Source: Kappaphycus alvarezii (taxonomy: Eukaryota; Rhodophyta; Florideophyceae; Gigartinales; Solieriaceae). Taken from it: a DNA stretch of 64,000 nucleotides. The stretch covers positions 397,001-461,000 of the forward strand of contig NADL03000478.1 in assembly GCA_002205965.3 (NCBI GenBank). Direction: 5' to 3'. Below are positions 1-64,000 of this stretch, piece after piece. Numbering within the stretch: position 1 is the stretch's first letter; the number at the start of each line of letters is the position of its first letter. Below the pieces are notes generated by a model. That model was not told the origin of the DNA. It was given only the letters and a program-made list of their open reading frames with translations, and did not search any database. A program made the position numbers and the translations under genes.

Positions 1-124
1 GAACTACTCAGTTCTTACGATTCAGACTGCGACATATCTCTGCGCAAACACACAAACTCGCATATTGTCGTTACTCTGCTAAATGATGCATAGCTCATAC
101 TAATTTAAAGACAATAATAGGCTA

Positions 125-2400
125 CTAATGACAGTCTCTCGTATTCTCATCAACATAAAACACCTTACAAAGCGGATAGTATCTGGCTTTATGATCCGCA
201 CGGCCACAAAGTGAATAATTATGCGTACGACGCCGACTGCTATCAGTCCTTTGTTCGCACCATTGCGTTTCCGCTCCCCAGCATATCTTCTTTGGGTGAA
301 GACGAGGGGAGGGATTTTCCTCGGAGTCTAAAAGTTCTTTCCTGTGGAAATTAGGATTTTGGCAGTTATTTTCACGTCCATTATGGCATAATGGGCCGGA
401 AAGCCAAATGTCACGTTTTCGTACTGAGTCTTCCATGTGTCTATTAAATGAATTTTCGCTATGAACTGATGCAAACAAGAGGATCCATATTTCTCAAATA
501 ACACAGTCATACCATGATTTGAGGGAATTCTCGAACAGTTCTGACGAAAAGCACAGCAAGTAGGGGTCCGTGGTAGTCCTTACTTAAAATCACGTGCCGA
601 AGTAATTTCCTATCCGATACACTGCGAACTGTTGCCTCCATCTGCGCAGTACCATCCAACCATTTCACGGAACTCTTCTATACTTTGGACGGTTGAATTA
701 GATTTGTTAGTAACTTCTGAATATTTGGCGGGGCAGGGTCTTTGGTAGTTGTCGCCACTGACTACCGACGAAAGAAATCCTCGCATTGAGCTAGAAAAAC
801 CTCTAACAACAGATCTTATATGATTTCGAAGTGCGGCAATCATAATACTTTCAGCTCTTTGAGAAGTAGTTACTGTGTCCTGCAGTTCAGAGTGTACCAT
901 CAAATCATCAAATCTTAGCAGAAAGGCCAACTGAGTCCGTGATTACTCTGCCTTATTTGAATCTAACTCGGCAACAATTACAGCGTACAATTCTTTGTCG
1001 CTCAGCAAAGACCTACGCTCTTGGTCATTCCAAGTTTAGATCCTAAGTTCTTCCTGGCATGAAGGGGGTCTAGGAACATTTTGGCGTGGTTCATGTTCTT
1101 TTTGTAGGCAATATCTATGGCATTTTCTTGATACAAAATAGTAGTACAATCTGTATTATCAAAACCGGGTATCTTCTGGCATGGTGAAAAGACCCAAGGC
1201 CATGTCTCTAACCATTCTGGGCCAACGAAGTGTGCAAAGCATATTGAAAACAGGTGCTTGTTAGTATCTTATCCAATAACCCCCAAATAGTCCTATACGA
1301 TATGTTCCCAACTCCATCACAGTGCCCACCATCAGCATTCCAAGTCTTTCGACCTGTTTTACAGAAGTGGTTTGCAACAGACGGAACGAATAAAAACCGC
1401 TATAGTACCTCCCTTCTTCATCTATGTCATGAGCTTCAACATATTTCTCCTCAAACGGCTTTAAATCAGCTTTCTTTGTCCGCCATTAGATTGCATGTGG
1501 ATAAATTTGAGATCGTTCACATGTTTTTTCTTCACCTCCTCCCCCGTCAATATATAAATTTCCACTTTTTACCCTTCCTGTCGTAGTAGATCGTCTTATT
1601 TCTCCAAAGCAGCCCTTTATACTGCCCTATTAGCATCCAGATATCGATAAAACTCCAGCTTAACATCCTTTTAATGCTAGTAAGCCGGCTGTCGACGATA
1701 AAACGACTTTACTTTCACTAAATTGGCAACTTTTAATGTTGACATGTCGGAGTCTTGCGAAAAATCATCGAGGACTGCTCTGACTATTTTTTGACGTATA
1801 AGCTGGTCTGTGGAACGTTTCAGCTGTCATTCGATCAATAGGATCACAGCCCTGCCCAAGGAAAACCTTTTATGTGATCGACTTATTTGTTCAACTTCCA
1901 ATTTTTTCCATGTTGCGGCTGCTATTCAGACACTGTTTCAGCGTTTCTCTTGTCACTTTGGCAGGTTTTTTACCTTCTTCAATGTTTTTTCCACCCAGAC
2001 CCCATGGATTACGCCAAAATTGGCGAATTTGCTCTAATGAGCCTTTTGCACGACAGGGTAGTGACATGCTCATGACGTAGTGCAGCTCTAGCCTTTTCTA
2101 GGGATCTCTTCCTGCTAGCCATTTTCGGATTCTCGCGGCCTTTTAACCTTTCGCCTTTACTGAACTGCGCAAGATTGTCACGCGGAGTTCTCGCTGTTTT
2201 ATCCGTTGTAGCATTTCCAGTATCATCCTCCAAGTGCATACATTTACATCACAAATCTCTCGTTCTCTCCGACTTGACCACTATTCACTTGACTATAGTC
2301 GAGCCCGCCTCTGATTTCGCAGCCCCACTGTAATCCTTATCCTTCACATCATCCTCCTCACTGGAAAAATCTCTGTCGTCAGAGATTTTTCAGGAAAAGC
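125..2400 (-). pseudogene. Decayed MULE/FAR1-like transposase
   Basis: Reading the minus strand from about 2400 down gives, across several frames, an acidic stretch (SDDRDFSSEEDDVKDKDYSG), a basic segment near 2010-2240, then a transposase core. Near 1030-1240 the core reads AHFVGPEWLETWPWVFSPC, followed by FLDPLHARKNLGSK. This fits the MULE layout of a conserved Trp-rich block, a Cys/His-type site and a helical tail. At 610-930 the stretch TTSQRAESIMIAALRN resembles the 'T-Q-R-x-E-S' motif of MULE/FAR1 transposases. The segment at 125-478 ends in a degenerate Cys/His cluster (SLCGRADHKARYYPLC) like a SWIM or knuckle finger. The frame changes repeatedly and has many stops, so the gene is dead. 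The family would cut and paste DNA in the nucleus. No terminal inverted repeat was found. The MULE assignment is inferred from motif order and is moderately sure. Confidence 0.5.
2364..2391. repeat. 12-bp perfect inverted repeat, 4-nt loop
   Basis: GAAAAATCTCTG at 2364-2375 pairs perfectly with CAGAGATTTTTC at 2380-2391 around the loop TCGT. It lies inside the decayed transposase N-terminal region and may be a chance or small foldback structure. Confidence 0.6.
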
Positions 2401-2557
2401 GCCATGTATCTCATTATTATCATCATATTATGCAGACAATCCATCACCGTCATCAATCATTGACTCGTCTTATACTAATTATGGAATGTATGGAGCCCTG
2501 CACACTGGTTGGGTGATATTACCTCTGGGGAGGGGCGATGCGATCCTTTATGCAGAT

Positions 2558-4360
2558 TTACTGGGTCAATATGTGCTGTTGTAACATCTTTCTGGACTTC
2601 GTTACCATCTCATGGACCACGTGACAGAGAGACCCCATCAACAAGTTATGTCCCAACAGGGACTTCACTTCTAACATCCCTTTGTTCATCAATGTTATTA
2701 TCGTCCCGGCAAATCGGCCTCTGTGTGTTCGAACCGTACGGATGATGTCCTCCTCCCTGCAATGGTTCCCCCATGCGCATTTAGTGGTTATTTCGCTCCA
2801 TCCATTGGAGCTCTCGGCTCTGGCGCTTCTCTTGCTACTGCGCAACACGAAGCTGTTCATGAACTGGACACTTTGTACCGTTCTTTCAGTTCTAGGTACA
2901 CCTTGTCTGCCTGCGTCTCCTCCGTACCATTCTAATTTTGCGTCACACTCTTTTCCACTCTCAACCCCCCACACCTTTGTGTGTGTCCATTTCCCACCCT
3001 TTCCACTGTCCCCTCGACTGTTCCACCTGCCCCCTCAATCTCAAAATCCGCCCCCACTCCACTTTCGACACCCCCATTACCCACCACCCTACCCACACGC
3101 GCCTCAGAATATCTCCCATTCTTGTTGCGCCGATCTTCACCGCCACCTCTCGGAGTGTCTCACCCTCTGTGTGTGTGTGAGGGATTACCTTCGTCATTAA
3201 TCTCACCAGACATTACCACTCCATTCCCGCCCCACTGTCTTCTATCAATATCCACTTGCGCTCCATCAGACAGCTCGCCAGTACTCTCTCCATGGCTTCC
3301 ATCTTGTTGATCACCTGAGCGGCTCCTCCTATCATCAGGAGACCGCCCGCTGCTTGTCATGACATCTGAACTTCCCAAAGCGTCTTCATCGCCGGAAGCC
3401 CTCCTTCCCGCATGTCCAGCACAACCACTCCTCCACTTATGTAAAGCAACAGGCCCTCCTGCCGCATAATCGGAACCGTCTCCCCTCCCGTTTTCACCAG
3501 AACCACCCTCCCTCGCCATAGCTCCGAGGTCAGAACGAATCCTCATCTCATCATCACGATATATAATATCCCCCGCTGCATCAGACGAAAGACTACCCAT
3601 CCCCATGCCGCCAGGACAGCCTTCCCTCCCCATGCTACCTGAATGACCCCCCCTTCCCTCTTGATCAGGGAACCATTCACTTATACTTTCATCTTAACTC
3701 TCCCTGCTCTCATCGTCTTAAGTGCAGTCCACCGCTCCCTGGTCTTGACATGATTCCACATCGAAAAGACTCCTAGTCGCAATGGCTACTTAGCCATCGG
3801 CAGTTTGATCGCCGGTTTGTCTCATACCCTCGTCTGCGACTCTTTTCTCTCGAGTCCTTCTCAGATCAGCTGCCATCCATCCTTGTTCTTTTTTCCAATC
3901 TCTTTTGCCTCTCTTCATCCTCAAATTCCTTTCTCAAATTTCCATGATTAGTACTTCGTTCTCCACTCCCGTATGCCTTCTTTGCCATAAACTGGCTTCT
4001 AAACTCATTAATGTACCTATCTACTCTCGTATCTTATTTTTCCAATATTTCTTGTTGCTCCATCACCAAAAATTCAAAGAACTTTTCCTCCTCGGAAGGC
4101 TCGTGCGAATACAAAGCTTCAGATGATACAACGAAACCAGCAATGGGACTACTCTCAATTTCTTCAAAAGCGACCTCATTTTCAGCCGGAGATTTGTCAC
4201 TCGAAAGGATTTGCATGGCACGACCGGCTGCTGTCCTATCACCGGCGGGTCCCGGCCCAAATTTCTCGGTATTTATCAGTATAGGGATCCTTCGATGACG
4301 TCTCGTAATGTTTGGGAGACTTGGGTGGTCGTCTGCCTTAGCGTCGCGGGAATGGTCCAT
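2558..4360 (-). pseudogene. Decayed charged coding region upstream of the MULE
   Basis: The minus strand keeps protein-like reading over long pieces. At 4034-4360 a charged segment ends in EKFFEFLVMEQQEILEK; one TAA later the same frame resumes with DTRVDRYINEFRSQFMAKKA and continues to about 3865 as a charged, probably coiled-coil run. At 3160-3633 the minus strand encodes a Gly/Ser/Asp-rich low-complexity stretch. The plus strand of 2940-3140 is strongly C-rich. Position and strand suggest this was the N-terminal half of the transposase at 125-2400, or a second ORF of the same element. No domain is recognised. Confidence 0.3.
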
Positions 4361-5552
4361 GCAAAAAAAGTTGAGGAGATGTGTGAAGTTGTTCTCAGCT
4401 GTGTCGAAATTTCAAAGCGCTTCCCGCCCACCTAAGGGTAAATGGCGCATTTTTTCCGGTAGAGATCGGATTTTTCCTAGTGAATACTTTTCCAAGGGGA
4501 GTTGAGTGTTCAGAAAATACAGCTAGACTTTGGGATATGACTCGGTAGCAAAATCTTGAAGGTTGTTTCCGTTAGTGACCAGACCGGTGGAAGCAGAGAT
4601 CCTTTGTGATTTGTCAATTTTGTGGTAATTGGGCGGCGGACTTTCGATAACATTTTCAATTCTCCCATTGCGACTTTGCAGGTCACTTTTTCCACTTTAG
4701 GACAAAGTTTCTGCCCAGTAATGGAAATATTAGCCATTTTTAGTTTCAATTGGGGCACAGGAAGTGTTGATATGCACGGTCACGTTATGTGAACTGTCTT
4801 TCCGCTTAAGGACAGTGTGTCGACATAAGTGCTTATTTTCAATATTCATTGTGACATTAGTAAATTCCCCATTATGTTTCGTCTGTTTTTGATGAATTCC
4901 TAGTGTGAAAATGATATGTCGAAAAGTTCACAATGTGCTCTGACATTTCTATAAAGATCGCAATGCGTATACTGTCGGAATTGGATGTGCCCGCACTAGA
5001 TTCTCTCTTTGTCTCTTTAATTTATTACCTGATAAAGCAATAAATATCGTTTAGATGATCTAATAAACAAGCTAAGACTCCTTTAAAGTAAATTTGATAT
5101 CCGGATTGAAGAAGGTGCTTCTTCATATTAAAATATTCAGCTAATACTTAATATCTATGTAACAAAAATGAAGCCATTACTGTGAAGATATTAAATATTG
5201 AAATCACAACAATTCCACAATAGCTTCGCTCCACTTCTTGTTTTCAAAGTTCATATTTCGAGTTTCGACCTTTGCAGAATAATGCATATTGAATCGAAAA
5301 ATGAAGGCATGCAACTTTTTTTCCAATATTTGAGGAAAGATTTGGAAAATGAAAATTTTTTATTTATTTTTGCTAAATAAATTTGTTGTGCTTTCTAAAT
5401 CGTCTCATATCAAAGTTCAAAATAGTTAAACCAGTAGTTTATTTACTAGAGGCAATAAGTTTCAAAAGTTTCCCCCTCTTTCTTATGAATGGGTAGCGTA
5501 TACTCTTTCTCATGCCTGCTTATATCTCCATTTACGTTCCACATTCTGTACT

Positions 5553-5580
5553 TAGCTCTCCTATATTGATAGGAGAGCTA
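5553..5580. repeat. Perfect 12-bp hairpin with 4-nt loop
   Basis: TAGCTCTCCTAT at 5553-5564 and ATAGGAGAGCTA at 5569-5580 are exact reverse complements separated by ATTG. In surrounding sequence that is AT-rich, the GC-containing stem stands out. It could be the core of a small foldback element or a structured RNA. No T-run follows closely enough to call a terminator. Confidence 0.75.
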
Positions 5581-6072
5581 TCTCAGGCGATTTTTAGATG
5601 TAACACACTTTTATTGTCTTTCAAAAATTTCCGAAATGCCTGCTTTAAAGTATTGTTTATAAATCTGGGTTTCAATCTTCTTGGAAAGTATTTTTGGTGT
5701 AATTGAACAACATATAGCTTGAACGGAAAAGCTCCGTATTGCAGAAGGCCATGATTAGTCGGTGTTTGATACATTTTAAAGTTCAATACTTCTGTACAAT
5801 AATAGTCCGAGATTTTTACCATCTAAAAAGTAGTGTAAGTAACAGTAAACTGCAAAAATGAGCAATCATAAGCTATTACCCTTGATTTTAGGATAAAAGA
5901 GCAAGAGTTACCGGTACCTTTACCTGTCTCAAAGATACACAGGAAAAAAGTAATCTATACTAGGATAAACAATCGAAAATGCTAAGAATATGAATTAAAA
6001 CAGGATCATTACCAAATTAGAAGCCGGTTTCGCTTTACATAATACCTGCTTTCTCCTCAATCAAAGTAGAAC

Positions 6073-6083
6073 TATATAAAAGG
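6073..6083 (+). promoter_or_regulatory. TATA-box-like site
   Basis: TATATAAAAGG matches the eukaryotic TATA consensus. About 60 nt downstream lies AAAAAGGTACGTTAG, which has the look of a splice donor. No convincing protein follows; the plus-strand frame at 6302-6568 is unrecognised. This may be a remnant promoter or chance in AT-rich DNA. Confidence 0.25.
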
Positions 6084-9000
6084 ATCCTGGCAGTCAGAAT
6101 CAAAAATTAGACCCAAAGACAATCAGCAGTGATAAAAAAGGTACGTTAGGTATATATTTCTCGTAACAGTCGCACTATTGTCACAAAAAAATCAAATTTA
6201 GAATCTCCATTATCAAGGGAGCTATTTGAGATATTTTTCACGCAGTTAGCTGATTATTTTCGAAAAAATATAAAATTAATGTCATTTATTGAATCAGGTA
6301 TGTGTCTGTATTTAGATTCAATGCTATCGTCAAAAAAGTCACTGTAGGACAGATAAAATGCTCAAAATCATGTAATTTATTACAAAAGACTCGAAATTTT
6401 ACTACTGGATTGTGGCGTACACTTAAGAACAAAGAGCTTCATAATTACAGTCTTTCGATTGGAACAGAGACAAAATCGATGAAAAAGGAGTTTTTCCACA
6501 AGAAATATGTGATTTTTAACTTTCAAATCTCATTTTCCAGAGTTTTATGGGACAGTGCAACAACCTAGACGTATCATACACATTTTTTCAGAGTTTTAAG
6601 TATATTTCGACTCTGTTAATTCTAGAAACGAGTTTTCATCCGTAGTGATGTAAAAATTTGAACCTCCCATGACATAGATAATATTACCGCTTTTTGTAGA
6701 TTTCTAGAATCTGAAATATTCCATTTTTTCGATATTTGTACTTTTTTATCTATATTTTTGAATTACCATTACAAAAAAGAAGGACTATTGTATTATATTT
6801 TGCTTTTTCTCCGCCAGTATAACTAAGTCGCTTTTTGAGAATTATTTTACTTTTTGACCCTGTAATCAATCTTTCATATTTTCCTTACTTAAATATCCAA
6901 TTTTTTTGTTAACAAAGAAAATCTTTTCACCTGATAACTGATTTCTGAGTGCTATTTTGCATTTATTTAGAGCTTTAAGTGCGTTAAATCGGATATTAGG
7001 TTGAATTTCCGAATTCAGTCTGACTTCAGTGTCAAATTTAGGCCAGGGTTAGCAATAAAGTCTATCATAATATCTCTCTGAAAATTCAGGTAATTATTAT
7101 CTAAGTGGTAGTATAATTAAAAGTACTGCTAACTTAAATGTGAAGTAAGTTTTATTTTTCTCTCCTCCAGTACTTTCCATATTTATCAAATTTTAAACCA
7201 ACTGCTTTGCGTATCTCACTAATTCTAGCCGAATATGGTTCTATACCCGAACTGGCAAAGATAAAATTGATTGAATGTGTTTAAATGAACTTTAAGATCT
7301 TTTGAAATGCATTTTAAAGGCGATAGAAGCGTTTCCTTAAGTAATTACTCACTCTTAAGGATACACAGCGAATTCTATTTACTTTTCAATGATGAAGTTA
7401 GGTATTTGGATAACAAAAGGGGGGACGTTTGTTGTCTTCTTTCCGTTCTGTACTTCTGTCTATTGAAGTATTACAGAATGGTTGCAGAATTGCGATGAAA
7501 TGGGCATCGCAACTCCAATGCTTCACCATCCTAAAATGTTGACGTTTTTGCTCATCAGAATTATCAATATATTCTCTTTATCTATTTTGTTAAGTTTCAA
7601 CAAGATAGAAAATATTTCTGCTCATTTCCATCTAAAATTTCATGTTCTGGCCTATTACTTCGTAAAATTCTTTCTTTGGCAAAGTCTTCGTCCATCTCAT
7701 CCGTTTTTAACTGTGTTTATTTGGCTTTTCTAGATCTTCGCAGAGATTAGAACACCTGTAACGCCAATATAAACTTCAAATTGAGATTTTTGATCATATT
7801 CATATCGAAAGTATCTCTTTGTTAACGTTTGATATAATCTCAAACAGAAGATACCAGCTGTTTTAATTTTCAAAGTAACTCTAGTTCCTACAGTTTCTTG
7901 AGCTTCCAAGAAACAAATTCCTATGAAAAGGGACTTCAATTGAAATAGACTAGTTTATTACCAAATCTTGCACTTTTCGCAGTACTTGTAGCACTGGAAC
8001 AGCAATACGAGTTGTCTTTATCAACAATTAGAGTAGGAAGAACTGCTGCTGTAGAGCTGTGTCTGTTTAAATGTCTATCTTTGAATCAAGAGCTGTATCA
8101 GTACCTAAAGATACCATACCTTCCTCGATTATCATCTATATTTAGTAGAGTCGTTCTTTGATAGCATCTTTTTGCAGTATTATCTAGTTCTTTGTTGTTT
8201 ATTGTAGGGCTGTTATCTTCAATCGCGGTCTTGATCTTCCTCCAATCATTGTTTTGAATATTGAGAGTACAAGTATCATATTCCTAGTATATAAATAGCA
8301 TAGGCGAAGTACATTGAACACTTTTCTGGTTCTAATGTTTAAGGAATACTTGGACTATATCTAAAATTGAAACAGATATATCTCCAGCAGTCTTGTATTG
8401 CTGTATTATGGCAAGCTCTCCTTTTTTCGTGATTGGTTCATGTTCTTCATAAACTCTGGGCTACTGAAGGATATGTACAAATAAAGATGGCAGGATTTTT
8501 ATATCATTTCGCCATTACATTCGCGGAGAGCACATCTCTAGCATGAAGATCGCCTGAAATTCATAAAGACTGTTACAGCAATACGTATGAACTAAACGTA
8601 ACAAGAACAAAGTAATAAAGGGTCGCGCGCCCGAATTTGTCTCCGTTGATCCTAATATTTGATTTTATGACGTTCTTTTCATGGCTATTTTGCGGTATCA
8701 ATTTGCACTAAACATATTAATTTTTTTTCGAGAGAAGTATTTGGGTAATGGCAAGAACAAGACCAATAAAATCCATTGCATACGAGGCTGTCATAGCAAA
8801 GATAGAATGCATTATTATAAATTTGCGCAACGATTATTATCTCCTTTCTTCGGTACCAGTCATGACCATTTATTTAAGGTAAAAAATGAACGTGCGAAAG
8901 TTGTCGCTTCCGTTGTAAAACAAGTTACTGTCACTCGAAGAGTCAGAGCTGGTGAGTAAAATAGCCGCCCTCTAAAGTAGTACCAAAAGAGTACTGCATT

Positions 9001-10609
9001 TTCTAAAGAAGCGAAAGGGGAAATATTTTTGTTTCCTTTCTTATTTATCTGTTTTTACGTCAGTTACCATTTTTTCTTTTTTGTATTTTATTTTTCTCTG
9101 TTCTCTCTTCAACTTTATCCGGTCAATTAAACTAATTCCAACGTTGCTCCTCTACATAGGCGAGCTTCCTGCGTTTTATTTTTGCTCCTCAGATGAGTAT
9201 GCAAGTCAACCCTTTGCATGAATTTACTGCACTAAGCTTTGCACGTATACCGCTTCGCTGCTGTTTTCTTCCCATATATTTCATTACTTTGCCTTCCAAT
9301 TCCCTTTCTCCCTTACGTTTGCTGAAGAATTGCTTAAAATGTCTCTCAAAACTGGCGGTAAAAGTCGCATTTCTTTCTTCTCTTATTCCTTTCGTTCTTC
9401 TTCTCTGGGGCTTTGGAAACCTTAATCGAGACAAACCAAGAACTTCAGATCTCCTAAGGGGTCTTGGTTATAGAATTAATCGTTCGATTGCGATTAATCA
9501 CTGGGCAGGGCCCTAGGGCGAACTTTTTCTGTGCTTTTGGGTGAAAATAGGCTTTAGAAAGGCATGAAAAAAGGCTAGTGATTGAAACACGTGATTAGTC
9601 CTCCTCGGCTTCTTCTCCGATCATTTAATGCCTTGAGTACATATTTTTCCGCGAAGACACAGCTAAGGAGGTATCACTATCTTTTCCATCTGTACAGCTC
9701 TTCCCTCAGTCCTGGAATCTATCCTACAGCATCTATTTCTCTTCCCTATGGATTAACGTCTGATACGGGTCGCGATCCTTTCGTTTGCCCAGCTTTTACC
9801 TCCTACCCGAAGGTTTCCATGAATAGGTGCTTGAAAACTGCAAGAAAGAGTAAGAATTCACTTCATGTACTCTCGTTTATAAATAAGATCCAAACCCGTA
9901 CGAAGAGAGAAGGGACACTGCATTCATTTATTATTCCTCCCCTGAGCTTCTATATTAACAACAAAAGTCATGAGAAGTAAGTGAAACCACCACTTTTAGG
10001 TCAAGTTGATTTATTTTTTGTTGTTCAGAGAGAAAGTCAGGTCACGGACGCTCTCCGACCGCGATTTACACAGAGAACGAAAATTTTCGAAATGAAACAA
10101 AATAGCCAATAAAAATCTTGAAATATTTAAAAGTTTTCCTCTAATTTGTTGTACTAGAGTATTTAGTTTTCGCTAAAATGCCCCGGAGCCTAACCCTAGA
10201 TACTCCTTCCGGATCCTGGTGGCTACCATTCGATTTTTTTTCAATTTATGAGATCGATAGTAGTTTCATCTCTACATTGTACTCTACTAATCGATTTAGT
10301 TGTCGCTACCACGCCCAGGTAACTAAACATAGCTACTGATCCTGGTCCTATTTTCTGACGGATGGGCATTTTTTTCTATTTGTGAGGCCCTCGGTAGTGT
10401 AATTGGCCAACAATGTTGGCCATAACATATTTTTAGTTCTAAAAATCCCTTTCCAGTATATTTGCAGATCCAATTAGACCTGAACAGTTGTCCGCCGACC
10501 TTCTTCCAGGAAGCAGACAGAGATGAAAAGGTCCGGTCCCAACGCACCAATTCAATTTTGTGATTCGGTACCATAAAGGGCCTTCAAGGTCTCAAATGTG
10601 TGTTTAGGT

Positions 10610-10745
10610 GAATATGCCGAACCCTCAATGGCGCTTGGGGGAACGTTAAGATCCCTAAATGGTGCTGAGCGGACCGGTCCGGTCCCTAACTGAAGCAGAG
10701 GTAGCGATCTGGTCCCTAATTGGAGCAAAGGGAACTGTTACAGGT
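10610..10745. repeat. Degenerate tandem repeat, unit about 30-35 bp
   Basis: The motif GGTCCCTAATTGGAGCAAAG and close variants (GATCCCTAAATGGTGCTGAG, GGTCCCTAACTGAAGCAGAG) recur three times in register. A weaker fourth copy lies at the left. The repeats sit in otherwise featureless AT-rich DNA. Confidence 0.5.
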
Positions 10746-11124
10746 GTAGATCTTTTAGTGGCATTTTCGGTCCTTTCCCGAGGTTCCGCCATGAAGCTAT
10801 CAGGAAAGTGGAGCTTCTGGATCAAAAAGCTTGAGTTCGGTTAATTTTATACAATAAAGGTACTTAAAAGAGTAAAACTGGCCTAAATAGAAAAAAGAAC
10901 TTTTAACTACGAGAAATAAGATTTGTTGCGGGCAAAAAAGGACACAGTAGAATTTACCAGACAAACAAGAGGATTGTAGGTAAAAGAAGGGCCACTTTCC
11001 TAGTAACTAATTCTAAAGTAGCGGTCTCTTCCATCTCTTTTGAAGGCTAGAGATCTGGTAAAAGTCTTTTCTGTTCAAAGTTACCTCCCGACTTGTCTTT
11101 CGTCTCCTGGAGGAAGATATCTAT

Positions 11125-11930
11125 TCAGCTTGTATAGACTTTTTTTAAAATGGAATCTTGATAAAAATACTGAACGCACCATAAAACTGACCATAAAACT
11201 GACGACAAGAATTCATGTGGACGCAGATAATTTGAGAGAGTATAGTTGACAAAAAATAAACAAATATACTCTCCACAACTATCACCTTCTATATCAGACC
11301 CTAACAATTCCCTAAAGACATCAAAAGTACCCATGTATTCCCCACACCTACACGTAAGCCAGCAGCACTCATAATTTGGTACCCCTTCCTGCAAAAAATC
11401 CAGCTCACTTAACGTACCTCCAACTGGATCCATGACCGGGACCACCTGTTCCATCTGATTCATTCTTCACCCTTCCGTTTGACCTGGTTTGACTTACCCG
11501 TCTTCATCTCCGGACTTCCCGACCTCCCCTTCTTCAACCTCTGACTCTTTCTAAAACTCCTCTACTTCTTCTTTCTCATTAGCGAGTTCCGGTTCCACCT
11601 ACTCCTTCAATATTTCCACAGCCTTAATATCTTCCTTTTCCAAATCACGTCCCCAAGCTCTTGTGCTTCGATCTCCACCAAATACTTAGCGAAGACCTCT
11701 GTCAGGCGCTTTTCCGTTTGAAGACAAAGATAGACCTCTACTTTGGTTGGGCCCGGGGAGAATAGCGGGGAGACGGTGAGGGTATAACGAGGACTATATT
11801 TGGAAATGGGAAGGGAAGGGCTTAGTCCGTGCAAGGTGACTGTAAAGAGGGTTGAATTTGTCAGATTGTTGTTCGAGCGCCGCGGATAAGTTTTCGCCAG
11901 CACCAGGCTATTTTTTGAAATAATCACAGA
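11125..11930 (-). pseudogene. Possible decayed CSL zinc-finger gene (DPH-like)
   Basis: On the minus strand, 11125-11463 reads GGTLSELDFLQEGVPNYEC, then TCRCGEYMGTF and a later Cys followed by ICLFFVNYTL. The order of an acidic/hydrophobic lead, a CRCG motif, about two dozen residues, a Cys and a hydrophobic strand resembles the CSL zinc finger of DPH3 and DPH4/DNAJC24, proteins of diphthamide synthesis. Upstream (11470-11700) the same strand gives acidic runs such as ELANEKEEVEEF, broken by stops, and then RDLEKEDIKAVEIL. A possible donor (GTAAGTC) lies near 11500, but no splice pairing I tried restores one frame. No J-domain HPD motif was found. The call is weak; a chance Cys cluster is possible. 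Confidence 0.22.
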
Positions 11931-14900
11931 GTTTTTCCCGTAACACCACGGCGCAATATCAATTTCGCAGTTTCTGAGTTCATGTTTTAATGAAACTAGA
12001 TTGAAGAGAACCGGAGCGATTTTTATACGTAGGGACTGCGGTCGGTCGGTCGGGTGAGCATCTACGATATGAAGGGGTACAAGTGGTGGATGGGAATTAG
12101 GGGGAAAGGCGTAAGGCGCATATTACGCAAGGTGGGGAATGTATTGCGGGGGAGGGCAGTGAAGGAAAATTGATTGGTGCTCATGGGGTGTTAGTTACGG
12201 GGTATCAGGACTGAGGAGGCAGAAATGGGGATCCGCTGGGGGAAAAAGGTAATATTGGTGGTGTAGAGAAAGTGCAAGTGATGGGAGGTGGGCTAGGTTC
12301 TGCGGGCTGTCGCGACAGAGGTGTTTATCTTTGAATCGTGGGCGTGGAGCATGAGTAGGCAGCGGAATATGGCGGGATGGCGGGCCAGGGTACAGCTCGA
12401 ATTGTGAGGGGAGTTTCTTAAAGTTTTCAAAGACAATGAAATTTACTCTTCCCTACTTGAACGGTCTTAAAGCTGTGAAAGTGATTAGTTTCCTCGCTAC
12501 ATGTCTCCGCCTTAAGCGCGCATGGAGCGAGGTAGTCGAGGCCGCATGTGGTAAAATAATCAAGTATTGGATTTTTTAGTATGCCTAAGCGTCCAACAGC
12601 GCTTTTTAATATCCTTCCTGTATTTTCTAATCGTAATGGCCGTACAGTATGCCTTGCTTCAATGCACGTGTCTGACTTGGTACACTAAAGTTACAAAGAT
12701 CCAGGCTGAATGATTATTAGACTCATCACAACGTGACCGGTATAATACCGAAGAATAATAGTAATAACGAATATTTAAAATTTTTATGGAGAAGTAAGGA
12801 TAGGTAGGATTGAAGGGGGATTGGCGAAACTTATGATTAGGCTGTCTTTCATCACGTACAGTGCCTATCCGTTCCAGCTTCGAGAAATGACTACCGATCC
12901 TATCTGTACTCGACAATTGGCTAGCTTCTCTGTCTGTCCTCGAAATAATAGATGGGAATCCAGTTCGGTCTCGACTAATGGCTCTCTTTTATCTGTCCCG
13001 TCCTCAAAAGTACTCAGTAATCCGGTTAGATCTGTGTATTGATATTAGAAAGCTCATTCCAATCACGATAGGCTCCTCGAATAGACTGGTACGGTCCAGA
13101 ATTTTCATTTACTTAAATATTCGGACAGTTTTACGACCGTGCTTAGGTACAGGGCCAACTAGTAGGGTACGAGCTAGCCAGGTGTGCCAGGTCGGCCACG
13201 TGCATTGAATGCTGGAAAATGTTGAACATATGGTACTGCACACACTTAAATTTGCTGTGCAGAAAACTAAATGTAAAACCAATGGGGTCCCTCAAAATTG
13301 GCATTCTGTGGTGCCGGAAATCCAATTACGACACCCCCTTCTCGACACTCCCTTTTTTCTTAAAATCCCACAAAATTTCAAGGGATAAAATGCAGCCTGG
13401 TGGCGTTAGCGGCGAGGCTGAAAAACTAGTAGACGTTTTTGCTTAGGGCAGACAAGTTTAGTAGGTTGAAATAAATTTTTGATAATTTTTTTATTAAGTA
13501 CCAAGGCGGCGAGATATTTTATAGCCAGAAGATGCCGTATATCTAGTAACTACTAACAAAAGTCCCTAGCAGATAATCCTAGGGACGGTCCAAGTGACCG
13601 TTACACTATAAAAATCCTAACAAGCTTCGCTAAAAGTGCAATAAGACAAAGAAAATATAGACAACGTAGGACAAATAAGTAGTAAAGACAAAATACCTAC
13701 AGTGCAGGATTTTAAATTATACATAAATGAAGTACTGTATATTTATCCTCGTAATTTTAACAAAAAGGGGAAACAACTAGTGAGCTAACGCAAAATTATG
13801 CCGAGCATGTTCTCTTTATATATCACATATAGAAGTTCTCAACTACATACCAGAATTAATTTTTAGTATATCCAAATAGGATGCCATGGTGTTAAAAAGA
13901 GTCCATCTTATTACTTAATCTTCCCTATTTCAATAGATATCACCTCTTTGCGTCGATTTTTCATATTTTGATCAAATCATGACGCAAATCACACCCCAAC
14001 TGAGCTTAGTCCGCGAGAATGGACGCATTGCGGTGGGAGACAGACTCGAACTACCTTCCGTTAACAAAAAAAATATCTAAAAACCCCCTCATATGTCCTC
14101 AATTTGTTTTAAATCTAGTTCTCTTGCAGTGCAGAGCTAGAAACGAATATTATGAGATACAGAAAAATGTGAAGTTACGTTCCTTTTTATGCATATACGT
14201 GTTATTATTCTAGAAACTCCATGTTTTCTGAAAGATATAGCTCTCAAAAGCTAGCAAAAAGCTCTCTATTGTGGTGCAATACCTCGATACGTCCTGATTG
14301 TTATTCAAAAAACCTTTCAAATTATGTGCTCGCACAAATGCATCAAAAAACATCGCAATATACCCTCCTTTATGATGGCTTGATAAGTTTTTTCCTCAAT
14401 ACAACGTCCACTTCAATAAGACTGACAATCACTATGTCAATCTTGATTCTGCTTTTTTTTTCATCCGCAAATACCACAAGAGCACACTTCTGGGAGAAGC
14501 ATGTATCTCCCTAGCCTAATCCTGGAGAACTTGAATATAACTTGGCGAAAATGGCGGTGATACTCTAAGCTTTTAAAACGTAGAATGAGACTTCAAATAG
14601 GATAATTGACGTATGTGGAAGCTCGCAACCAGAAGCGGAAAGCCATACATCAGGTTTTTTGAGATTTGTAACAATTTAGAAGCCTTTTCGGAAAGACAAA
14701 GTGCCTCATGATCTTATAATTACCTGTTTCTTTTTTATATTTTTCGATTTTTGTACTTTTCATTGAGCCTTAGATACACTCGAACCACAAAGAGAGACCT
14801 ATATTTCCTTATCGCAATCTCTGCAATAGTCAATTTCATTTTATTGATTTCAGTAATTTCTCCCATACCTCTCACCAACCAACCCGGTGTGTAGTCCACC

Positions 14901-15179
14901 TACAGGTTTTTTGAGCTTTTTGGATTGTCAAGAAGGTCTCACCAGTACTTTTGAGGCCAAAGAGATGATAGGAACACTGCATTTTTTGGTTATCGACCAA
15001 CCGTCATAGTCACATTTCCCATCTTCTGGGAGGCTTTTCGAATATTTTTAAAAGTTATCAGGAAATGTTCGTGAAGTTTTGTCTCTTTAAATATATGAAA
15101 AGGAATATGTTTATTATAATTTAGCATAAGTTAAGGGGTGAACTGGGACCTTTACTTAAAGATTTAATTGTGCGTGTTA
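11931..15179. other. No recognised gene
   Basis: 12.0-12.4 kb is relatively G-rich on the plus strand. The rest is AT-rich with short, unrecognised frames on both strands. I see no repeats or RNA signals of note. Confidence 0.55.
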
Positions 15180-15730
15180 AACAGACAAAACCCGAGAAGT
15201 GCTTGGCCAGTGCTTACTTCAGCAAACGGGACGGAAGAAAATTTCCTCATTGAAATTTAGGCAAGCCTAGAAATGAACGGGTTGAAAAAATCCCAGTGGA
15301 AGCGATGTGCTTACAGAAAGCGACGACGACAGCGACTAATTCTCAAAGTGGGCGATCCTAACTAACACCAATAGGACAGCAGCAGATAGGACCCATCGCT
15401 TGCTGTGACGAATACAGCATTGATTCGGTGCGTCAAGGTGGGCTGAGCATTGCAGAGCCAGATCGAGGACGACGGCCTTCCTTACACGTCCTTCCCAGGT
15501 CGACCCGAAATGTGGTCGGGACGAGAGACAGCAATCTCTCCAGAGCGGCAAAAACAAAAATCGACACAACGAGGGCTCCGAAGCGAGGACTGGCGAACCG
15601 TTAGACCTGCTTGGGCTTGATTCCTTGGCGCCCGAGCCCAGCACAGCCCGGGCGCCGAGTGAAGTGAAACAAGTTTTGAAAGAGACCAGTCGTAGAGGGA
15701 AAGCAGTGAGCGAAAGGGTCGGGGAATGGC
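15180..15730. other. GC-rich island with a strong hairpin, possible structured RNA
   Basis: Base composition rises sharply here against AT-rich flanks. GGCGCCCG at 15627-15634 pairs with CGGGCGCC at 15649-15656. The stem extends outward by a G-T wobble and two more pairs, giving an 11-pair stem with a 14-nt loop. A 193-codon frame crosses it on the minus strand (15336-15917) but is Arg/Ser/Leu-rich and matches nothing known to me. I compared it by eye with signature sequences of U snRNAs, SRP RNA and RNase P RNA and saw no match. It could be an unrecognised ncRNA or a GC-rich transposon scrap. Confidence 0.3.
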
Positions 15731-16053
15731 GCCTCAATTGACGCTGTGGTTTTATTTTTATTTCCAAAAAGATGCTAGGCCGTAATTGAATTCCCAATAC
15801 CGCAGGGTACAATACTATACTGCTCTGTGTTGTACGGTTACACTTGTCATTTTTCGCTGGTTCCCCTTTTAAAATAGTCCGCCAATGAAAAAGCATTAGA
15901 TACAATGAGAACCCCAATTAACGCAGATGCGTGACAGGCCTCCCGATGTGTACTAATTAGGGGCATGCGCAATAGCGATAAAATGAACATATTGGTATAG
16001 TGAACAACATGAGAGACGCTTTATCCAGTACACCTCTCTCTGTTCCTATGCAG

Positions 16054-18191
16054 TCAGAATAGGCAGAAAAAGTCCGCAATGACTGTCTGCCGACTCTTTC
16101 TTTTCCTTACATGCAACAAAATGCATTTCTTAGCCTTTTGTAGCAGCAGACCAAGCTCAGGGTAGTCGGCAGAATTTTTCGATACTTTCAATGATGCGAA
16201 AGCAGATGCAAACTCCTCAAAGTCGATAGAAACAAAATCAATCACCTCATCTGAGTCCCCTAAACCTTCTTCCTGAAGCGAGGGGTACACCGTGTCTCGC
16301 ATTTTTGAGCATCCTCTCTAATTCTTCTAAAACTTCTGTTTCAAGCATCTCTGAAACCTCTGCGGAGTCCTCCAACTCTATCCACTCTCTGAAGTCAGCA
16401 TTTGTAGCCGTTGTTATTCCTCTTAATTCCTCTTTGTCCTATCTTTTTTGCAGACGCTTCAACTAAAATGTTCTTAGCGTTGTAGGATAAACCCTGCATT
16501 TTCAGAATCAAGTCATTTAGTTCGTCCTTAGGAAGATGTGAAGCACTAGCGATTTTTCCGAGATTACTTTCAATCTCAGCATTCATGGGGGCTGGAAGAG
16601 TGGCAGCTTTCTTCCATCATTTATGCTCCAGCGTGGGAGTTAGAACTCCCCTGACACAATTAATGACTTCTGCTGCATCTGAAACATTGGGAGAATGTCC
16701 TTCATATAGACCGATTGTCCCCTGCACCATTCCCTTAGAAGCCTGTCGTAGGGCATCTAGACTCTCAAATAGCTCAATCGTCTTCTCTAAAAGTCTGTAC
16801 TTATACTGCCGCTTCAGCGCTGATCGAATACCCAAGTCCATTGGTTGATGGACACTTGTGCAGTTAGGCGGAAGATATACAATTTCCACCTGACCATTTG
16901 GATCACATAGTTCGTAGCCAAGGGAGCTGGCGTTGTCGAGGATAAGCACGGCAGGCTTGGATGTACGCTTCCTTACAGCAGGAAGAAACTGAGTCTGAAA
17001 CCATTGCAGACAAGTTTGACTGTCATTCGAGGCCTTAGTTTGCGATAAGTATGGGAGAGTGCACCGACTAATGCGAAATGTACGCGGATTCTTAGCAGAC
17101 CAGATAACAGTAGGCGGGAAAATATGACTTTCGCTTGGATTCTTTGTTATGATAAGGGTGATCCTGTCCTTCGCCTTCATTTCTTTTGTGCCTCGTATTG
17201 TCTTCTTGTTTTCTCTGAAGTTAGTTTTTTTTGCTTCGGTACGATCTTTTAAAAAAGACTGGTCTCATCCATATTATAGATTGAATCACAATCGTAGGAA
17301 GAAGGAACAAAAGTCAGCGCAGTGATCCCTTCTTTGATGGCAGCATTATCTACACTGCCTGCCTCTCCATGCAAGCGAACACTCTTTAACTGCTTTCGTT
17401 TAACAAAAGAGGTGATCCAATTGGGCGAAGCAGAAAATGAGCTCAATTTGGCACGCTCATGCTCACTGAGCGCTTCCTTCCTCAACATCCTATCCGTCAT
17501 GGCTAGAGCAAGCACCTCGAGAACTGCACGGGTCACAGACAACCTGCCACGCCGAGCAGTAGCTACGATTCGTAACAACTCCTCTTCAGTCTCTGTAAAT
17601 TTGGCAGCATGCATGCACTTCCTCTTCCCGTCTTCTTGATGACCACGGAGTGAAGCCACATTCTGTTTTTCTGGGTGTGGCTGAATATGTACGTCTACTT
17701 TTGCAAAACTTGGCCATGATGGAGGATTGCAGGACACCTTGCTTTTGAGCAGCCACCTCCAGCTGCCTATCAATGCTATGTCTTTTGCGGGACTGTTTCG
17801 GCCGCTGAGCGCTACCCCCACCAGACAACACAGATTGTAAACGAGCTCTTTGGTTCCCAACAGTAGATGGAGGCCTCACAGTTGAGGAGACATCGCCAAC
17901 CGCAACAGCAGCGATGTCATTAATAACTTGAGCCCCCCCACCTTAGCATGAAGAGCACCGGCGAGCTGAATTTGATCCTTCAAAAGTTTGTCCACACCAA
18001 GCCTGCAAGTGACCCGCGCAACCAGTGCATTTGTGGTAATTGCCGATTGGCTGTCTGCGAGAACAGTTTTCCTCCACGCAGAGGAGATTGACCGCGTCAG
18101 GTGTAGTCTTCATGGAAATTCTTGAGTGCTGCAGACAGCCTTCGACATGCGATTGTCTGCATCGAGACTTTATCTCAGCGTTGGGGCACAA
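16054..18191 (-). pseudogene. Pogo/Tigger-like DDE transposase, broken
   Basis: The product would bind element ends through CENP-B-type HTH domains and carry out DD-D strand transfer. The minus strand shows, in order: a Cys/His-rich region (17943-18191, including YHKCTGCAGHLQAWCG and a final CSSC); an HTH with SRKRHSIDRQLEVAAQKQG (around 17760); a second HTH with SPNWITSFVKRKQLKS; the first catalytic Asp in YNMDETSLF; the second in LILDNAS; and the third in VYLPPNCTSVHQPMD. A stop (TAA) directly follows DETSLF where the family has an aromatic residue. A frameshift follows before RGTKEMKAKDRITL, and a TGA follows TPTLEHK. The tail is read in two more frames to about 16054. Length and domain order fit the Tc1/mariner-pogo class. 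I could not fix the terminal inverted repeats. Confidence 0.85.
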
Positions 18192-19539
18192 TTAAGTGGA
18201 TGTTCTCCACAGCGCTGGACGACGATGGGGTGCCAGGGGGCCACTACAGTTTATCTGTAACGGCTGCGGTACAGTACAGTCTATAGACTCCGCCACGTGC
18301 AGTGGGAGCAGTCTGGTGACAGAACCTGGTCCAGAGCTGATGTTGTATTTCACTTCACAGACCTTACATCTTTACACAAACTCACTGCATCTACTTTACT
18401 GTAGATTCAAACCACTGCTAACCTTGCAACCACGGCTACTAGGCACTTTGCTGTCATTACACCGTCCTTTCAGTTCTGAACACAGCTTTTGACCCCATTG
18501 GTACACTTGGAATAGTTACGGGCTAGTTGCACACTGGGATATTATATCATTGCTTTACCAATCAAAAAAGTAGCCTTGCTATCCCATGCGACCTGGACCA
18601 ATGTACTTCTTACATCTTGTCAGAGTATGTCACTCGTGCCGACGACAATTCTGAAAGCGCTAATTACGATACCGTCAGGGCTGTTTTACGGGAACACCTC
18701 TGAATTCGCTACTGTTAGACTGCAATTTCCTTTAGTTTGTAGCTATCTTCAGTTCTATATAAACCCTGGTTTGGAGCGGCCGGCTTAACCTAGCCAGCCT
18801 CAACCAAAGTTTCAACTACAGTTTTACCTTGATCTGCTCGTGTGCGCTTAACACCCCACAGGTGACGCATTGGTGTTCGGGTTACCGCCCGAAGTGAGTG
18901 AATAATTGCACCAGTGCTACAGAAATTTAGAGCTTTCAATATAAACTGTGCCACCATGTGTCTAACCCTAAGTTTTGAGAGACTACATTTTTTGAGTTCT
19001 TCATTATATTTGCGAGCAAACAGGCCGATCCCGTGTGCATACAGTCTGTAGTAGCCTCTTACAAAACAAACTAGTCTGTACTGTGAAAACTAGAATTACG
19101 ATTCGGGACGTCGACAGGTACAGAAACGTTCTCCCCATTACACTAGACAGGCAACATTGTCTGCCTCGAAATTTGTCTTTATAGAAACTAGTACATTATT
19201 GTGAGGAAAAACGAAATGCCCGTTACAGAATACCTCTTCTGTAAGAAGGATGAAAAAGCGGTGAGAGCCAAGCCAAAACGGCAGTCCCAGGAGCGAAAAA
19301 ACCTTCTGTACAGCAGTTTATTATAACCGTAGCATCATTATGCCAGAATCATTGACTCGGCAGGTACGAGAAACCCAATCGAATCGAATTTGGCTGCACA
19401 CCGGCCAAAAAGCTACGCAGGAGCGGAGGCATATATCCTCTAGTTTGTCCGTCGGCTCCACCCCTACCTCCCTGACGGAGATGGCGGTCTTCCGGAAGCA
19501 TTCACGCCAGACAGTCTCGCTGCCAAGCCCGACAATGCA
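18192..19539. other. No recognised gene
   Basis: This is GC-moderate sequence with short frames in every register. It includes a GTACAGTACAGT run at 18269-18280. No protein family, RNA or repeat boundary is recognisable. Confidence 0.5.
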
Positions 19540-19830
19540 CATTGCAATTTATATCGAGACTGGTACGAGTCAGCAGCAAATTTGGTTTGGAAAGATGGAC
19601 AATGGAAGACACATCCAAACTCTATGACTACCCGGAAGCTGATGTCCGGCGAAGGATCCGCCATCGAGCATACCTAAAAACGCCAACTGTGGCCTTTCTC
19701 ACTGCCTACCAGTCGGAGGTCAGCCGATCGTTCAACGAAATGTGGATGGGAACGCTACGGCGCCGTGCGAGAGTTTGCTTTTTCGCCGAAACTGCATCAC
19801 TGCGGTGCGCAGTATGCAACAAATAGATGG
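19540..19830 (+). pseudogene. Retroelement-like C-terminal scrap (copy 1)
   Basis: The plus-strand frame contains TPTVAFLTAYQSEVSRSFNE followed by MWMGTLRRR and ends with a CAVC pair. The same pattern (TP-x-x-AFLTA, about twelve residues, MW, Leu, Arg) occurs at 60.45 kb, and the DNA is recognisably similar from ACGCC to GCGCC. Such 'A-F/W-L-x-A-x-P' blocks close the reverse-transcriptase ORF in some LINE-like elements, ahead of a Cys/His cluster. That assignment is an inference. The fragment is short and its flanks carry no further motif. Confidence 0.3.
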
Positions 19831-22300
19831 AAAACTCAGGAGACCATACTGCTGAAATTTGTCACAAAGGTCTGATATTGGGCAACCGTGACAACGCTGG
19901 GTTGCGAGTACTGTGTCTACAGACGTTCAAGGCAGCTGCAGTCGGCGTCTAAAAGAGGTAAAGTACTAAATTCCATGACTGGATGCGCACCCACAGCCAC
20001 TCTTGTGTACCGGGGCCTGTTACCAGGATTAACTTGCCTCCCCTTCCAGTGGAATACGACTTCTCATTTTCGTGACCATTCCAACATGAGATGATGTGCA
20101 TGGAATCAATTGAATCGCAAGCTGTTGCAAATGCAGCGTAAAAGCGGATGTTGAGGGATGTAGACAGCAAAGTACCCACCATTCCGGGCGAGGTACTGCC
20201 CGGAAGATCAAGACCCGAATGGTAGCCAGTAGTATTCGACTCGCTGGGGCCACCATTCTCCACGACGTCAGAGTTCATCGACGATTACGCGACCGCTGTC
20301 GCGATTCGCAGTAGATGCTGAGTAGTGATGTGCCTGGCTCGGCAGAAACTTGAACTATGCAATCTGGTTAACTCGCGCGCACTCTGTCATTGGTATAAAC
20401 TGATCACTTTCAAGGACTCCTCAGTTGCCGTGTTACACGGAGATGATAAAAACAGTGCAACAGCCTTGTCCCGGCCGCAAAGCATTGACAATGTGGACTT
20501 GGGCCTAAAGTATTAAAGGTTTTGATCTAGCCTAAATGAGACACACATCCAGGAACTTTAAAAAAGATGGCGTAGTTTCAGATTTTTGAAGGGCTACCGA
20601 CTTTAGTAGACTAGACATGTACTTATAAAACACTTCGGAGTATTAGAACTTAAAATGAATATTTGCGCCGCATGGTTTCTAAGAATCACATAATTCAAAT
20701 AATATGCTACATACAAAAGCTAGTCAGAACTACACTATAGGTTCTAAATCACAGTTTAAACTGACCGGAACTTAATAGGAAATTGTTAGCCGTTATTTGG
20801 AGATGATTTTTGCCGAAATAAAGTCCAATGAAGATAGGAAAGGATATAACAGATTACTTCACTCACTGCCATTTATGTCAAATGCTGCCTGCGTGATCGC
20901 AGGTCTTCAAGTTCCTTCTACAGGCTGCACACCCCCAACCCCCCCTAATTACTGTGCATTGTTTAACGCATTCATAGGACTCCAGCCTACTGATATCTTT
21001 CAAACAGTAAAGCTCCCGAACCTTTCCCCCCTCACTGACATATCTGCTCGTTGGAACGACTAGACCTAATTTCATTATGAGGAATGCAATAACATCAGAG
21101 TAAACTGTGTTAATCTAAAGAAGAAGATAAAACTGTCCACAGAGTAAATCGATTAGAAGCTGAGCATTGGTCATTTTTGGTAACATAATTTAGTTCAAAA
21201 ACTACATATGCTTTCATGCATGTGTACTCTCTACTACTTTATACATGTAAAAATTATCAGACTTGATGTCCTTTAACCAATGAAGGACATAAACTTCCCC
21301 AAAGTGTACAAAGCATCACAAAAAGTTCCTCGCGAATCTGAACTAGACTCTTAAAATTATTAATCAATGAATTTACAAAGGAATAATCCTACTGCACACC
21401 TTCTAGTAATCTGCTTAGAAATTTTTTAACGTTATCCGTTTCGCTCATTTTCGACCGCGATTTGTAAAGAGAATTGTCGTAGAACTAAGACCAAAACTAC
21501 TAGCAGTAAGAAATGAATTGGAGAAGTATGATTTCGGAGAGATGATCAAGAAATTTCATAATTGAATCTTCTGATACATAATATTGTCAATATTACGTCT
21601 AAACGACAATTCAGGAGGCCAAATGAACTGAGGAGGAATGAAGGAATTTAAGATAAGGATAAATGCAACTCGATAGAAAAATAGACAAAGTTATCACCAA
21701 AAAACACTTTGAAACGTACAAAAAAAGAAGAAATGTAGTTGGAGCAAAGAAACCAGAGAAGAAGGAAAAAGAATGAGAGCAATAGTCAGTAAAAAGCTAT
21801 GAAATGTAATATCGAGCTTATAAGCTAATACGATTGAATTGAGTTGAAACAGTAATGGATAAGAATGTGGAGCTGAGGACTTAATGAGGCAAATGACCGA
21901 TCTTTGCATAAAAATAGCTCAAAGTATATATAGACGAGTAGAATTTCCGTCCCTGGGTTATACGCAAATTAATTTATTGATAAGGTGTTGGGGAAGACAT
22001 ACCATTCGGTCAAAAACCTGATAGAATCATTTCAGTGATAGAGCAACTAAAAAGGTTCTAGAATCGTTGCCGTTAGTACAAAAAAAGTTATTCACATCTA
22101 TTAGGAGTTCAGTTACCAACTCAAGTTTCCCAGGAGAAGCTGAAAGCGATAAACTAAACAATGATCCTGCAATTACGCTTATTTTAGATCAAAAAAGAAA
22201 CTGCGAAAAGCAAAAGAGGGGTTATTTTAATGTACGAAAGACCTGGTTGGTTGTCTTCATGCCGTAAACTAAAAATGAAAACTTACAATATACCCTAGGT
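19831..22300. other. No recognised gene
   Basis: Short frames at 19888-20094, 19949-20278 (minus) and 20797-21063 were read and not recognised. From 20.5 kb the DNA is AT-rich. Nothing else is supported up to the inverted repeat at 22301. Confidence 0.55.
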
Positions 22301-22454
22301 TGCGCTGTTACTGTACCGTGTCACTGTGAAATGGTCGAATATATGGCGTAGGAGCAGCACTGCTGGCGTAAATTTTATTTCGTAGGTACAGTAATTACAT
22401 TGGGATGGCATGGCACAATTGTGCATGTATTGTACTGTGCACGGTCTGAGCAAG
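22301..22454 (-). repeat. Left inverted (subterminal) repeat
   Basis: Read on the minus strand, it matches 29632-29784 over about 150 bp with many small differences. Shared blocks include TGTAATTACTGTACCTAC and GTGCACAGTACA. It lies about 350 bp beyond the end of the helicase gene. Confidence 0.7.
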
Positions 22455-22809
22455 TACTTAGTCCTAGAAAAGCGAAATATAACTTTCTTTGTTGTTTGAG
22501 AAGTAAATTTCAATGTCTAAACTGATAGAAAAAGTTAAGTTGAACATTACGACATTCCTCGATTAAAATCACAGTATATAGTAGTTTTTATATTTTAATG
22601 GAACTATTACGACAGCTTTTCTTCTTGGGTACGTGGTTATTATGACAGAGATACGCTTAGCACGCTTTACTATGAAACTTGATTCATCCAATGAGGCATG
22701 TTTTCGGGTTTTAAAGTAAAGTCACCTTAACTATACTCTAGTTCAATCAACTTTCGCCGCTACAACTCATGTACCATGGCTCGTTGCACGGGTAAAACGA
22801 CATAGTACT

Positions 22810-25800
22810 CCGGGAGCACCTCTCAAGCCCTTGAATTGAATGAGGGAAAGAACTCTCTTCCAACCTCGGAGTGCTTAGATACAGTCGCCAATTTCCCAAC
22901 AATCACGAGAGCTTTCCTTGCTCGGGATAAAGAAACACATGCAGCTCCCCTATCATCTCAGAAGTTTTTTGAAACCCCATTGATTGGATTCCGGTACTTG
23001 TAGGCCTTCGTGGATAAGTATCTAACCATAGAGAGAAAGATGACATCAAATTGAGACCCTTGGCAGGAATCAAAGGTCATAACAGTCACGTTTTTCTCCA
23101 ATCCCTCTCGCACTAAGCTACTATAAAATTCCGATAGTTTTTTTCTATAAGGCGTCAAAACTGCAAAAGTTGCCGCCCTCATTCTTTGTTTCCACTTTTT
23201 GATCATAGAAACTATAGTTTTCGCTTCGATGGGGTTTGAGTACCCAGCCCATGAGAATAACTTCTCGGCGGAGTTTTCGGCTGTTTCTTTCGTATCGAGA
23301 AGATTCACATCTCCAAATTGAACTCCCAAGAACCAAAGATGATTTGAATAATTGAAACGATTCCAAGGAGTATCGCCAGGTCTCCGACCATTCTTGAGCT
23401 TTCCGTTGTAAAACAAATTACTGACCGGGGTTCCAATTTGCTCCGCACTTCTCACCTGCTCATTTAGCAAGAAAGAAGTTGGAGGATAAGTCTTTCTTAT
23501 GCTGCCAACTTCCTTAGAACGTACCGTGCCCTCTGACGATGTATAAGACAGTGCATGTATTCCCCTCTACATGAAGTGCCCAAGGTTTTTCAAATGTCTT
23601 AACCACTGCTTGAAAGTTGATTTCGTGAAAGGGCGCGTCTGTTGCGGAAACAAGGGTTGTTCCAAATCGAGGAAGGCCGGTAGAAGAAAAGACCTTTGAC
23701 AATGCAGTTATAGTCTCTTGTTCACTGCCTAGAGATGCCTCATCGACAATTATTGTATCGAATGGATCAATCCAATCCCATTCCATAACCAACGCGGACC
23801 CAAAGTAAAGATGTAAAGATGACTCGAAAATGGTTCATGATTTCAATGGTAGAAACAGCAACAGGATCACCTCTTTTTCTCTTCAACAGAGCATTAATCT
23901 CTCTTGATGTACAAAGTCTTTTTACTTCGCGATCCATTACCTGTGGGATCTTAGAATGCTTCCCAATGCGAATCGGCCACAACTATTTCTTTGTTTCCGA
24001 TCCAGCAGTGTCCCAGTATCTCATGAAGAGGTCATCTACTGCGTCGTTGCTCACACTTAAAATCAAAACACGACTCGTGACGAGGTCTGGTGGAGTAAAA
24101 TCGGGGTTCCTGTCATCCAGCACGGTCTCTTCAGTGGTGAGACGGATTAGCATATTCGAAACGTGACTCTTGCCCGTTCCAGGGGGACCGTGGCAGAAAA
24201 TAACCTTACTGCACAAAACAAAGGATGAAGGACCGTTCATTTCACATCTGGCCAGAAAAGTTTCCAACGAGCTTAGAGGAATGGAGCAAATTAATTCCCG
24301 CATGAAAGCCCAGGATACCAAAACAGCGAGCTGGGACTCATTGGATGTCACAGAATATTTGGATGTGAACTTAGTGACCGAGCTCCTGGTTTTTTCCAAT
24401 AAATCATTGGCGTATGAAGCGCAATTCAACAAAGTTGGTTGAACAGCCGAGGGTCTCTTCACTGGACCTTTCTGTAAAGCTTCCAACTTGGCAAGGGAGT
24501 GAACTGATGGAAGAAAATATTGGTCCTTATCGACCAATTCTTTGCCAAGCGCCGGATCAGAGAGCCCTACGCGAAGTGTGGGAAACACATAGTGCAGGCT
24601 GAACGCTGCGGCTGAAAACATGTTAAAACCTTGTATTCCACTCCATACCTTGTAAATCTTGACGATGTAGTCAGTACTGCCGAATAAATCCAAGTCAGCG
24701 GAGAAATATTCGCTCTTCTTCGAATCATCCCAAACCAACAGTTTCAAACCGTAGATATTATTCCCAGCCCTATCAATAACCGCCTGCTGCAAATGATCAG
24801 ACTGACCAGTAACGAATCCATACAGCGAACATCTCGGACGTTCTTCTTCGAAAAGCCGCATCTCAACCACACAATATGACTCGAAAACTGCAGGACCAGC
24901 ACCTTGAGAAGGAGTAGAGGTAGATGTTAATCTTGTGCTCTCCAAAGATACAAAAGCCGTGACCGATGCGAGGCGTACGTCTCTGCTTAGTACACCGCTA
25001 TCCTCAAGCATTGGAACGGGTAGTACCACTGGACCAAAGCCAGCATTCTTATCTGCCCCTTCCTGGCGAGTCCATACCATCGGGTTTATGTACCCGTATA
25101 CCTCAAGTTGCTCGACAATTCCACACCAGGACACAAGCTCATCTCCACTTTTCAAGCCCACTGGTCAAAGTAATATATCCTCCATCGGCACGAAGGAAAC
25201 ATTGGGAGTAACCCAGAAGAGCAGTCATCGACGAGACTCATACATACTTCAGCAATTACCTCCGATCCAGATGCCATACAGTAGTCGAAGTCCCTTGTCG
25301 CTCTATTAGACACCCCAACAACCCAAGAGCTTGACCCTCAAAAGTTGAGAAATGGAGGTATCAAGTTGTCGCAGTACATCTGGGCCAAATTTTTCGCCAA
25401 TTTTGTTGCTGAATCGTCGATTGAAAATTACTGATGCGGTATTAAGTATGAAATAGATGAGGTAGCAAAAGTTCTTCAGGATGTCCAAGAAGACTCTCCG
25501 AGGCTAAACAACCATGGCGGTTGCCCTGTCATTATACCAAGTTCGTAGTTTCTTAAATCGTCTTCTGTGTTCGCTGCACCAGACTCTAACCGAACTTCTT
25601 GAACTTCATCACGATTTTCACCTTCTGTTTTGTTTCTTTCACGTTGAAGATCGGGTTGCTGCGCTAAGCGACCTTCAGCATTCCATTCATGCGATTTCCT
25701 GGGCACACGGTTAGGAGGGGCGATATGCGAAGAATCTATTGTGGGTACGTCACTGCTAGTGCCATTGCTGCCCAGAGCCTGTTTCCCATGGTATACAGTT

Positions 25801-26142
25801 CACAGAGCCCCTGCTCCACTTCAGACCCCTTGTCCTCAAGGGTAACTTATCTCCCACGGCGGCCATAAGGGAATGATGTAGATCCATTAGAATGATGGGA
25901 TGGATAAAGGAGAAGGATTCAATGGGCCTGTTTGCGTCCAAGTTCTTAGAGGAACTTTGACGACCTTCCCTCTGAAAGGCCCTCCCCACGTTCTTCCCCG
26001 ACCTATTCATTACATCGAAGGCAAACTTCAACGCATGTTTCATACAATCGTATTCTCGTCTTGCATGAAGACCTGATGAAATTTCCCCCATGAACAAGCT
26101 GCTTCTGGCAACCAAATGCTCCTTTTCCACGACTGCGACCAT
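22810..26142 (-). pseudogene. UPF1-like superfamily 1 helicase, decayed
   Basis: The first ATG after the protease gene is at 26142. The core lies at 22810-25161 and shows the SF1 order: a Q-motif-like SNESQLAVLVSW; Walker A in FCHGPPGTGKS (near 24170-24185); motif II in DTIIVDEAS; a motif III-like GTTLVSATD; LLNEQVRSAEQIGTPVS, as in the 'QYR' block of UPF1-type helicases; MTFDSCQGSQFDVIFLSMVR (motif V region); and a terminal SLSRARKALVIVG (motif VI region). The N-terminal 1 kb (25.3-26.1 kb) has no domain I recognise. The reading frame is interrupted roughly eight times by stops and shifts, so it is not functional as it stands. Family enzymes unwind nucleic acid using ATP. An ATPase of this type paired with an Ulp1 protease inside an inverted-repeat unit is unusual. 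It could also be an old host gene caught between repeats. Confidence 0.75.
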
Positions 26143-26172
26143 TTTAATGTCCTTAAAACATCTTAAAAAGGC

Positions 26173-28298
26173 TTAAAGGGGATCCGGAGTGTCTTTGCTC
26201 TGTATCATCTTCAATACATACTCCATTATGCATACCACATGTATGCATACCTGCTGCATGAGTGCTCTCCCAGTAGGCGAGAAAACTTCGGCTGCATTGA
26301 ATTGTTTCGAGGCTCTCGTAAAGTTAAGAAAAAGACCCCAAAGCCTCTTTAAACCATTGACCAATACGCGGGCGTTGGCTTTTCTTGCTCCGTGTAGGAT
26401 GAAAAGAAAGTCGGAGCGAGACGTAGCAAAGCCAGAATGGGGGTAACATTGCATCGCCTTGAAAATAAACTCCGCTCCACCGTACGCTGGTAGGACGAAG
26501 CACAATCCGACAACAAAAGAGAACGATCCCAGCGAAAATTCCAAAGCAGTTTCCTGTAAATGCTTCTTCAGTTTCACGCCCACCTTGAAAGTCGAAGAGA
26601 AACGGGTTGTGACATCTCTCTTGACATCTGATCTTATAACAGGATCCCTCTCATGAACAGAAAACATGTTCTGAGAGACGTTCATCACGGACATATCCAC
26701 CCTCCAATTGCCCTGAATTATAATATTGGCAACGGAGTACCTCTCGTCCACAAAATTTTCCATGTCCTTACACTGAAGCCTGTAGAACGAAGGCATGGAA
26801 TCTTCGCCGAGAATCACATCCTCGGCTATGAACTTTCTTCGTGCCAAACGAGCGCGACGAACAATTTCGTTCCATAATTCTTCAAATTGTGGTGCTCTTG
26901 ACTCAACGAGGGGTAGAACCACCGCATTATCTGCGCTCAGTCTGGAAAATATCGCGGTAAGAGGGCCACAGAGGTTTTCTGACGCTGGCTGAGCACCCAC
27001 ACATTCTCGAACCCGGTGGTATGTAAAGTTTTCCGGAACGAGATCTGAGTAGATCTTCGAACCTCGAAACTCTTCTGCACCCTTGCAAAGCCATGGAATT
27101 ACGGAATGTTCCACGTGCGTCGCTGAATGCAGAGAAACGTCATGCAATGAGTCAAGGTGCTCGATGAAGGCTTTTTCGCGGCACGTACAATGTCCAGCTT
27201 TGAGACAGCGAAGCATATTGTGCATTTTATGAATCCGAACCAAAGAGAAATGTTCATTTGACAATATTGGTACCAAGAGAAGCGATGAATTGAAGATAAG
27301 TCCCCAAGACAAACTGCCGGATGAACTTTGCGACCGATTACTTGCAACCGATAATGACTCGGACACTATGTCGGAACGAAGTACGACAACTGAGGCCTTC
27401 TGATTGACACGAGTTTCAAGAGCCAGACGAAGGACATAGATATATGCATCGCTGTTTAGTTTCACCTCTTGGGCCTGCAGGATCTGGTCATACTCATCCA
27501 ATGTTATATACTGTTGCTTTTTGTCGAAATCATCGTACTTCAAAGCCTTTGTTGTTTGAGGCTGTGTTCCAGATCCATTCCTTTCGGTTCTCTCCTTCTT
27601 CCTTGTCGAGGCAGGTTTCGGATGACCCTTCAGGTCGATGAATTTTTCAGGGGTACGCTTCCTTGCAGAGGATGCATTACCAGCGCTGCCTCGCGGATCT
27701 TTTCGAGTGTCGTGGGAAAGAACCAACCTCTCCTGGAGACGGATGTGAATCTTTGGCAATGGAGCAATAGCAATGTTATCATCCGTATTCTCCACGAAGC
27801 CTTCCTCTGTCGCTACTCCACCGGCAGTGCAAGGAGTGGGAACGGAAACTGACTTCAGCGGAACATCGGTAGACGCAGACGGAGTCGGAGCGGACGGCAA
27901 ACTAGTATTTCTTGGACAGTTCTCTCCCCTTTTTCTGGTCTTCTTGACGGCTTTCAGAATTCTCTTCTGCCGTCCTTTTTCCTTGATAGGCTTTTCCTCC
28001 TTACGCGTAGGTTCTTCTTTGGCTCGACTAACAGAACCCCCTCTTCTTTATCGCTAGAATCCTCCTTCAATATTCTCCCATGCAGATTCCTCCTCTTCCA
28101 TTTCGGAGGAAGGACTTCTATCTCACTTGCCAGTGCGCCCTTGTTGACCTTTTCGGCTGCAATTTCAGGCTGCAATGTCGTACAAGGTTCTTGTGCTGCT
28201 TTCGAGGGTCCAACACGGGAGAAAGCATTCCTGTGCGTGCTCCTGCGACGTGTTATTGCCGGTTTCAGTTGTTTCCCTGCAGTCATTTTGCGCACCAT
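26173..28298 (-). CDS. Ulp1 (C48)-like cysteine protease-domain protein
   Basis: The long open stretch 26173-27900 (575 codons) continues the basic N-terminal frame at 27954-28298, with one frame change near 28.04 kb. The N-terminus is Lys/Arg/Ser-rich and disordered. Residues about 150-320 of the long frame match the C48 fold: SDAYIYVLRLALETR (substrate-side helix), LIFNSSLLLVPILSNEHFSL with the catalytic His at about 217, FIEHLDSLHD with Asp at about 250, and GAQPASENLCGP with Gln 304 and Cys 311. The Gln-Cys spacing is one longer than usual. Such proteases remove SUMO/ubiquitin-like tags in cells, and Ulp1 domains are also carried by several DNA transposons (MULE, CACTA, Zisupton types). 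The last 250 residues are unrecognised. The stop lies 31 bp before the ATG of the helicase gene, an operon-like spacing rarely seen in host nuclear genes. Confidence 0.7.
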
Positions 28299-29045
28299 GG
28301 CGATATCCTTCTGCGCGAAAAGAGAAGTCCAGGGATTGGAAAGACAAGGAGGTTGCGGTTCCGTGAATAATCGAAAAGCAGGAATTCAAAAGGGGGTAGT
28401 TTCGGGTAGGTGTGGTGTGATGGACTGAGGGTATATGCCAGAAGGTTGGTGAGGGATGCTGAAAACGTTGGAGGAGTTATCTGTCGTATGCAGGTTCACG
28501 CGTTACCCCTTAAGTACTATCGGAAAGCGGCTGTTGGTTCTCAGGTTGCACAAGCTGTTTTCATCAAAACCGCAACGCTGTCGAAATGAATTTCCTGTTG
28601 GAGGGGATGTATCACACTCAATATTGTTGACGGTTATTGAAAAATGTGAGCCGTTTGATTTCTTCCTTTTGAGGGAAACCACAACCACTTAAGTCGTATG
28701 GCAACGGGCGTTTGGCTTTGGAGGGGTGCGGGAGATAGGGGATGTAATTTTTTGCGTGAGAAGTGACTAGTTGACATTAGTGCAAAAAGATGTAGCCATG
28801 AGACCGAAGGAAGGGATCGAAGAGTCGCAAGTACGGAGTACGGTTAATGACGCAAGTACCAGACTGGAACAGAATGTGATACGTCAAAACTTGTGTGTAG
28901 ACAAATACTAAGCATTCATTTCATAACATCCACAATACCGGGTCTACAGTGCGATCTTCGAAAAAAAAGCGATGTCTTAACTGAACTTTGGAAATGGCAG
29001 CTGTTCCTATGTTGTACTTGGACAAGTAGTTTCCAACAAAAGAAT
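28299..29045. other. Upstream region of the Ulp1 gene
   Basis: No coding sequence is recognised. It lies between the N-terminus of the protease gene and the tandem repeat at 29046 and presumably held the element promoter. Confidence 0.4.
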
Positions 29046-29407
29046 GGACTATTTGAAAATGGTACAGTTCTGTAGGTTAGTAATGCAGTGCCGTATAGAA
29101 TAGTGTTGAATAACCTTAAAAACCGCGACTCCGAAGCCAAAAATGAACAACAAATAACGGAAACAACAGAATATTAGCTTACAAATTTGAACTCCCCTTT
29201 TCGCAGTACACTACATGCACAACTGTGGACTATTTGAAAATGGTACAGTTCCGTAGGTTACTAATTCAGTACCGTATAGAATAGTGTTGAATAACCTTAA
29301 AAACCGCGACTCCGAAGCCAAAAATGAACAACGAATAACGGAAACAACAGAATATCAGCCTGCAAATTTGAACTCCCCCTTTCGCAGTACAATACACGCA
29401 CAACTGT
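29046..29407 (+). repeat. Tandem duplication of a 181-bp unit
   Basis: Copy 1 (29046-29226) and copy 2 (29227-29407) both begin GGACTATTTGAAAATGGTAC and end CACAACTGT, with only scattered differences. The unit contains an unbroken shared block beginning CCGTATAGAATAGTGTTGAA. High identity points to recent duplication. Confidence 0.9.
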
Positions 29408-29525
29408 GCCTTGCCACCCCACTGTAATTACTGCACCTCAAAAAAAAATTTGGGCCAGCAATGATGCCGCCACGCCATGCATTCGCACATTTCACGGTGG
29501 CACAGTATAGTACCAACGCAGCCCA
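29405..29525 (+). repeat. Extra direct copy of the right subterminal repeat
   Basis: GTGCCTTGCCACCCCACTGT and the following CATTTCACGG...GTACCAACGCAG are repeated, with differences, at about 29664-29784. A third, weaker copy starts near 29810 (CTGTGTTTCCTGTACCTG). The right end thus carries two to three tandem subterminal units against one at the left. Confidence 0.65.
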
Positions 29526-29631
29526 TAATGCAGATTCTCACCTTTACTTTTCCTAGGTATTTAGAAGTTGTGCTTTACTTTTTTAGGACAAAAAAGTTGC
29601 GCTTCACTTTCGCAGCACTCCCGCCCCCGAA

Positions 29632-29784
29632 CTTGCCGAGGCTGTGCACAGTACAGTACATGCGGACCTGTGCCACGCCACACCACTGTAATTACTGTAC
29701 CTACAAAATAAATTTAGGCCACCAACGCTGCCTCCACGCCATACATTCGCCCATTTCACGGAGTCACGGTGTAGTACCAACGCA
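29632..29784 (+). repeat. Right inverted (subterminal) repeat
   Basis: It is the inverse of 22301-22454, with shared blocks GTGCACAGTACA, TGTAATTACTGTACCTAC, CATTTCAC and CACGGT. It probably marks the right end of the Ulp1/helicase element. Confidence 0.7.
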
Positions 29785-30196
29785 GAGAAAAAACCAATAG
29801 TGCTATACCACCTTACTGTGTTTCCTGTACCTGAAATAATTTTGTTTGACCCCCACAATGCGGCCCCTTCAAGCCTTTCTAGCAGACATGTGTACTCAGC
29901 AGTGTGCAATGTAATTCATCCGATATCTATGCCTTTCGACTGGATTGCTGAAACAGTTTAGTACTGCGTGGATCTTACATGCATTGGGTAGCATCTTGGC
30001 GGTGGGAAGTTTGGGGGTGGAAGCGTTTCTTATGGGCGTTTCCGATCGCAAGAAAACTTATGTATTACTTCGTCCCCATTGTGAGTAAGAATAATTTAAA
30101 CAGTTGCGCACAACGACTGATACCTCATTTAATACGTGAAGGACGGGTAGCACTATATGGAGTTACCACTATTATCGGAATTTCTAACAGTGGAAT

Positions 30197-33085
30197 TTAG
30201 TTAATGGGTACTACATAATCCTGTGTGTCTCTTTTTGTTTCCTCTGCGGGACTCCTTGCTGCAGAAACAGTAGACGGAAGATGACTCCCTTCTCTTGAGA
30301 AAGCATTGTTCTCGATTTTATCACCCTCTCCCCCATGTTTAGGGAAAATATCTCCATGCAATTTCGACAGTATGCTCCACATAACGTCGTCGTTCTCATT
30401 TTCCAACATGACTTGCAATACTTTCAAGCGAATAGTTTCAAGCTTAATATTTTCGGATAGTGCACAATCTTCGATATCCAGACAAAGCCCAGCCAATGTT
30501 TTTATACGGCCATTCTCTCCGTCAAGGTTCACCAACGCTTCACCAAGCTTCCTTGAAACTTCACCGATTACGGTATATTCACATTTCTTAGAACCGGTAT
30601 TCTGGCGTTTGGTAGATCTTGACGATGTTGGAATTGTTGAGTAGTTACGCCTCAGAACCGCCCTTTTTTCTTTGTGCTTCCACCAAAGTTACGGGAAGGT
30701 CTTATCTGTCGACGCTTCCAGGGATCACATCCCAATTCACTCATTTGGACATGATCCAACTCTTTCAACTGTTTCACAGCAATTCCTGGAACCAATCCTA
30801 CGCCACAAATATTTTTCACAACTCTATTTTGGTTTTCCACTCCATTTCTGTTGTGGAAGCAGATTACTTTCGTATTTCGGTCCATTCTTGAGTAGCATGG
30901 CGCAATTATACGCTTAATACCGTGTTTTTCAACCCATAAAACCCATTGTGGATCAATTTCCCGTGCAACTGCCAACCATTTGTCCGAGTCCTCTACGATG
31001 TAAGAGTGTCGAAGACTGAACATTGCCTTCCGCAGTTGGGCAGACATCGCAACCCCCACCTTGCTCACCCTGTTCTTTATGTCACGATCGAAATGCACAT
31101 CGCAGCCCACCATTATTGATTCGATGTGAAGATCTTTCGGCGCGCCTGTCGCGTCTTGGAGAGTCAATGCAATTCCCTGAACCTTAGAAGACTCGAAACC
31201 GGTAGTTATGCCACGAATATAAATGGATTGGGCATCGAATTCCGAGCCCATCGGAACACAGGGGACCTTCATTCTACATCTACGTAACTTTCCTTGGCGC
31301 ATTGTTCTTCAAACTCAAAAAACTTGGCATAAGAAATAAGCATGTGTCCCAAAAACATTGACCAAGCAGCCCTATACCGCTCGACAGTTAGGCGGGATAT
31401 CAAGAACCTTCCAAAAACCGCAGTTTTTGTCCTTCAGCCTCAAATTGAAGGTTATTCTGCCTTTTTACTATGTCATAAAGGTACCAGTCTTTGTCCAAGG
31501 GGTCCATTCTATCAACAGTGATTGACTTGTATGTCGCATCCCCGGAAAACAATGATGAAGTAGCAGCGTGTTGGAGCATTGAATCTGAGGTAGGCAGGAC
31601 GACAAAGCCATCCTCAATTGTTCTGATATCCAGCACGTATGGTTCTGTTGGATCAGCTACCATCCTAAATAAAGCATTCACTTGTTGATACAATGATCTC
31701 TCATTTTCTCGAACAGAACGACTCATAGAGTAGGCAGCTTCTTTTCCAATCGCAGCTTGGTTTGAATCAATAATCCCCTCCCCGATCAGACTTGTTTGGG
31801 CACGTATATTCACCACGATAGGTTTCGCGTCCGGAGATTTCATTGCTTCAGCAGCTAAAATCGGTGTTTTTGAATTGTCACAGGGGGGGTCGGAGGCGGT
31901 GTATGGTTTTGTTCTCCAAAGGCAACAGCGAACAAAACCTTTTCCTCTTTTTCGGTTCCACTGGATTTACTCAATAGTATTTCCGAATTAGAAGGAATCC
32001 CAATCCCCCTTCCCTCACCCTCGCCTGCAAACAAAATCAAATCAAACGATCAGACTCCGGAATCAATTAGACTCGACAAACAGTTCCCCCATCTAGTTGC
32101 ACCACGTCGGCTCTTAGGCGAGATGTAGTTACAGTTCTCAGAGAGATCTGGAATCTGGCCGTCTTTCATAATTTTTTCTAGAGCATCAATTCCTTCATCG
32201 GAGAGATCTTTGAGGGCAGCGACATGTGCCGCTTTTCTGAGTTCTTGCAACCCTCCACAAGTGAGGAAAACACCCAATATTCCGGAACATCCAATAAAGC
32301 GGACATTGGTGGTTTTCTTCCTCCTTAATACTGGTCCCCTAGTACATCGCCTTCCACTTAGTATGGGGTCTGCTACATTTGATACCTTCCCTATAAATTT
32401 GCAGTATCCAAATAGCTGAAATTTTTTGAATAGTCCGTACATATTTACTGCCCTTTCCATCACGATGTTGGCAGATGTAGGTATCTTTTTGGGTTCCTTC
32501 TCGTTTTTATATCATTCCGTGACTTCTTCTATATTGCTATGACGATATCCCAAGAACTTCGCAGAAGCTCTAGTGCAATGGCGAGCTCCTACGCAAGAAT
32601 ATTTCCTTCTTATCATTACTGCATTGTTCAAAAAACGGTACTTTACATTCACTTTTCCCTTTCGTCTTGAACCGATATCCCATTTTATTCAGTAGCTCTT
32701 GAATATTCATGCTTCCAATACCGTGTAGAATACCTTCCTTGCTAGAATCCAACGATAGCAAAAAATCTTTGTCCTTAGGAAAATCATGGAATTGAATATA
32801 CTCGGCCCCATATTGACCGTCCATTCTCGGTCGCCTTGATAAGTGAAACAGACCTGAAGCTGAGTCTCTAATTATTCAATTTTTTCCATGAAGCCATTTC
32901 TGAACTTCACTCGATGCACCATTTTCACTCGGAATATGCTCAGTAAGGAAATTTGTATCCTCAGGAGAGTCCAATACGATTACATCTTCTGCAATGTCGT
33001 CGATGACAATAACTTCATCATCAGACAGCTCATTTCGAGGGAATTTGTGACATATTTTCTGCGAAAGGAATGTCACTTAGAGTAA
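30197..33085 (-). pseudogene. Decayed DDE transposase (MULE/KDZ-like)
   Basis: The minus strand reads from an acidic N-terminus (DDEVIVIDDIAEDVIVLDSP, 32876-33076) through KMGYRFKTKGKSECKV and a middle domain (32050-32463) to a DDE-like core. The core contains VLPTSDSMLQHAA, LFSGDATYKSITVD (candidate first Asp), RLTVERYRAAWSMFLGHML, VGCDVHFDRDIKNRVSKVG (candidate Cys/His-containing second site), then WVLWVEKHGIKRIIAPCYSR and FHNRNGVENQNRVVKN (candidate catalytic Glu in an 'N-x-x-E-x-x-N-R' motif). This order fits MULE or KDZ-type transposases, families that often travel with Ulp1 proteases. The frame shifts or stops about six to eight times. It lies 0.4 kb outside the right inverted repeat of the Ulp1/helicase unit, on the same strand. 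It could be a separate element or the transposase of a larger one. Confidence 0.55.
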
Positions 33086-36000
33086 GTCTGAAAGGGATAA
33101 CGTCTTTGTAATTGTACTGGTTTAGAGCAGGGGTGTTGAGTAGGAGGCCCATGGCCCGAGTATGAGGCCCTGGAATTTGTATACTCTCGAATAACAAAAT
33201 TTCTCGAATAGTATTACGGCTAGGCCAAACTTACAGCTAGATAGTACCCACTACTGTTTAGACTAGGTTCCATTCGAAAACGCCTCAATAGCTAAATCTA
33301 CGATATTTAGATTATCATTTCTTCATATTCAGCTATCAACAGAGATTATTAGTTAATACCTTTCCAATACACACTGTTGAATTTATTAATGATGAAGTTA
33401 GTTGGAACCTTGTGAAAGGTTCAGTGCAGTGTCAACTTTATCTAGTCGGTTTTATGCATGGCTTTTATTCTTTTTCCGCAAACGATGATACTATATTGCC
33501 AACTGTTGCATTTTACTGTTTCTTCTACAATCGCAGACATCCAAATACCTTTCTATATTCTCCATTGGAAAGACAATGGTAATAGTCATTACTTTGCTGA
33601 TCCAAGTAACGTTAATGCCAATCATTAAACGATTTCGGTCTGTTCACTCCCTGATTTCCTCATCGCTATTGTTAATAGTCAAAATATCTCCGCAAACCGT
33701 TTACTGTGCCTTCTATTGTAACCAATAAAATTGTTCCGTCACATAATTTTTATGGCTTTATGTAACGGAAGGACGCAAAACACTGCGGTTTGTCCGAAAC
33801 CATGTTTCAGAAACTTATGAAATTAGTAAACTCAATTTTCAGGGCTACCTTCCATTACCGGATTCAGGAAAACCAGGTATCTGTTGCAAGATTTCTCCTT
33901 TTTTACCTATCCCAGACCTATCCACGTCCTTAAGTACTGTAGTCATGCTAGCGACTATATTGCTCATGTGTGTTGTCCTAGCTTTCCGCTTTTACATATG
34001 AATAGAGAGCGTTGCCATCGATGACAAAGAGTCAGAATTATAACGCCGTATTCAACTGAAAATTCACCATGATCAGAAGAATTCATATTTCATAACCTAC
34101 TCACAACGGCTCCCTCGTGCTGTGTCGCTCCAATCTCAACAGTATAAAACTCTAAAATAAAGTACTTTTCATTAGCATGTAATTAAATTCATTACAGTTA
34201 TGAACTTACATATAGTAGAAATTAGCCCTGACCACTCCTTGTTGTCATTCATAGAGCTGTGTTGATTTTATTAATTAGAATATATATGACATCCCCATTA
34301 ATATTGCCATATGACATTACATCTCAAGTCCGTGTGGGCTGAGTCGATTACCCTGTGGGTCTGTGAATGAGTGGAGCGTCTTCCAAGGACATTCGTACAG
34401 TAATTCACCTGGAGACGTTCAGGAAGCTTTTGGTGAAGAGTTTTTACTCCTTTAAAACAAGGGCGACTACTGCTATACGACAAGTATGTTACGTATCTCA
34501 AATTTTTGTAACTGAATAACGTCCTATTGTATCATTCATGTAAATAAATCATCGAAAACCTATTAAATTTTACTTTTGTACCTTGAGAATACAGTTTGTG
34601 CCGATTATTTCAATACAACGCTGATTCTACATGATGTAAGTCATATTTTTTGTGATATGGCATTCCCCCGCCTGAAATACAAATCGTTTTGATACTCTTC
34701 CTCACTATATTCAAATAATAGATAGACTAGCTTCATATCTCTGATTACGGAAAACTAACACATGTAACCCTGTTTTCAGTGAGGTCCCATCGTGACGTAC
34801 TGCTCGAATTTTTCTTCAGTGGAATCAATGTTTATTTCCAATATTGGACTAATCATACATGGATTCTCAGAAAAGCATTACTGATCATTTGTCCGTGCTT
34901 TTTTGGACGCGTGATTTATTTATTTTTCTTACTCGATACATCGACAAGTTGTTAAAAGATTTACAATGCACGTTGACCATTGATGATACACACATTCGTA
35001 GTCCTCAAGTTTTAGTTTACTGAAATCGGGAAGGAGATTACCTGAACAATTCTTCTGTTTTCAATGGAACCCTTCCATGAATGTAGTATGGAGGCCAAAA
35101 TTAAGTAAGTCTGATAAATTAGCAAACACTCTACTCTACATTCGGTGCATCAGTGCTGTGATCTGCGATGTTGTTCTCTTAAAATATTTTATCTCCTTCG
35201 GGGTCGTTCAACGGCATTACTTAAGTAATTGGATGCTTACATACAATCTACCGCGCAACACGCTAGCGGCATGAAGACAACCAACCACCTCTTCCATACA
35301 TTAAAATAACCCAAAAATCCCCCACTACGGGTGTAGGTTGTGTTCATTGACGTAATTAATCAGATCTTGCATTTGATCGAATCAGTACAGTATTGGTTTG
35401 GTCCAAAGAAGCCTCCCACAAATGAATGCTGCATATGGCTATAAGTCGTTCAATCAATTCAGCATCACACTCCTGCTCCGTGTCTTGCTTCAACAGAGGC
35501 AACTTTTTATTGCACCATGTGAGCTTATCACGCTTGATTTATAATCACAAATCTCATGTTTTTAGTTGCCCATCACCTTCATCTTTTCAGCAGTTATCAA
35601 TATATATATATTTATTTGTTTTGAACTTTTTTCTTTCCTTACTGTTCTATATTTCTGAGCTTCTTTTCACCTATTTCATGTTTGACTTTTTGTGTGAATT
35701 TGTATACTATAGCCAATCCATTTTGAATATTTGCTCTAAAATTTCAATGAAGTAAAACTCTTTCCATATTAGACGTCGATGTATACACATTCCTTCTTCA
35801 CACAGTAACATAGAAAAAATGATAGGAGGTATGATATGTCGTTTTTTGACGTTTCTTGTACAGAACATTCAGATCAAACGTTCAGTAAGCCTTCTTTGAT
35901 GCTAATTCTATCGTAAAAGTCTTAACCATTCTATTTCATGTGTTCAATGCGTCCTTGTGAACCCTTTTATGATTTTTAAATTTTTCATGCAGCCGAATCA

Positions 36001-38340
36001 CCGAGTTACCCGTATCCCTCTTTCCTCAATGAGCACTGCCAATATCTCAATCAGGAGCATTGCAGTCCAGTTGAGTTAAGATTATACATCCGCTTAATCA
36101 CAAAATTAGTTAATTTTAATGACTCTGATTACATAAAGGGAAAATTTTTCACTTTTTCTTTATTTCGCTTTTTTCCCTTCTTTTTACCGTGATTTTGTTA
36201 CAGTTGGAGGATCGGGAGCAACAACATCTCATATAACAGTAGCGCAGTACTCATCTTAGCGGTAAGAACCGGGAACTTGTAATGAGGTCAGTGGACGCCA
36301 TTGGAGAGGCGAAACAAGGGCCGCTCGGAGGGGAGGCGGCGACTGCAGCTGTATGAAATAATGCTTACTGTCGGATGCACTTCAGTAAATCCTATAGGAA
36401 GTTCACGGTCTCTTACTGTTCTGTTTTTTGAAAGTATGTACCCATTACAATAACCCACAGAGGACACAACTTTTCTTACTCCTCAACCAATAAAATTACA
36501 CAAGTTTCCCGCCCATCTCTAGAATATTTTGATAATCCTCATTGTTAGCGGGAATTTCCGGTGAAAGAACTAGATGGAAGCTTGAAAGTTTCTTTAATTA
36601 CGGCAGCAATTTTACTGTATTTTTGAATAGTTTTTCCTTCGCATAAACATAAATTACAGTAATTTATGGGTACAGACCTGCTGGTTTCGATTTGCGGTAT
36701 AAAAAACGCCTCGAAACAATATTAAGTATATCTTACCATAAGGCCTATTTGGGGCATACTGGTGTCTTAAGAAAGTAGCTTGGCTTTTTTTTAATTCATG
36801 AAAAATGAAGTCAGCAGTTCTCTTAGAGATGTGATGATATGGATAAAAGCTTACAATATAAAGGATCGTCGGTATGCCGTGAAAACGCTTGAAAACTGGC
36901 TGGAGGCCACCCAAAAAGTACGCCGTATTGGACATCGCCGGCAGCCCGGAATTAGTTTTTGCTAAGACCTGTTTGAGCTTTGCGTATTTCTAAATTACCC
37001 TCATGGCGATGTTGTGTGCGATGTTGTGTAGCAACGCGTGAGCGACCAGTGTCTTAAGGTCAAACCTAACTAATTGCTGACAGTAACAACATTGGATAAT
37101 ATTACTTATTTACATGTTACGTTCGAAATACAAACTATTTAGTCCTTACAGTCAATATGGTAAGCATTTTTCCCTCTCCTAATATACGTCTGTACAGCTT
37201 CGGTTAATGCCTGCAAAATCTGAACTTCACTATTGTTTCCGCTGCAAAATCTGACATCCACTTTTTTTCGGCTGCAAAATCTGATATCCACTTATTTTTC
37301 GACTGCAAAATCTGAGCTTCAATTTTTTTTTCGCTGTTAACTCCAACCTTCACCCTTTTTTCGCTGCAAAATCTGACCTTCACTGTTTGTTGACGCTTTT
37401 AAATCTGAACTTATGTTTTCCTGTCGTGAAAGGTAGAATTCATCATTCTCAATGCCATTCTCGTGCTCCATACGTCTATCTCACCTCGATAAAGCTTCCC
37501 AGCGAGGTTGGTCGCGTCCCTATTGTTGCTTTTCATACTGTCTATAATCTAATTTATGTACTTATCCACAAAGTTATAAGTATTTTTCGATCTCTACATA
37601 ACCCCGGGTCCTCATTGTCCTACGTAAGTATAAAAAGACACACCCTACGGTATTAATTACTTTGTTTGTAATAGAACGATTTTATGTTCCATGAAAGAAA
37701 ATAAATTTATCACAAAAGAGAAATCATAGCTACATGTCCAACTTTCTTTACTGTCACCTTACGAATGAAACCTCAGCTGTCCACATATTCCCCACTCGTA
37801 GCTTATTTTTATTTGTTTTCATGGTAAATATGTCACTCTAAGACCATTAGCTGGGTTTAACATATTCATAAGGACTTGTTGGCATTCTGCCTTGTAGCAA
37901 CGAGTGATAAAGCAGCAAATATCGCTACATATCATTAAGAATGAAACTAAAGTACCTCATCTCGACGCGAAACGCCTAAAGGTGCTTTTTTCTCTGCTTT
38001 CGGGTCCTTTGAAAGCAAATTATATGCGATCTGCGAGCTCAACACATTCGCAAACGAATCTAAGCATTTCGGCGGCAATTTGCCTCTAAATTTAGACTAA
38101 GTCTTCGATTCTCTTTCCTTTATATTTAGAAAACCCGGTTGTTTCATTTTGTAACCTTAGTTTCTCAAAAATACTTTGCGACCTTTTTAAATTTGTTGGT
38201 ATATGTCTCTTCCATCTTTCGTGCAATTATTTTTCCCAAACAGACTTTCTTAATAGTTTAGTCACCACACTACCCGAACCGCATATACCACATCTACGCA
38301 GCAAAAGACTGCAATCAGATGCAACAGTTGTCGAAAATTG
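33086..38340. other. AT-rich stretch without recognised genes
   Basis: I read all frames and recognised nothing. The minus-strand frame 36654-36935 (93 codons, starting MSNTAYFLGGLQPVF) has an ATG start but no family resemblance. A minisatellite lies at 37205-37415. Confidence 0.55.
37205..37415 (+). repeat. Degenerate minisatellite, unit about 31 bp, seven copies
   Basis: GCTGCAAAATCTGA followed by a short Cys/His-neutral spacer and a T-run recurs at roughly 37210, 37241, 37271, 37302, 37333, 37363 and 37394. The core CTGCAAAATCTGA is kept in five units and altered in two. Spacing stays at 30-31 nt. Confidence 0.8.
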
Positions 38341-38348
38341 TACTGTCC

Positions 38349-39698
38349 TTATTGCCTCCAAAAATATGTCTCGTCGGCAGAATACTCTATCTGGAGTATC
38401 TTCAATTTCCTTTCAGTTACTTCAAATAGTTTTCGATGGTCACCGGATTTCCTACGGAACTCGGTGCAATCCATAAGCACATCTACAAATGTGTTACTGA
38501 ATTCGCACTTCTTCAAGTAGAGAAATTCTAGAACCACAATCCAAATCTCTTTGATATTCGAAATACCTATAGCCAAGTTTAGTAGGGAGCTTTCTATCTC
38601 CGTAAAAGAGAGGGAAGGGGTAATTGGACATTCCGTTACGTTGTGAATATCCTTTATCCCTAATTTTGAGTATATGTCACGGACAAAGTTTTCGATGACC
38701 AGTTCGGCTACTACCGGATTTTTAGTTTCCTTTTCTCCTATCTCAACAGAAATTACATCACCGAAAAGCATTATCTCGCAAAAGAACATCACATTCCAAA
38801 AACGGATAACAAATACACGTTTTTAGTACTAGAAAGAGTCATGGTAATTTTTACGAGACGATTTCGAGTATTCTCCGCGTGGTCAATTTTTACATCCAGG
38901 TCTTTAAAGGCTCGAAAATCTTCCAGAAAGACCCCGGAAAGATCTTGTACGAGCCTCGCCCCCACGGTTGAATCAACTCCATTAATGGCTTTCTCGCTAT
39001 GAAAAGGTTGTACGTGGGAGGTTCTTCTCGTTTTTCTCAAGTGCAGACGACTTCCACAAGAGATCAAGGCCTGAACGAAGTTTAAAGCTAGCTTTTTGTT
39101 CTCTACAGAGGATGTTTTTTGAGAAAAAGAAACGACTGAAAAGACTACAAGAAATTCAACGAATCTTTGAATCATCGCACGTGCACCCTCTCTAAAATTG
39201 ATTTTCTTTCTTTTCGCTCGACGTATAAACCGGGTACAGCAATAATACAAAGCAATTCCTCGCACAATAATCGTTTTCTTACCATACTCTCACGCTTCTG
39301 CAAGCGCTGGTGATCCGTTCCTCCACCAGTCTTGCTTCCAGATTTCCAACAATCGCGACCATCTGCGGCCGTGAGCTTTCTCACAGGTGAAGACAAAGGA
39401 AAGAAATGATCTCTGCAACTTTGGAAGACTAGAAAAGAACGGGTCACGTAATCAAACCTAAGAAGCACAGAATTCCATTCTCGCACTGTAGGAGCTGGTT
39501 TGAAGTTACTTACCTTTCCAAAATTCTCTTCAGCGTCCATCGTCTCGGAAATTTTGAAAGGAGGATCAATCGCCTCATGAAGGAGCTTAGCGGGGGAATA
39601 ATGGTGGTAAACGACCAGGAAGAAGGCCGGTCGCTGGTTCGAATGGCTGAGGACTGGTGGATCCCGGTACGTGGATTTAAGAGTGGGGAATGGTCCAT
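38349..39698 (-). CDS. Unrecognised, possibly spliced gene
   Basis: Four minus-strand frames overlap end to end: 39510-39698, 39172-39540 (starting MDAEENFGKVSNFKPAPT), 38789-39265 (MIQRFVEFLVVFSVVSFSQ, a hydrophobic lead that may be a signal sequence) and 38349-38792 (starting MMFFCEIMLFGDVISVEIG, ending EYSADETYFWRQ). Sites resembling splice donors occur at 39514 (GTAAGTAAC) and 39282 (GTAAGAAAACG), with an acceptor-like TTTTAG at 39192. Phase does not close cleanly with the simplest pairing; an acceptor four bases further in would close it. I recognise no family. It may be a host gene with introns or a decayed one with frame breaks near 38790. Confidence 0.3.
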
Positions 39699-40254
39699 TA
39701 GAGCAGCTTATAAGCGGTCGAAATGCCGCTAAACATCCCCATCTGATGATCTCCCTTCAACCCGCACACGCGGTCCCATTTGATAAAAGAATGCCATTTA
39801 GGCTCTTTTGAAGCATGATCAAGGACTCTGATTTCATTACTGTGCCGTACGTTGATATGGCTCGCACAGTCTGACGTGAGAAATCACTGTGTTCCGTAGG
39901 TCATACAATTTTTTATGCCTCTAACTATTTATGGTAATGATTCTAAAACTGGCTATATTAAGACATGACCTGACATGTAGTACTGTACAATTCTATCTCA
40001 TGTAAACTTAGCTATGATAAAAAAGAAGTGTTTCCCAACTTACAGCGACCTATAGTGATACTATACTGATTTATTTAGTACAGTGTAAGATTTGATTTTA
40101 CATTACGATTTACTAACCTTTGCAATTAACTGAACATTTAAAAAAAGGGTGCAGAAGACATTAGGATTTCAATTTTATTAAGAAATTGAAATTGGTCGAG
40201 AGAAATTCCTCTTCAATGTAATTGCATGATTTCAATTCTGACTGTAAATGGCGT
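39699..40254. other. No recognised gene
   Basis: AT-rich flank of the LTR element with no coding or repeat signal I can support. Confidence 0.5.
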
Positions 40255-40259
40255 TTACA

Positions 40260-40643
40260 TGTAGTATGCGTAGTGTCAGCGAGGGGGAACGGGAAAGGAA
40301 AGCATGGTGAACGGGTACAATGGTCCGCCGGGATGCAGTTGCAGTCTCGTATTTGGTTGTTTTAGTAGGTGGAGTCACTGGAACGGTCGATATTTCTCTC
40401 TGACTCCAAAACTGCCTCTCTCCTCACGCCCCGATCGGGCAGTGAGAGCTTCCTTATATAGCCGTGCGATAGCTATAGAATAGCAGATACAGTAGACGAT
40501 AGCCACTGTATTACCGGGAGCACAATACTGTACAGTAGTATTGCCACTTGGCTGTTTAGGGCACAAATCATTGGATCTGCCAAGTCAGATCAGTCGTGGC
40601 CTGTGATTGGCCGAGACCGTTCGTACAGTATACACTGTACAAA
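40260..40643 (-). repeat. 3' LTR of the copia element
   Basis: It matches 46543-46985 from TGTAGTATGCG to ...CTGTACA. It shares the TATA-like TATATAAGGAAGC (minus strand) and the pentanucleotide-rich GTACAGTAGTATTGCC block. It is about 60 bp shorter than the other LTR. Confidence 0.9.
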
Positions 40644-41115
40644 ATACTCCCCGATTGGGCCGAAACGGTCCTTATACAGTAAAATGCCCAATTAATTATA
40701 ATCCTTGAACTGAATAATACGAAACGTAAATAATAAGTGTGCACGTCGATTAAATTGAAAGTAGCCGTTTGCCATGTGAAGTACAGTACAGTACACCATA
40801 CAAACGCCTTCTTATTGGTCCAGAACGAGCATATTTCGGCACCATGAAAAAAACAATAAAAAAACTGCAGCTTTGATGTCAGCAATGTTTGCCAAATGAC
40901 CCAATTGACAAAAGCAATCGAGATCTGATCCGTCTAGAGGTTATACATGTAACCGCCAATCTTCTTCAGCATTCGCAGTTCCTCTTCAGCCACAGCATCC
41001 AACAGCCATGTCTTCTTCCCCAAGGTTTCCATTCAACAATCCAGACCTTGTGAATGCGCACGCCCGCATTTAGACACTACCCCCTTCACCCCCTCGAAAT
41101 GACCATAGTTTCCCT

Positions 41116-41445
41116 TTGTGCTGGTTCGACAGCAATTTCCTTGTAGGTGACACTTCAGATGTCATTTTTGTCAGCGCGACAGGCCGAAAATTTGACCTGG
41201 ACGAAAGTGGTTCTTCGAGCTCGAGCGACATGTCACCCAAACCGTCACCTCTTACTGACAGCGTGTCGTCTACGGAATCAGCGAAGAAACATGGCACTGA
41301 CTACCCCCGGAACCGGTTGGTAGATGATGAGGCGTTAGAGGCAGACTTCGGCGAAGAAGACTGTACACCCCAAACAGTGGACACGTGTTCAACATGTGGA
41401 TCTCCTTGGGACAGAAGAGTGAGAAGGAAATTAGAATTCGAATAA
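41116..41445 (+). CDS. Antisense open frame inside the copia element
   Basis: The plus-strand frame runs opposite to the element's own genes, between the end of pol and the 3' LTR. It is Ser/Asp/Glu-rich, with a serine run followed by MSPKPSPLTDSVSSTES and a tail DTCSTCGSPWDRRVRRK holding a CxxC pair. CCAAT-like sequences (ATTGGCC, ATTGGTCC) lie upstream at 40.6-40.8 kb. No family is recognised. It may be a captured host fragment or an element-specific antisense ORF. Boundaries are uncertain. Confidence 0.35.
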   Translation: MCWFDSNFLVGDTSDVIFVSATGRKFDLDESGSSSSSDMSPKPSPLTDSVSSTESAKKHGTDYPRNRLVDDEALEADFGEEDCTPQTVDTCSTCGSPWDRRVRRKLEFE

Positions 41446-41760
41446 TTCTCAATTAAAATAAAGGATGGCCAATTGGTTGGAGTGATTCCAAATATCCCGC
41501 GTGCCCCGCGTGTCCAATTATCCGAATCGAGAAGGAGGGTATATATTGCACAGGTGCTCGTATACAGTGCATTATTCTAAGTCGGCACCAGTTAATGGTT
41601 ATTTCAAGAAACGTGGCACAAGCTTTCAAACCCGTAACGAAGAAATCCAAGATTATTGAACGGAAATTCAAGTCCATAATCAAGTAGTGTATCAAGGTTA
41701 AGGTATTAAGCGGCCATCAGGATGGTAGACAATAGTAAAATGGTTTGTGGTCTCAATGAA

Positions 41761-44700
41761 TCACTGTATATCCGTTTCGATTTCCTCTTTTGGTTTGACT
41801 CTCTCGGCTTCATGAAGAATATCAGAGTCCAAGAGTCCAAGAGCGTACGTTTGATTGAGTTTGCGGAAGGTGTCCAAGTTCCTCATTGTCAGGGCATCAG
41901 CGATGTTGTTGGCGCCCTTTATCCATTGCATAACAGCGATTTCTCCTGATTCAAAGGAGTCTCTCAACCTTTCGACTGTTGGTCGCAGCCTGTAATCGCG
42001 ACCTTCGTGAAGAGTGGTGATGGTCGAGTAGGGTCCATGTGAGTCAACCGTCAAGACAAGCGGCAGGGAACGATCAGCCGCGTACATCTTCGACAAGCAG
42101 TATTCCAGGAGTCCAGCCCCATCGGCTAACTCTGCGGCTGCTAGTATCTCCGCCCCCATGGACGAAAACGAGACTCGAGCCTGCTTAGAGCTGTTCCAGT
42201 CGATGGCATGGAATATCTTAGAGTTCGGAAAGAAGATTCCAGAGAGGTAACCTGTTTGGCCGTAGGACGATTTGCCTTGACTAGCGTCAGAGAAGGCTAA
42301 GTAAGCCGCATCGTTGCTATTGGCGTCATGATTAGAAGACACTCGATACGTGAGGACCGGCGAGAGCTGTCGAATTTCATGGAGAGCGCGATTGGCTTCA
42401 CTCAAGTGGTGCACTCTCATATCGGAGGTCCATTGCTGCAAAGTACTCGATACAGAGGCAGCAGGGCTGAGAACTCCATGGCCAAGGCAATCAAGCTGTC
42501 TAGCAAGTGCTTGGAATGACGTAATCTCATCCGGTGAGCATTTAGCTTCTTGGTCTTTCCTCCTAATGCGGTCTAATGGGATTTTTTCAATAGTGTCCAT
42601 GTATTCCTTCATCGAGACAGTGATTTTGAAATTAGTCTCTTGAAGGATATGGAGTCTATTGAAGACCAGGTTCGACTGGGAAACGAATCTGCCGACTTTG
42701 AATCGGTTAGAAATCGCATCATGGAAATCTTGAATCTGTTGAGCGTGACCGGCAAGTAGGAAATCATCCACAACTTTGGCGACAATGAGAAGCAAATTTC
42801 CGGATGGATCCCGTTTCAAGAATAGTCGCGGCATTCCAGGAACGCATTCAAGCCCACTGCTGAACATCCATTCTTCAACTGCGAGTTGCCACAGCCGGCC
42901 TGATTCCACAAGTCCGTAGGCGGAGACGAGCAGCTTCCACACGATGAAGCTGTTCTTTGTCTATCCTTTCGGCAAGCGGACATATACGTTTCGATTCAAA
43001 GGTCCGGATTGGAGGAAAGCGCCAGAAATGTCTATCGTCGCCAAGGAAAATCGAAGTATCGCTGCAGCAGAAAGAAGAGCCTGTATTACAGGAAACTGAG
43101 CCGTTGTTGAGTATTTACGAATGAAATTCTCCTCCTTATCCCTGTTACCGTGTGGAACCAATCTGCACTTCAATTTCAATTTGTCTGATTCTCCATCAAC
43201 TTTGATTTGGAAGATACAATTCGAGGATATTAGCTATTCATCTCTTGGTATGCTTATAATATTGACTTCCTCGTACGTGTTTTTATCCTGGTAATTAGAC
43301 TTTTCCTTCTGGATGGATTCGTCAATAAGCCACCTTGGCGCCATTGAAACGATCTTACTTTCCGTCACAGGCTCATAACCAATTGCATTTCGAATTTGCC
43401 GAAGTATGGTTTGCTTCTGTGATTTCAACTCTTGCGGGAACTTCGTACTATCCGCGAGAGGGCTAGTTCCAACATCTTTGTCCGGTCGACTGGTTGGAGT
43501 ATTTTGAGTTATGTCAAATTCGACATCCTTGAACGTAGCCTGGTTGGCATTATTCTTAGTCATAAGGAACGAAGACGACTGCGGAACGATTATCCGATTT
43601 TTCTGGATGTCATCGATTCGACTCGAGAACAATGAAGAACGATGTTCGTCATTGACCGCTTCGCTTCGAGATTGTTCAGTCTCTGGTATTGGTCCTGGTA
43701 TAGAAGCAGACAGGATAGGTGCAGCGGCAACAGATGCACCTTCTTCATCCAACGGGATCTGATTGCTCCGTCCTTGTTCTGAATCCTTGATACTGTCCGA
43801 CTCTTGCAAAAGGGATGGAGGTTGGTATAGCTGTATGTCCCCGTATGCGACTTTCAACCGTTTCCCGGTTCCGTATTTGCTCCGTGTGAGCTCGACGAAA
43901 TGTTCTTTTGCGTTTTGGACGTAACCCAAATTCCAAACACCATGTTTTGTTTGCTTCTCAAAGAAGTACACTGGAGTTCCTCTCGTCAAAACATTTGACG
44001 GAACAGTGATGGGAGATCGAGATTCCAACATCTTGAGAGCGTGCGGCGTGCGACTTGCTCATAATGTGCTTCAATTAACTCAGAGTCCACTGGCATCTTT
44101 GGAAGACCAAGAATAGATGGTTTGTATCCTCTTGCAAGTTCAAAGGCACTGACACGATTATTTCCACGAAGCAAATTCGTTGCAAGTACGGCTCTTGAGA
44201 CGATTTCCTGAACCGTGAACGAAGTAACACGTGTGTTTCGTTCGTTCATTGCATCCTTGAGAATACGCAGTGACATCTGACATAGGGTGAAGTTTTCAAT
44301 TTCTACTGAACCGATTTTGCTATGTCTCCTCGCAGGACGAGGCTCGGTTTGATGCCATGTTTTTGCAACGTCTTGCAAAAATCATCATTGTCGAATTACT
44401 GATCAAACCATATTGATTCAGGGGCTCCATTCACTGCAATCCAGTGAGTTTCAAAGATTCTTCTAGCTTCTTCCATATCTCTGGTCGAGACAACAACCGC
44501 ATTGCAGAAGCGTGAAGCCAGGTCTTTCATATGTAGTATTGGGTACTTCGTCAATTCAACCACGTACATGAAATCGATTTGCAAGTCCCCGTTAAATGTT
44601 TAAATGTTAAATTTAAACGTGAAGTTTTGAAGCGAACTCTTTCGCAGATTTTCCCATGAACCGCGATTGTTTGCCACCTTCGTCTGCCTAGTCTTCATTG

Positions 44701-45182
44701 GTTCCAATCAAAGCCCGCTGGGTAGCAAGGTAGCTTTGGAACTTGGATATTTGGCTCATAACAAAATGGAGATGAGTTCGAGTTTCTCTACCTTCAGTAA
44801 CGTAGATCGGAAGCACGATTTTGCAATCCTATCCTTCTATTACACCTGGAGGTATAATAACAACACGGGGCGTATGCGCATTGAGCGCATCAGAGTTGCT
44901 CAATGCACAATTTCCAAGTAGAAGAGGACCATCGCCTTTCGTGACATAGAACGGAATAACGATTTTATTCCCTTTCAAATCTTCAAGAGGTAGTCTCCAT
45001 ATGCCGAATGAGAGCTTCGCATCACTGCAGTTTTGTCCATAACCATGGTAGAATGGCTCACAAGCTAAGGACTCCAACTTGAATTCGATGCCCATCGCTA
45101 AAGACAGCGCTACTGCTGACTTAATTCCTCCGACTAATCGGGGGCAACCCTCGTCCAAAATAGGATTCGGATCGTTATGCAT
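41761..45182 (-). pseudogene. Copia-type pol region, decayed
   Basis: In minus-strand order: a protease-like segment (44829-45182); integrase core pieces (43986-44584, with IDFMYVVELTKYPILHM and the GAPESIWFDQ block); the integrase C-terminal and linker region (43234-44031, WNLGYVQNAKEHFVELTRSK); reverse transcriptase (LATIDISGAFLQSG and VVDDFLLAGHAQQIQDFH); and RNase H (AYLAFSDASQGKSSYGQTGY). This is the order expected of Ty1/copia. The longest open piece, 41761-42942, carries the RT palm and RNase H. The region is broken several times. Confidence 0.88.
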
Positions 45183-45214
45183 AGGTATCAGATCAGAATT
45201 GGTATGGATTCCGC

Positions 45215-46534
45215 TTACCAGGCTCCTTTGCCCTTGGAATGCTTGGAGCCCGGACGAAAATACCCACTGAAGTTTTCAGGTATTCTGTTTCTTTCGGAAT
45301 CTTCTTCATGGCGATCTTTTGCTTCTCGAATCTTCAAAGTGGCATAACTCGGACGCTGGCACTTCAAATCACCTCGAGCGTGGTCCTTCCTTCCACAGTC
45401 CATGCAGGCTTCTCCGACGAGTTCCGCCAGCATTGTTGACTTCTTCCTGTTGCCATCCCGATCGGATTTGTAATTATCGCCGTCGTTGCCGTAAGTCTTC
45501 CGCTTCTTTCCGTTGAAAGCGCGATAATTTAACTGGTTTCTGATCCTTGACTCTCGTTGACTATTCTCTTGACTTCCAAAGAAACTTCTAACTCTATTAT
45601 TAACTGCAGACTCAATTTGAGCCTTTATTACCGACGCTTCAGTTTTGTTGGTAGTATGAGCAAGAGAGCGGAGTACATCCACCGCGTCATCCAGACTTAA
45701 GGTGCAACGACGACCAGAGAAAGCAATGGGTTTGGCTATATCTCGAGTACCATTTAGTTTCTTGATATTATCGAATATGGGCTTGGCGTATCGACACATA
45801 TCATTGAACCGTCCCGTCGCCTTCCTGATGGAGAGTTTGCCAGTACGACTGGAACTACCAGAGGCTCTTGCAATCGAAACAGCAAGCTTTGTGATACTCA
45901 AGGATCTCTTCTGTGCCTCATCCAAAGTCAATGTGAACTTTTCTCAGCGCGTATCGTTCCCTTGCTTCTTTCCTTCGCCATTCCAATAAGTCTGAGCTTG
46001 GCATTGGTAAAGGACGCTTCTGAGAGAGAGGCGTTATTGAGCATGGTTATTTCCAGTACTTCTCCGATTTGAGATTGACTGGTTGATCCTACTTTCATTA
46101 GGTGCTCTGCGGCAAGTCCGCGAAACCTACACACATAATGGTTCAAGTCTTCATTGTACTTGCGCATGCAAGAAGTCACCATATTGAAGGAATCAATGAG
46201 GCGAGTAACCACGAAGATGGGAGGATCTTGGGCAATCAAGTCCACGATCTCTTGCACAGCTTTGACTTGGTCTTCCTGCTTGTAATAGATCTTTCCTTGC
46301 TCTTGCGCTTCGTCTACACGACTCTGCTGAGCTTGGCGAAGAACTCGATCGTATAGTTGACGCCCAAGTGTGTGGAATACCGTTTTGTAGAATTTGTCTT
46401 CTCCCTTCTCGGCTGCGGTTGCAATTAAGTCAACCCAACTTGCAACTTTCTTTCTCCACGATAGGAGGTCTTGGTCCGACTCGAATACTGGAGGGTTCAT
46501 CACGCCAAAACCTTTCTTGAAGTCTTTCCCTGGG
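45215..46534 (-). pseudogene. Copia-type gag region, decayed
   Basis: The N-terminal piece (to 45928) begins near MGPGKDFKKGFGVMNPPVF, just inside the 5' LTR, and has the helical layout of copia gag (LLSWRKKVASWVDLI). The C-terminal piece carries a zinc knuckle-like CMDCGRKDHARGDLKC near 45410. The region is broken. The family's gag forms the particle shell and binds RNA. Confidence 0.8.
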
Positions 46535-46542
46535 CCCATAAC

Positions 46543-46985
46543 TGTAGTATGCGTAGAGTCAGCGAGGGGAGAGGGAAAGGAAGGCACAGTGAACGGGTAC
46601 AAAGGTCCCCCGGGATGCAGTTGCAGTCCCGTATTTGGTTGTTTTAGTAGGTGGAGTCACTGGAACGGTCAATGTTTCTCTCTGACTCCAAAACTGCCTC
46701 TCTCCTCACGCCCCGATCGGGCAGTGAGAGCTTCCTTATATAGCCGTGCGATAGCTATCTATAGCTATAGCCGTGCGATAGCTATCTATAGCTATCGCAC
46801 GGCTATATAAGGAAGCTCTAGAATAGCAGATACAGTAGACGATAGCCACTGTATTACCGGGAGCACAATACTGTACAGTAGTATTGCCACTTGGCTGTTT
46901 AGGGCACAAATCATTGATCTGCCAAGTCAGATCAGTCGTGGCCTGTGATTGGCGAGACCGTTCGCACAGTATACATTGTACAACA
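46543..46985 (-). repeat. 5' LTR of the copia element, with internal palindrome
   Basis: It matches the 3' LTR but holds an extra ~60 bp at 46750-46815. There the block CTTCCTTATATAGCCGTGCG is followed by its own inverse, giving a long palindrome around repeated ATAGCTAT units. The minus-strand TATATAAGG is the likely core promoter of the element. Confidence 0.9.
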
Positions 46986-46990
46986 TTACA
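46986..46990. repeat. Target-site duplication TTACA (right copy)
   Basis: Identical to the five bases at 40255-40259 directly before the other LTR. Confidence 0.85.
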
Positions 46991-47188
46991 TCAAACTTAC
47001 AGTATCCTCACTCATTAGCCTAACCTCCCATAGGGTAGGTGGGTGGGAATATCATACAGCTCTACACGTACGCACGTCATACGTATTAGTATGCAACACG
47101 GGTGCACATGTTAATGTACACTGTTACTGTTGTACTGTACGGTATATTAAATTAATTCACTGTTGCAATTATTCACTCACTTCAGACA

Positions 47189-47210
47189 GGGGGTACGGGA
47201 AAAATCGATT
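47189..47210 (+). repeat. Left terminal inverted repeat
   Basis: GGGGGTACGGGAAAAATCGA pairs with the end at 50504-50525, with two mismatches over 20 bp. Confidence 0.75.
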
Positions 47211-47399
47211 CCGCAGAACCAGCAAACGTTGACAACCCTGGAGCACGGTACAGTATACCTTACTGCTGTACAGGTTGGAACTAAGGATTTCACATATCAA
47301 GTTGGCTGACCCCACGGAACCAATGCCTTCGTGCAGGTGGCCTAGAAACATTCATTGAAACTTACCTCTATGTGGAACTGTACTGTACCTAGAAAAAGA

Positions 47400-48000
47400 T
47401 TAGCACATTTCGAATGATTTCTGACCGTGCAAGAACGCGTAATTTTCTTCCTGCGCTTTCAGATCAATATAAACCATACGCGCAGTGCTATCCCTCCAGT
47501 CCGAATTAAACTTCCCATAAATGTTCTTTTGTACTGCAAATGGCAGAACAATCCTAGAAGTAGACTCCACACTATCTGAAGAGCGAACGCGAAACGCCTT
47601 TAAGGCATGTTCAAAACCAATAAAGCGCGGATGGCACTTTTCCATGCTTGAGATAAACGGTTGCTGTAAGCCACTTCCGTTGTAAGACAGTTAAGTCGCA
47701 AAGAGGTAATGGCCACCGCACAACTAATTCCAACCCTGGCCCCCCTTCTATCATTCTCACAGAAAAGTCCCCAGCTCCGACACCTGAAGGCAACAAAATA
47801 GCTGCTGTGCCACACTTTGTGGTAGTACCTGGTTCGGTCCAGGTACTAATGAGGTGCAACGGGCTGTAAACTTGCGAACTCGCAGCTTCCTTTCTTGATA
47901 CTGTAATCTCATCCGACGAAGCGTACACGCTTTCTGCGCCACTAGAAAGTCTCCGACTCTTAGAGTCACTCTCCTCGGCAGTGCAATGCGGGCGTAACAT
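47400..48000 (-). pseudogene. Accessory gene of the Harbinger-like element
   Basis: From ATG at 48000 the frame runs MLRPHCTAEESDSKSRRLSS, a Ser-rich acidic stretch, then a compact domain: CGTAAILLPSGVGAGDFSV, MIEGGPGLELVVRWPLPL, VLQRKWLT. A single-base shift near 47665 passes to MEKCHPRFIGFEHALKAFRV, SSDSVESTSRIVLPFAVQKN and MVYIDLKAQEENYAFLHG, ending at 47400. The reading looks like one beta-rich domain followed by a helical one. A candidate 54-bp intron (48068-48015, GTAAGTGG...CATTTAG) lies directly upstream. I do not recognise the family. Its place inside the terminal repeats, divergent to the transposase, suggests it helps transposition, for example by binding DNA or chaperoning the transposase. 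Confidence 0.55.
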
Positions 48001-48014
48001 TGGGGAAACAGAAT

Positions 48015-48068
48015 CTAAATGAAGTCAGTGCTGGGAACCACAAAAAAAGGAAGATGTGAGCCACTTAC
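48015..48068 (-). other. Candidate 54-bp intron
   Basis: Donor AAG|GTAAGTGG and acceptor CATTTAG|ATTC with a pyrimidine run (CTTCCTTTTTTTG) between. It lies ahead of the accessory gene. It is close in size to the 59-bp intron of the transposase. Confidence 0.45.
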
Positions 48069-48084
48069 CTTCATTTCAAAAGTA

Positions 48085-48258
48085 TTAAGCTTTGAGCTTG
48101 TTGAACTTGGACTTGAACTTGTCCATTTTGTGCTCCAAAAACTCTACGTGGGAAGGCCACAACTGTTTTGGACCGGAATCTGGATTAATTTCCCCCGCGG
48201 TGAACTTTTCTCGAAGAAGCACGACCGCTGTCGATCCCTCCGTTAGCTTTTCCGGCAT
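48085..48258 (-). CDS. Short upstream open frame, possible first exon or micro-ORF
   Basis: From an ATG near 48258 it reads MPEKLTEGSTAVVLLREKFT and ends HKMDKFKSKFNKLKA. It sits just before the donor-like GTAAGT at 48068. The stop falls before the donor, so it is either a separate small ORF or part of a gene with a different frame. Function unknown. Confidence 0.3.
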   Translation of the reverse strand: MPEKLTEGSTAVVLLREKFTAGEINPDSGPKQLWPSHVEFLEHKMDKFKSKFNKLKA

Positions 48259-48615
48259 TTTCAAATGCACTTCAATGTCCACTGTGCTTTCTAACGGGAG
48301 ACCGGTGTAGTTGCCACTGTTATATAGAAAGCCGCGATTACTGTAGTACTGTACCTCAACATCTGTAATGTCACAAAAATATCTTCTCTTAAAAATAGAC
48401 TGCAACCTACAGTAACCGCCATGAAAATACGATACCTCTAGTCTCGTATACAGTATTCGTCTTGCTGTACAGATATTTGTAAAGTATACGAAACTATAAG
48501 AGACGTTATATTGTGAATAAATATCATACCTTACAAAACGTAAAGAATTCGTTACGTACATCAAGTATATGTAACAAACGAATGGCGAAAAGTAGGTAGT
48601 GGACAATCCAAACAT

Positions 48616-49403
48616 GCGAAGCCCTTCTTTTTTTACACAGTTGTTTCAATTTTCGAATCGACCAGAGATTCGAGCTTTCAATACAGAGGTGGTCAGGAAA
48701 TCCTGATTTCAGTGGGGTTCCTTTTTTTAAAATTTATCCAAAAATAGCACATTACTGTGAGCATGCCTTTAAGCAACTCGATAAGGCAAAAAATTTAGGA
48801 AAAAGGCCCACTAGAACCGTTAATTCGGCAGGCTAATTTTACGAATTTTCAGAGATTCGCTGAAAAAAAGATGAATTTCTGTACCTTTGAATCTATTTTT
48901 TATAATTTTATAACTTTTAATTCCTGTATCTGATTTCAAATTTCTGAATCTCTTCCCATATCTAGCTGAGATTCGGGAAGTTTTGAATCGTTACTATTGG
49001 GTCAGCTAGAGAAAAGCCGCCTTTTGTTTTAGACACCACGTCGAAATTCGAACTTTTTTGCCAGAATACAATTCAAATGCTTCATCAGCGCAAAATGTTA
49101 GCACCTCCCTCTCCGGAACACGATATTATAATATGAATAATTGTCAAAAACTATCATACATCTCTCTATCGGCCATTAAAAAAAAGGGAAGCTAATCAAT
49201 ATATATATAAAAAACTATACAAGTTATACATAATTTGTCCCGCTACAATACTTATTGACTGTAGTCAATACAGTATGACGGGTACTCTATAATTTTCAAT
49301 TTCCTGCGCTGAGAAATCTACTTATACTTTTAGTTTGTTTTGATCGAGGCCGTAAACACCAGCAGCAAAGTTTACATCAACATTGCATTCTATATCTAAC
49401 CCT
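48616..49403. promoter_or_regulatory. AT-rich divergent intergenic region
   Basis: The region between the two divergent genes of the Harbinger-like element has no ORF of note. It is T/A-rich and should hold both promoters. No single TATA site can be chosen with confidence. Confidence 0.35.
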
Positions 49404-50376
49404 ATGGTAAGCCCCGAGTTATTTTTGCACAATTGCCGGTGCTTTTTTGGGATTGGTAGCGCTAAAAGCAGCACAGCCAATCGAAGGTTCAGGGCTGTAT
49501 TTGGAGCAAGCCATAAAGTTGCTGCTGTACTATGGTCTATGATCGCTTGCAAGATGTCACGAAAGACGCAGCCAACTCACCTTCGTTGGGCACTTCATTT
49601 TCTCAAAAATTATAGCACTGAGCATGTGAATGCTTTGCTGTGGAATTGCGATGAAAAAAAGTTCAGAAATTGGAGCTGGTATTTAATTGAAATTATTAGT
49701 GATCTTCCGATTGTAAGTCTTAGTTTTATTTCCTTTAATTTTTTTTGTTACTGCATACTGACCGCAAAAAGATTTCATGGCAATCTCGATTGGTTGCAAC
49801 TACATCAATGCCGAATGTTTATTGTTCTGTGGACGGCACGGATTGCCCAATCAATGAGCCTCATCCATTTAGCCCCAAATGGTTTTCTCACAAGTTTAAC
49901 AGGCCTGGGGTGAGATATGAGATCGGCATTTGTGTACACAAGGGAAATATTGTCTGGTGTAATGGCCCATTCGCGTGTGGGGCTAACAATGATTTGTCAA
50001 TTTTTAAGCGCAAAATTCTATCTTTTCTTTCAATCAATGAGCCGGTCGTAGCCGACAACGGTTACAATCACGCGAGGTGTATTACACCAGCAACTGTTAA
50101 CTGTTCTTTGAAAAAACTACACTCCTTGTTACGCGCTCGCCACGGACAGTCAATGAGAGAAATAAGAATTTTAATTCAGTGCGGGCGGTTTTCAGGCATA
50201 ATTTGCGATTGCATGGTACTGTATTTCATGCATTTATTCGTGTTACTGCTTTGATGATAGTTTACAGTGACCCATTATTTGAAATTAAAATGCAGGGCTT
50301 TGCTGCCCATGTTTTGAAAAAAATGTCCCGTTCGGCAGCGCTAGTGTACAGTAATGTGCCGTTTAGAATACAGTAA
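49404..50376 (+). pseudogene. Harbinger-like DDE_Tnp_4 transposase, spliced, one frameshift
   Basis: Exon 1 (49404-49712) starts at the ATG of MVSPELFLHNCRCFFGIG and ends YLIEIISDLPI. A 59-bp intron (49713-49771, GTAAGTCTT...GCAAAAAG, with CTGAC near its end) joins phase 0 to ISWQSRLVATTSMPNVYCS in exon 2. The catalytic core follows: SVDGTDCPINEP (first Asp), FSHKFNRPGVRYEIGICVHK, NGPFACGANNDLSIFK (second Asp), VVADNGYNHARC (D-x-GY motif), then RARH. A one-base loss near 50142 shifts the frame; the shifted frame reads VNERNKNFNSVRAVFRHNLR, LHGTVFHAFIRVTALMIV and SDPLFEIKM, as the family expects. Domain order and length are otherwise complete. The enzyme excises and inserts the element in the nucleus. 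Confidence 0.88.
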
Positions 50377-50432
50377 AACTCGCTGTACAGAATAGTGAAA
50401 TTTATAGATAAATATTTTGCCTGGTCTAGTGG

Positions 50433-50464
50433 CTGTACTGTACTGTACTGTACTGTACTGTACA
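50433..50464 (+). repeat. TGTAC pentanucleotide array
   Basis: About six units of TGTAC in tandem, near the right end of the Harbinger-like element. The same unit recurs at 60766, 63062 and, in shorter runs, at 18269, 29645, 40781 and 53971. Confidence 0.9.
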
Positions 50465-50503
50465 ACGTACAATACAAAGTTGTATTGTGCAGTTGTTTAC
50501 AGT

Positions 50504-50525
50504 TTCGATTTTTACCGCACCCCCC
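50504..50525 (-). repeat. Right terminal inverted repeat
   Basis: Read on the minus strand it gives GGGGGTGCGGTAAAAATCGA, the partner of 47189-47208. Confidence 0.75.
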
Positions 50526-50688
50526 AGATAGCGCATTGCTGGTGCCAGTTGGGGACTTTGGGGACTTTAGAGCCATTACACGTGAAGTCCTGAACTTTTC
50601 TGACAAGCAAGATATGAGCGCTAATTGCGGGTATTCCTTAGTTAGGTGCGTACTAGTGGGGGTACTACTGTACACAGCTGTAAAGTCG

Positions 50689-50793
50689 CAATTACTGTTG
50701 CAATTGCAACAAAAAAAATTGCAATTACTGTTGCAATTGCAACAAAAAAAATTGCAATTACTGTTGCAATTGCAACAAAAAAAATTGCAATCA
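50689..50793 (+). repeat. 33-bp minisatellite, three copies, palindromic core
   Basis: The unit contains ATTACTGTTGCAATTGCAAC followed by an A-run, repeated three times exactly. TTGCAATTGCAA inside each unit is a perfect 12-bp palindrome. It lies 160 bp beyond the Harbinger-like element. Confidence 0.9.
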
Positions 50794-51947
50794 GGTGCGT
50801 CACTTTCAAAACTTTTGGCGGCATCCATGCGTTTGACAAAAAAAAGTTGGGAAAAGTTTCATGACCACAAAGGTTGCGTTTCATCGCAGCACATTTGTCG
50901 CAACAACCAATTGAAATTTGGATGCTGCACATCCCAAATCAAGAAAATACCCAAAATTTCCCCCCAATTGAAAATGCACACGGTACAGTTTGCCTCTTCA
51001 TTTTTTCTGTGGCAATAATGTGAGAGAGTGCAGTTTGCAGCACCACAAAAATTCCTATAAATACCTTTCGTCAACCGCCGTCGCTGCGCACTTTTTTCCT
51101 TGTCCCCAGCATTCTTGCGCTAGGAGATTGCTTTCTCTATGACGCTTTGCGGAGAGACGGCATTGCCATTTGCAATCTAACCATCGTTACTTGCAGCCCA
51201 TACGGGCAGCAATTTTTGTTCACTCCCCCCATCGCACTCGTTGAACCCCTGCGTCAACAGTGTTTCTCGTTGCAAGTACATTGGGTGCCAACACCTCTTG
51301 TTTCCTGTGTGCGTTTGCCTTTGTCGCTTGCGCAACTCTGTGATGCCCCGTCAACTTTCAGAAAGGAAGTCAAATCGCTCAAAAGGTAGGTCGTGTATTC
51401 AAACCTGAAGATTGGTGAGCTGCACACCGACTCTTGACAGTCCGTTTAGAAGGTTCATTCAATGCGTTGCGCTCTACGAGGACAACGCCGAAAGTCTGAA
51501 CCGGGCTACTACGTTGTCAATTCGCATGTCCAAGTACGAGAAGTATCGAGGATGTCGGGATGACATGTACGTCGCGTTTGGATCTAGAGACTAGGTAGAT
51601 CGGTTGACAAGCTGGTTGCTTCCCACACTTTGTTGTAGTAACGATCGTGATCAGAGAAGCGAACAGATAAAAGTCTGGAAAGTATTCCTACACCAGACCG
51701 ATAGCCATCCCTCGTCCTCGACAAATCCGTTTTATTAAGGCGGACGTGTATTGTACAAGTAGGATGAACCGGCGGCATCAACATGCCGTTCCCATTTACT
51801 TTTATGTGCCCACTAGTCTTCCTCCAAGGCAGTAATGGGATCTGCCCATCCACCGTGGCATGCGACACATTGAAAGCTACGTTTACGTGTTCCAATACGG
51901 GTGAACGCCAAGGTAATTCTCACGGTGTGACTCACACGGGCGGCATT
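50794..51947. other. Short unrecognised frames, no supported gene
   Basis: A CCTATAAATACC site near 51056 precedes a plus-strand frame 51147-51389 (ALRRDGIAICNLTIVTCSPY) and another at 51412-51594. A donor-like AAAAG|GTAGGTCG lies at about 51386. No protein family is recognised, so these stay as possible but unsupported. The frames end before the 3' end of the RPN12 gene on the other strand. Confidence 0.35.
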
Positions 51948-53038
51948 TTAAATGATCTGTTCGAGTTCTCGGGCGTATGCTAGCGATCTACGAATCATCT
52001 CGCTCGACGGAATCTGGTCTGCGCCTTCCAAGCCAGTGTCCTGTCTCCCAAAATAGATGACTCCATTGTCAACATTCCAACCACGAGCGACGCAAAACTG
52101 CATGAGATCATCGCGTGACGAAACCGACAACATTCTCTGAGCGGCATCCATGCCCAGACTAGCATAAGCCCGTTCACAGCAGTCGGCAATCTCCTCGCGC
52201 ACGGTGACCATCAAGTTGTCGACAAAGTAGACAAAAAGGGGATCAGGTACTGCAATTTTCTCCTCCCGAATCTTAGAATAGGAACCCTCCATGAGATAGT
52301 GCTCGAGACGCAATGCAAAGTCGATAAACTTATCGGAACGAGCTTCGACGGGGACCAACTCGAGCTCGGTGTGAAATTCGGCAATACGATTCTGGGCGAG
52401 CAAGCGCATGAGATTGAGGCCCAAGATGAGATTCTGGCGTGAAGATTTTGGAATGACGGAAGTATAGTCAACGTAGTAAGTTTTGGCCTGGGAGACGTGG
52501 CGCTCAAAGGAAGGTTCGTCCTCCTGTTTCAAGCTTAGCAAAGCGGCGATTTCATAGACATCACGAGCTAATTTGACATCGCTGCAGGGAGGCGGCGGGG
52601 AAGAGTAGGGCGTAGCAAGATGGGGTGTTAGAAAAGAAACGGACAACAAGGTTGGGTAGCAAAGTGGGGCAATGAGATTTGACAAAGAGGGTGTGAAAAT
52701 TGGCAGAAATGAAGACGACGTACAGCATAGCAGCCTCGGTGACTGGTGCATTGGGTTGCAAGCCCGGCAAAGTGGTCAAGGCAATCTAGGAATTCCACAA
52801 GAGTGAGGATGACTTGGATGACAAAAGTGATGTAAGGGATGCAGATAATGAATGGCAAAATGGAGGTGACATACCTTGAGTTGAGTGAGCATGGAGGCAC
52901 AAGACTGTAGATCGGTGGTGTCTTTTTGGATTTGGGCAGCCAGGGCATCGAGCTTTGCACGAATAGGACTCGTAGTCATTGGTGAAGGATCGGAGGTGAC
53001 GGAGGCGGGTTGTGGCTTTTGGTTGGGGGATGGTGATG

Positions 53039-53071
<33 letters not shown>

Positions 53072-53141
53072 AGGATGATGGCTTTGGAGAGGCGTCTCGG
53101 CGTCGAAGGTTGGCAAAGAGCGGAATGCGCGGAAGAACCAT
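51948..53141 (-). CDS. RPN12: 26S proteasome regulatory subunit RPN12 (PSMD8)
   Basis: RPN12 is a PCI-domain subunit of the 19S lid, needed for lid assembly onto the base. I place three exons: 53141-52875 (89 codons), 52785-52724 and 52581-51948. Introns are 52874-52786 (GTATGT...CCTAG) and 52723-52582 (GTACGT...CTGCAG), phases 0 and 2. The joined product is about 320 residues. Key blocks match the family: KLARDVYEIAALLSLKQED, SFERHVSQAKTYYVDYTSV, LGLNLMRLLAQNRIAEFHTE (nearly the human sequence), LEHYLMEGSYSKI and SSEMIRRSLAYARELEQII at the end. The N-terminus is a Ser-Pro repeat encoded by a GGTGAG array. Translation could instead start at MTTSPIRAKLDALAAQI (52979). The gene is divergent to GUF1. 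Confidence 0.95.
53035..53085 (-). repeat. Hexanucleotide array encoding a Ser-Pro run in RPN12
   Basis: GGTGAG repeats on the plus strand (CTCACC on the coding strand) give seven or eight Ser-Pro pairs in the N-terminal extension. Repeat length is likely polymorphic. Confidence 0.8.
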
Positions 53142-54107
53142 GGGGTTGGAAGGATGTTTCAAAAGATGACAAGGGAGAAAAAAAAAATTGCGATAGGTTT
53201 GCACAGAATGCTGACAAATGCCGTGCCAGTTATTCGATATGTCTTTCGTTGACCATAGTCCAAACGCGTTGGCAATTTGGCTCACTCAACACTCATAAAC
53301 TGGTTGCCACAAATGAGTCATGTCTTGTTTCATTTTAGTGTGGTCTACAATACACGTGTTCATGGGCCCCCGCAACACTGTCCAGATGTCCAAATTGTTG
53401 ACCAAGATACAGGTCACTGCAAACAACGGATTGGCGTTTGAAGAGAATGATATTTCTTGAATGTGCACCGACTGACCAACGAATAGGCAAAAGCATAGGC
53501 CAGACACCGAATGCACGCTGTCACTGCTCCCTCGATGGCAGTTGCTGCAGATTCTCGTTTCTTTCTCCTAAACTGGACGAGGTACGTAGCTCAATCGCTT
53601 GTAATCTGTTCCACTATCTTTCTACCCCACTTCACACTCAACCTCACGCTTTGTGACTTTCCTCGGTCCTCTCCGTGCTTGTATGCTGTACAGTACTTCC
53701 TCGAGCACTCGTGCTTTGGCAGACTGTAGTAGCCTGCCCTGATGTTTTGGTGTTGTAAGCTCATATTTGTGCTGCTCTATTGTCCTAGTAGATTCCGTTT
53801 GTGCTGTCATTCAGATGTTTGATGATGTTTCATCGCCTTGAACCGGTGCTCGGGCTCTTACCAGCCCATTGATGCCGTATTGTTGACAAAAGAGACAAGA
53901 GCAATCGTGCTGAGAAAGCCAAAGCCACGATGACGCTCACTGTCATATTGGCATCCATACATACAGCACTGTACAGTACGGTACAGCACAGTAGTTTAAT
54001 GCGCTTTCCGGATTTGGAGCATCCATACAGTATTTCAAATGTGAACAGATCATTCGTATTACGACTTTGTCAGCGATTGGCTTCAAGCTCAACCCATTGC
54101 GCTCCAA
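53142..54107. promoter_or_regulatory. Divergent RPN12/GUF1 intergenic region
   Basis: About 970 bp between two head-to-head host genes. A GTACAGTACGGTACAGCACAG run lies at 53971-53991, 120-140 bp before the GUF1 start. Short frames (53438-53729) are unrecognised. Confidence 0.4.
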
Positions 54108-56380
54108 ATGTCTGTCGTAAAATCCCGCGCCATCCGTCGATTGCTGTCCTCCGCGACCAACTCGCCTCCTCTCACCGCCCCTGCCTCCAACCCCGTTCCC
54201 ATTTCACACTTGCGCAACCTCATCATCATTGCCCACATCGACTCTGGAAAGAGCACTCTAAGCGACCGTCTACTTCAGCTCACCGGTACTGTTCCAGCCT
54301 CCGAGCTTGCCGCCCGAGCCCAATTCCTCGATTCCAATCCCATCGAGCGTCAACGTCAGATCACCATCAAAGCCCGCGCCGCCCGCATGCGATGGCATCA
54401 TCACCGAATCACCCTCATCGATTGCCCAGGCCATCACGACTTTTCACGTCAGGTTTCACAAAGTGCCCGTGCCGTCGAGGCTGCCTTGCTTGTCGTCGAT
54501 GCTACACGTGGTGTCCAAGCTCAGACCCTGAGCAGCGTCGAGGTTGCTGTTGATGCGGGCTTGCATTTGTTGCCCGTCATTAACAAGGTTGATTTGCCGA
54601 CCGCTGATGTCGACAAAGTTCGTCATGAGATTGAACATGTCGTCGGATTGGACGGACGGCACGCTGTATTGACCTCTGCAAAGACAGGATGGGGTGTTGA
54701 CACCTTGTTGGATGCCATTGTGGACAACCTCCCCTCCCCTGCAGGCAATGCTTCTTCCGCCCTGCAGGCCCTTGTCTTTGATTCGTATTATGACTCGTAC
54801 AGGGGCGTCGTCTTGTTTATTCGAGTCGTCAATGGCACAATTAAAAAGGGAGACCAAATTCGCCCTATGTCAAGCAATTCTAAAGCCACCAAGTTTCTAG
54901 TCGAACGAGTCGGCTTTCTTGTCCCAGATGAAGTCGAGACAGAGTCCTTGAACCCAGGTGATATCGGCTTTATCACCGCAGGCATCAAAAGTACAAGGGA
55001 TGTTCCAGCAGGCGATACAATCACCCATTGTGGTGATATGGGCGCCACCGACCAGTTGCCGGGTTACGAGGACTCTAAGCCAGTAGTGTTTTGCGGACTT
55101 TTCCCGACAAAGTCAGACGATTTCAACACCCTCCGCACTGCATTAGAAAAGCTGCAATTGCAGGACGCAAGTATCGTATATGAACCAGATAAATCGGCTG
55201 CCATGGGCAGCGGCTTCCGCTGTGGATTTCTTGGACTTTTACACATGTCAGTCACCCAGCAAAGACTCGAAACCGAATTTGGCTTAGATTTGATTGCGTC
55301 AGCTCCTTCTGTTTCGTACGAGGTAAGTTGTGCATTTTTTCCTCTCTTGTTGCAAAGGCGGATGCGTTGCTTTACACGACAACTGAAAGCCGTTTTGCCT
55401 ACCTGCCTCCCCCTTGACAATTGCCTGCTTCATGTTTTGCTGTCCAGATTCAAGAAAATGATCAGGATGAATGGAAACGTGTATCAAATCCGGCGGCAAT
55501 TCCGGATGGCAAGGTGAAAATCAAAGAGCCATACACGCGGGTTGAGTTGATATGTGGAGATGAGCATGTGGGAAGTTTGATGGACTTGGCGCAGAGCAGA
55601 CGTGGGGAGATGGAGGACCAGAGATACGTGAGTGCGAATCGGGTGAAAATTGTGTATATGTTGCCTTTATCAGAGTTGGTGACCGACTTTCATGACGCAG
55701 TAAAGTCGCGAACGTCCGGTTTTGGCTCCATGCACTACGAAATTGTGGGGATGAGGTTAAATCGGCTGAAACGCATGGATTTGCATATTGCCGGGACCGC
55801 CGTAGATGGTTTGTCATGTGTTGTCCATGAAGACAAGGCGCAAGCGGACGGAAGGTTTCTCGTCGACAGATTAAAACAAGTTATTCCACGCCAGATGTTC
55901 AAGGTTGCTATTCAGGCAGTGATCGGCACTAAGGTCATCGCCAGTGAACACATAGCGGCGTTTCGAAAAGGTATGTTGCATCTTCTCAGTATTGAACCTT
56001 TTTATTCTTTACTTTGAGTGGATAGGGCTCGGGTTGGTGACGGTTCGTCAAAGAGATGCAGGGATTGTTTGGTCACCCAGTTGCTGACGCGGGAAGGCTT
56101 TTTGCGGTTTTCGATACAAAGATGTCACCGCAAAGTGTTACGGAGGAGACGCGAGTCGCAAGAAGAAACTGTAAGTTTTTTCCCAAATTACGTTGCGGGG
56201 CTAGTGCACTAACGCTATGCAAGCTGCAGTCATCTGACAATAGTGCGTGATTTGTTCTGTGCTTTGCGATGGATTAGTTTGAAGAAGCAGGCGGAGGGTA
56301 AGAAACGGATGAAGAAAGTGGGGAGAGTAGAAGTTCCTCAAGAGGCATTCACGGCTGTGCTGTCCAAAAGTGGCTCATGA
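54108..56380 (+). CDS. GUF1: Elongation factor 4 (GUF1/LepA), organellar translation GTPase
   Basis: The family binds organellar or bacterial-type ribosomes and back-translocates or rescues stalled complexes. Four exons: 54108-55322, 55448-55970, 56122-56170, 56278-56380. Introns are 125, 151 and 107 bp, all GT-AG with phases 0, 1 and 2. The product is about 629 residues. The Arg/Ser-rich N-terminus looks like an organelle-targeting peptide. G motifs: AHIDSGKST (residues 42-50), DCPGH (105-109), NKVD (159-162), SAKTGWG. EF-G-like domains and the LepA C-terminal domain follow, with [43 protein letters not shown] (spanning exons 3-4) and [14 protein letters not shown]. Exon 3 is only 49 nt and is fixed by this motif. 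Odd points are ERQRQITIK, where Gly is expected before ITI, and DSGK where the family has DHGK. Confidence 0.95.
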
Positions 56381-57038
56381 CCCAACCGCCGGAAGACCAT
56401 GATTGATATTTTCTCATTCTTATTATTGTGGATTGTGGCGTTGGTTATCTGGGCTTGTTGGTTACGACTGACTTGAACATAGGAAGAAAGAGGGGGCGGC
56501 TGCTGGTAGGGGGTAAAAGCTTGCACAGTTGCTGTGAACACCTGTCTGAGGCAAGGGGCTTGTCCACTAAAAGAGGTGGCGTACAGGGGAGAATGTTAGC
56601 TCTATCGATTAGCCATGCTTCTGCTCAGGGTGATTCTGAGGCTTGCTGGTCGTGAGGAAGTAAGTTTTATCCGGATGAGGTTAAATTCCTCACAAGCAGG
56701 GTAAAGCAGATCGTCACGCGAAATTGGGCATAGTACGAAAGAGTATCTACAGTTCGATGATTTATTGACATTCGTTTCCTGACCTCAGTCAACATCATCA
56801 CCTGCTACCCCATCAACCGTTTCCTCATTTCCTACGAATTGTGGAACAGCCTCCTCTCACATTAAACTTGGCTTCCTTAAGAATCAGCCTCCCTTGAGTT
56901 CTGCAGTCTTACAACTGTACTGTACAATGCCTTTTTGTAAAGCGTATTCTAGTGACACCCCCTGCCCCTCCAGCTTGTCGGTAAATTTGGTACTAAAGGC
57001 AAAGGCTCTGCATCCTCTGTGCTTCAAACCAGTATATG
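56381..57038. other. Convergent intergenic region
   Basis: It lies between the 3' ends of GUF1 and the glycosyltransferase gene. No gene recognised. Confidence 0.5.
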
Positions 57039-58940
57039 TCATGCGGAAACTGACTCCAAGTAAGACTGAAATGTCGCGCCAGGAGATATTGTCTTGTTCC
57101 AATCCTCTCTAATGAACCAAAATCCGTTGTTCCGGGCATTAGCCTGCTTGTGATACCCCTTGCAATGATACATCTCAACCTCTTCTGCATTGAAATTATA
57201 GATTCCGTACCCTCTTTCACGGTCTTTCTTGTACTCTGTGCAGTTCCTGACGTAGTACGCCCCCGGCAATACTCCAATCTTCAGCTTTGGCCTCTCGCTA
57301 ATCGTTGTCATTGTCCACCTAATCGTCCAGTACCACCCGTCATTCCAAACTGCCCCTGCTTTTCGGATCGCGCAATTCAATCCAATCTGATCATCTTTGA
57401 ACTTCAAAACATCTGGTAGAAGCAATGTAGTGAAGAATTCTAGCATCCGATGCGTCGCTCGGAACAGTATCCACCCCATGCAGGGTTGGTGCCGCCATTC
57501 CATATCACCAGAACCTGCCCGCGGGCATTCAGCGGGGAGTTCATTCTCCTTCAGTGGACTGGGAAAATTGGATGGTGACGATATAATATCGTATGAAACA
57601 TCCTCAAATCGTGACAGTGAATTCTGGAAAGGCGATTTCATCATTACCGCGTCTGCATCGCTTACCAACACGTTGATCCCTGCTTTAAGAATAGCATGTG
57701 TTATGTGAGTTCGTTCCACCCATATCTCAGACTTTGATATTCTTTTTCCCCTTGTCAATCCGGACACCTCAACAACTGGCGCCTTTCGCTCGGAAAAATA
57801 CCTGTACGTTTCTCGATCAAGTGCTACTAAAAAGTAGTTTCGCAGACTCAATCGCTGCATACTGACGCACCAATTCACTACTACATCGTGAGATCCCGCA
57901 GTACAAACTAAAATTGTTACAGTCCCATTCTCCTGGTATTTCGCCGCAAACTCAATCACATCTCTGTAGCATTCCTCGGGGCGCACGTTACCTTGGCATT
58001 GCTCCTGCATCTCAACAGATGTGCTGTTCTGACCAACGCTGTCCTGATTCTGCACATCCGCCCCGCCATTTGCGAATCGCAATTCTCGATTCTGTCTCCA
58101 TCGCTGAGTCTCGTGTTCTATACTCCACATCGCTTCCTCGGCCCCCACAACGATCGGCTCTCTGTCCTCACTTGAGTAAGTTTTCAGGGAATGTAACGTT
58201 TTATGAGATGATCGCGCTTTTGCATGTTTAATCTCGCCACCCGAAAGTCCTTGGACCCCATTACCGTGCGGAGTTTGAAAATTCATCGGACGTCCTTGCA
58301 ATATTGGCAAAGGCTCCGACCTGCGAAACTCCCTCTTCGTTTCAGATGGTGTGTTAAAAATCGTTCGGGCTGAGTAAGCATTGGAACTTTCATTGATTAT
58401 GCCTTGTGCTCCTGATTTGGCTGCATTTGGAGAATAGTTGTCTCTATGGGTATTTCCATTGTTGGATTCGTGGCTTAAATTGATTTTTGCGAGAGGAAGC
58501 TGCCCTGAGCGACTACTCGCAGTTCCGTCAGATTTCCTTGCCACCGTCCGGGTACTTTGATATGCCCTTAGTCGTTTACGATGACGTGGTTTTACCGCTG
58601 AGTATTTGAATGACTGCTTAAGAGGGTAAGCCCCTCTTTGTCGTTCTTGAGGAAGCTTATGTAAAACTTGAGCCAAATGTTTTCGTGCTATAGATATATT
58701 GTAAGCAAAGACCACTCCGCATATAACACCGGCCAATGCAAGCAAGAATACTGCGGTGAGGTTTTGAGCCCTGGAAATTAAATGCTTTGCCTTGAGATGC
58801 CGTCTAGGGTGATTGCTGTACGGAACAGATGAAGCTCTTGATTCAGGGGTGGAAATAGAAACAGAAACATCTTGCTGATTCCATGCCTGTTTTGACGACA
58901 TCTGCGGCCCCCGTAACCTTTGGTGCCATGGCAAACTCAT
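57039..58940 (-). CDS. Type II membrane nucleotide-sugar glycosyltransferase (GT77-like)
   Basis: An intronless 633-residue frame. A cytosolic basic N-terminus (RRHLKAKHLISRAQN) is followed by one membrane segment at about residues 62-82 (TAVFLLALAGVICGVVFAYN), then a Ser/Arg-rich stem to about residue 330. This is the layout of Golgi enzymes. The catalytic domain has TVTILVCTAGSHDVVVNW, NYFLVALDRETYRYF, then VLVSDADAVMMKSPF with a D-x-D metal/sugar-nucleotide motif near 428-430, QPCMGWILFRATHRM, DDQIGLNCAI and MYHCKGYHKQANAR. This matches the nucleotide-diphospho-sugar transferase family (PF03407, GT77), whose members build arabinosyl, xylosyl or galactosyl linkages in cell-wall glycans. Substrate cannot be told from sequence. 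The start is the first ATG. In a red alga it could act in sulfated-galactan or glycoprotein synthesis, which is a guess. Confidence 0.88.
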   Translation of the reverse strand: MSLPWHQRLRGPQMSSKQAWNQQDVSVSISTPESRASSVPYSNHPRRHLKAKHLISRAQNLTAVFLLALAGVICGVVFAYNISIARKHLAQVLHKLPQERQRGAYPLKQSFKYSAVKPRHRKRLRAYQSTRTVARKSDGTASSRSGQLPLAKINLSHESNNGNTHRDNYSPNAAKSGAQGIINESSNAYSARTIFNTPSETKREFRRSEPLPILQGRPMNFQTPHGNGVQGLSGGEIKHAKARSSHKTLHSLKTYSSEDREPIVVGAEEAMWSIEHETQRWRQNRELRFANGGADVQNQDSVGQNSTSVEMQEQCQGNVRPEECYRDVIEFAAKYQENGTVTILVCTAGSHDVVVNWCVSMQRLSLRNYFLVALDRETYRYFSERKAPVVEVSGLTRGKRISKSEIWVERTHITHAILKAGINVLVSDADAVMMKSPFQNSLSRFEDVSYDIISSPSNFPSPLKENELPAECPRAGSGDMEWRHQPCMGWILFRATHRMLEFFTTLLLPDVLKFKDDQIGLNCAIRKAGAVWNDGWYWTIRWTMTTISERPKLKIGVLPGAYYVRNCTEYKKDRERGYGIYNFNAEEVEMYHCKGYHKQANARNNGFWFIREDWNKTISPGATFQSYLESVSA

Positions 58941-60286
58941 TTCGAAACCGCGATCGTCAATAGTTTCGTTGGTAGCCCTCGATAAACGTGTGCTTTCCTT
59001 GTTGCCTTGCTAGATGAGAGGAAGGCGTGCTTTAGCTCTGGTTCAAGTCCAGGGAGCGAGAGATTTGCGTCTAGTTGTCAAAAAGACCAAAGAGAAAATC
59101 GTTGTCATCAATAGACTGGGATTGGCAGGGAATAAGCTGAGGTTGTTATCGTTTTCCGACTTTGAAAAAGAAATGGGTTTTGAAGATAAAGAGAATGGTT
59201 GCAATGATAGTCACTGACGTTGAATAGTCACTGACGTTGAACATAAGAGGACATGTACTGTGATGGAGAACTAGTAATAAATGCATATATAGATAGGCCG
59301 CTCAACGGATAGACTTGGAAATGAGTAAATGTCCATCTTTTCTGTGGGGATGAAGAATGGTATGGCAACTGTACAAGTTCCAGCGGCATGAATGGTGTGG
59401 ATGGGGAACGAACTGAACCATGTACAGGCTTTAATTTCCGTACCGTGAGATCCGACAGACAACGATATTAGTACTGACTGACAATGGCAATTTTGGCAGA
59501 GATTTTGTAGGGTCCAGACGGAGCACCAGGAGGTTGCAAAGAAAATCAACTGCGTGTCGCGCAGGATGCGAGAGGGATTCATCGGTCCAATGACAAATCC
59601 GATAACGTTATGAATGGCCTAAAGAAATTCCACGAAAGTGGCAGGTACAGTCTCCTTTGCTGCCATCTGTTCGGCGGTTGTGAGTGCGATGGCCCACTTG
59701 TGTTGAATGTAAAAGCATCCACGTGTTGTGAAGCGGACTTGTCAAGAATTTAGAATGCGTCTGCAGGTGCGGGCCTCGGAATTTGCATGCCTAAGCCAGC
59801 TTTGCCACGCAGTGAAGAGAACATGAGCAGTGTGAAGAGTATTTTGGATGGATGTATGCCGCTACGAATGAATGGGATTCTGGTTCAAACCCCATTACAG
59901 CCATTTTCGGAGTGATTCGTTGAAATGTAAAGGAGGGCCGCTGCACGATGCTCGGGCAATTGTGTTCTGGTCGCAACTAGAGAGGGATCTTTTAAATATT
60001 CAGCGGGCCATTGGCGTTGGCATCATTCTCAGCAGGAAGCAACGGGTCGCCCGTATTCCGATTGAACATGTATGGTCAAAGCGAATGCCCTGCAAAACTG
60101 TGGAAAAGTTTCGTAACGGATGGCCGGTTGGAAAGATGGGTGCAATGGGGCAATGCGTCATCGCCAGAGCTATGACCAAAAGAGGAAAAGCGCTTGCTGA
60201 TTGCTGTGCAAACGACATAGAAGCGAACCGATTCATCGGCATTTTGTTTATGGCGATGATGCGGAGCACAGTGTTATGGAAGCCAA
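58941..60286. other. No recognised gene
   Basis: A 67-codon plus-strand frame at 59014-59217 (MRGRRALALVQVQGARDLRL) is divergent to the glycosyltransferase but has no family match. A 17-bp unit AGTCACTGACGTTGAAT is repeated once near 59208-59240. A frame at 59872-60339 is unrecognised and may be the upstream part of the retroelement-like scrap that follows. Confidence 0.45.
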
Positions 60287-60700
60287 GTGTCTCAACGAGA
60301 TATGCAGACTACCCGGGGCGGTGGTATCCCCATACGTAGAAGACTGCAGATTTGGCTGCGACAAATTGTCAACAAAGGCTGCAGTGACTGCATATGCACT
60401 GTACTACAACGCAATCGGATGCAGAAATCCAGAGACCGATACATCGTCATGCATACTCTGGAGACGCCCGCGGCCGCGTTCCTCACTGCGCCTCCGGTAG
60501 TGATCACCCACACGTACGACATGTGGACGGTGATGCTATGGCGCCACCTGGGAATTCACGTGTTGGACAACCTGGGAGACGACGCCGCCGACCTATGCCA
60601 CCAAGGCACAGGACCATGGCAGCTGGACTGGAACTTTGCTCCATGCATCAGATGTAATAGTAGTGATAATACCCTTCGAAGGGTAGAAGAAAGAAGTTTA
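60287..60700 (+). pseudogene. Retroelement-like C-terminal scrap (copy 2)
   Basis: The plus frame reads RRLQIWLRQIVNKGCSDCIC, ETPAAAFLTAPPVVITHTY, DMWTVMLWRHLGIHVLDN and DLCHQGTGPWQLDWNFAPC. It shares the AFLTA...MW...L.R pattern with 19540-19830. The 'A-F-L-x-A-x-P', 'R-L/H-L-G-I' and final Cys/His cluster resemble the end of LINE-type reverse-transcriptase ORFs. No RT core is present nearby, except for the similar-looking C-terminal scrap at 62480. Confidence 0.35.
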
Positions 60701-60765
60701 ATGCATTCAGTATCTACTCATAGTACAGTAGAGACAACTGTACCAAAGCCTTTGACAAGTGGCAA

Positions 60766-60786
60766 GTACAGTACAGTACAGTACAG
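60766..60786 (+). repeat. GTACA array upstream of the TACO1-like gene
   Basis: Four units of GTACA, ending 90 bp before the likely start codon at 60876. Confidence 0.85.
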
Positions 60787-60875
60787 CACCACCTGAACGA
60801 CACCTGACAACCGCACAATTCAAACCTTTGCGCCTCGAGTCTCTCAACGCCCGACAAGTCTGCTGCAATTCTACA

Positions 60876-61682
60876 ATGTCCATTCCCCGTCCCTCAAATA
60901 TGCGACTGTCCTGTCGGCTCTTCATCGCCCCTCTCCGCTCTCTTGCTGGCCATTCTCACTACCACAACACTCGACATCGCAAAGCTGCCGTCGATGCGGC
61001 ACGACAATCTGCACTTACCCGCCTGGCACGTGAGATGCGCACTGCCCTACGCATGGGTGCCGGCGGTGGCGATCCAAAAGCCAACGCCCGTCTAGCGAGA
61101 GCCATTGAAAATGCTCGCCGTGCCGGAATGACCAAGGATCGAATTGCAAACATCCTACACGCCCATCCCAAGGAAACCTCTGCAAATCACACTGCAGTAT
61201 TTGAAGGCGTGCTTCCGGGCGGCGGCGGATTGCTCGTGCGCGCCAGTACGGCCAGGAGAAATGGTATTGCGGCGGAACTGCGCGCCATGTTTGTGAGGGC
61301 ACAAGGGGAGTTGGGAAAGGCTGCTTGGATGTTTGAGGATCGCTTTGTCGTTGTTCTGCGTGCTCAGGAGATGTATCCGGTGGATGACGTCATCTGTTTC
61401 GCAATTGAGAATGGCGCCTTTGATATCGTGCAGAGTGATGATGGTGCTGCCGAGTTTCTGTGTGAGGAAGCAAAGACGAGGGAGAGTTTGCGCGCTCGGC
61501 TGATGCGTGATTTCCCCAAACTCACCAACGAGCACGTTTACGTGTTGCGAGAATATCGGCCAAAGGATTTGGTGGAGGTCCGTGAGAAAGACGAGGACAA
61601 AGTGAAACGTCTGTTGCAAAAATTGGATGAGCACCCTGACGTGGTGGAGGTGATACATAATCTTCAACTTTCTGCTGACTGA
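60876..61682 (+). CDS. TACO1: YebC/TACO1-family protein
   Basis: The first ATG in frame is at 60876 (MSIPRPSNMRLSCRLFIAPL), giving 268 residues in one exon. The Arg/Ser/Leu lead is a likely mitochondrial targeting peptide. The family signature follows directly: SLAGHSHYHNTRHRKAAVDA (bacterial YebC has AGHSKW-NI-HRK), LAREMRTALRMGAGGGDPKA, ARLARAIENARRAGMTKDRI, FEGVLPGGGGLLVRASTARR, and an acidic C-terminal pair of domains ending DVVEVIHNLQLSAD. Mitochondrial TACO1 aids COX1 translation, and YebC proteins help ribosomes through proline-rich stretches. The catalytic-like DNA/rRNA-binding N-terminus is intact. No frame defects are seen. The neighbouring GUF1 also acts on organellar ribosomes. 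Confidence 0.93.
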   Translation: MSIPRPSNMRLSCRLFIAPLRSLAGHSHYHNTRHRKAAVDAARQSALTRLAREMRTALRMGAGGGDPKANARLARAIENARRAGMTKDRIANILHAHPKETSANHTAVFEGVLPGGGGLLVRASTARRNGIAAELRAMFVRAQGELGKAAWMFEDRFVVVLRAQEMYPVDDVICFAIENGAFDIVQSDDGAAEFLCEEAKTRESLRARLMRDFPKLTNEHVYVLREYRPKDLVEVREKDEDKVKRLLQKLDEHPDVVEVIHNLQLSAD

Positions 61683-62479
61683 CCATTCCAGCAACGCTAT
61701 ACTTGGGCCTAGATCTTTATGATGAATCACTTGATTTATTGAGTTTCAGCAGTTTACAACGCGTGCGGCGCGTACCAAGTTGGGTGGCGAATGACGCTCA
61801 TTGAAACCTTGTTGGTGGAACTTCCGGTTAGGCCTTAGCTGATTAGCCGGCTACGTGCAGCGGGACGCGAGAAATTATAGCCGATGCGACTGAAGACTAC
61901 AAGATGCAGCTAGAGCGCTGCTAGATACCTCGGAGTGTCGTTCCGTCAGTTGTGTGCATCTGCGGGCTACGCGCCGAGTAAATAGCTCCAGGAGAAGGAC
62001 GGTCGCGGGGGATGCCCCACCCAGCGAGTTGCATGGGTTGGAATGAGAGGCACGGTGCACTTTTTGGGCAGTCGGAGTGCCTCGCTAAGTGGCGTGAGAG
62101 CTTGCGTTCAAAGGCCGCGAATTTGATGTCTCGGAGTGCGAAGTCAGCGGCGCCTCCAACGGCCTGAGTGGCCTGTGTGCTCTGGGTGGTTTGAATGGCA
62201 ACACATCGGTAATGTCACAGGCGATGGGTTGAGTCGCCTGGTCGATTGGAGAAACGAAGTTGTCTAGAACCATATCATCGCAGATTATGTTCGCATTCGA
62301 CAAATCGCGCCGAACATAAGATATCTGTCCTTTTCTTTAGATCCTTCGACGGTGCTGTGTACGGAAGTGGCCATGATGGTCTGCAGTACTGTAGAACGAC
62401 GGATTGCCCCCTGAGAACGACGGATTGCCCCCTGAGAACGACGCCTCCAAAGTCTTACATATCCTTTATATGCCAAAAT
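61683..62479. other. No recognised gene
   Basis: GC-moderate sequence with only short frames. It contains the small tandem repeat at 62393. Confidence 0.5.
62393..62443 (+). repeat. 21-bp tandem repeat, 2.5 copies
   Basis: GAACGACGGATTGCCCCCTG is repeated with a period of 21 bp. Being a multiple of three, it gives a 7-residue repeat in any frame. Confidence 0.85.
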
Positions 62480-62860
62480 ATGACATCAAGCCATCCCCTG
62501 GTTGATCCCGTCCTTGTCTGCTTGGCCGCTACTGGCATTTCGCTGCTTGACGCCCCCTTAGGCTCTTACGACCTCATGCGACGGCTGATTCGGTCTGCCA
62601 AATACACACGCAAGACTATCTGGACACTGGTCGACACTATCCCGGATGCGCGCACCCTCCTCCACCGTCACCACGTGACCACCTGTGCTAGCCGGGCTCA
62701 CCTTGTTTTCGCCTCGGGCTTATCCAACGTCACCAGCCTCGCGTTTCGATTTGATGACCGTAACATGGAGGCCTATTTCCGCCTGAATCTTGTCCCGCCC
62801 ACTTGGACCGCTTGCTTACAAGTCAATCACCTTATTGGGTTCGCTAGCCATAGATTCTAA
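62480..62860 (+). pseudogene. Possible reverse-transcriptase C-terminal fragment
   Basis: From ATG at 62480 it reads LVCLAATGISLLDAPLGSYD, LMRRLIRSAKYTRKTIWTLV, DTIPDARTLLHRHHVTTCA and RAHLVFASGLSNVTSLAFRF. The order 'G-I-S-x-L-x-x-P-x-G-S', a helix with 'L-D-x-x-P-D-x-x-x-L-L' and a later Phe-Asp resembles the thumb region after the RT palm in LINE-like ORFs. The frame ends at 62860, short of a full domain, so it is a remnant. An unrelated short ORF remains possible. Confidence 0.35.
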
Positions 62861-63224
62861 CCTCTCGCATCTACTGTCCATGCCTTTTCTGCTGCTAGCA
62901 TGATCTCCTCTGCGCGGTTGTATCGTTAAATGGTCCATGGACACCTGGGCGGAACGTTGCAAATGAGGGATAAATTTTACTCATTAGAGCGTGCACCGTC
63001 TGACCGATTATTCAGTTACGATAAGAGCTAACTGGATGAGCCACGTCGGCCAAGAGGGACGACTGTACTGTACTGTACTGTAGGACAAAAGGGTGGAAGG
63101 AGGGGAACCAAGAGAGGCAGGGACGGGAGGGCGAAGGAAGTGTGGTACCTTCTTGTCCTCTCTCCGCTCGTCTTCCCTTCCTCTTCCTCCAACGCTCCCC
63201 CAAATCCTCGATCCAGCCACCAGA
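62861..63224. other. Region before the right-edge ORF
   Basis: It holds a TGTAC array at 63062-63082 and a pyrimidine-rich stretch (63150-63215) just before the start codon, as often seen ahead of coding starts. No gene is recognised. Confidence 0.4.
63062..63082 (+). repeat. TGTAC pentanucleotide array
   Basis: About four units, 140 bp before the edge ORF. Confidence 0.85.
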
Positions 63225-64000
63225 ATGGAAAGAGCCGCCAAGGCCAAGGCCAAGGCGCGCCCGCCTTCGTGGGCACAGATCGTGAAGGCCCACACGAGCC
63301 CTCGAGTTGCTACTGTCCCGTCCACCGTACGCGATTTCTGTCGACTGCAGACAGGATCGCTTGATCTGGCCACCCCACCGCAGGACGAGACTCCAACGCG
63401 CCGGAGTCGCGCCCCCACACCGAAAGCACCTGTCCCCCTGAATGGTATGACAGGCTTACCTCCGACGTTGGCCCCGATGATGTCCACGCTGGCTTTCTCC
63501 GCAGGTCCTCCAGGCAGCGGAGCCCTACCGGCCTATGAGGATGCACAAGCTAGCTTGCTAATCGCAGCTGAGGATGCTGGAGTACCCCTGCCCAAGCACG
63601 CACCCCTTACATCGGGAGATTGGACAATTGTTGTGCACTACGCCGCGTACTCCCAAGATCTCCTGAAAATACTCCGGGAGATCCCCAACATTTACAATGG
63701 CGCTCGCCTTTCCCCAAACTCGCTTTCTGAGCTCATCGCCGAGCTCCCCACAACCGAGTGGAAAGTTGGCACTTGCGTCGCCGCTGCGCGCAAAGTCGCA
63801 AAGCTCAAGACCGTGGCCTTTGAAATAACAATGAAAAACCGCAAAGCCCTGGCGGGAGCAATCACCCGCCTCGTCGACGCAGCAGCAGCAACCCTCCCAA
63901 GAGGGGATGCCTTTGTAGAAAATTTCATCACGAAGTTCTACGCGGGATGCGAAAACCTCGCTCCCCCAATACAGCAGTCTCCGGTGAGAGCCATAGAAGC
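63225..64000 (+). CDS. Long open frame running off the right edge
   Basis: From the ATG at 63225 the frame stays open for 258 codons to the window end. It begins MERAAKAKAKARPPSWAQIV, then a Pro/Thr-rich linker with TPTRRSRAPTPKAPVPL, then an Ala/Leu-rich helical part (EDAGVPLPKHAPLTSGDWTI, SPNSLSELIAELPTTEWKVG, RKALAGAITRLVDAAAATLP). GC content is higher than in the neighbours and third positions are mostly C or G, which supports real coding. No domain is recognised. A basic lead and helical body would suit ORF1 of a LINE-like element, given the RT-like scraps nearby, or a host nucleic-acid-binding protein. The C-terminal part lies outside the window. Confidence 0.5.
   Translation, partial: MERAAKAKAKARPPSWAQIVKAHTSPRVATVPSTVRDFCRLQTGSLDLATPPQDETPTRRSRAPTPKAPVPLNGMTGLPPTLAPMMSTLAFSAGPPGSGALPAYEDAQASLLIAAEDAGVPLPKHAPLTSGDWTIVVHYAAYSQDLLKILREIPNIYNGARLSPNSLSELIAELPTTEWKVGTCVAAARKVAKLKTVAFEITMKNRKALAGAITRLVDAAAATLPRGDAFVENFITKFYAGCENLAPPIQQSPVRAIE

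Follow-up and report, generated by a model that had tools for sequence, protein, structure and literature searches.

A giant terminal-inverted-repeat DNA transposon of Kappaphycus alvarezii with a decayed gene for a predicted Ulp1-like protease and UPF1-type helicase fusion

The 64-kb stretch of the red alga Kappaphycus alvarezii genome analysed here (the window) contains, at 22790-28298 on the minus strand, a broken gene, U, which by its coordinates (about 1,800 codons, the extent being approximate) would have encoded a single protein joining an Ulp1-like protease to an SF1 helicase. The window copy is disrupted by stops and frameshifts, and the C48 catalytic motifs and helicase signatures reported by an earlier sequence-only reading were all located on that strand: SNEHFSL at 27241-27261, EHLDSL at 27145-27162, Q..ENLCG at 26965-26991, the Walker A motif GPPGTGKS at 24166-24189 and DEAS at 23733-23744. 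The helicase region (22961-25337, minus strand) matches AAA_12 at 22961-23566 (E 2.6e-22, 79.8 bits) and AAA_11 at 23986-25164 (E 4e-6, 27.2 bits against a cut-off of 27, and 38.1 bits in a joined reading), both over the Pfam cut-offs, which together with the Walker A motif and the DEAx box places it among the UPF1-like SF1 helicases, as had been proposed. The same region scored 11.4 bits against the NCBIfam IGHMBP2 model, far under that model's cut-off, and gave no sequence match in the PDB.

The protease half could be assigned through a relative. No Pfam family matched the window protease ORF, and L010, L017 and L051 likewise gave no C48 match; the homologue on contig C508 (L059:790-1575) passes the PF02902 cut-off (22.2 bits vs 20.7, E 1.4e-4; 24.1 bits in another run), which upholds the Ulp1-like identity suggested earlier. 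When the window is aligned to this match, the Ulp1/Peptidase_C48 domain falls at 26905-27345 on the minus strand, and the His, Asp, Gln and Cys of the two sequences share the same alignment columns. All four residues, in the order His-Asp-(Gln)-Cys, are present in the window, in L059 and in pieces of L052, and at least one of them is replaced in L010, L012, L014, L017 and L020.

Protease and helicase had been described as two genes 31 bp apart, a description that we revise: the ORF starting 31 bp downstream carries on the same frame beyond a single in-frame stop. Because the coding region runs on into the helicase in relatives, protease and helicase are, judging from the reading frames, halves of one decayed gene. 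The order of eleven pieces of U in the window is the same across 16 loci, each of which contains some of these pieces, and neighbouring pieces are in the same frame in 68 of 112 cases; in distant families similarity begins at 22789. Other copies might have shown the two domains at unrelated places, an outcome foreseen in the sequence-only reading, and in relatives they stay together. Additional PDB profile and sequence searches with U, the helicase and the second gene described below returned nothing apart from single matches at E 0.56 and 1.1, and the AlphaFold models of U and of that second gene are poor (mean pLDDT 46.4 and 45.0).

The interval of 22.3-29.8 kb, previously taken as the element, is the interior of one that measures about 21.6 kb; the ends of that larger element, its 9-bp duplication and the probable empty site are found elsewhere. 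With its nested insertions the whole element spans 18878-50534 (unstranded), as delimited by ends seen in other copies and by the 9-bp target-site duplication (TSD). The left end is common to contigs C651, C545 and C204, the right end is common to C848 and C462 at window position 47189, and copies keep a colinear arrangement from about 18875 past 39.7 kb. The left terminal inverted repeat (TIR) occupies 18878-18908 on the plus strand, with the core GAAGTGAGTGAATAATTG at 18891; the inner part of the right repeat lies at 47164-47189 on the minus strand, its final 7 bases being found at 50528-50534, past a nested element. The length of about 21.6 kb is obtained after removing two nested insertions, both outside the element proper. 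One is a Copia-like LTR element at 40261-46985 (minus strand; LTR repeats and an RVT_2 match), whose junctions are uninterrupted in C848 and C462 and of which there are many copies. The other is a DNA element at 47190-50524 (unstranded), Harbinger-like by sight and with a 3-bp duplication, CAG, by inspection; an ORF within it has no Pfam match. For the ORFs at 18.9-22.3 and 33-40.3 kb, nearly all matches were to close copies; none of these ORFs was recognised, and three of them, at 38.4-39.8 kb, had no match in Pfam.

The element is flanked by ATTGGTGTT at 18869-18877 and ATTGCTGGT at 50535-50543 (both unstranded), identical at 7 of 9 positions. Compared in a single fixed register, the flanks of 9 bp agree at 9/9 positions in C2, 9/9 in C767 and 8/9 in C848, and three of seven end pairs are without a clean duplication (C462 6/9, C866 6/9, C36 3/9). 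C2 and C767, which carry the perfect duplications and no match to U or to the second gene, may be one duplicated site. Contig C814 matches both element flanks at 83-89%, with the flank matches just 21 bases apart, and its junction holds a single copy of ATTGCTGGT, identical to the right duplication of the window; C814 is probably the empty site of this insertion. The 18-nt terminal core gave 55+57 matches with at most two mismatches, compared with 2+4 for a reversed control, and 20 of 34 exact cores have neither gene within 20 kb. Terminal inverted repeats and a target duplication of fixed length are the marks of a cut-and-paste TIR DNA transposon, and this giant element shows both, with defined ends, 9-bp duplications and many diverged copies. 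The sequence-only reading was right that the Ulp1-like protease and the UPF1-type helicase are carried together by a mobile element, which is present in many copies.

The second gene, T, at 30200-33076 on the minus strand, is probably a DDE transposase, as judged from its motifs. In the window these lie at 31526-31540 (DATYK), 31186-31206 (the region of the second Asp, which is Gly here), 31090-31104 (CDVHF) and 30829-30846 (NGVENQ). The order D-A-T-Y-K, D-[FL]-E, C-x-x-H-F, N-G-x-E-S recurs in several copies; the second Asp is Asp in some copies only, and the pieces of T on C667 have all three acidic residues. We take this motif order to be MULE-like, judging by eye against the MULE consensus. 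Membership of T in the MULEs was considered and found to be unsupported by hmmscan, by a genome scan for the MULE domain PF10551 (none of the 40 places found coincides with a T locus) and by comparison of a T profile with two host MULEs, which was not significant with these weak profiles. T has no match over cut-off in Pfam or NCBIfam and no useful match in the PDB. A reading in which a transposase other than T moves the elements in trans, both T and the Ulp1-helicase gene being accessory, would accommodate the lack of any transposase model matching T, and giant algal families with no recognisable transposase are described in the available text of PMC12477816. We nevertheless consider it unlikely, if not negligibly so, given the ordered DDE-like motifs in several copies, the three acidic residues on C667 and the fact that, within the compared parts of distant elements, T is the sole other conserved gene seen.

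Protein searches yielded at least 48 loci each for U and T, both counts being lower bounds. No intact copy of either gene was found among 77 T and 84 U matches; stops occur in 60 and 72 of them, respectively, and the stop-free ones are single pieces. Between distant families, the codon-phase chi-square for U ranges from 11 to 202 in all eight comparison windows of 22475-27274, and T shows a third-position excess in 6/6 segments when compared with C749 (72% DNA identity). Between close copies the chi-square is 0.1 to 12.6 across 21 windows, of which five exceed the 5% point, two of these outside both genes. Codon bias is therefore strong between families about 65-72% identical and little between close copies, and this contrast indicates that U and T have been selected for protein sequence between families, that is, under selection in active lineages.

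The same observations bear on whether U is a passenger, a host gene captured by a giant transposon in the manner of Pack-MULEs and doing no job for the element. Gene capture by MULEs and accessory genes of giant algal elements have both been described (PMC6431247 and PMC12477816, in the available text), and for 22 of 48 U loci T is missing from the surrounding 20 kb on either side. However, T lies within that distance of the other 26, and U is shared by element families as little as about 30% identical in protein, with a third-position excess between families, so that we regard a passenger as quite improbable. An accessory gene of a giant DNA transposon, close to one of the options raised by the sequence-only reading, is the best fit, ahead of the undescribed transposon class that was the other option.

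We think it likely that this is a giant, Mutator-like TIR transposon of about 21.6 kb that moves by cut and paste with a 9-bp staggered cut, using T as transposase and an accessory Ulp1-helicase protein. T would act as a DDE transposase binding the 18-nt terminal core, and the Ulp1-helicase would be made by the element itself. Its C48 part could act on the transposase, or on silencing or repair proteins of the host, by removing SUMO or a similar tag, and its UPF1-type part could unwind element RNA or DNA, either blocking RNA-based silencing or aiding the processing of the long excised DNA. The function of this protein is assigned purely by analogy. Transposon proteins thought to counter silencing include VANC/KIU in plants and TET/JBP in fungi (PMC12730594, PMC13317346, in the available text), and we tentatively suggest that help against silencing may be the likelier of the two roles because the VANC-type KIU genes of Vandal MULEs in plants, which also bear Ulp1, offer an analogy (PMC13317346, available text). 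If true, the fusion of a SUMO-type protease with an SF1 helicase would add another kind to these anti-silencing proteins and would open a directly testable route to understanding the survival of long DNA transposons in the host.

Several known systems share features with this element. Like MULEs, whose target duplications range over 8-11 bp according to the available text of PMC6446971, it has a duplication of 9 bp, and Ulp1 domains are known in MULEs too (PMC13317346, PMC2836005, in the parts available). Unlike them, it has a T with no PF10551 match and an Ulp1 domain fused to an SF1 helicase; the word helicase is absent from the available text of PMC6446971 and PMC13317346, and the Pack-MULEs treated in the accessible part of PMC6431247 are far smaller. 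Ginger1 is also a DNA transposon with an Ulp1 domain, but there the domain is the transposase C-terminus, the duplications are of 4 bp and the elements measure about 2.6-7 kb (PMC2836005, available text). Closer in size are the giant EnSpm/CACTA elements of the red alga Chondrus crispus (16-20 kb, 4-5 ORFs) and the giant KDZ, EnSpm and Sola1 elements of Ectocarpus. These TIR transposons, too, are giant and contain accessory genes as well as nested insertions; their descriptions, as far as the available text of PMC6431247 and PMC12477816 goes, mention no Ulp1-helicase. EnSpm and its relatives have duplications of 2-5 bp and mostly CA..TG ends, and Zisupton has duplications of 8 bp (PMC12730594, available text). 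The present element differs from EnSpm/CACTA in its 9-bp duplication and in the variable first bases of its ends, those of the window not being CA..TG. Nor does it have the 8-bp duplication of KDZ/Zisupton, since in the 8-bp register the flanks agree at only 2/8 positions in the window, 3/8 in C2, 3/8 in C767, 2/8 in C848, 0/8 in C36 and 2/8 in C866. The C462 flanks, which are poly-A, agree at 7/8 positions in this register.

Helitrons, which are not known to have TIRs or TSDs and use an HUH/Rep nuclease, differ from this element with its TIR and 9-bp TSD. As here, one protein of theirs, RepHel, includes a helicase, to which a cysteine protease of the OTU type is joined in some Helitrons (PMC6431247, available text). 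No report of an Ulp1-SF1 helicase fusion in a transposon was found in the accessible portions of the open-access literature, in keeping with the sequence-only reading, to which no described element with the pair was known. With this element, the TIR transposons gain a large lineage whose accessory protein unusually combines two enzymes. More speculatively, it may stand for giant eukaryotic DNA transposons of a superfamily not described before, marked by the conserved 18-nt core, the 9-bp duplication, a DDE transposase that has diverged too far for current models to recognise and, as hallmark, a single-chain SUMO-type protease/UPF1-type helicase serving as a self-encoded countermeasure against host silencing. 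Whatever function this protein proves to have, the core and the duplication give a clear annotation rule, by which genes and repeats that would otherwise be listed apart as unrelated features can be annotated together.

An origin as the remnant of an endogenous DNA virus or a Polinton-like element, with an Ulp1-like protease and a helicase among its genes, would agree with the giant size and with the Ulp1-like cysteine protease of Polintons (PMC10175614, PMC5601938) and the Ulp1 homologue of some giant endogenous viruses (PMC12455990), all three sources as available in part. It is very improbable in view of the 9-bp duplication, and no capsid, polymerase (PolB), integrase or packaging gene was recognised among the ORFs scanned, which are part of those in the element; a scan of viral contigs with one helicase piece found no relative.

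Around U lie two inverted-repeat arms of about 155 bp, at 22301-22455 (plus strand) and 29631-29784 (minus strand), 80% alike and present in several close copies. The sequence-only reading was right that inverted repeats of about 150 bp exist here, and not that they bound the element: that 22.3-29.8 kb is itself a transposon bounded by them is contradicted and very improbable, because in other copies homology extends past both arms, as far as 21.9 kb on one side and 32 kb on the other, and no copy was seen in which the arms limit the similarity. The arms are missing from the alignments of six distant loci and so are no defining feature of the element. Nor do they seem to be a dispersed repeat family that occurs everywhere without the genes, the other possibility raised earlier, because among 28 candidates scored they occur only on contigs bearing this element. 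An extra partial copy of the repeat lies at 29385-29521, and a 181-bp tandem duplication occupies 29045-29406 on the plus strand.

The repeated unit is larger than the 22.3–29.8 kb segment in which the sequence-only reading had placed an Ulp1-like protease and an SF1 helicase. The inverted repeats taken as its borders exist (22301–22455 and 29631–29784, 80% alike), but the repeated unit extends beyond both. Comparison with the source genome (336 Mb, 884 contigs, the window lying within C474) revealed close copies of this segment, at 80–88% identity, on C451, C855, C834, C667, C651, C204, C545, C543 and C848, and distant relatives, at 63–67%, on C749, C477, C688, C671, C636 and C462. The pairs C834/C667 and C204/C545 are not independent copies, because these contigs look duplicated. 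In the close copies neither inverted repeat marks a limit of similarity, which reaches 21.9 kb leftward and passes 32 kb rightward; on several of these contigs it continues to 39.7 kb. C651, C545 and C204 have a common left start at 18875–18878, and a right end at 47189 is common to C848 and C462. LTR and copy comparison places a Copia-like nested element (40261–46985) between the shared ends; a nested DNA element, Harbinger type by sight, follows at 47190–50524 with a 3-bp duplication, CAG. On C204 (stretch L022), the part bearing the second gene, T, lies in the opposite orientation to its window counterpart (window 30264–35705).

The terminal inverted repeats contain an 18-nt core, GAAGTGAGTGAATAATTG, found at 18891 on the plus strand and at 47164 on the minus strand. 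Allowing up to 2 mismatches, the core occurs at 55 + 57 places in the whole genome versus 2 + 4 for the reversed pattern; exact cores were listed at 34 places. Seven end pairs were scored for target duplication, each element end being placed 13 bases outward from its core. The 9-bp flanks matched at 9/9 positions in C2 and C767, 8/9 in C848 and 7/9 in the window, the weaker pairs being C462 (6/9), C866 (6/9) and C36 (3/9), and lengths of 8 or 10 bp gave at most 4 matches in C2, C767, C848 and the window. The 9-bp duplications of C2 and C767 are the same 9-mer, oppositely oriented, and the two may represent a single duplicated site. The elements there with the same terminal core (C2:354274–380473, 26.2 kb; C767:1121341–1143774, 22.4 kb) gave no T or U (protease part) match in protein searches.

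C814 is a probable empty site for the element. It matches the window at 2500–18332 and 50782–53383 (83–89%), and in L028, taken from this contig, the left-flank match (to 18332) and the right-flank match (from 50532) are 21 bases apart. These 21 bases extend the left flank with AGAGGTGACG, which precedes AATTGCTGGTGCC, and the right flank's 9-mer is present at the junction in single copy. We grade the site only as probable because C814 lacks the repeat of 18339–18861 and has 2.9 kb of unmatched sequence about 120 bases right of the junction. C814 also holds the one long homologous copy of the host region, at 83–89% and without the element, either a segmental duplicate or a divergent haplotype.

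The protease and helicase are one gene (about 22790–28298, minus strand, broken in the window), not two genes 31 bp apart as first read: the 31-bp gap runs from one in-frame stop to the next start codon without change of frame. Eleven window protein pieces (N, U, U2, U3, V, H0, H1, H1b, H2, H3 and H4) were compared across loci; they follow a single order in 16 loci, every locus having only part of the set, and differently named neighbours share a frame in 68/112 pairs (chance expectation, one third). One frame spans the protease-helicase junction in L014, from U(143) through U2, U3, V and H0 to H1(96), and likewise in L009, from U(319) to H1(240); in L027 it runs from U2 to H1(117), except for one short piece. 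No intron pattern was evident.

The protease and helicase motifs first noticed are at the stated places in the window, and the helicase is borne out by minus-strand Pfam matches to AAA_12 (22961–23566, E 2.6e-22) and AAA_11 (23986–25164, E 4e-6, barely above cut-off). The C48 protease stands on its motifs and on a homologue on C508, but the window ORF (26176–28047) has no match to any Pfam family. A PF02902 profile scan of the genome gave 32 places, one of them within a U locus (C508:1049068–1049505). The ORF at this site (L059:790–1575) scores 22.2 bits for Peptidase_C48 against a cut-off of 20.7, and none of the other models in Pfam (24,736 in all) matches it at E ≤ 1; its His, Asp, Gln and Cys align with those of the window. 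All four residues are retained in L052, at least one is lost in each of L010, L012, L014, L017 and L020, and no Peptidase C48 match came from the window, L010, L017 or L051 reads.

T (about 30200–33076, minus strand) is probably a transposase. Its 30.3–32.9 kb block is 72% identical to C749 across 2.5 kb. The copies show a first motif D-A-T-Y-K or similar, a second T-D-[FL]-E in C592 and C667/C834 (the window and several further copies differ here), and then C-x-[VI]-H-F and N-G-x-E-S, which also vary; all three acidic residues are found in pieces of C667. We take this motif order to resemble that of MULE transposases, and hold the grade at probable because no library profile or sequence search supports that reading.

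Protein searches gave 77 T matches (81/81 candidates scored) and 84 U matches (71/135 scored), which merge into at least 48 loci each; stops are present in 60/77 and 72/84, respectively. T lies within 20 kb of 26/48 U loci, where T locus density predicts about 0.3 by our own arithmetic, on the same strand in 15 pairs and the opposite in 11. Fourteen of the 34 exact cores have a T or U locus within 20 kb (chance about 1% each) and 20 have neither. Between distant families, substitutions in the protease-helicase gene are biased toward one codon position (8/8 windows above the coverage cut, chi-square 11 to 202), and T shows a third-position excess against C749 in 6/6 segments. Among close copies, chi-square is 0.1 to 12.6 over 21 windows, five exceeding 5.99, two of these outside both genes. 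Codon bias in distant families with little in close copies fits the pattern predicted for copies that degenerate once inserted, with the proteins maintained in active lineages.

The 9-bp duplication falls within the 8–11 bp range of MULEs (PMC6446971). Some MULEs bear Ulp1 genes, among them KIU versions of VANC, an anti-silencing gene (PMC13317346); Ginger1 has Ulp1 within its transposase (PMC2836005), Polintons encode an Ulp1-like protease (PMC10175614, PMC5601938), and giant EnSpm, KDZ and Sola1 transposons bearing accessory genes are described from red and brown algae (PMC6431247, PMC12477816). No transposon with an Ulp1-SF1 helicase protein was found in the open-access literature searched. 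By analogy, we infer that the protein may counter host silencing. Elsewhere in this genome, Peptidase_C48 and MULE-domain matches lie 2–3 kb apart at C590:927405/929809, C585:4498322/4500952 and C43:202271/199541 (below cut-off for the MULE domain at C590 and for both domains at C43), possibly ordinary MULE elements with Ulp1.

Left of the element, a Pogo/Tc5-like transposon (15900–18332; DDE_1 E 2.5e-25, HTH_Tnp_Tc5 5.2e-5) adjoins the high-copy repeat at 18339–18861 (about 520 bp, 94–96% alike), perhaps a solo LTR. Ordinary host genes encode an EF-Tu/EF-G-type translation-factor GTPase, LepA-like by sight (54045–55514), a nucleotide-diphospho-sugar transferase (57042–59009) and TACO1/YebC (60756–61679). 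The assembly may include bacterial contigs, as L061 (C534:6801–7700) has a Transposase_mut match (E 2.4e-74) that is bacterial in look.
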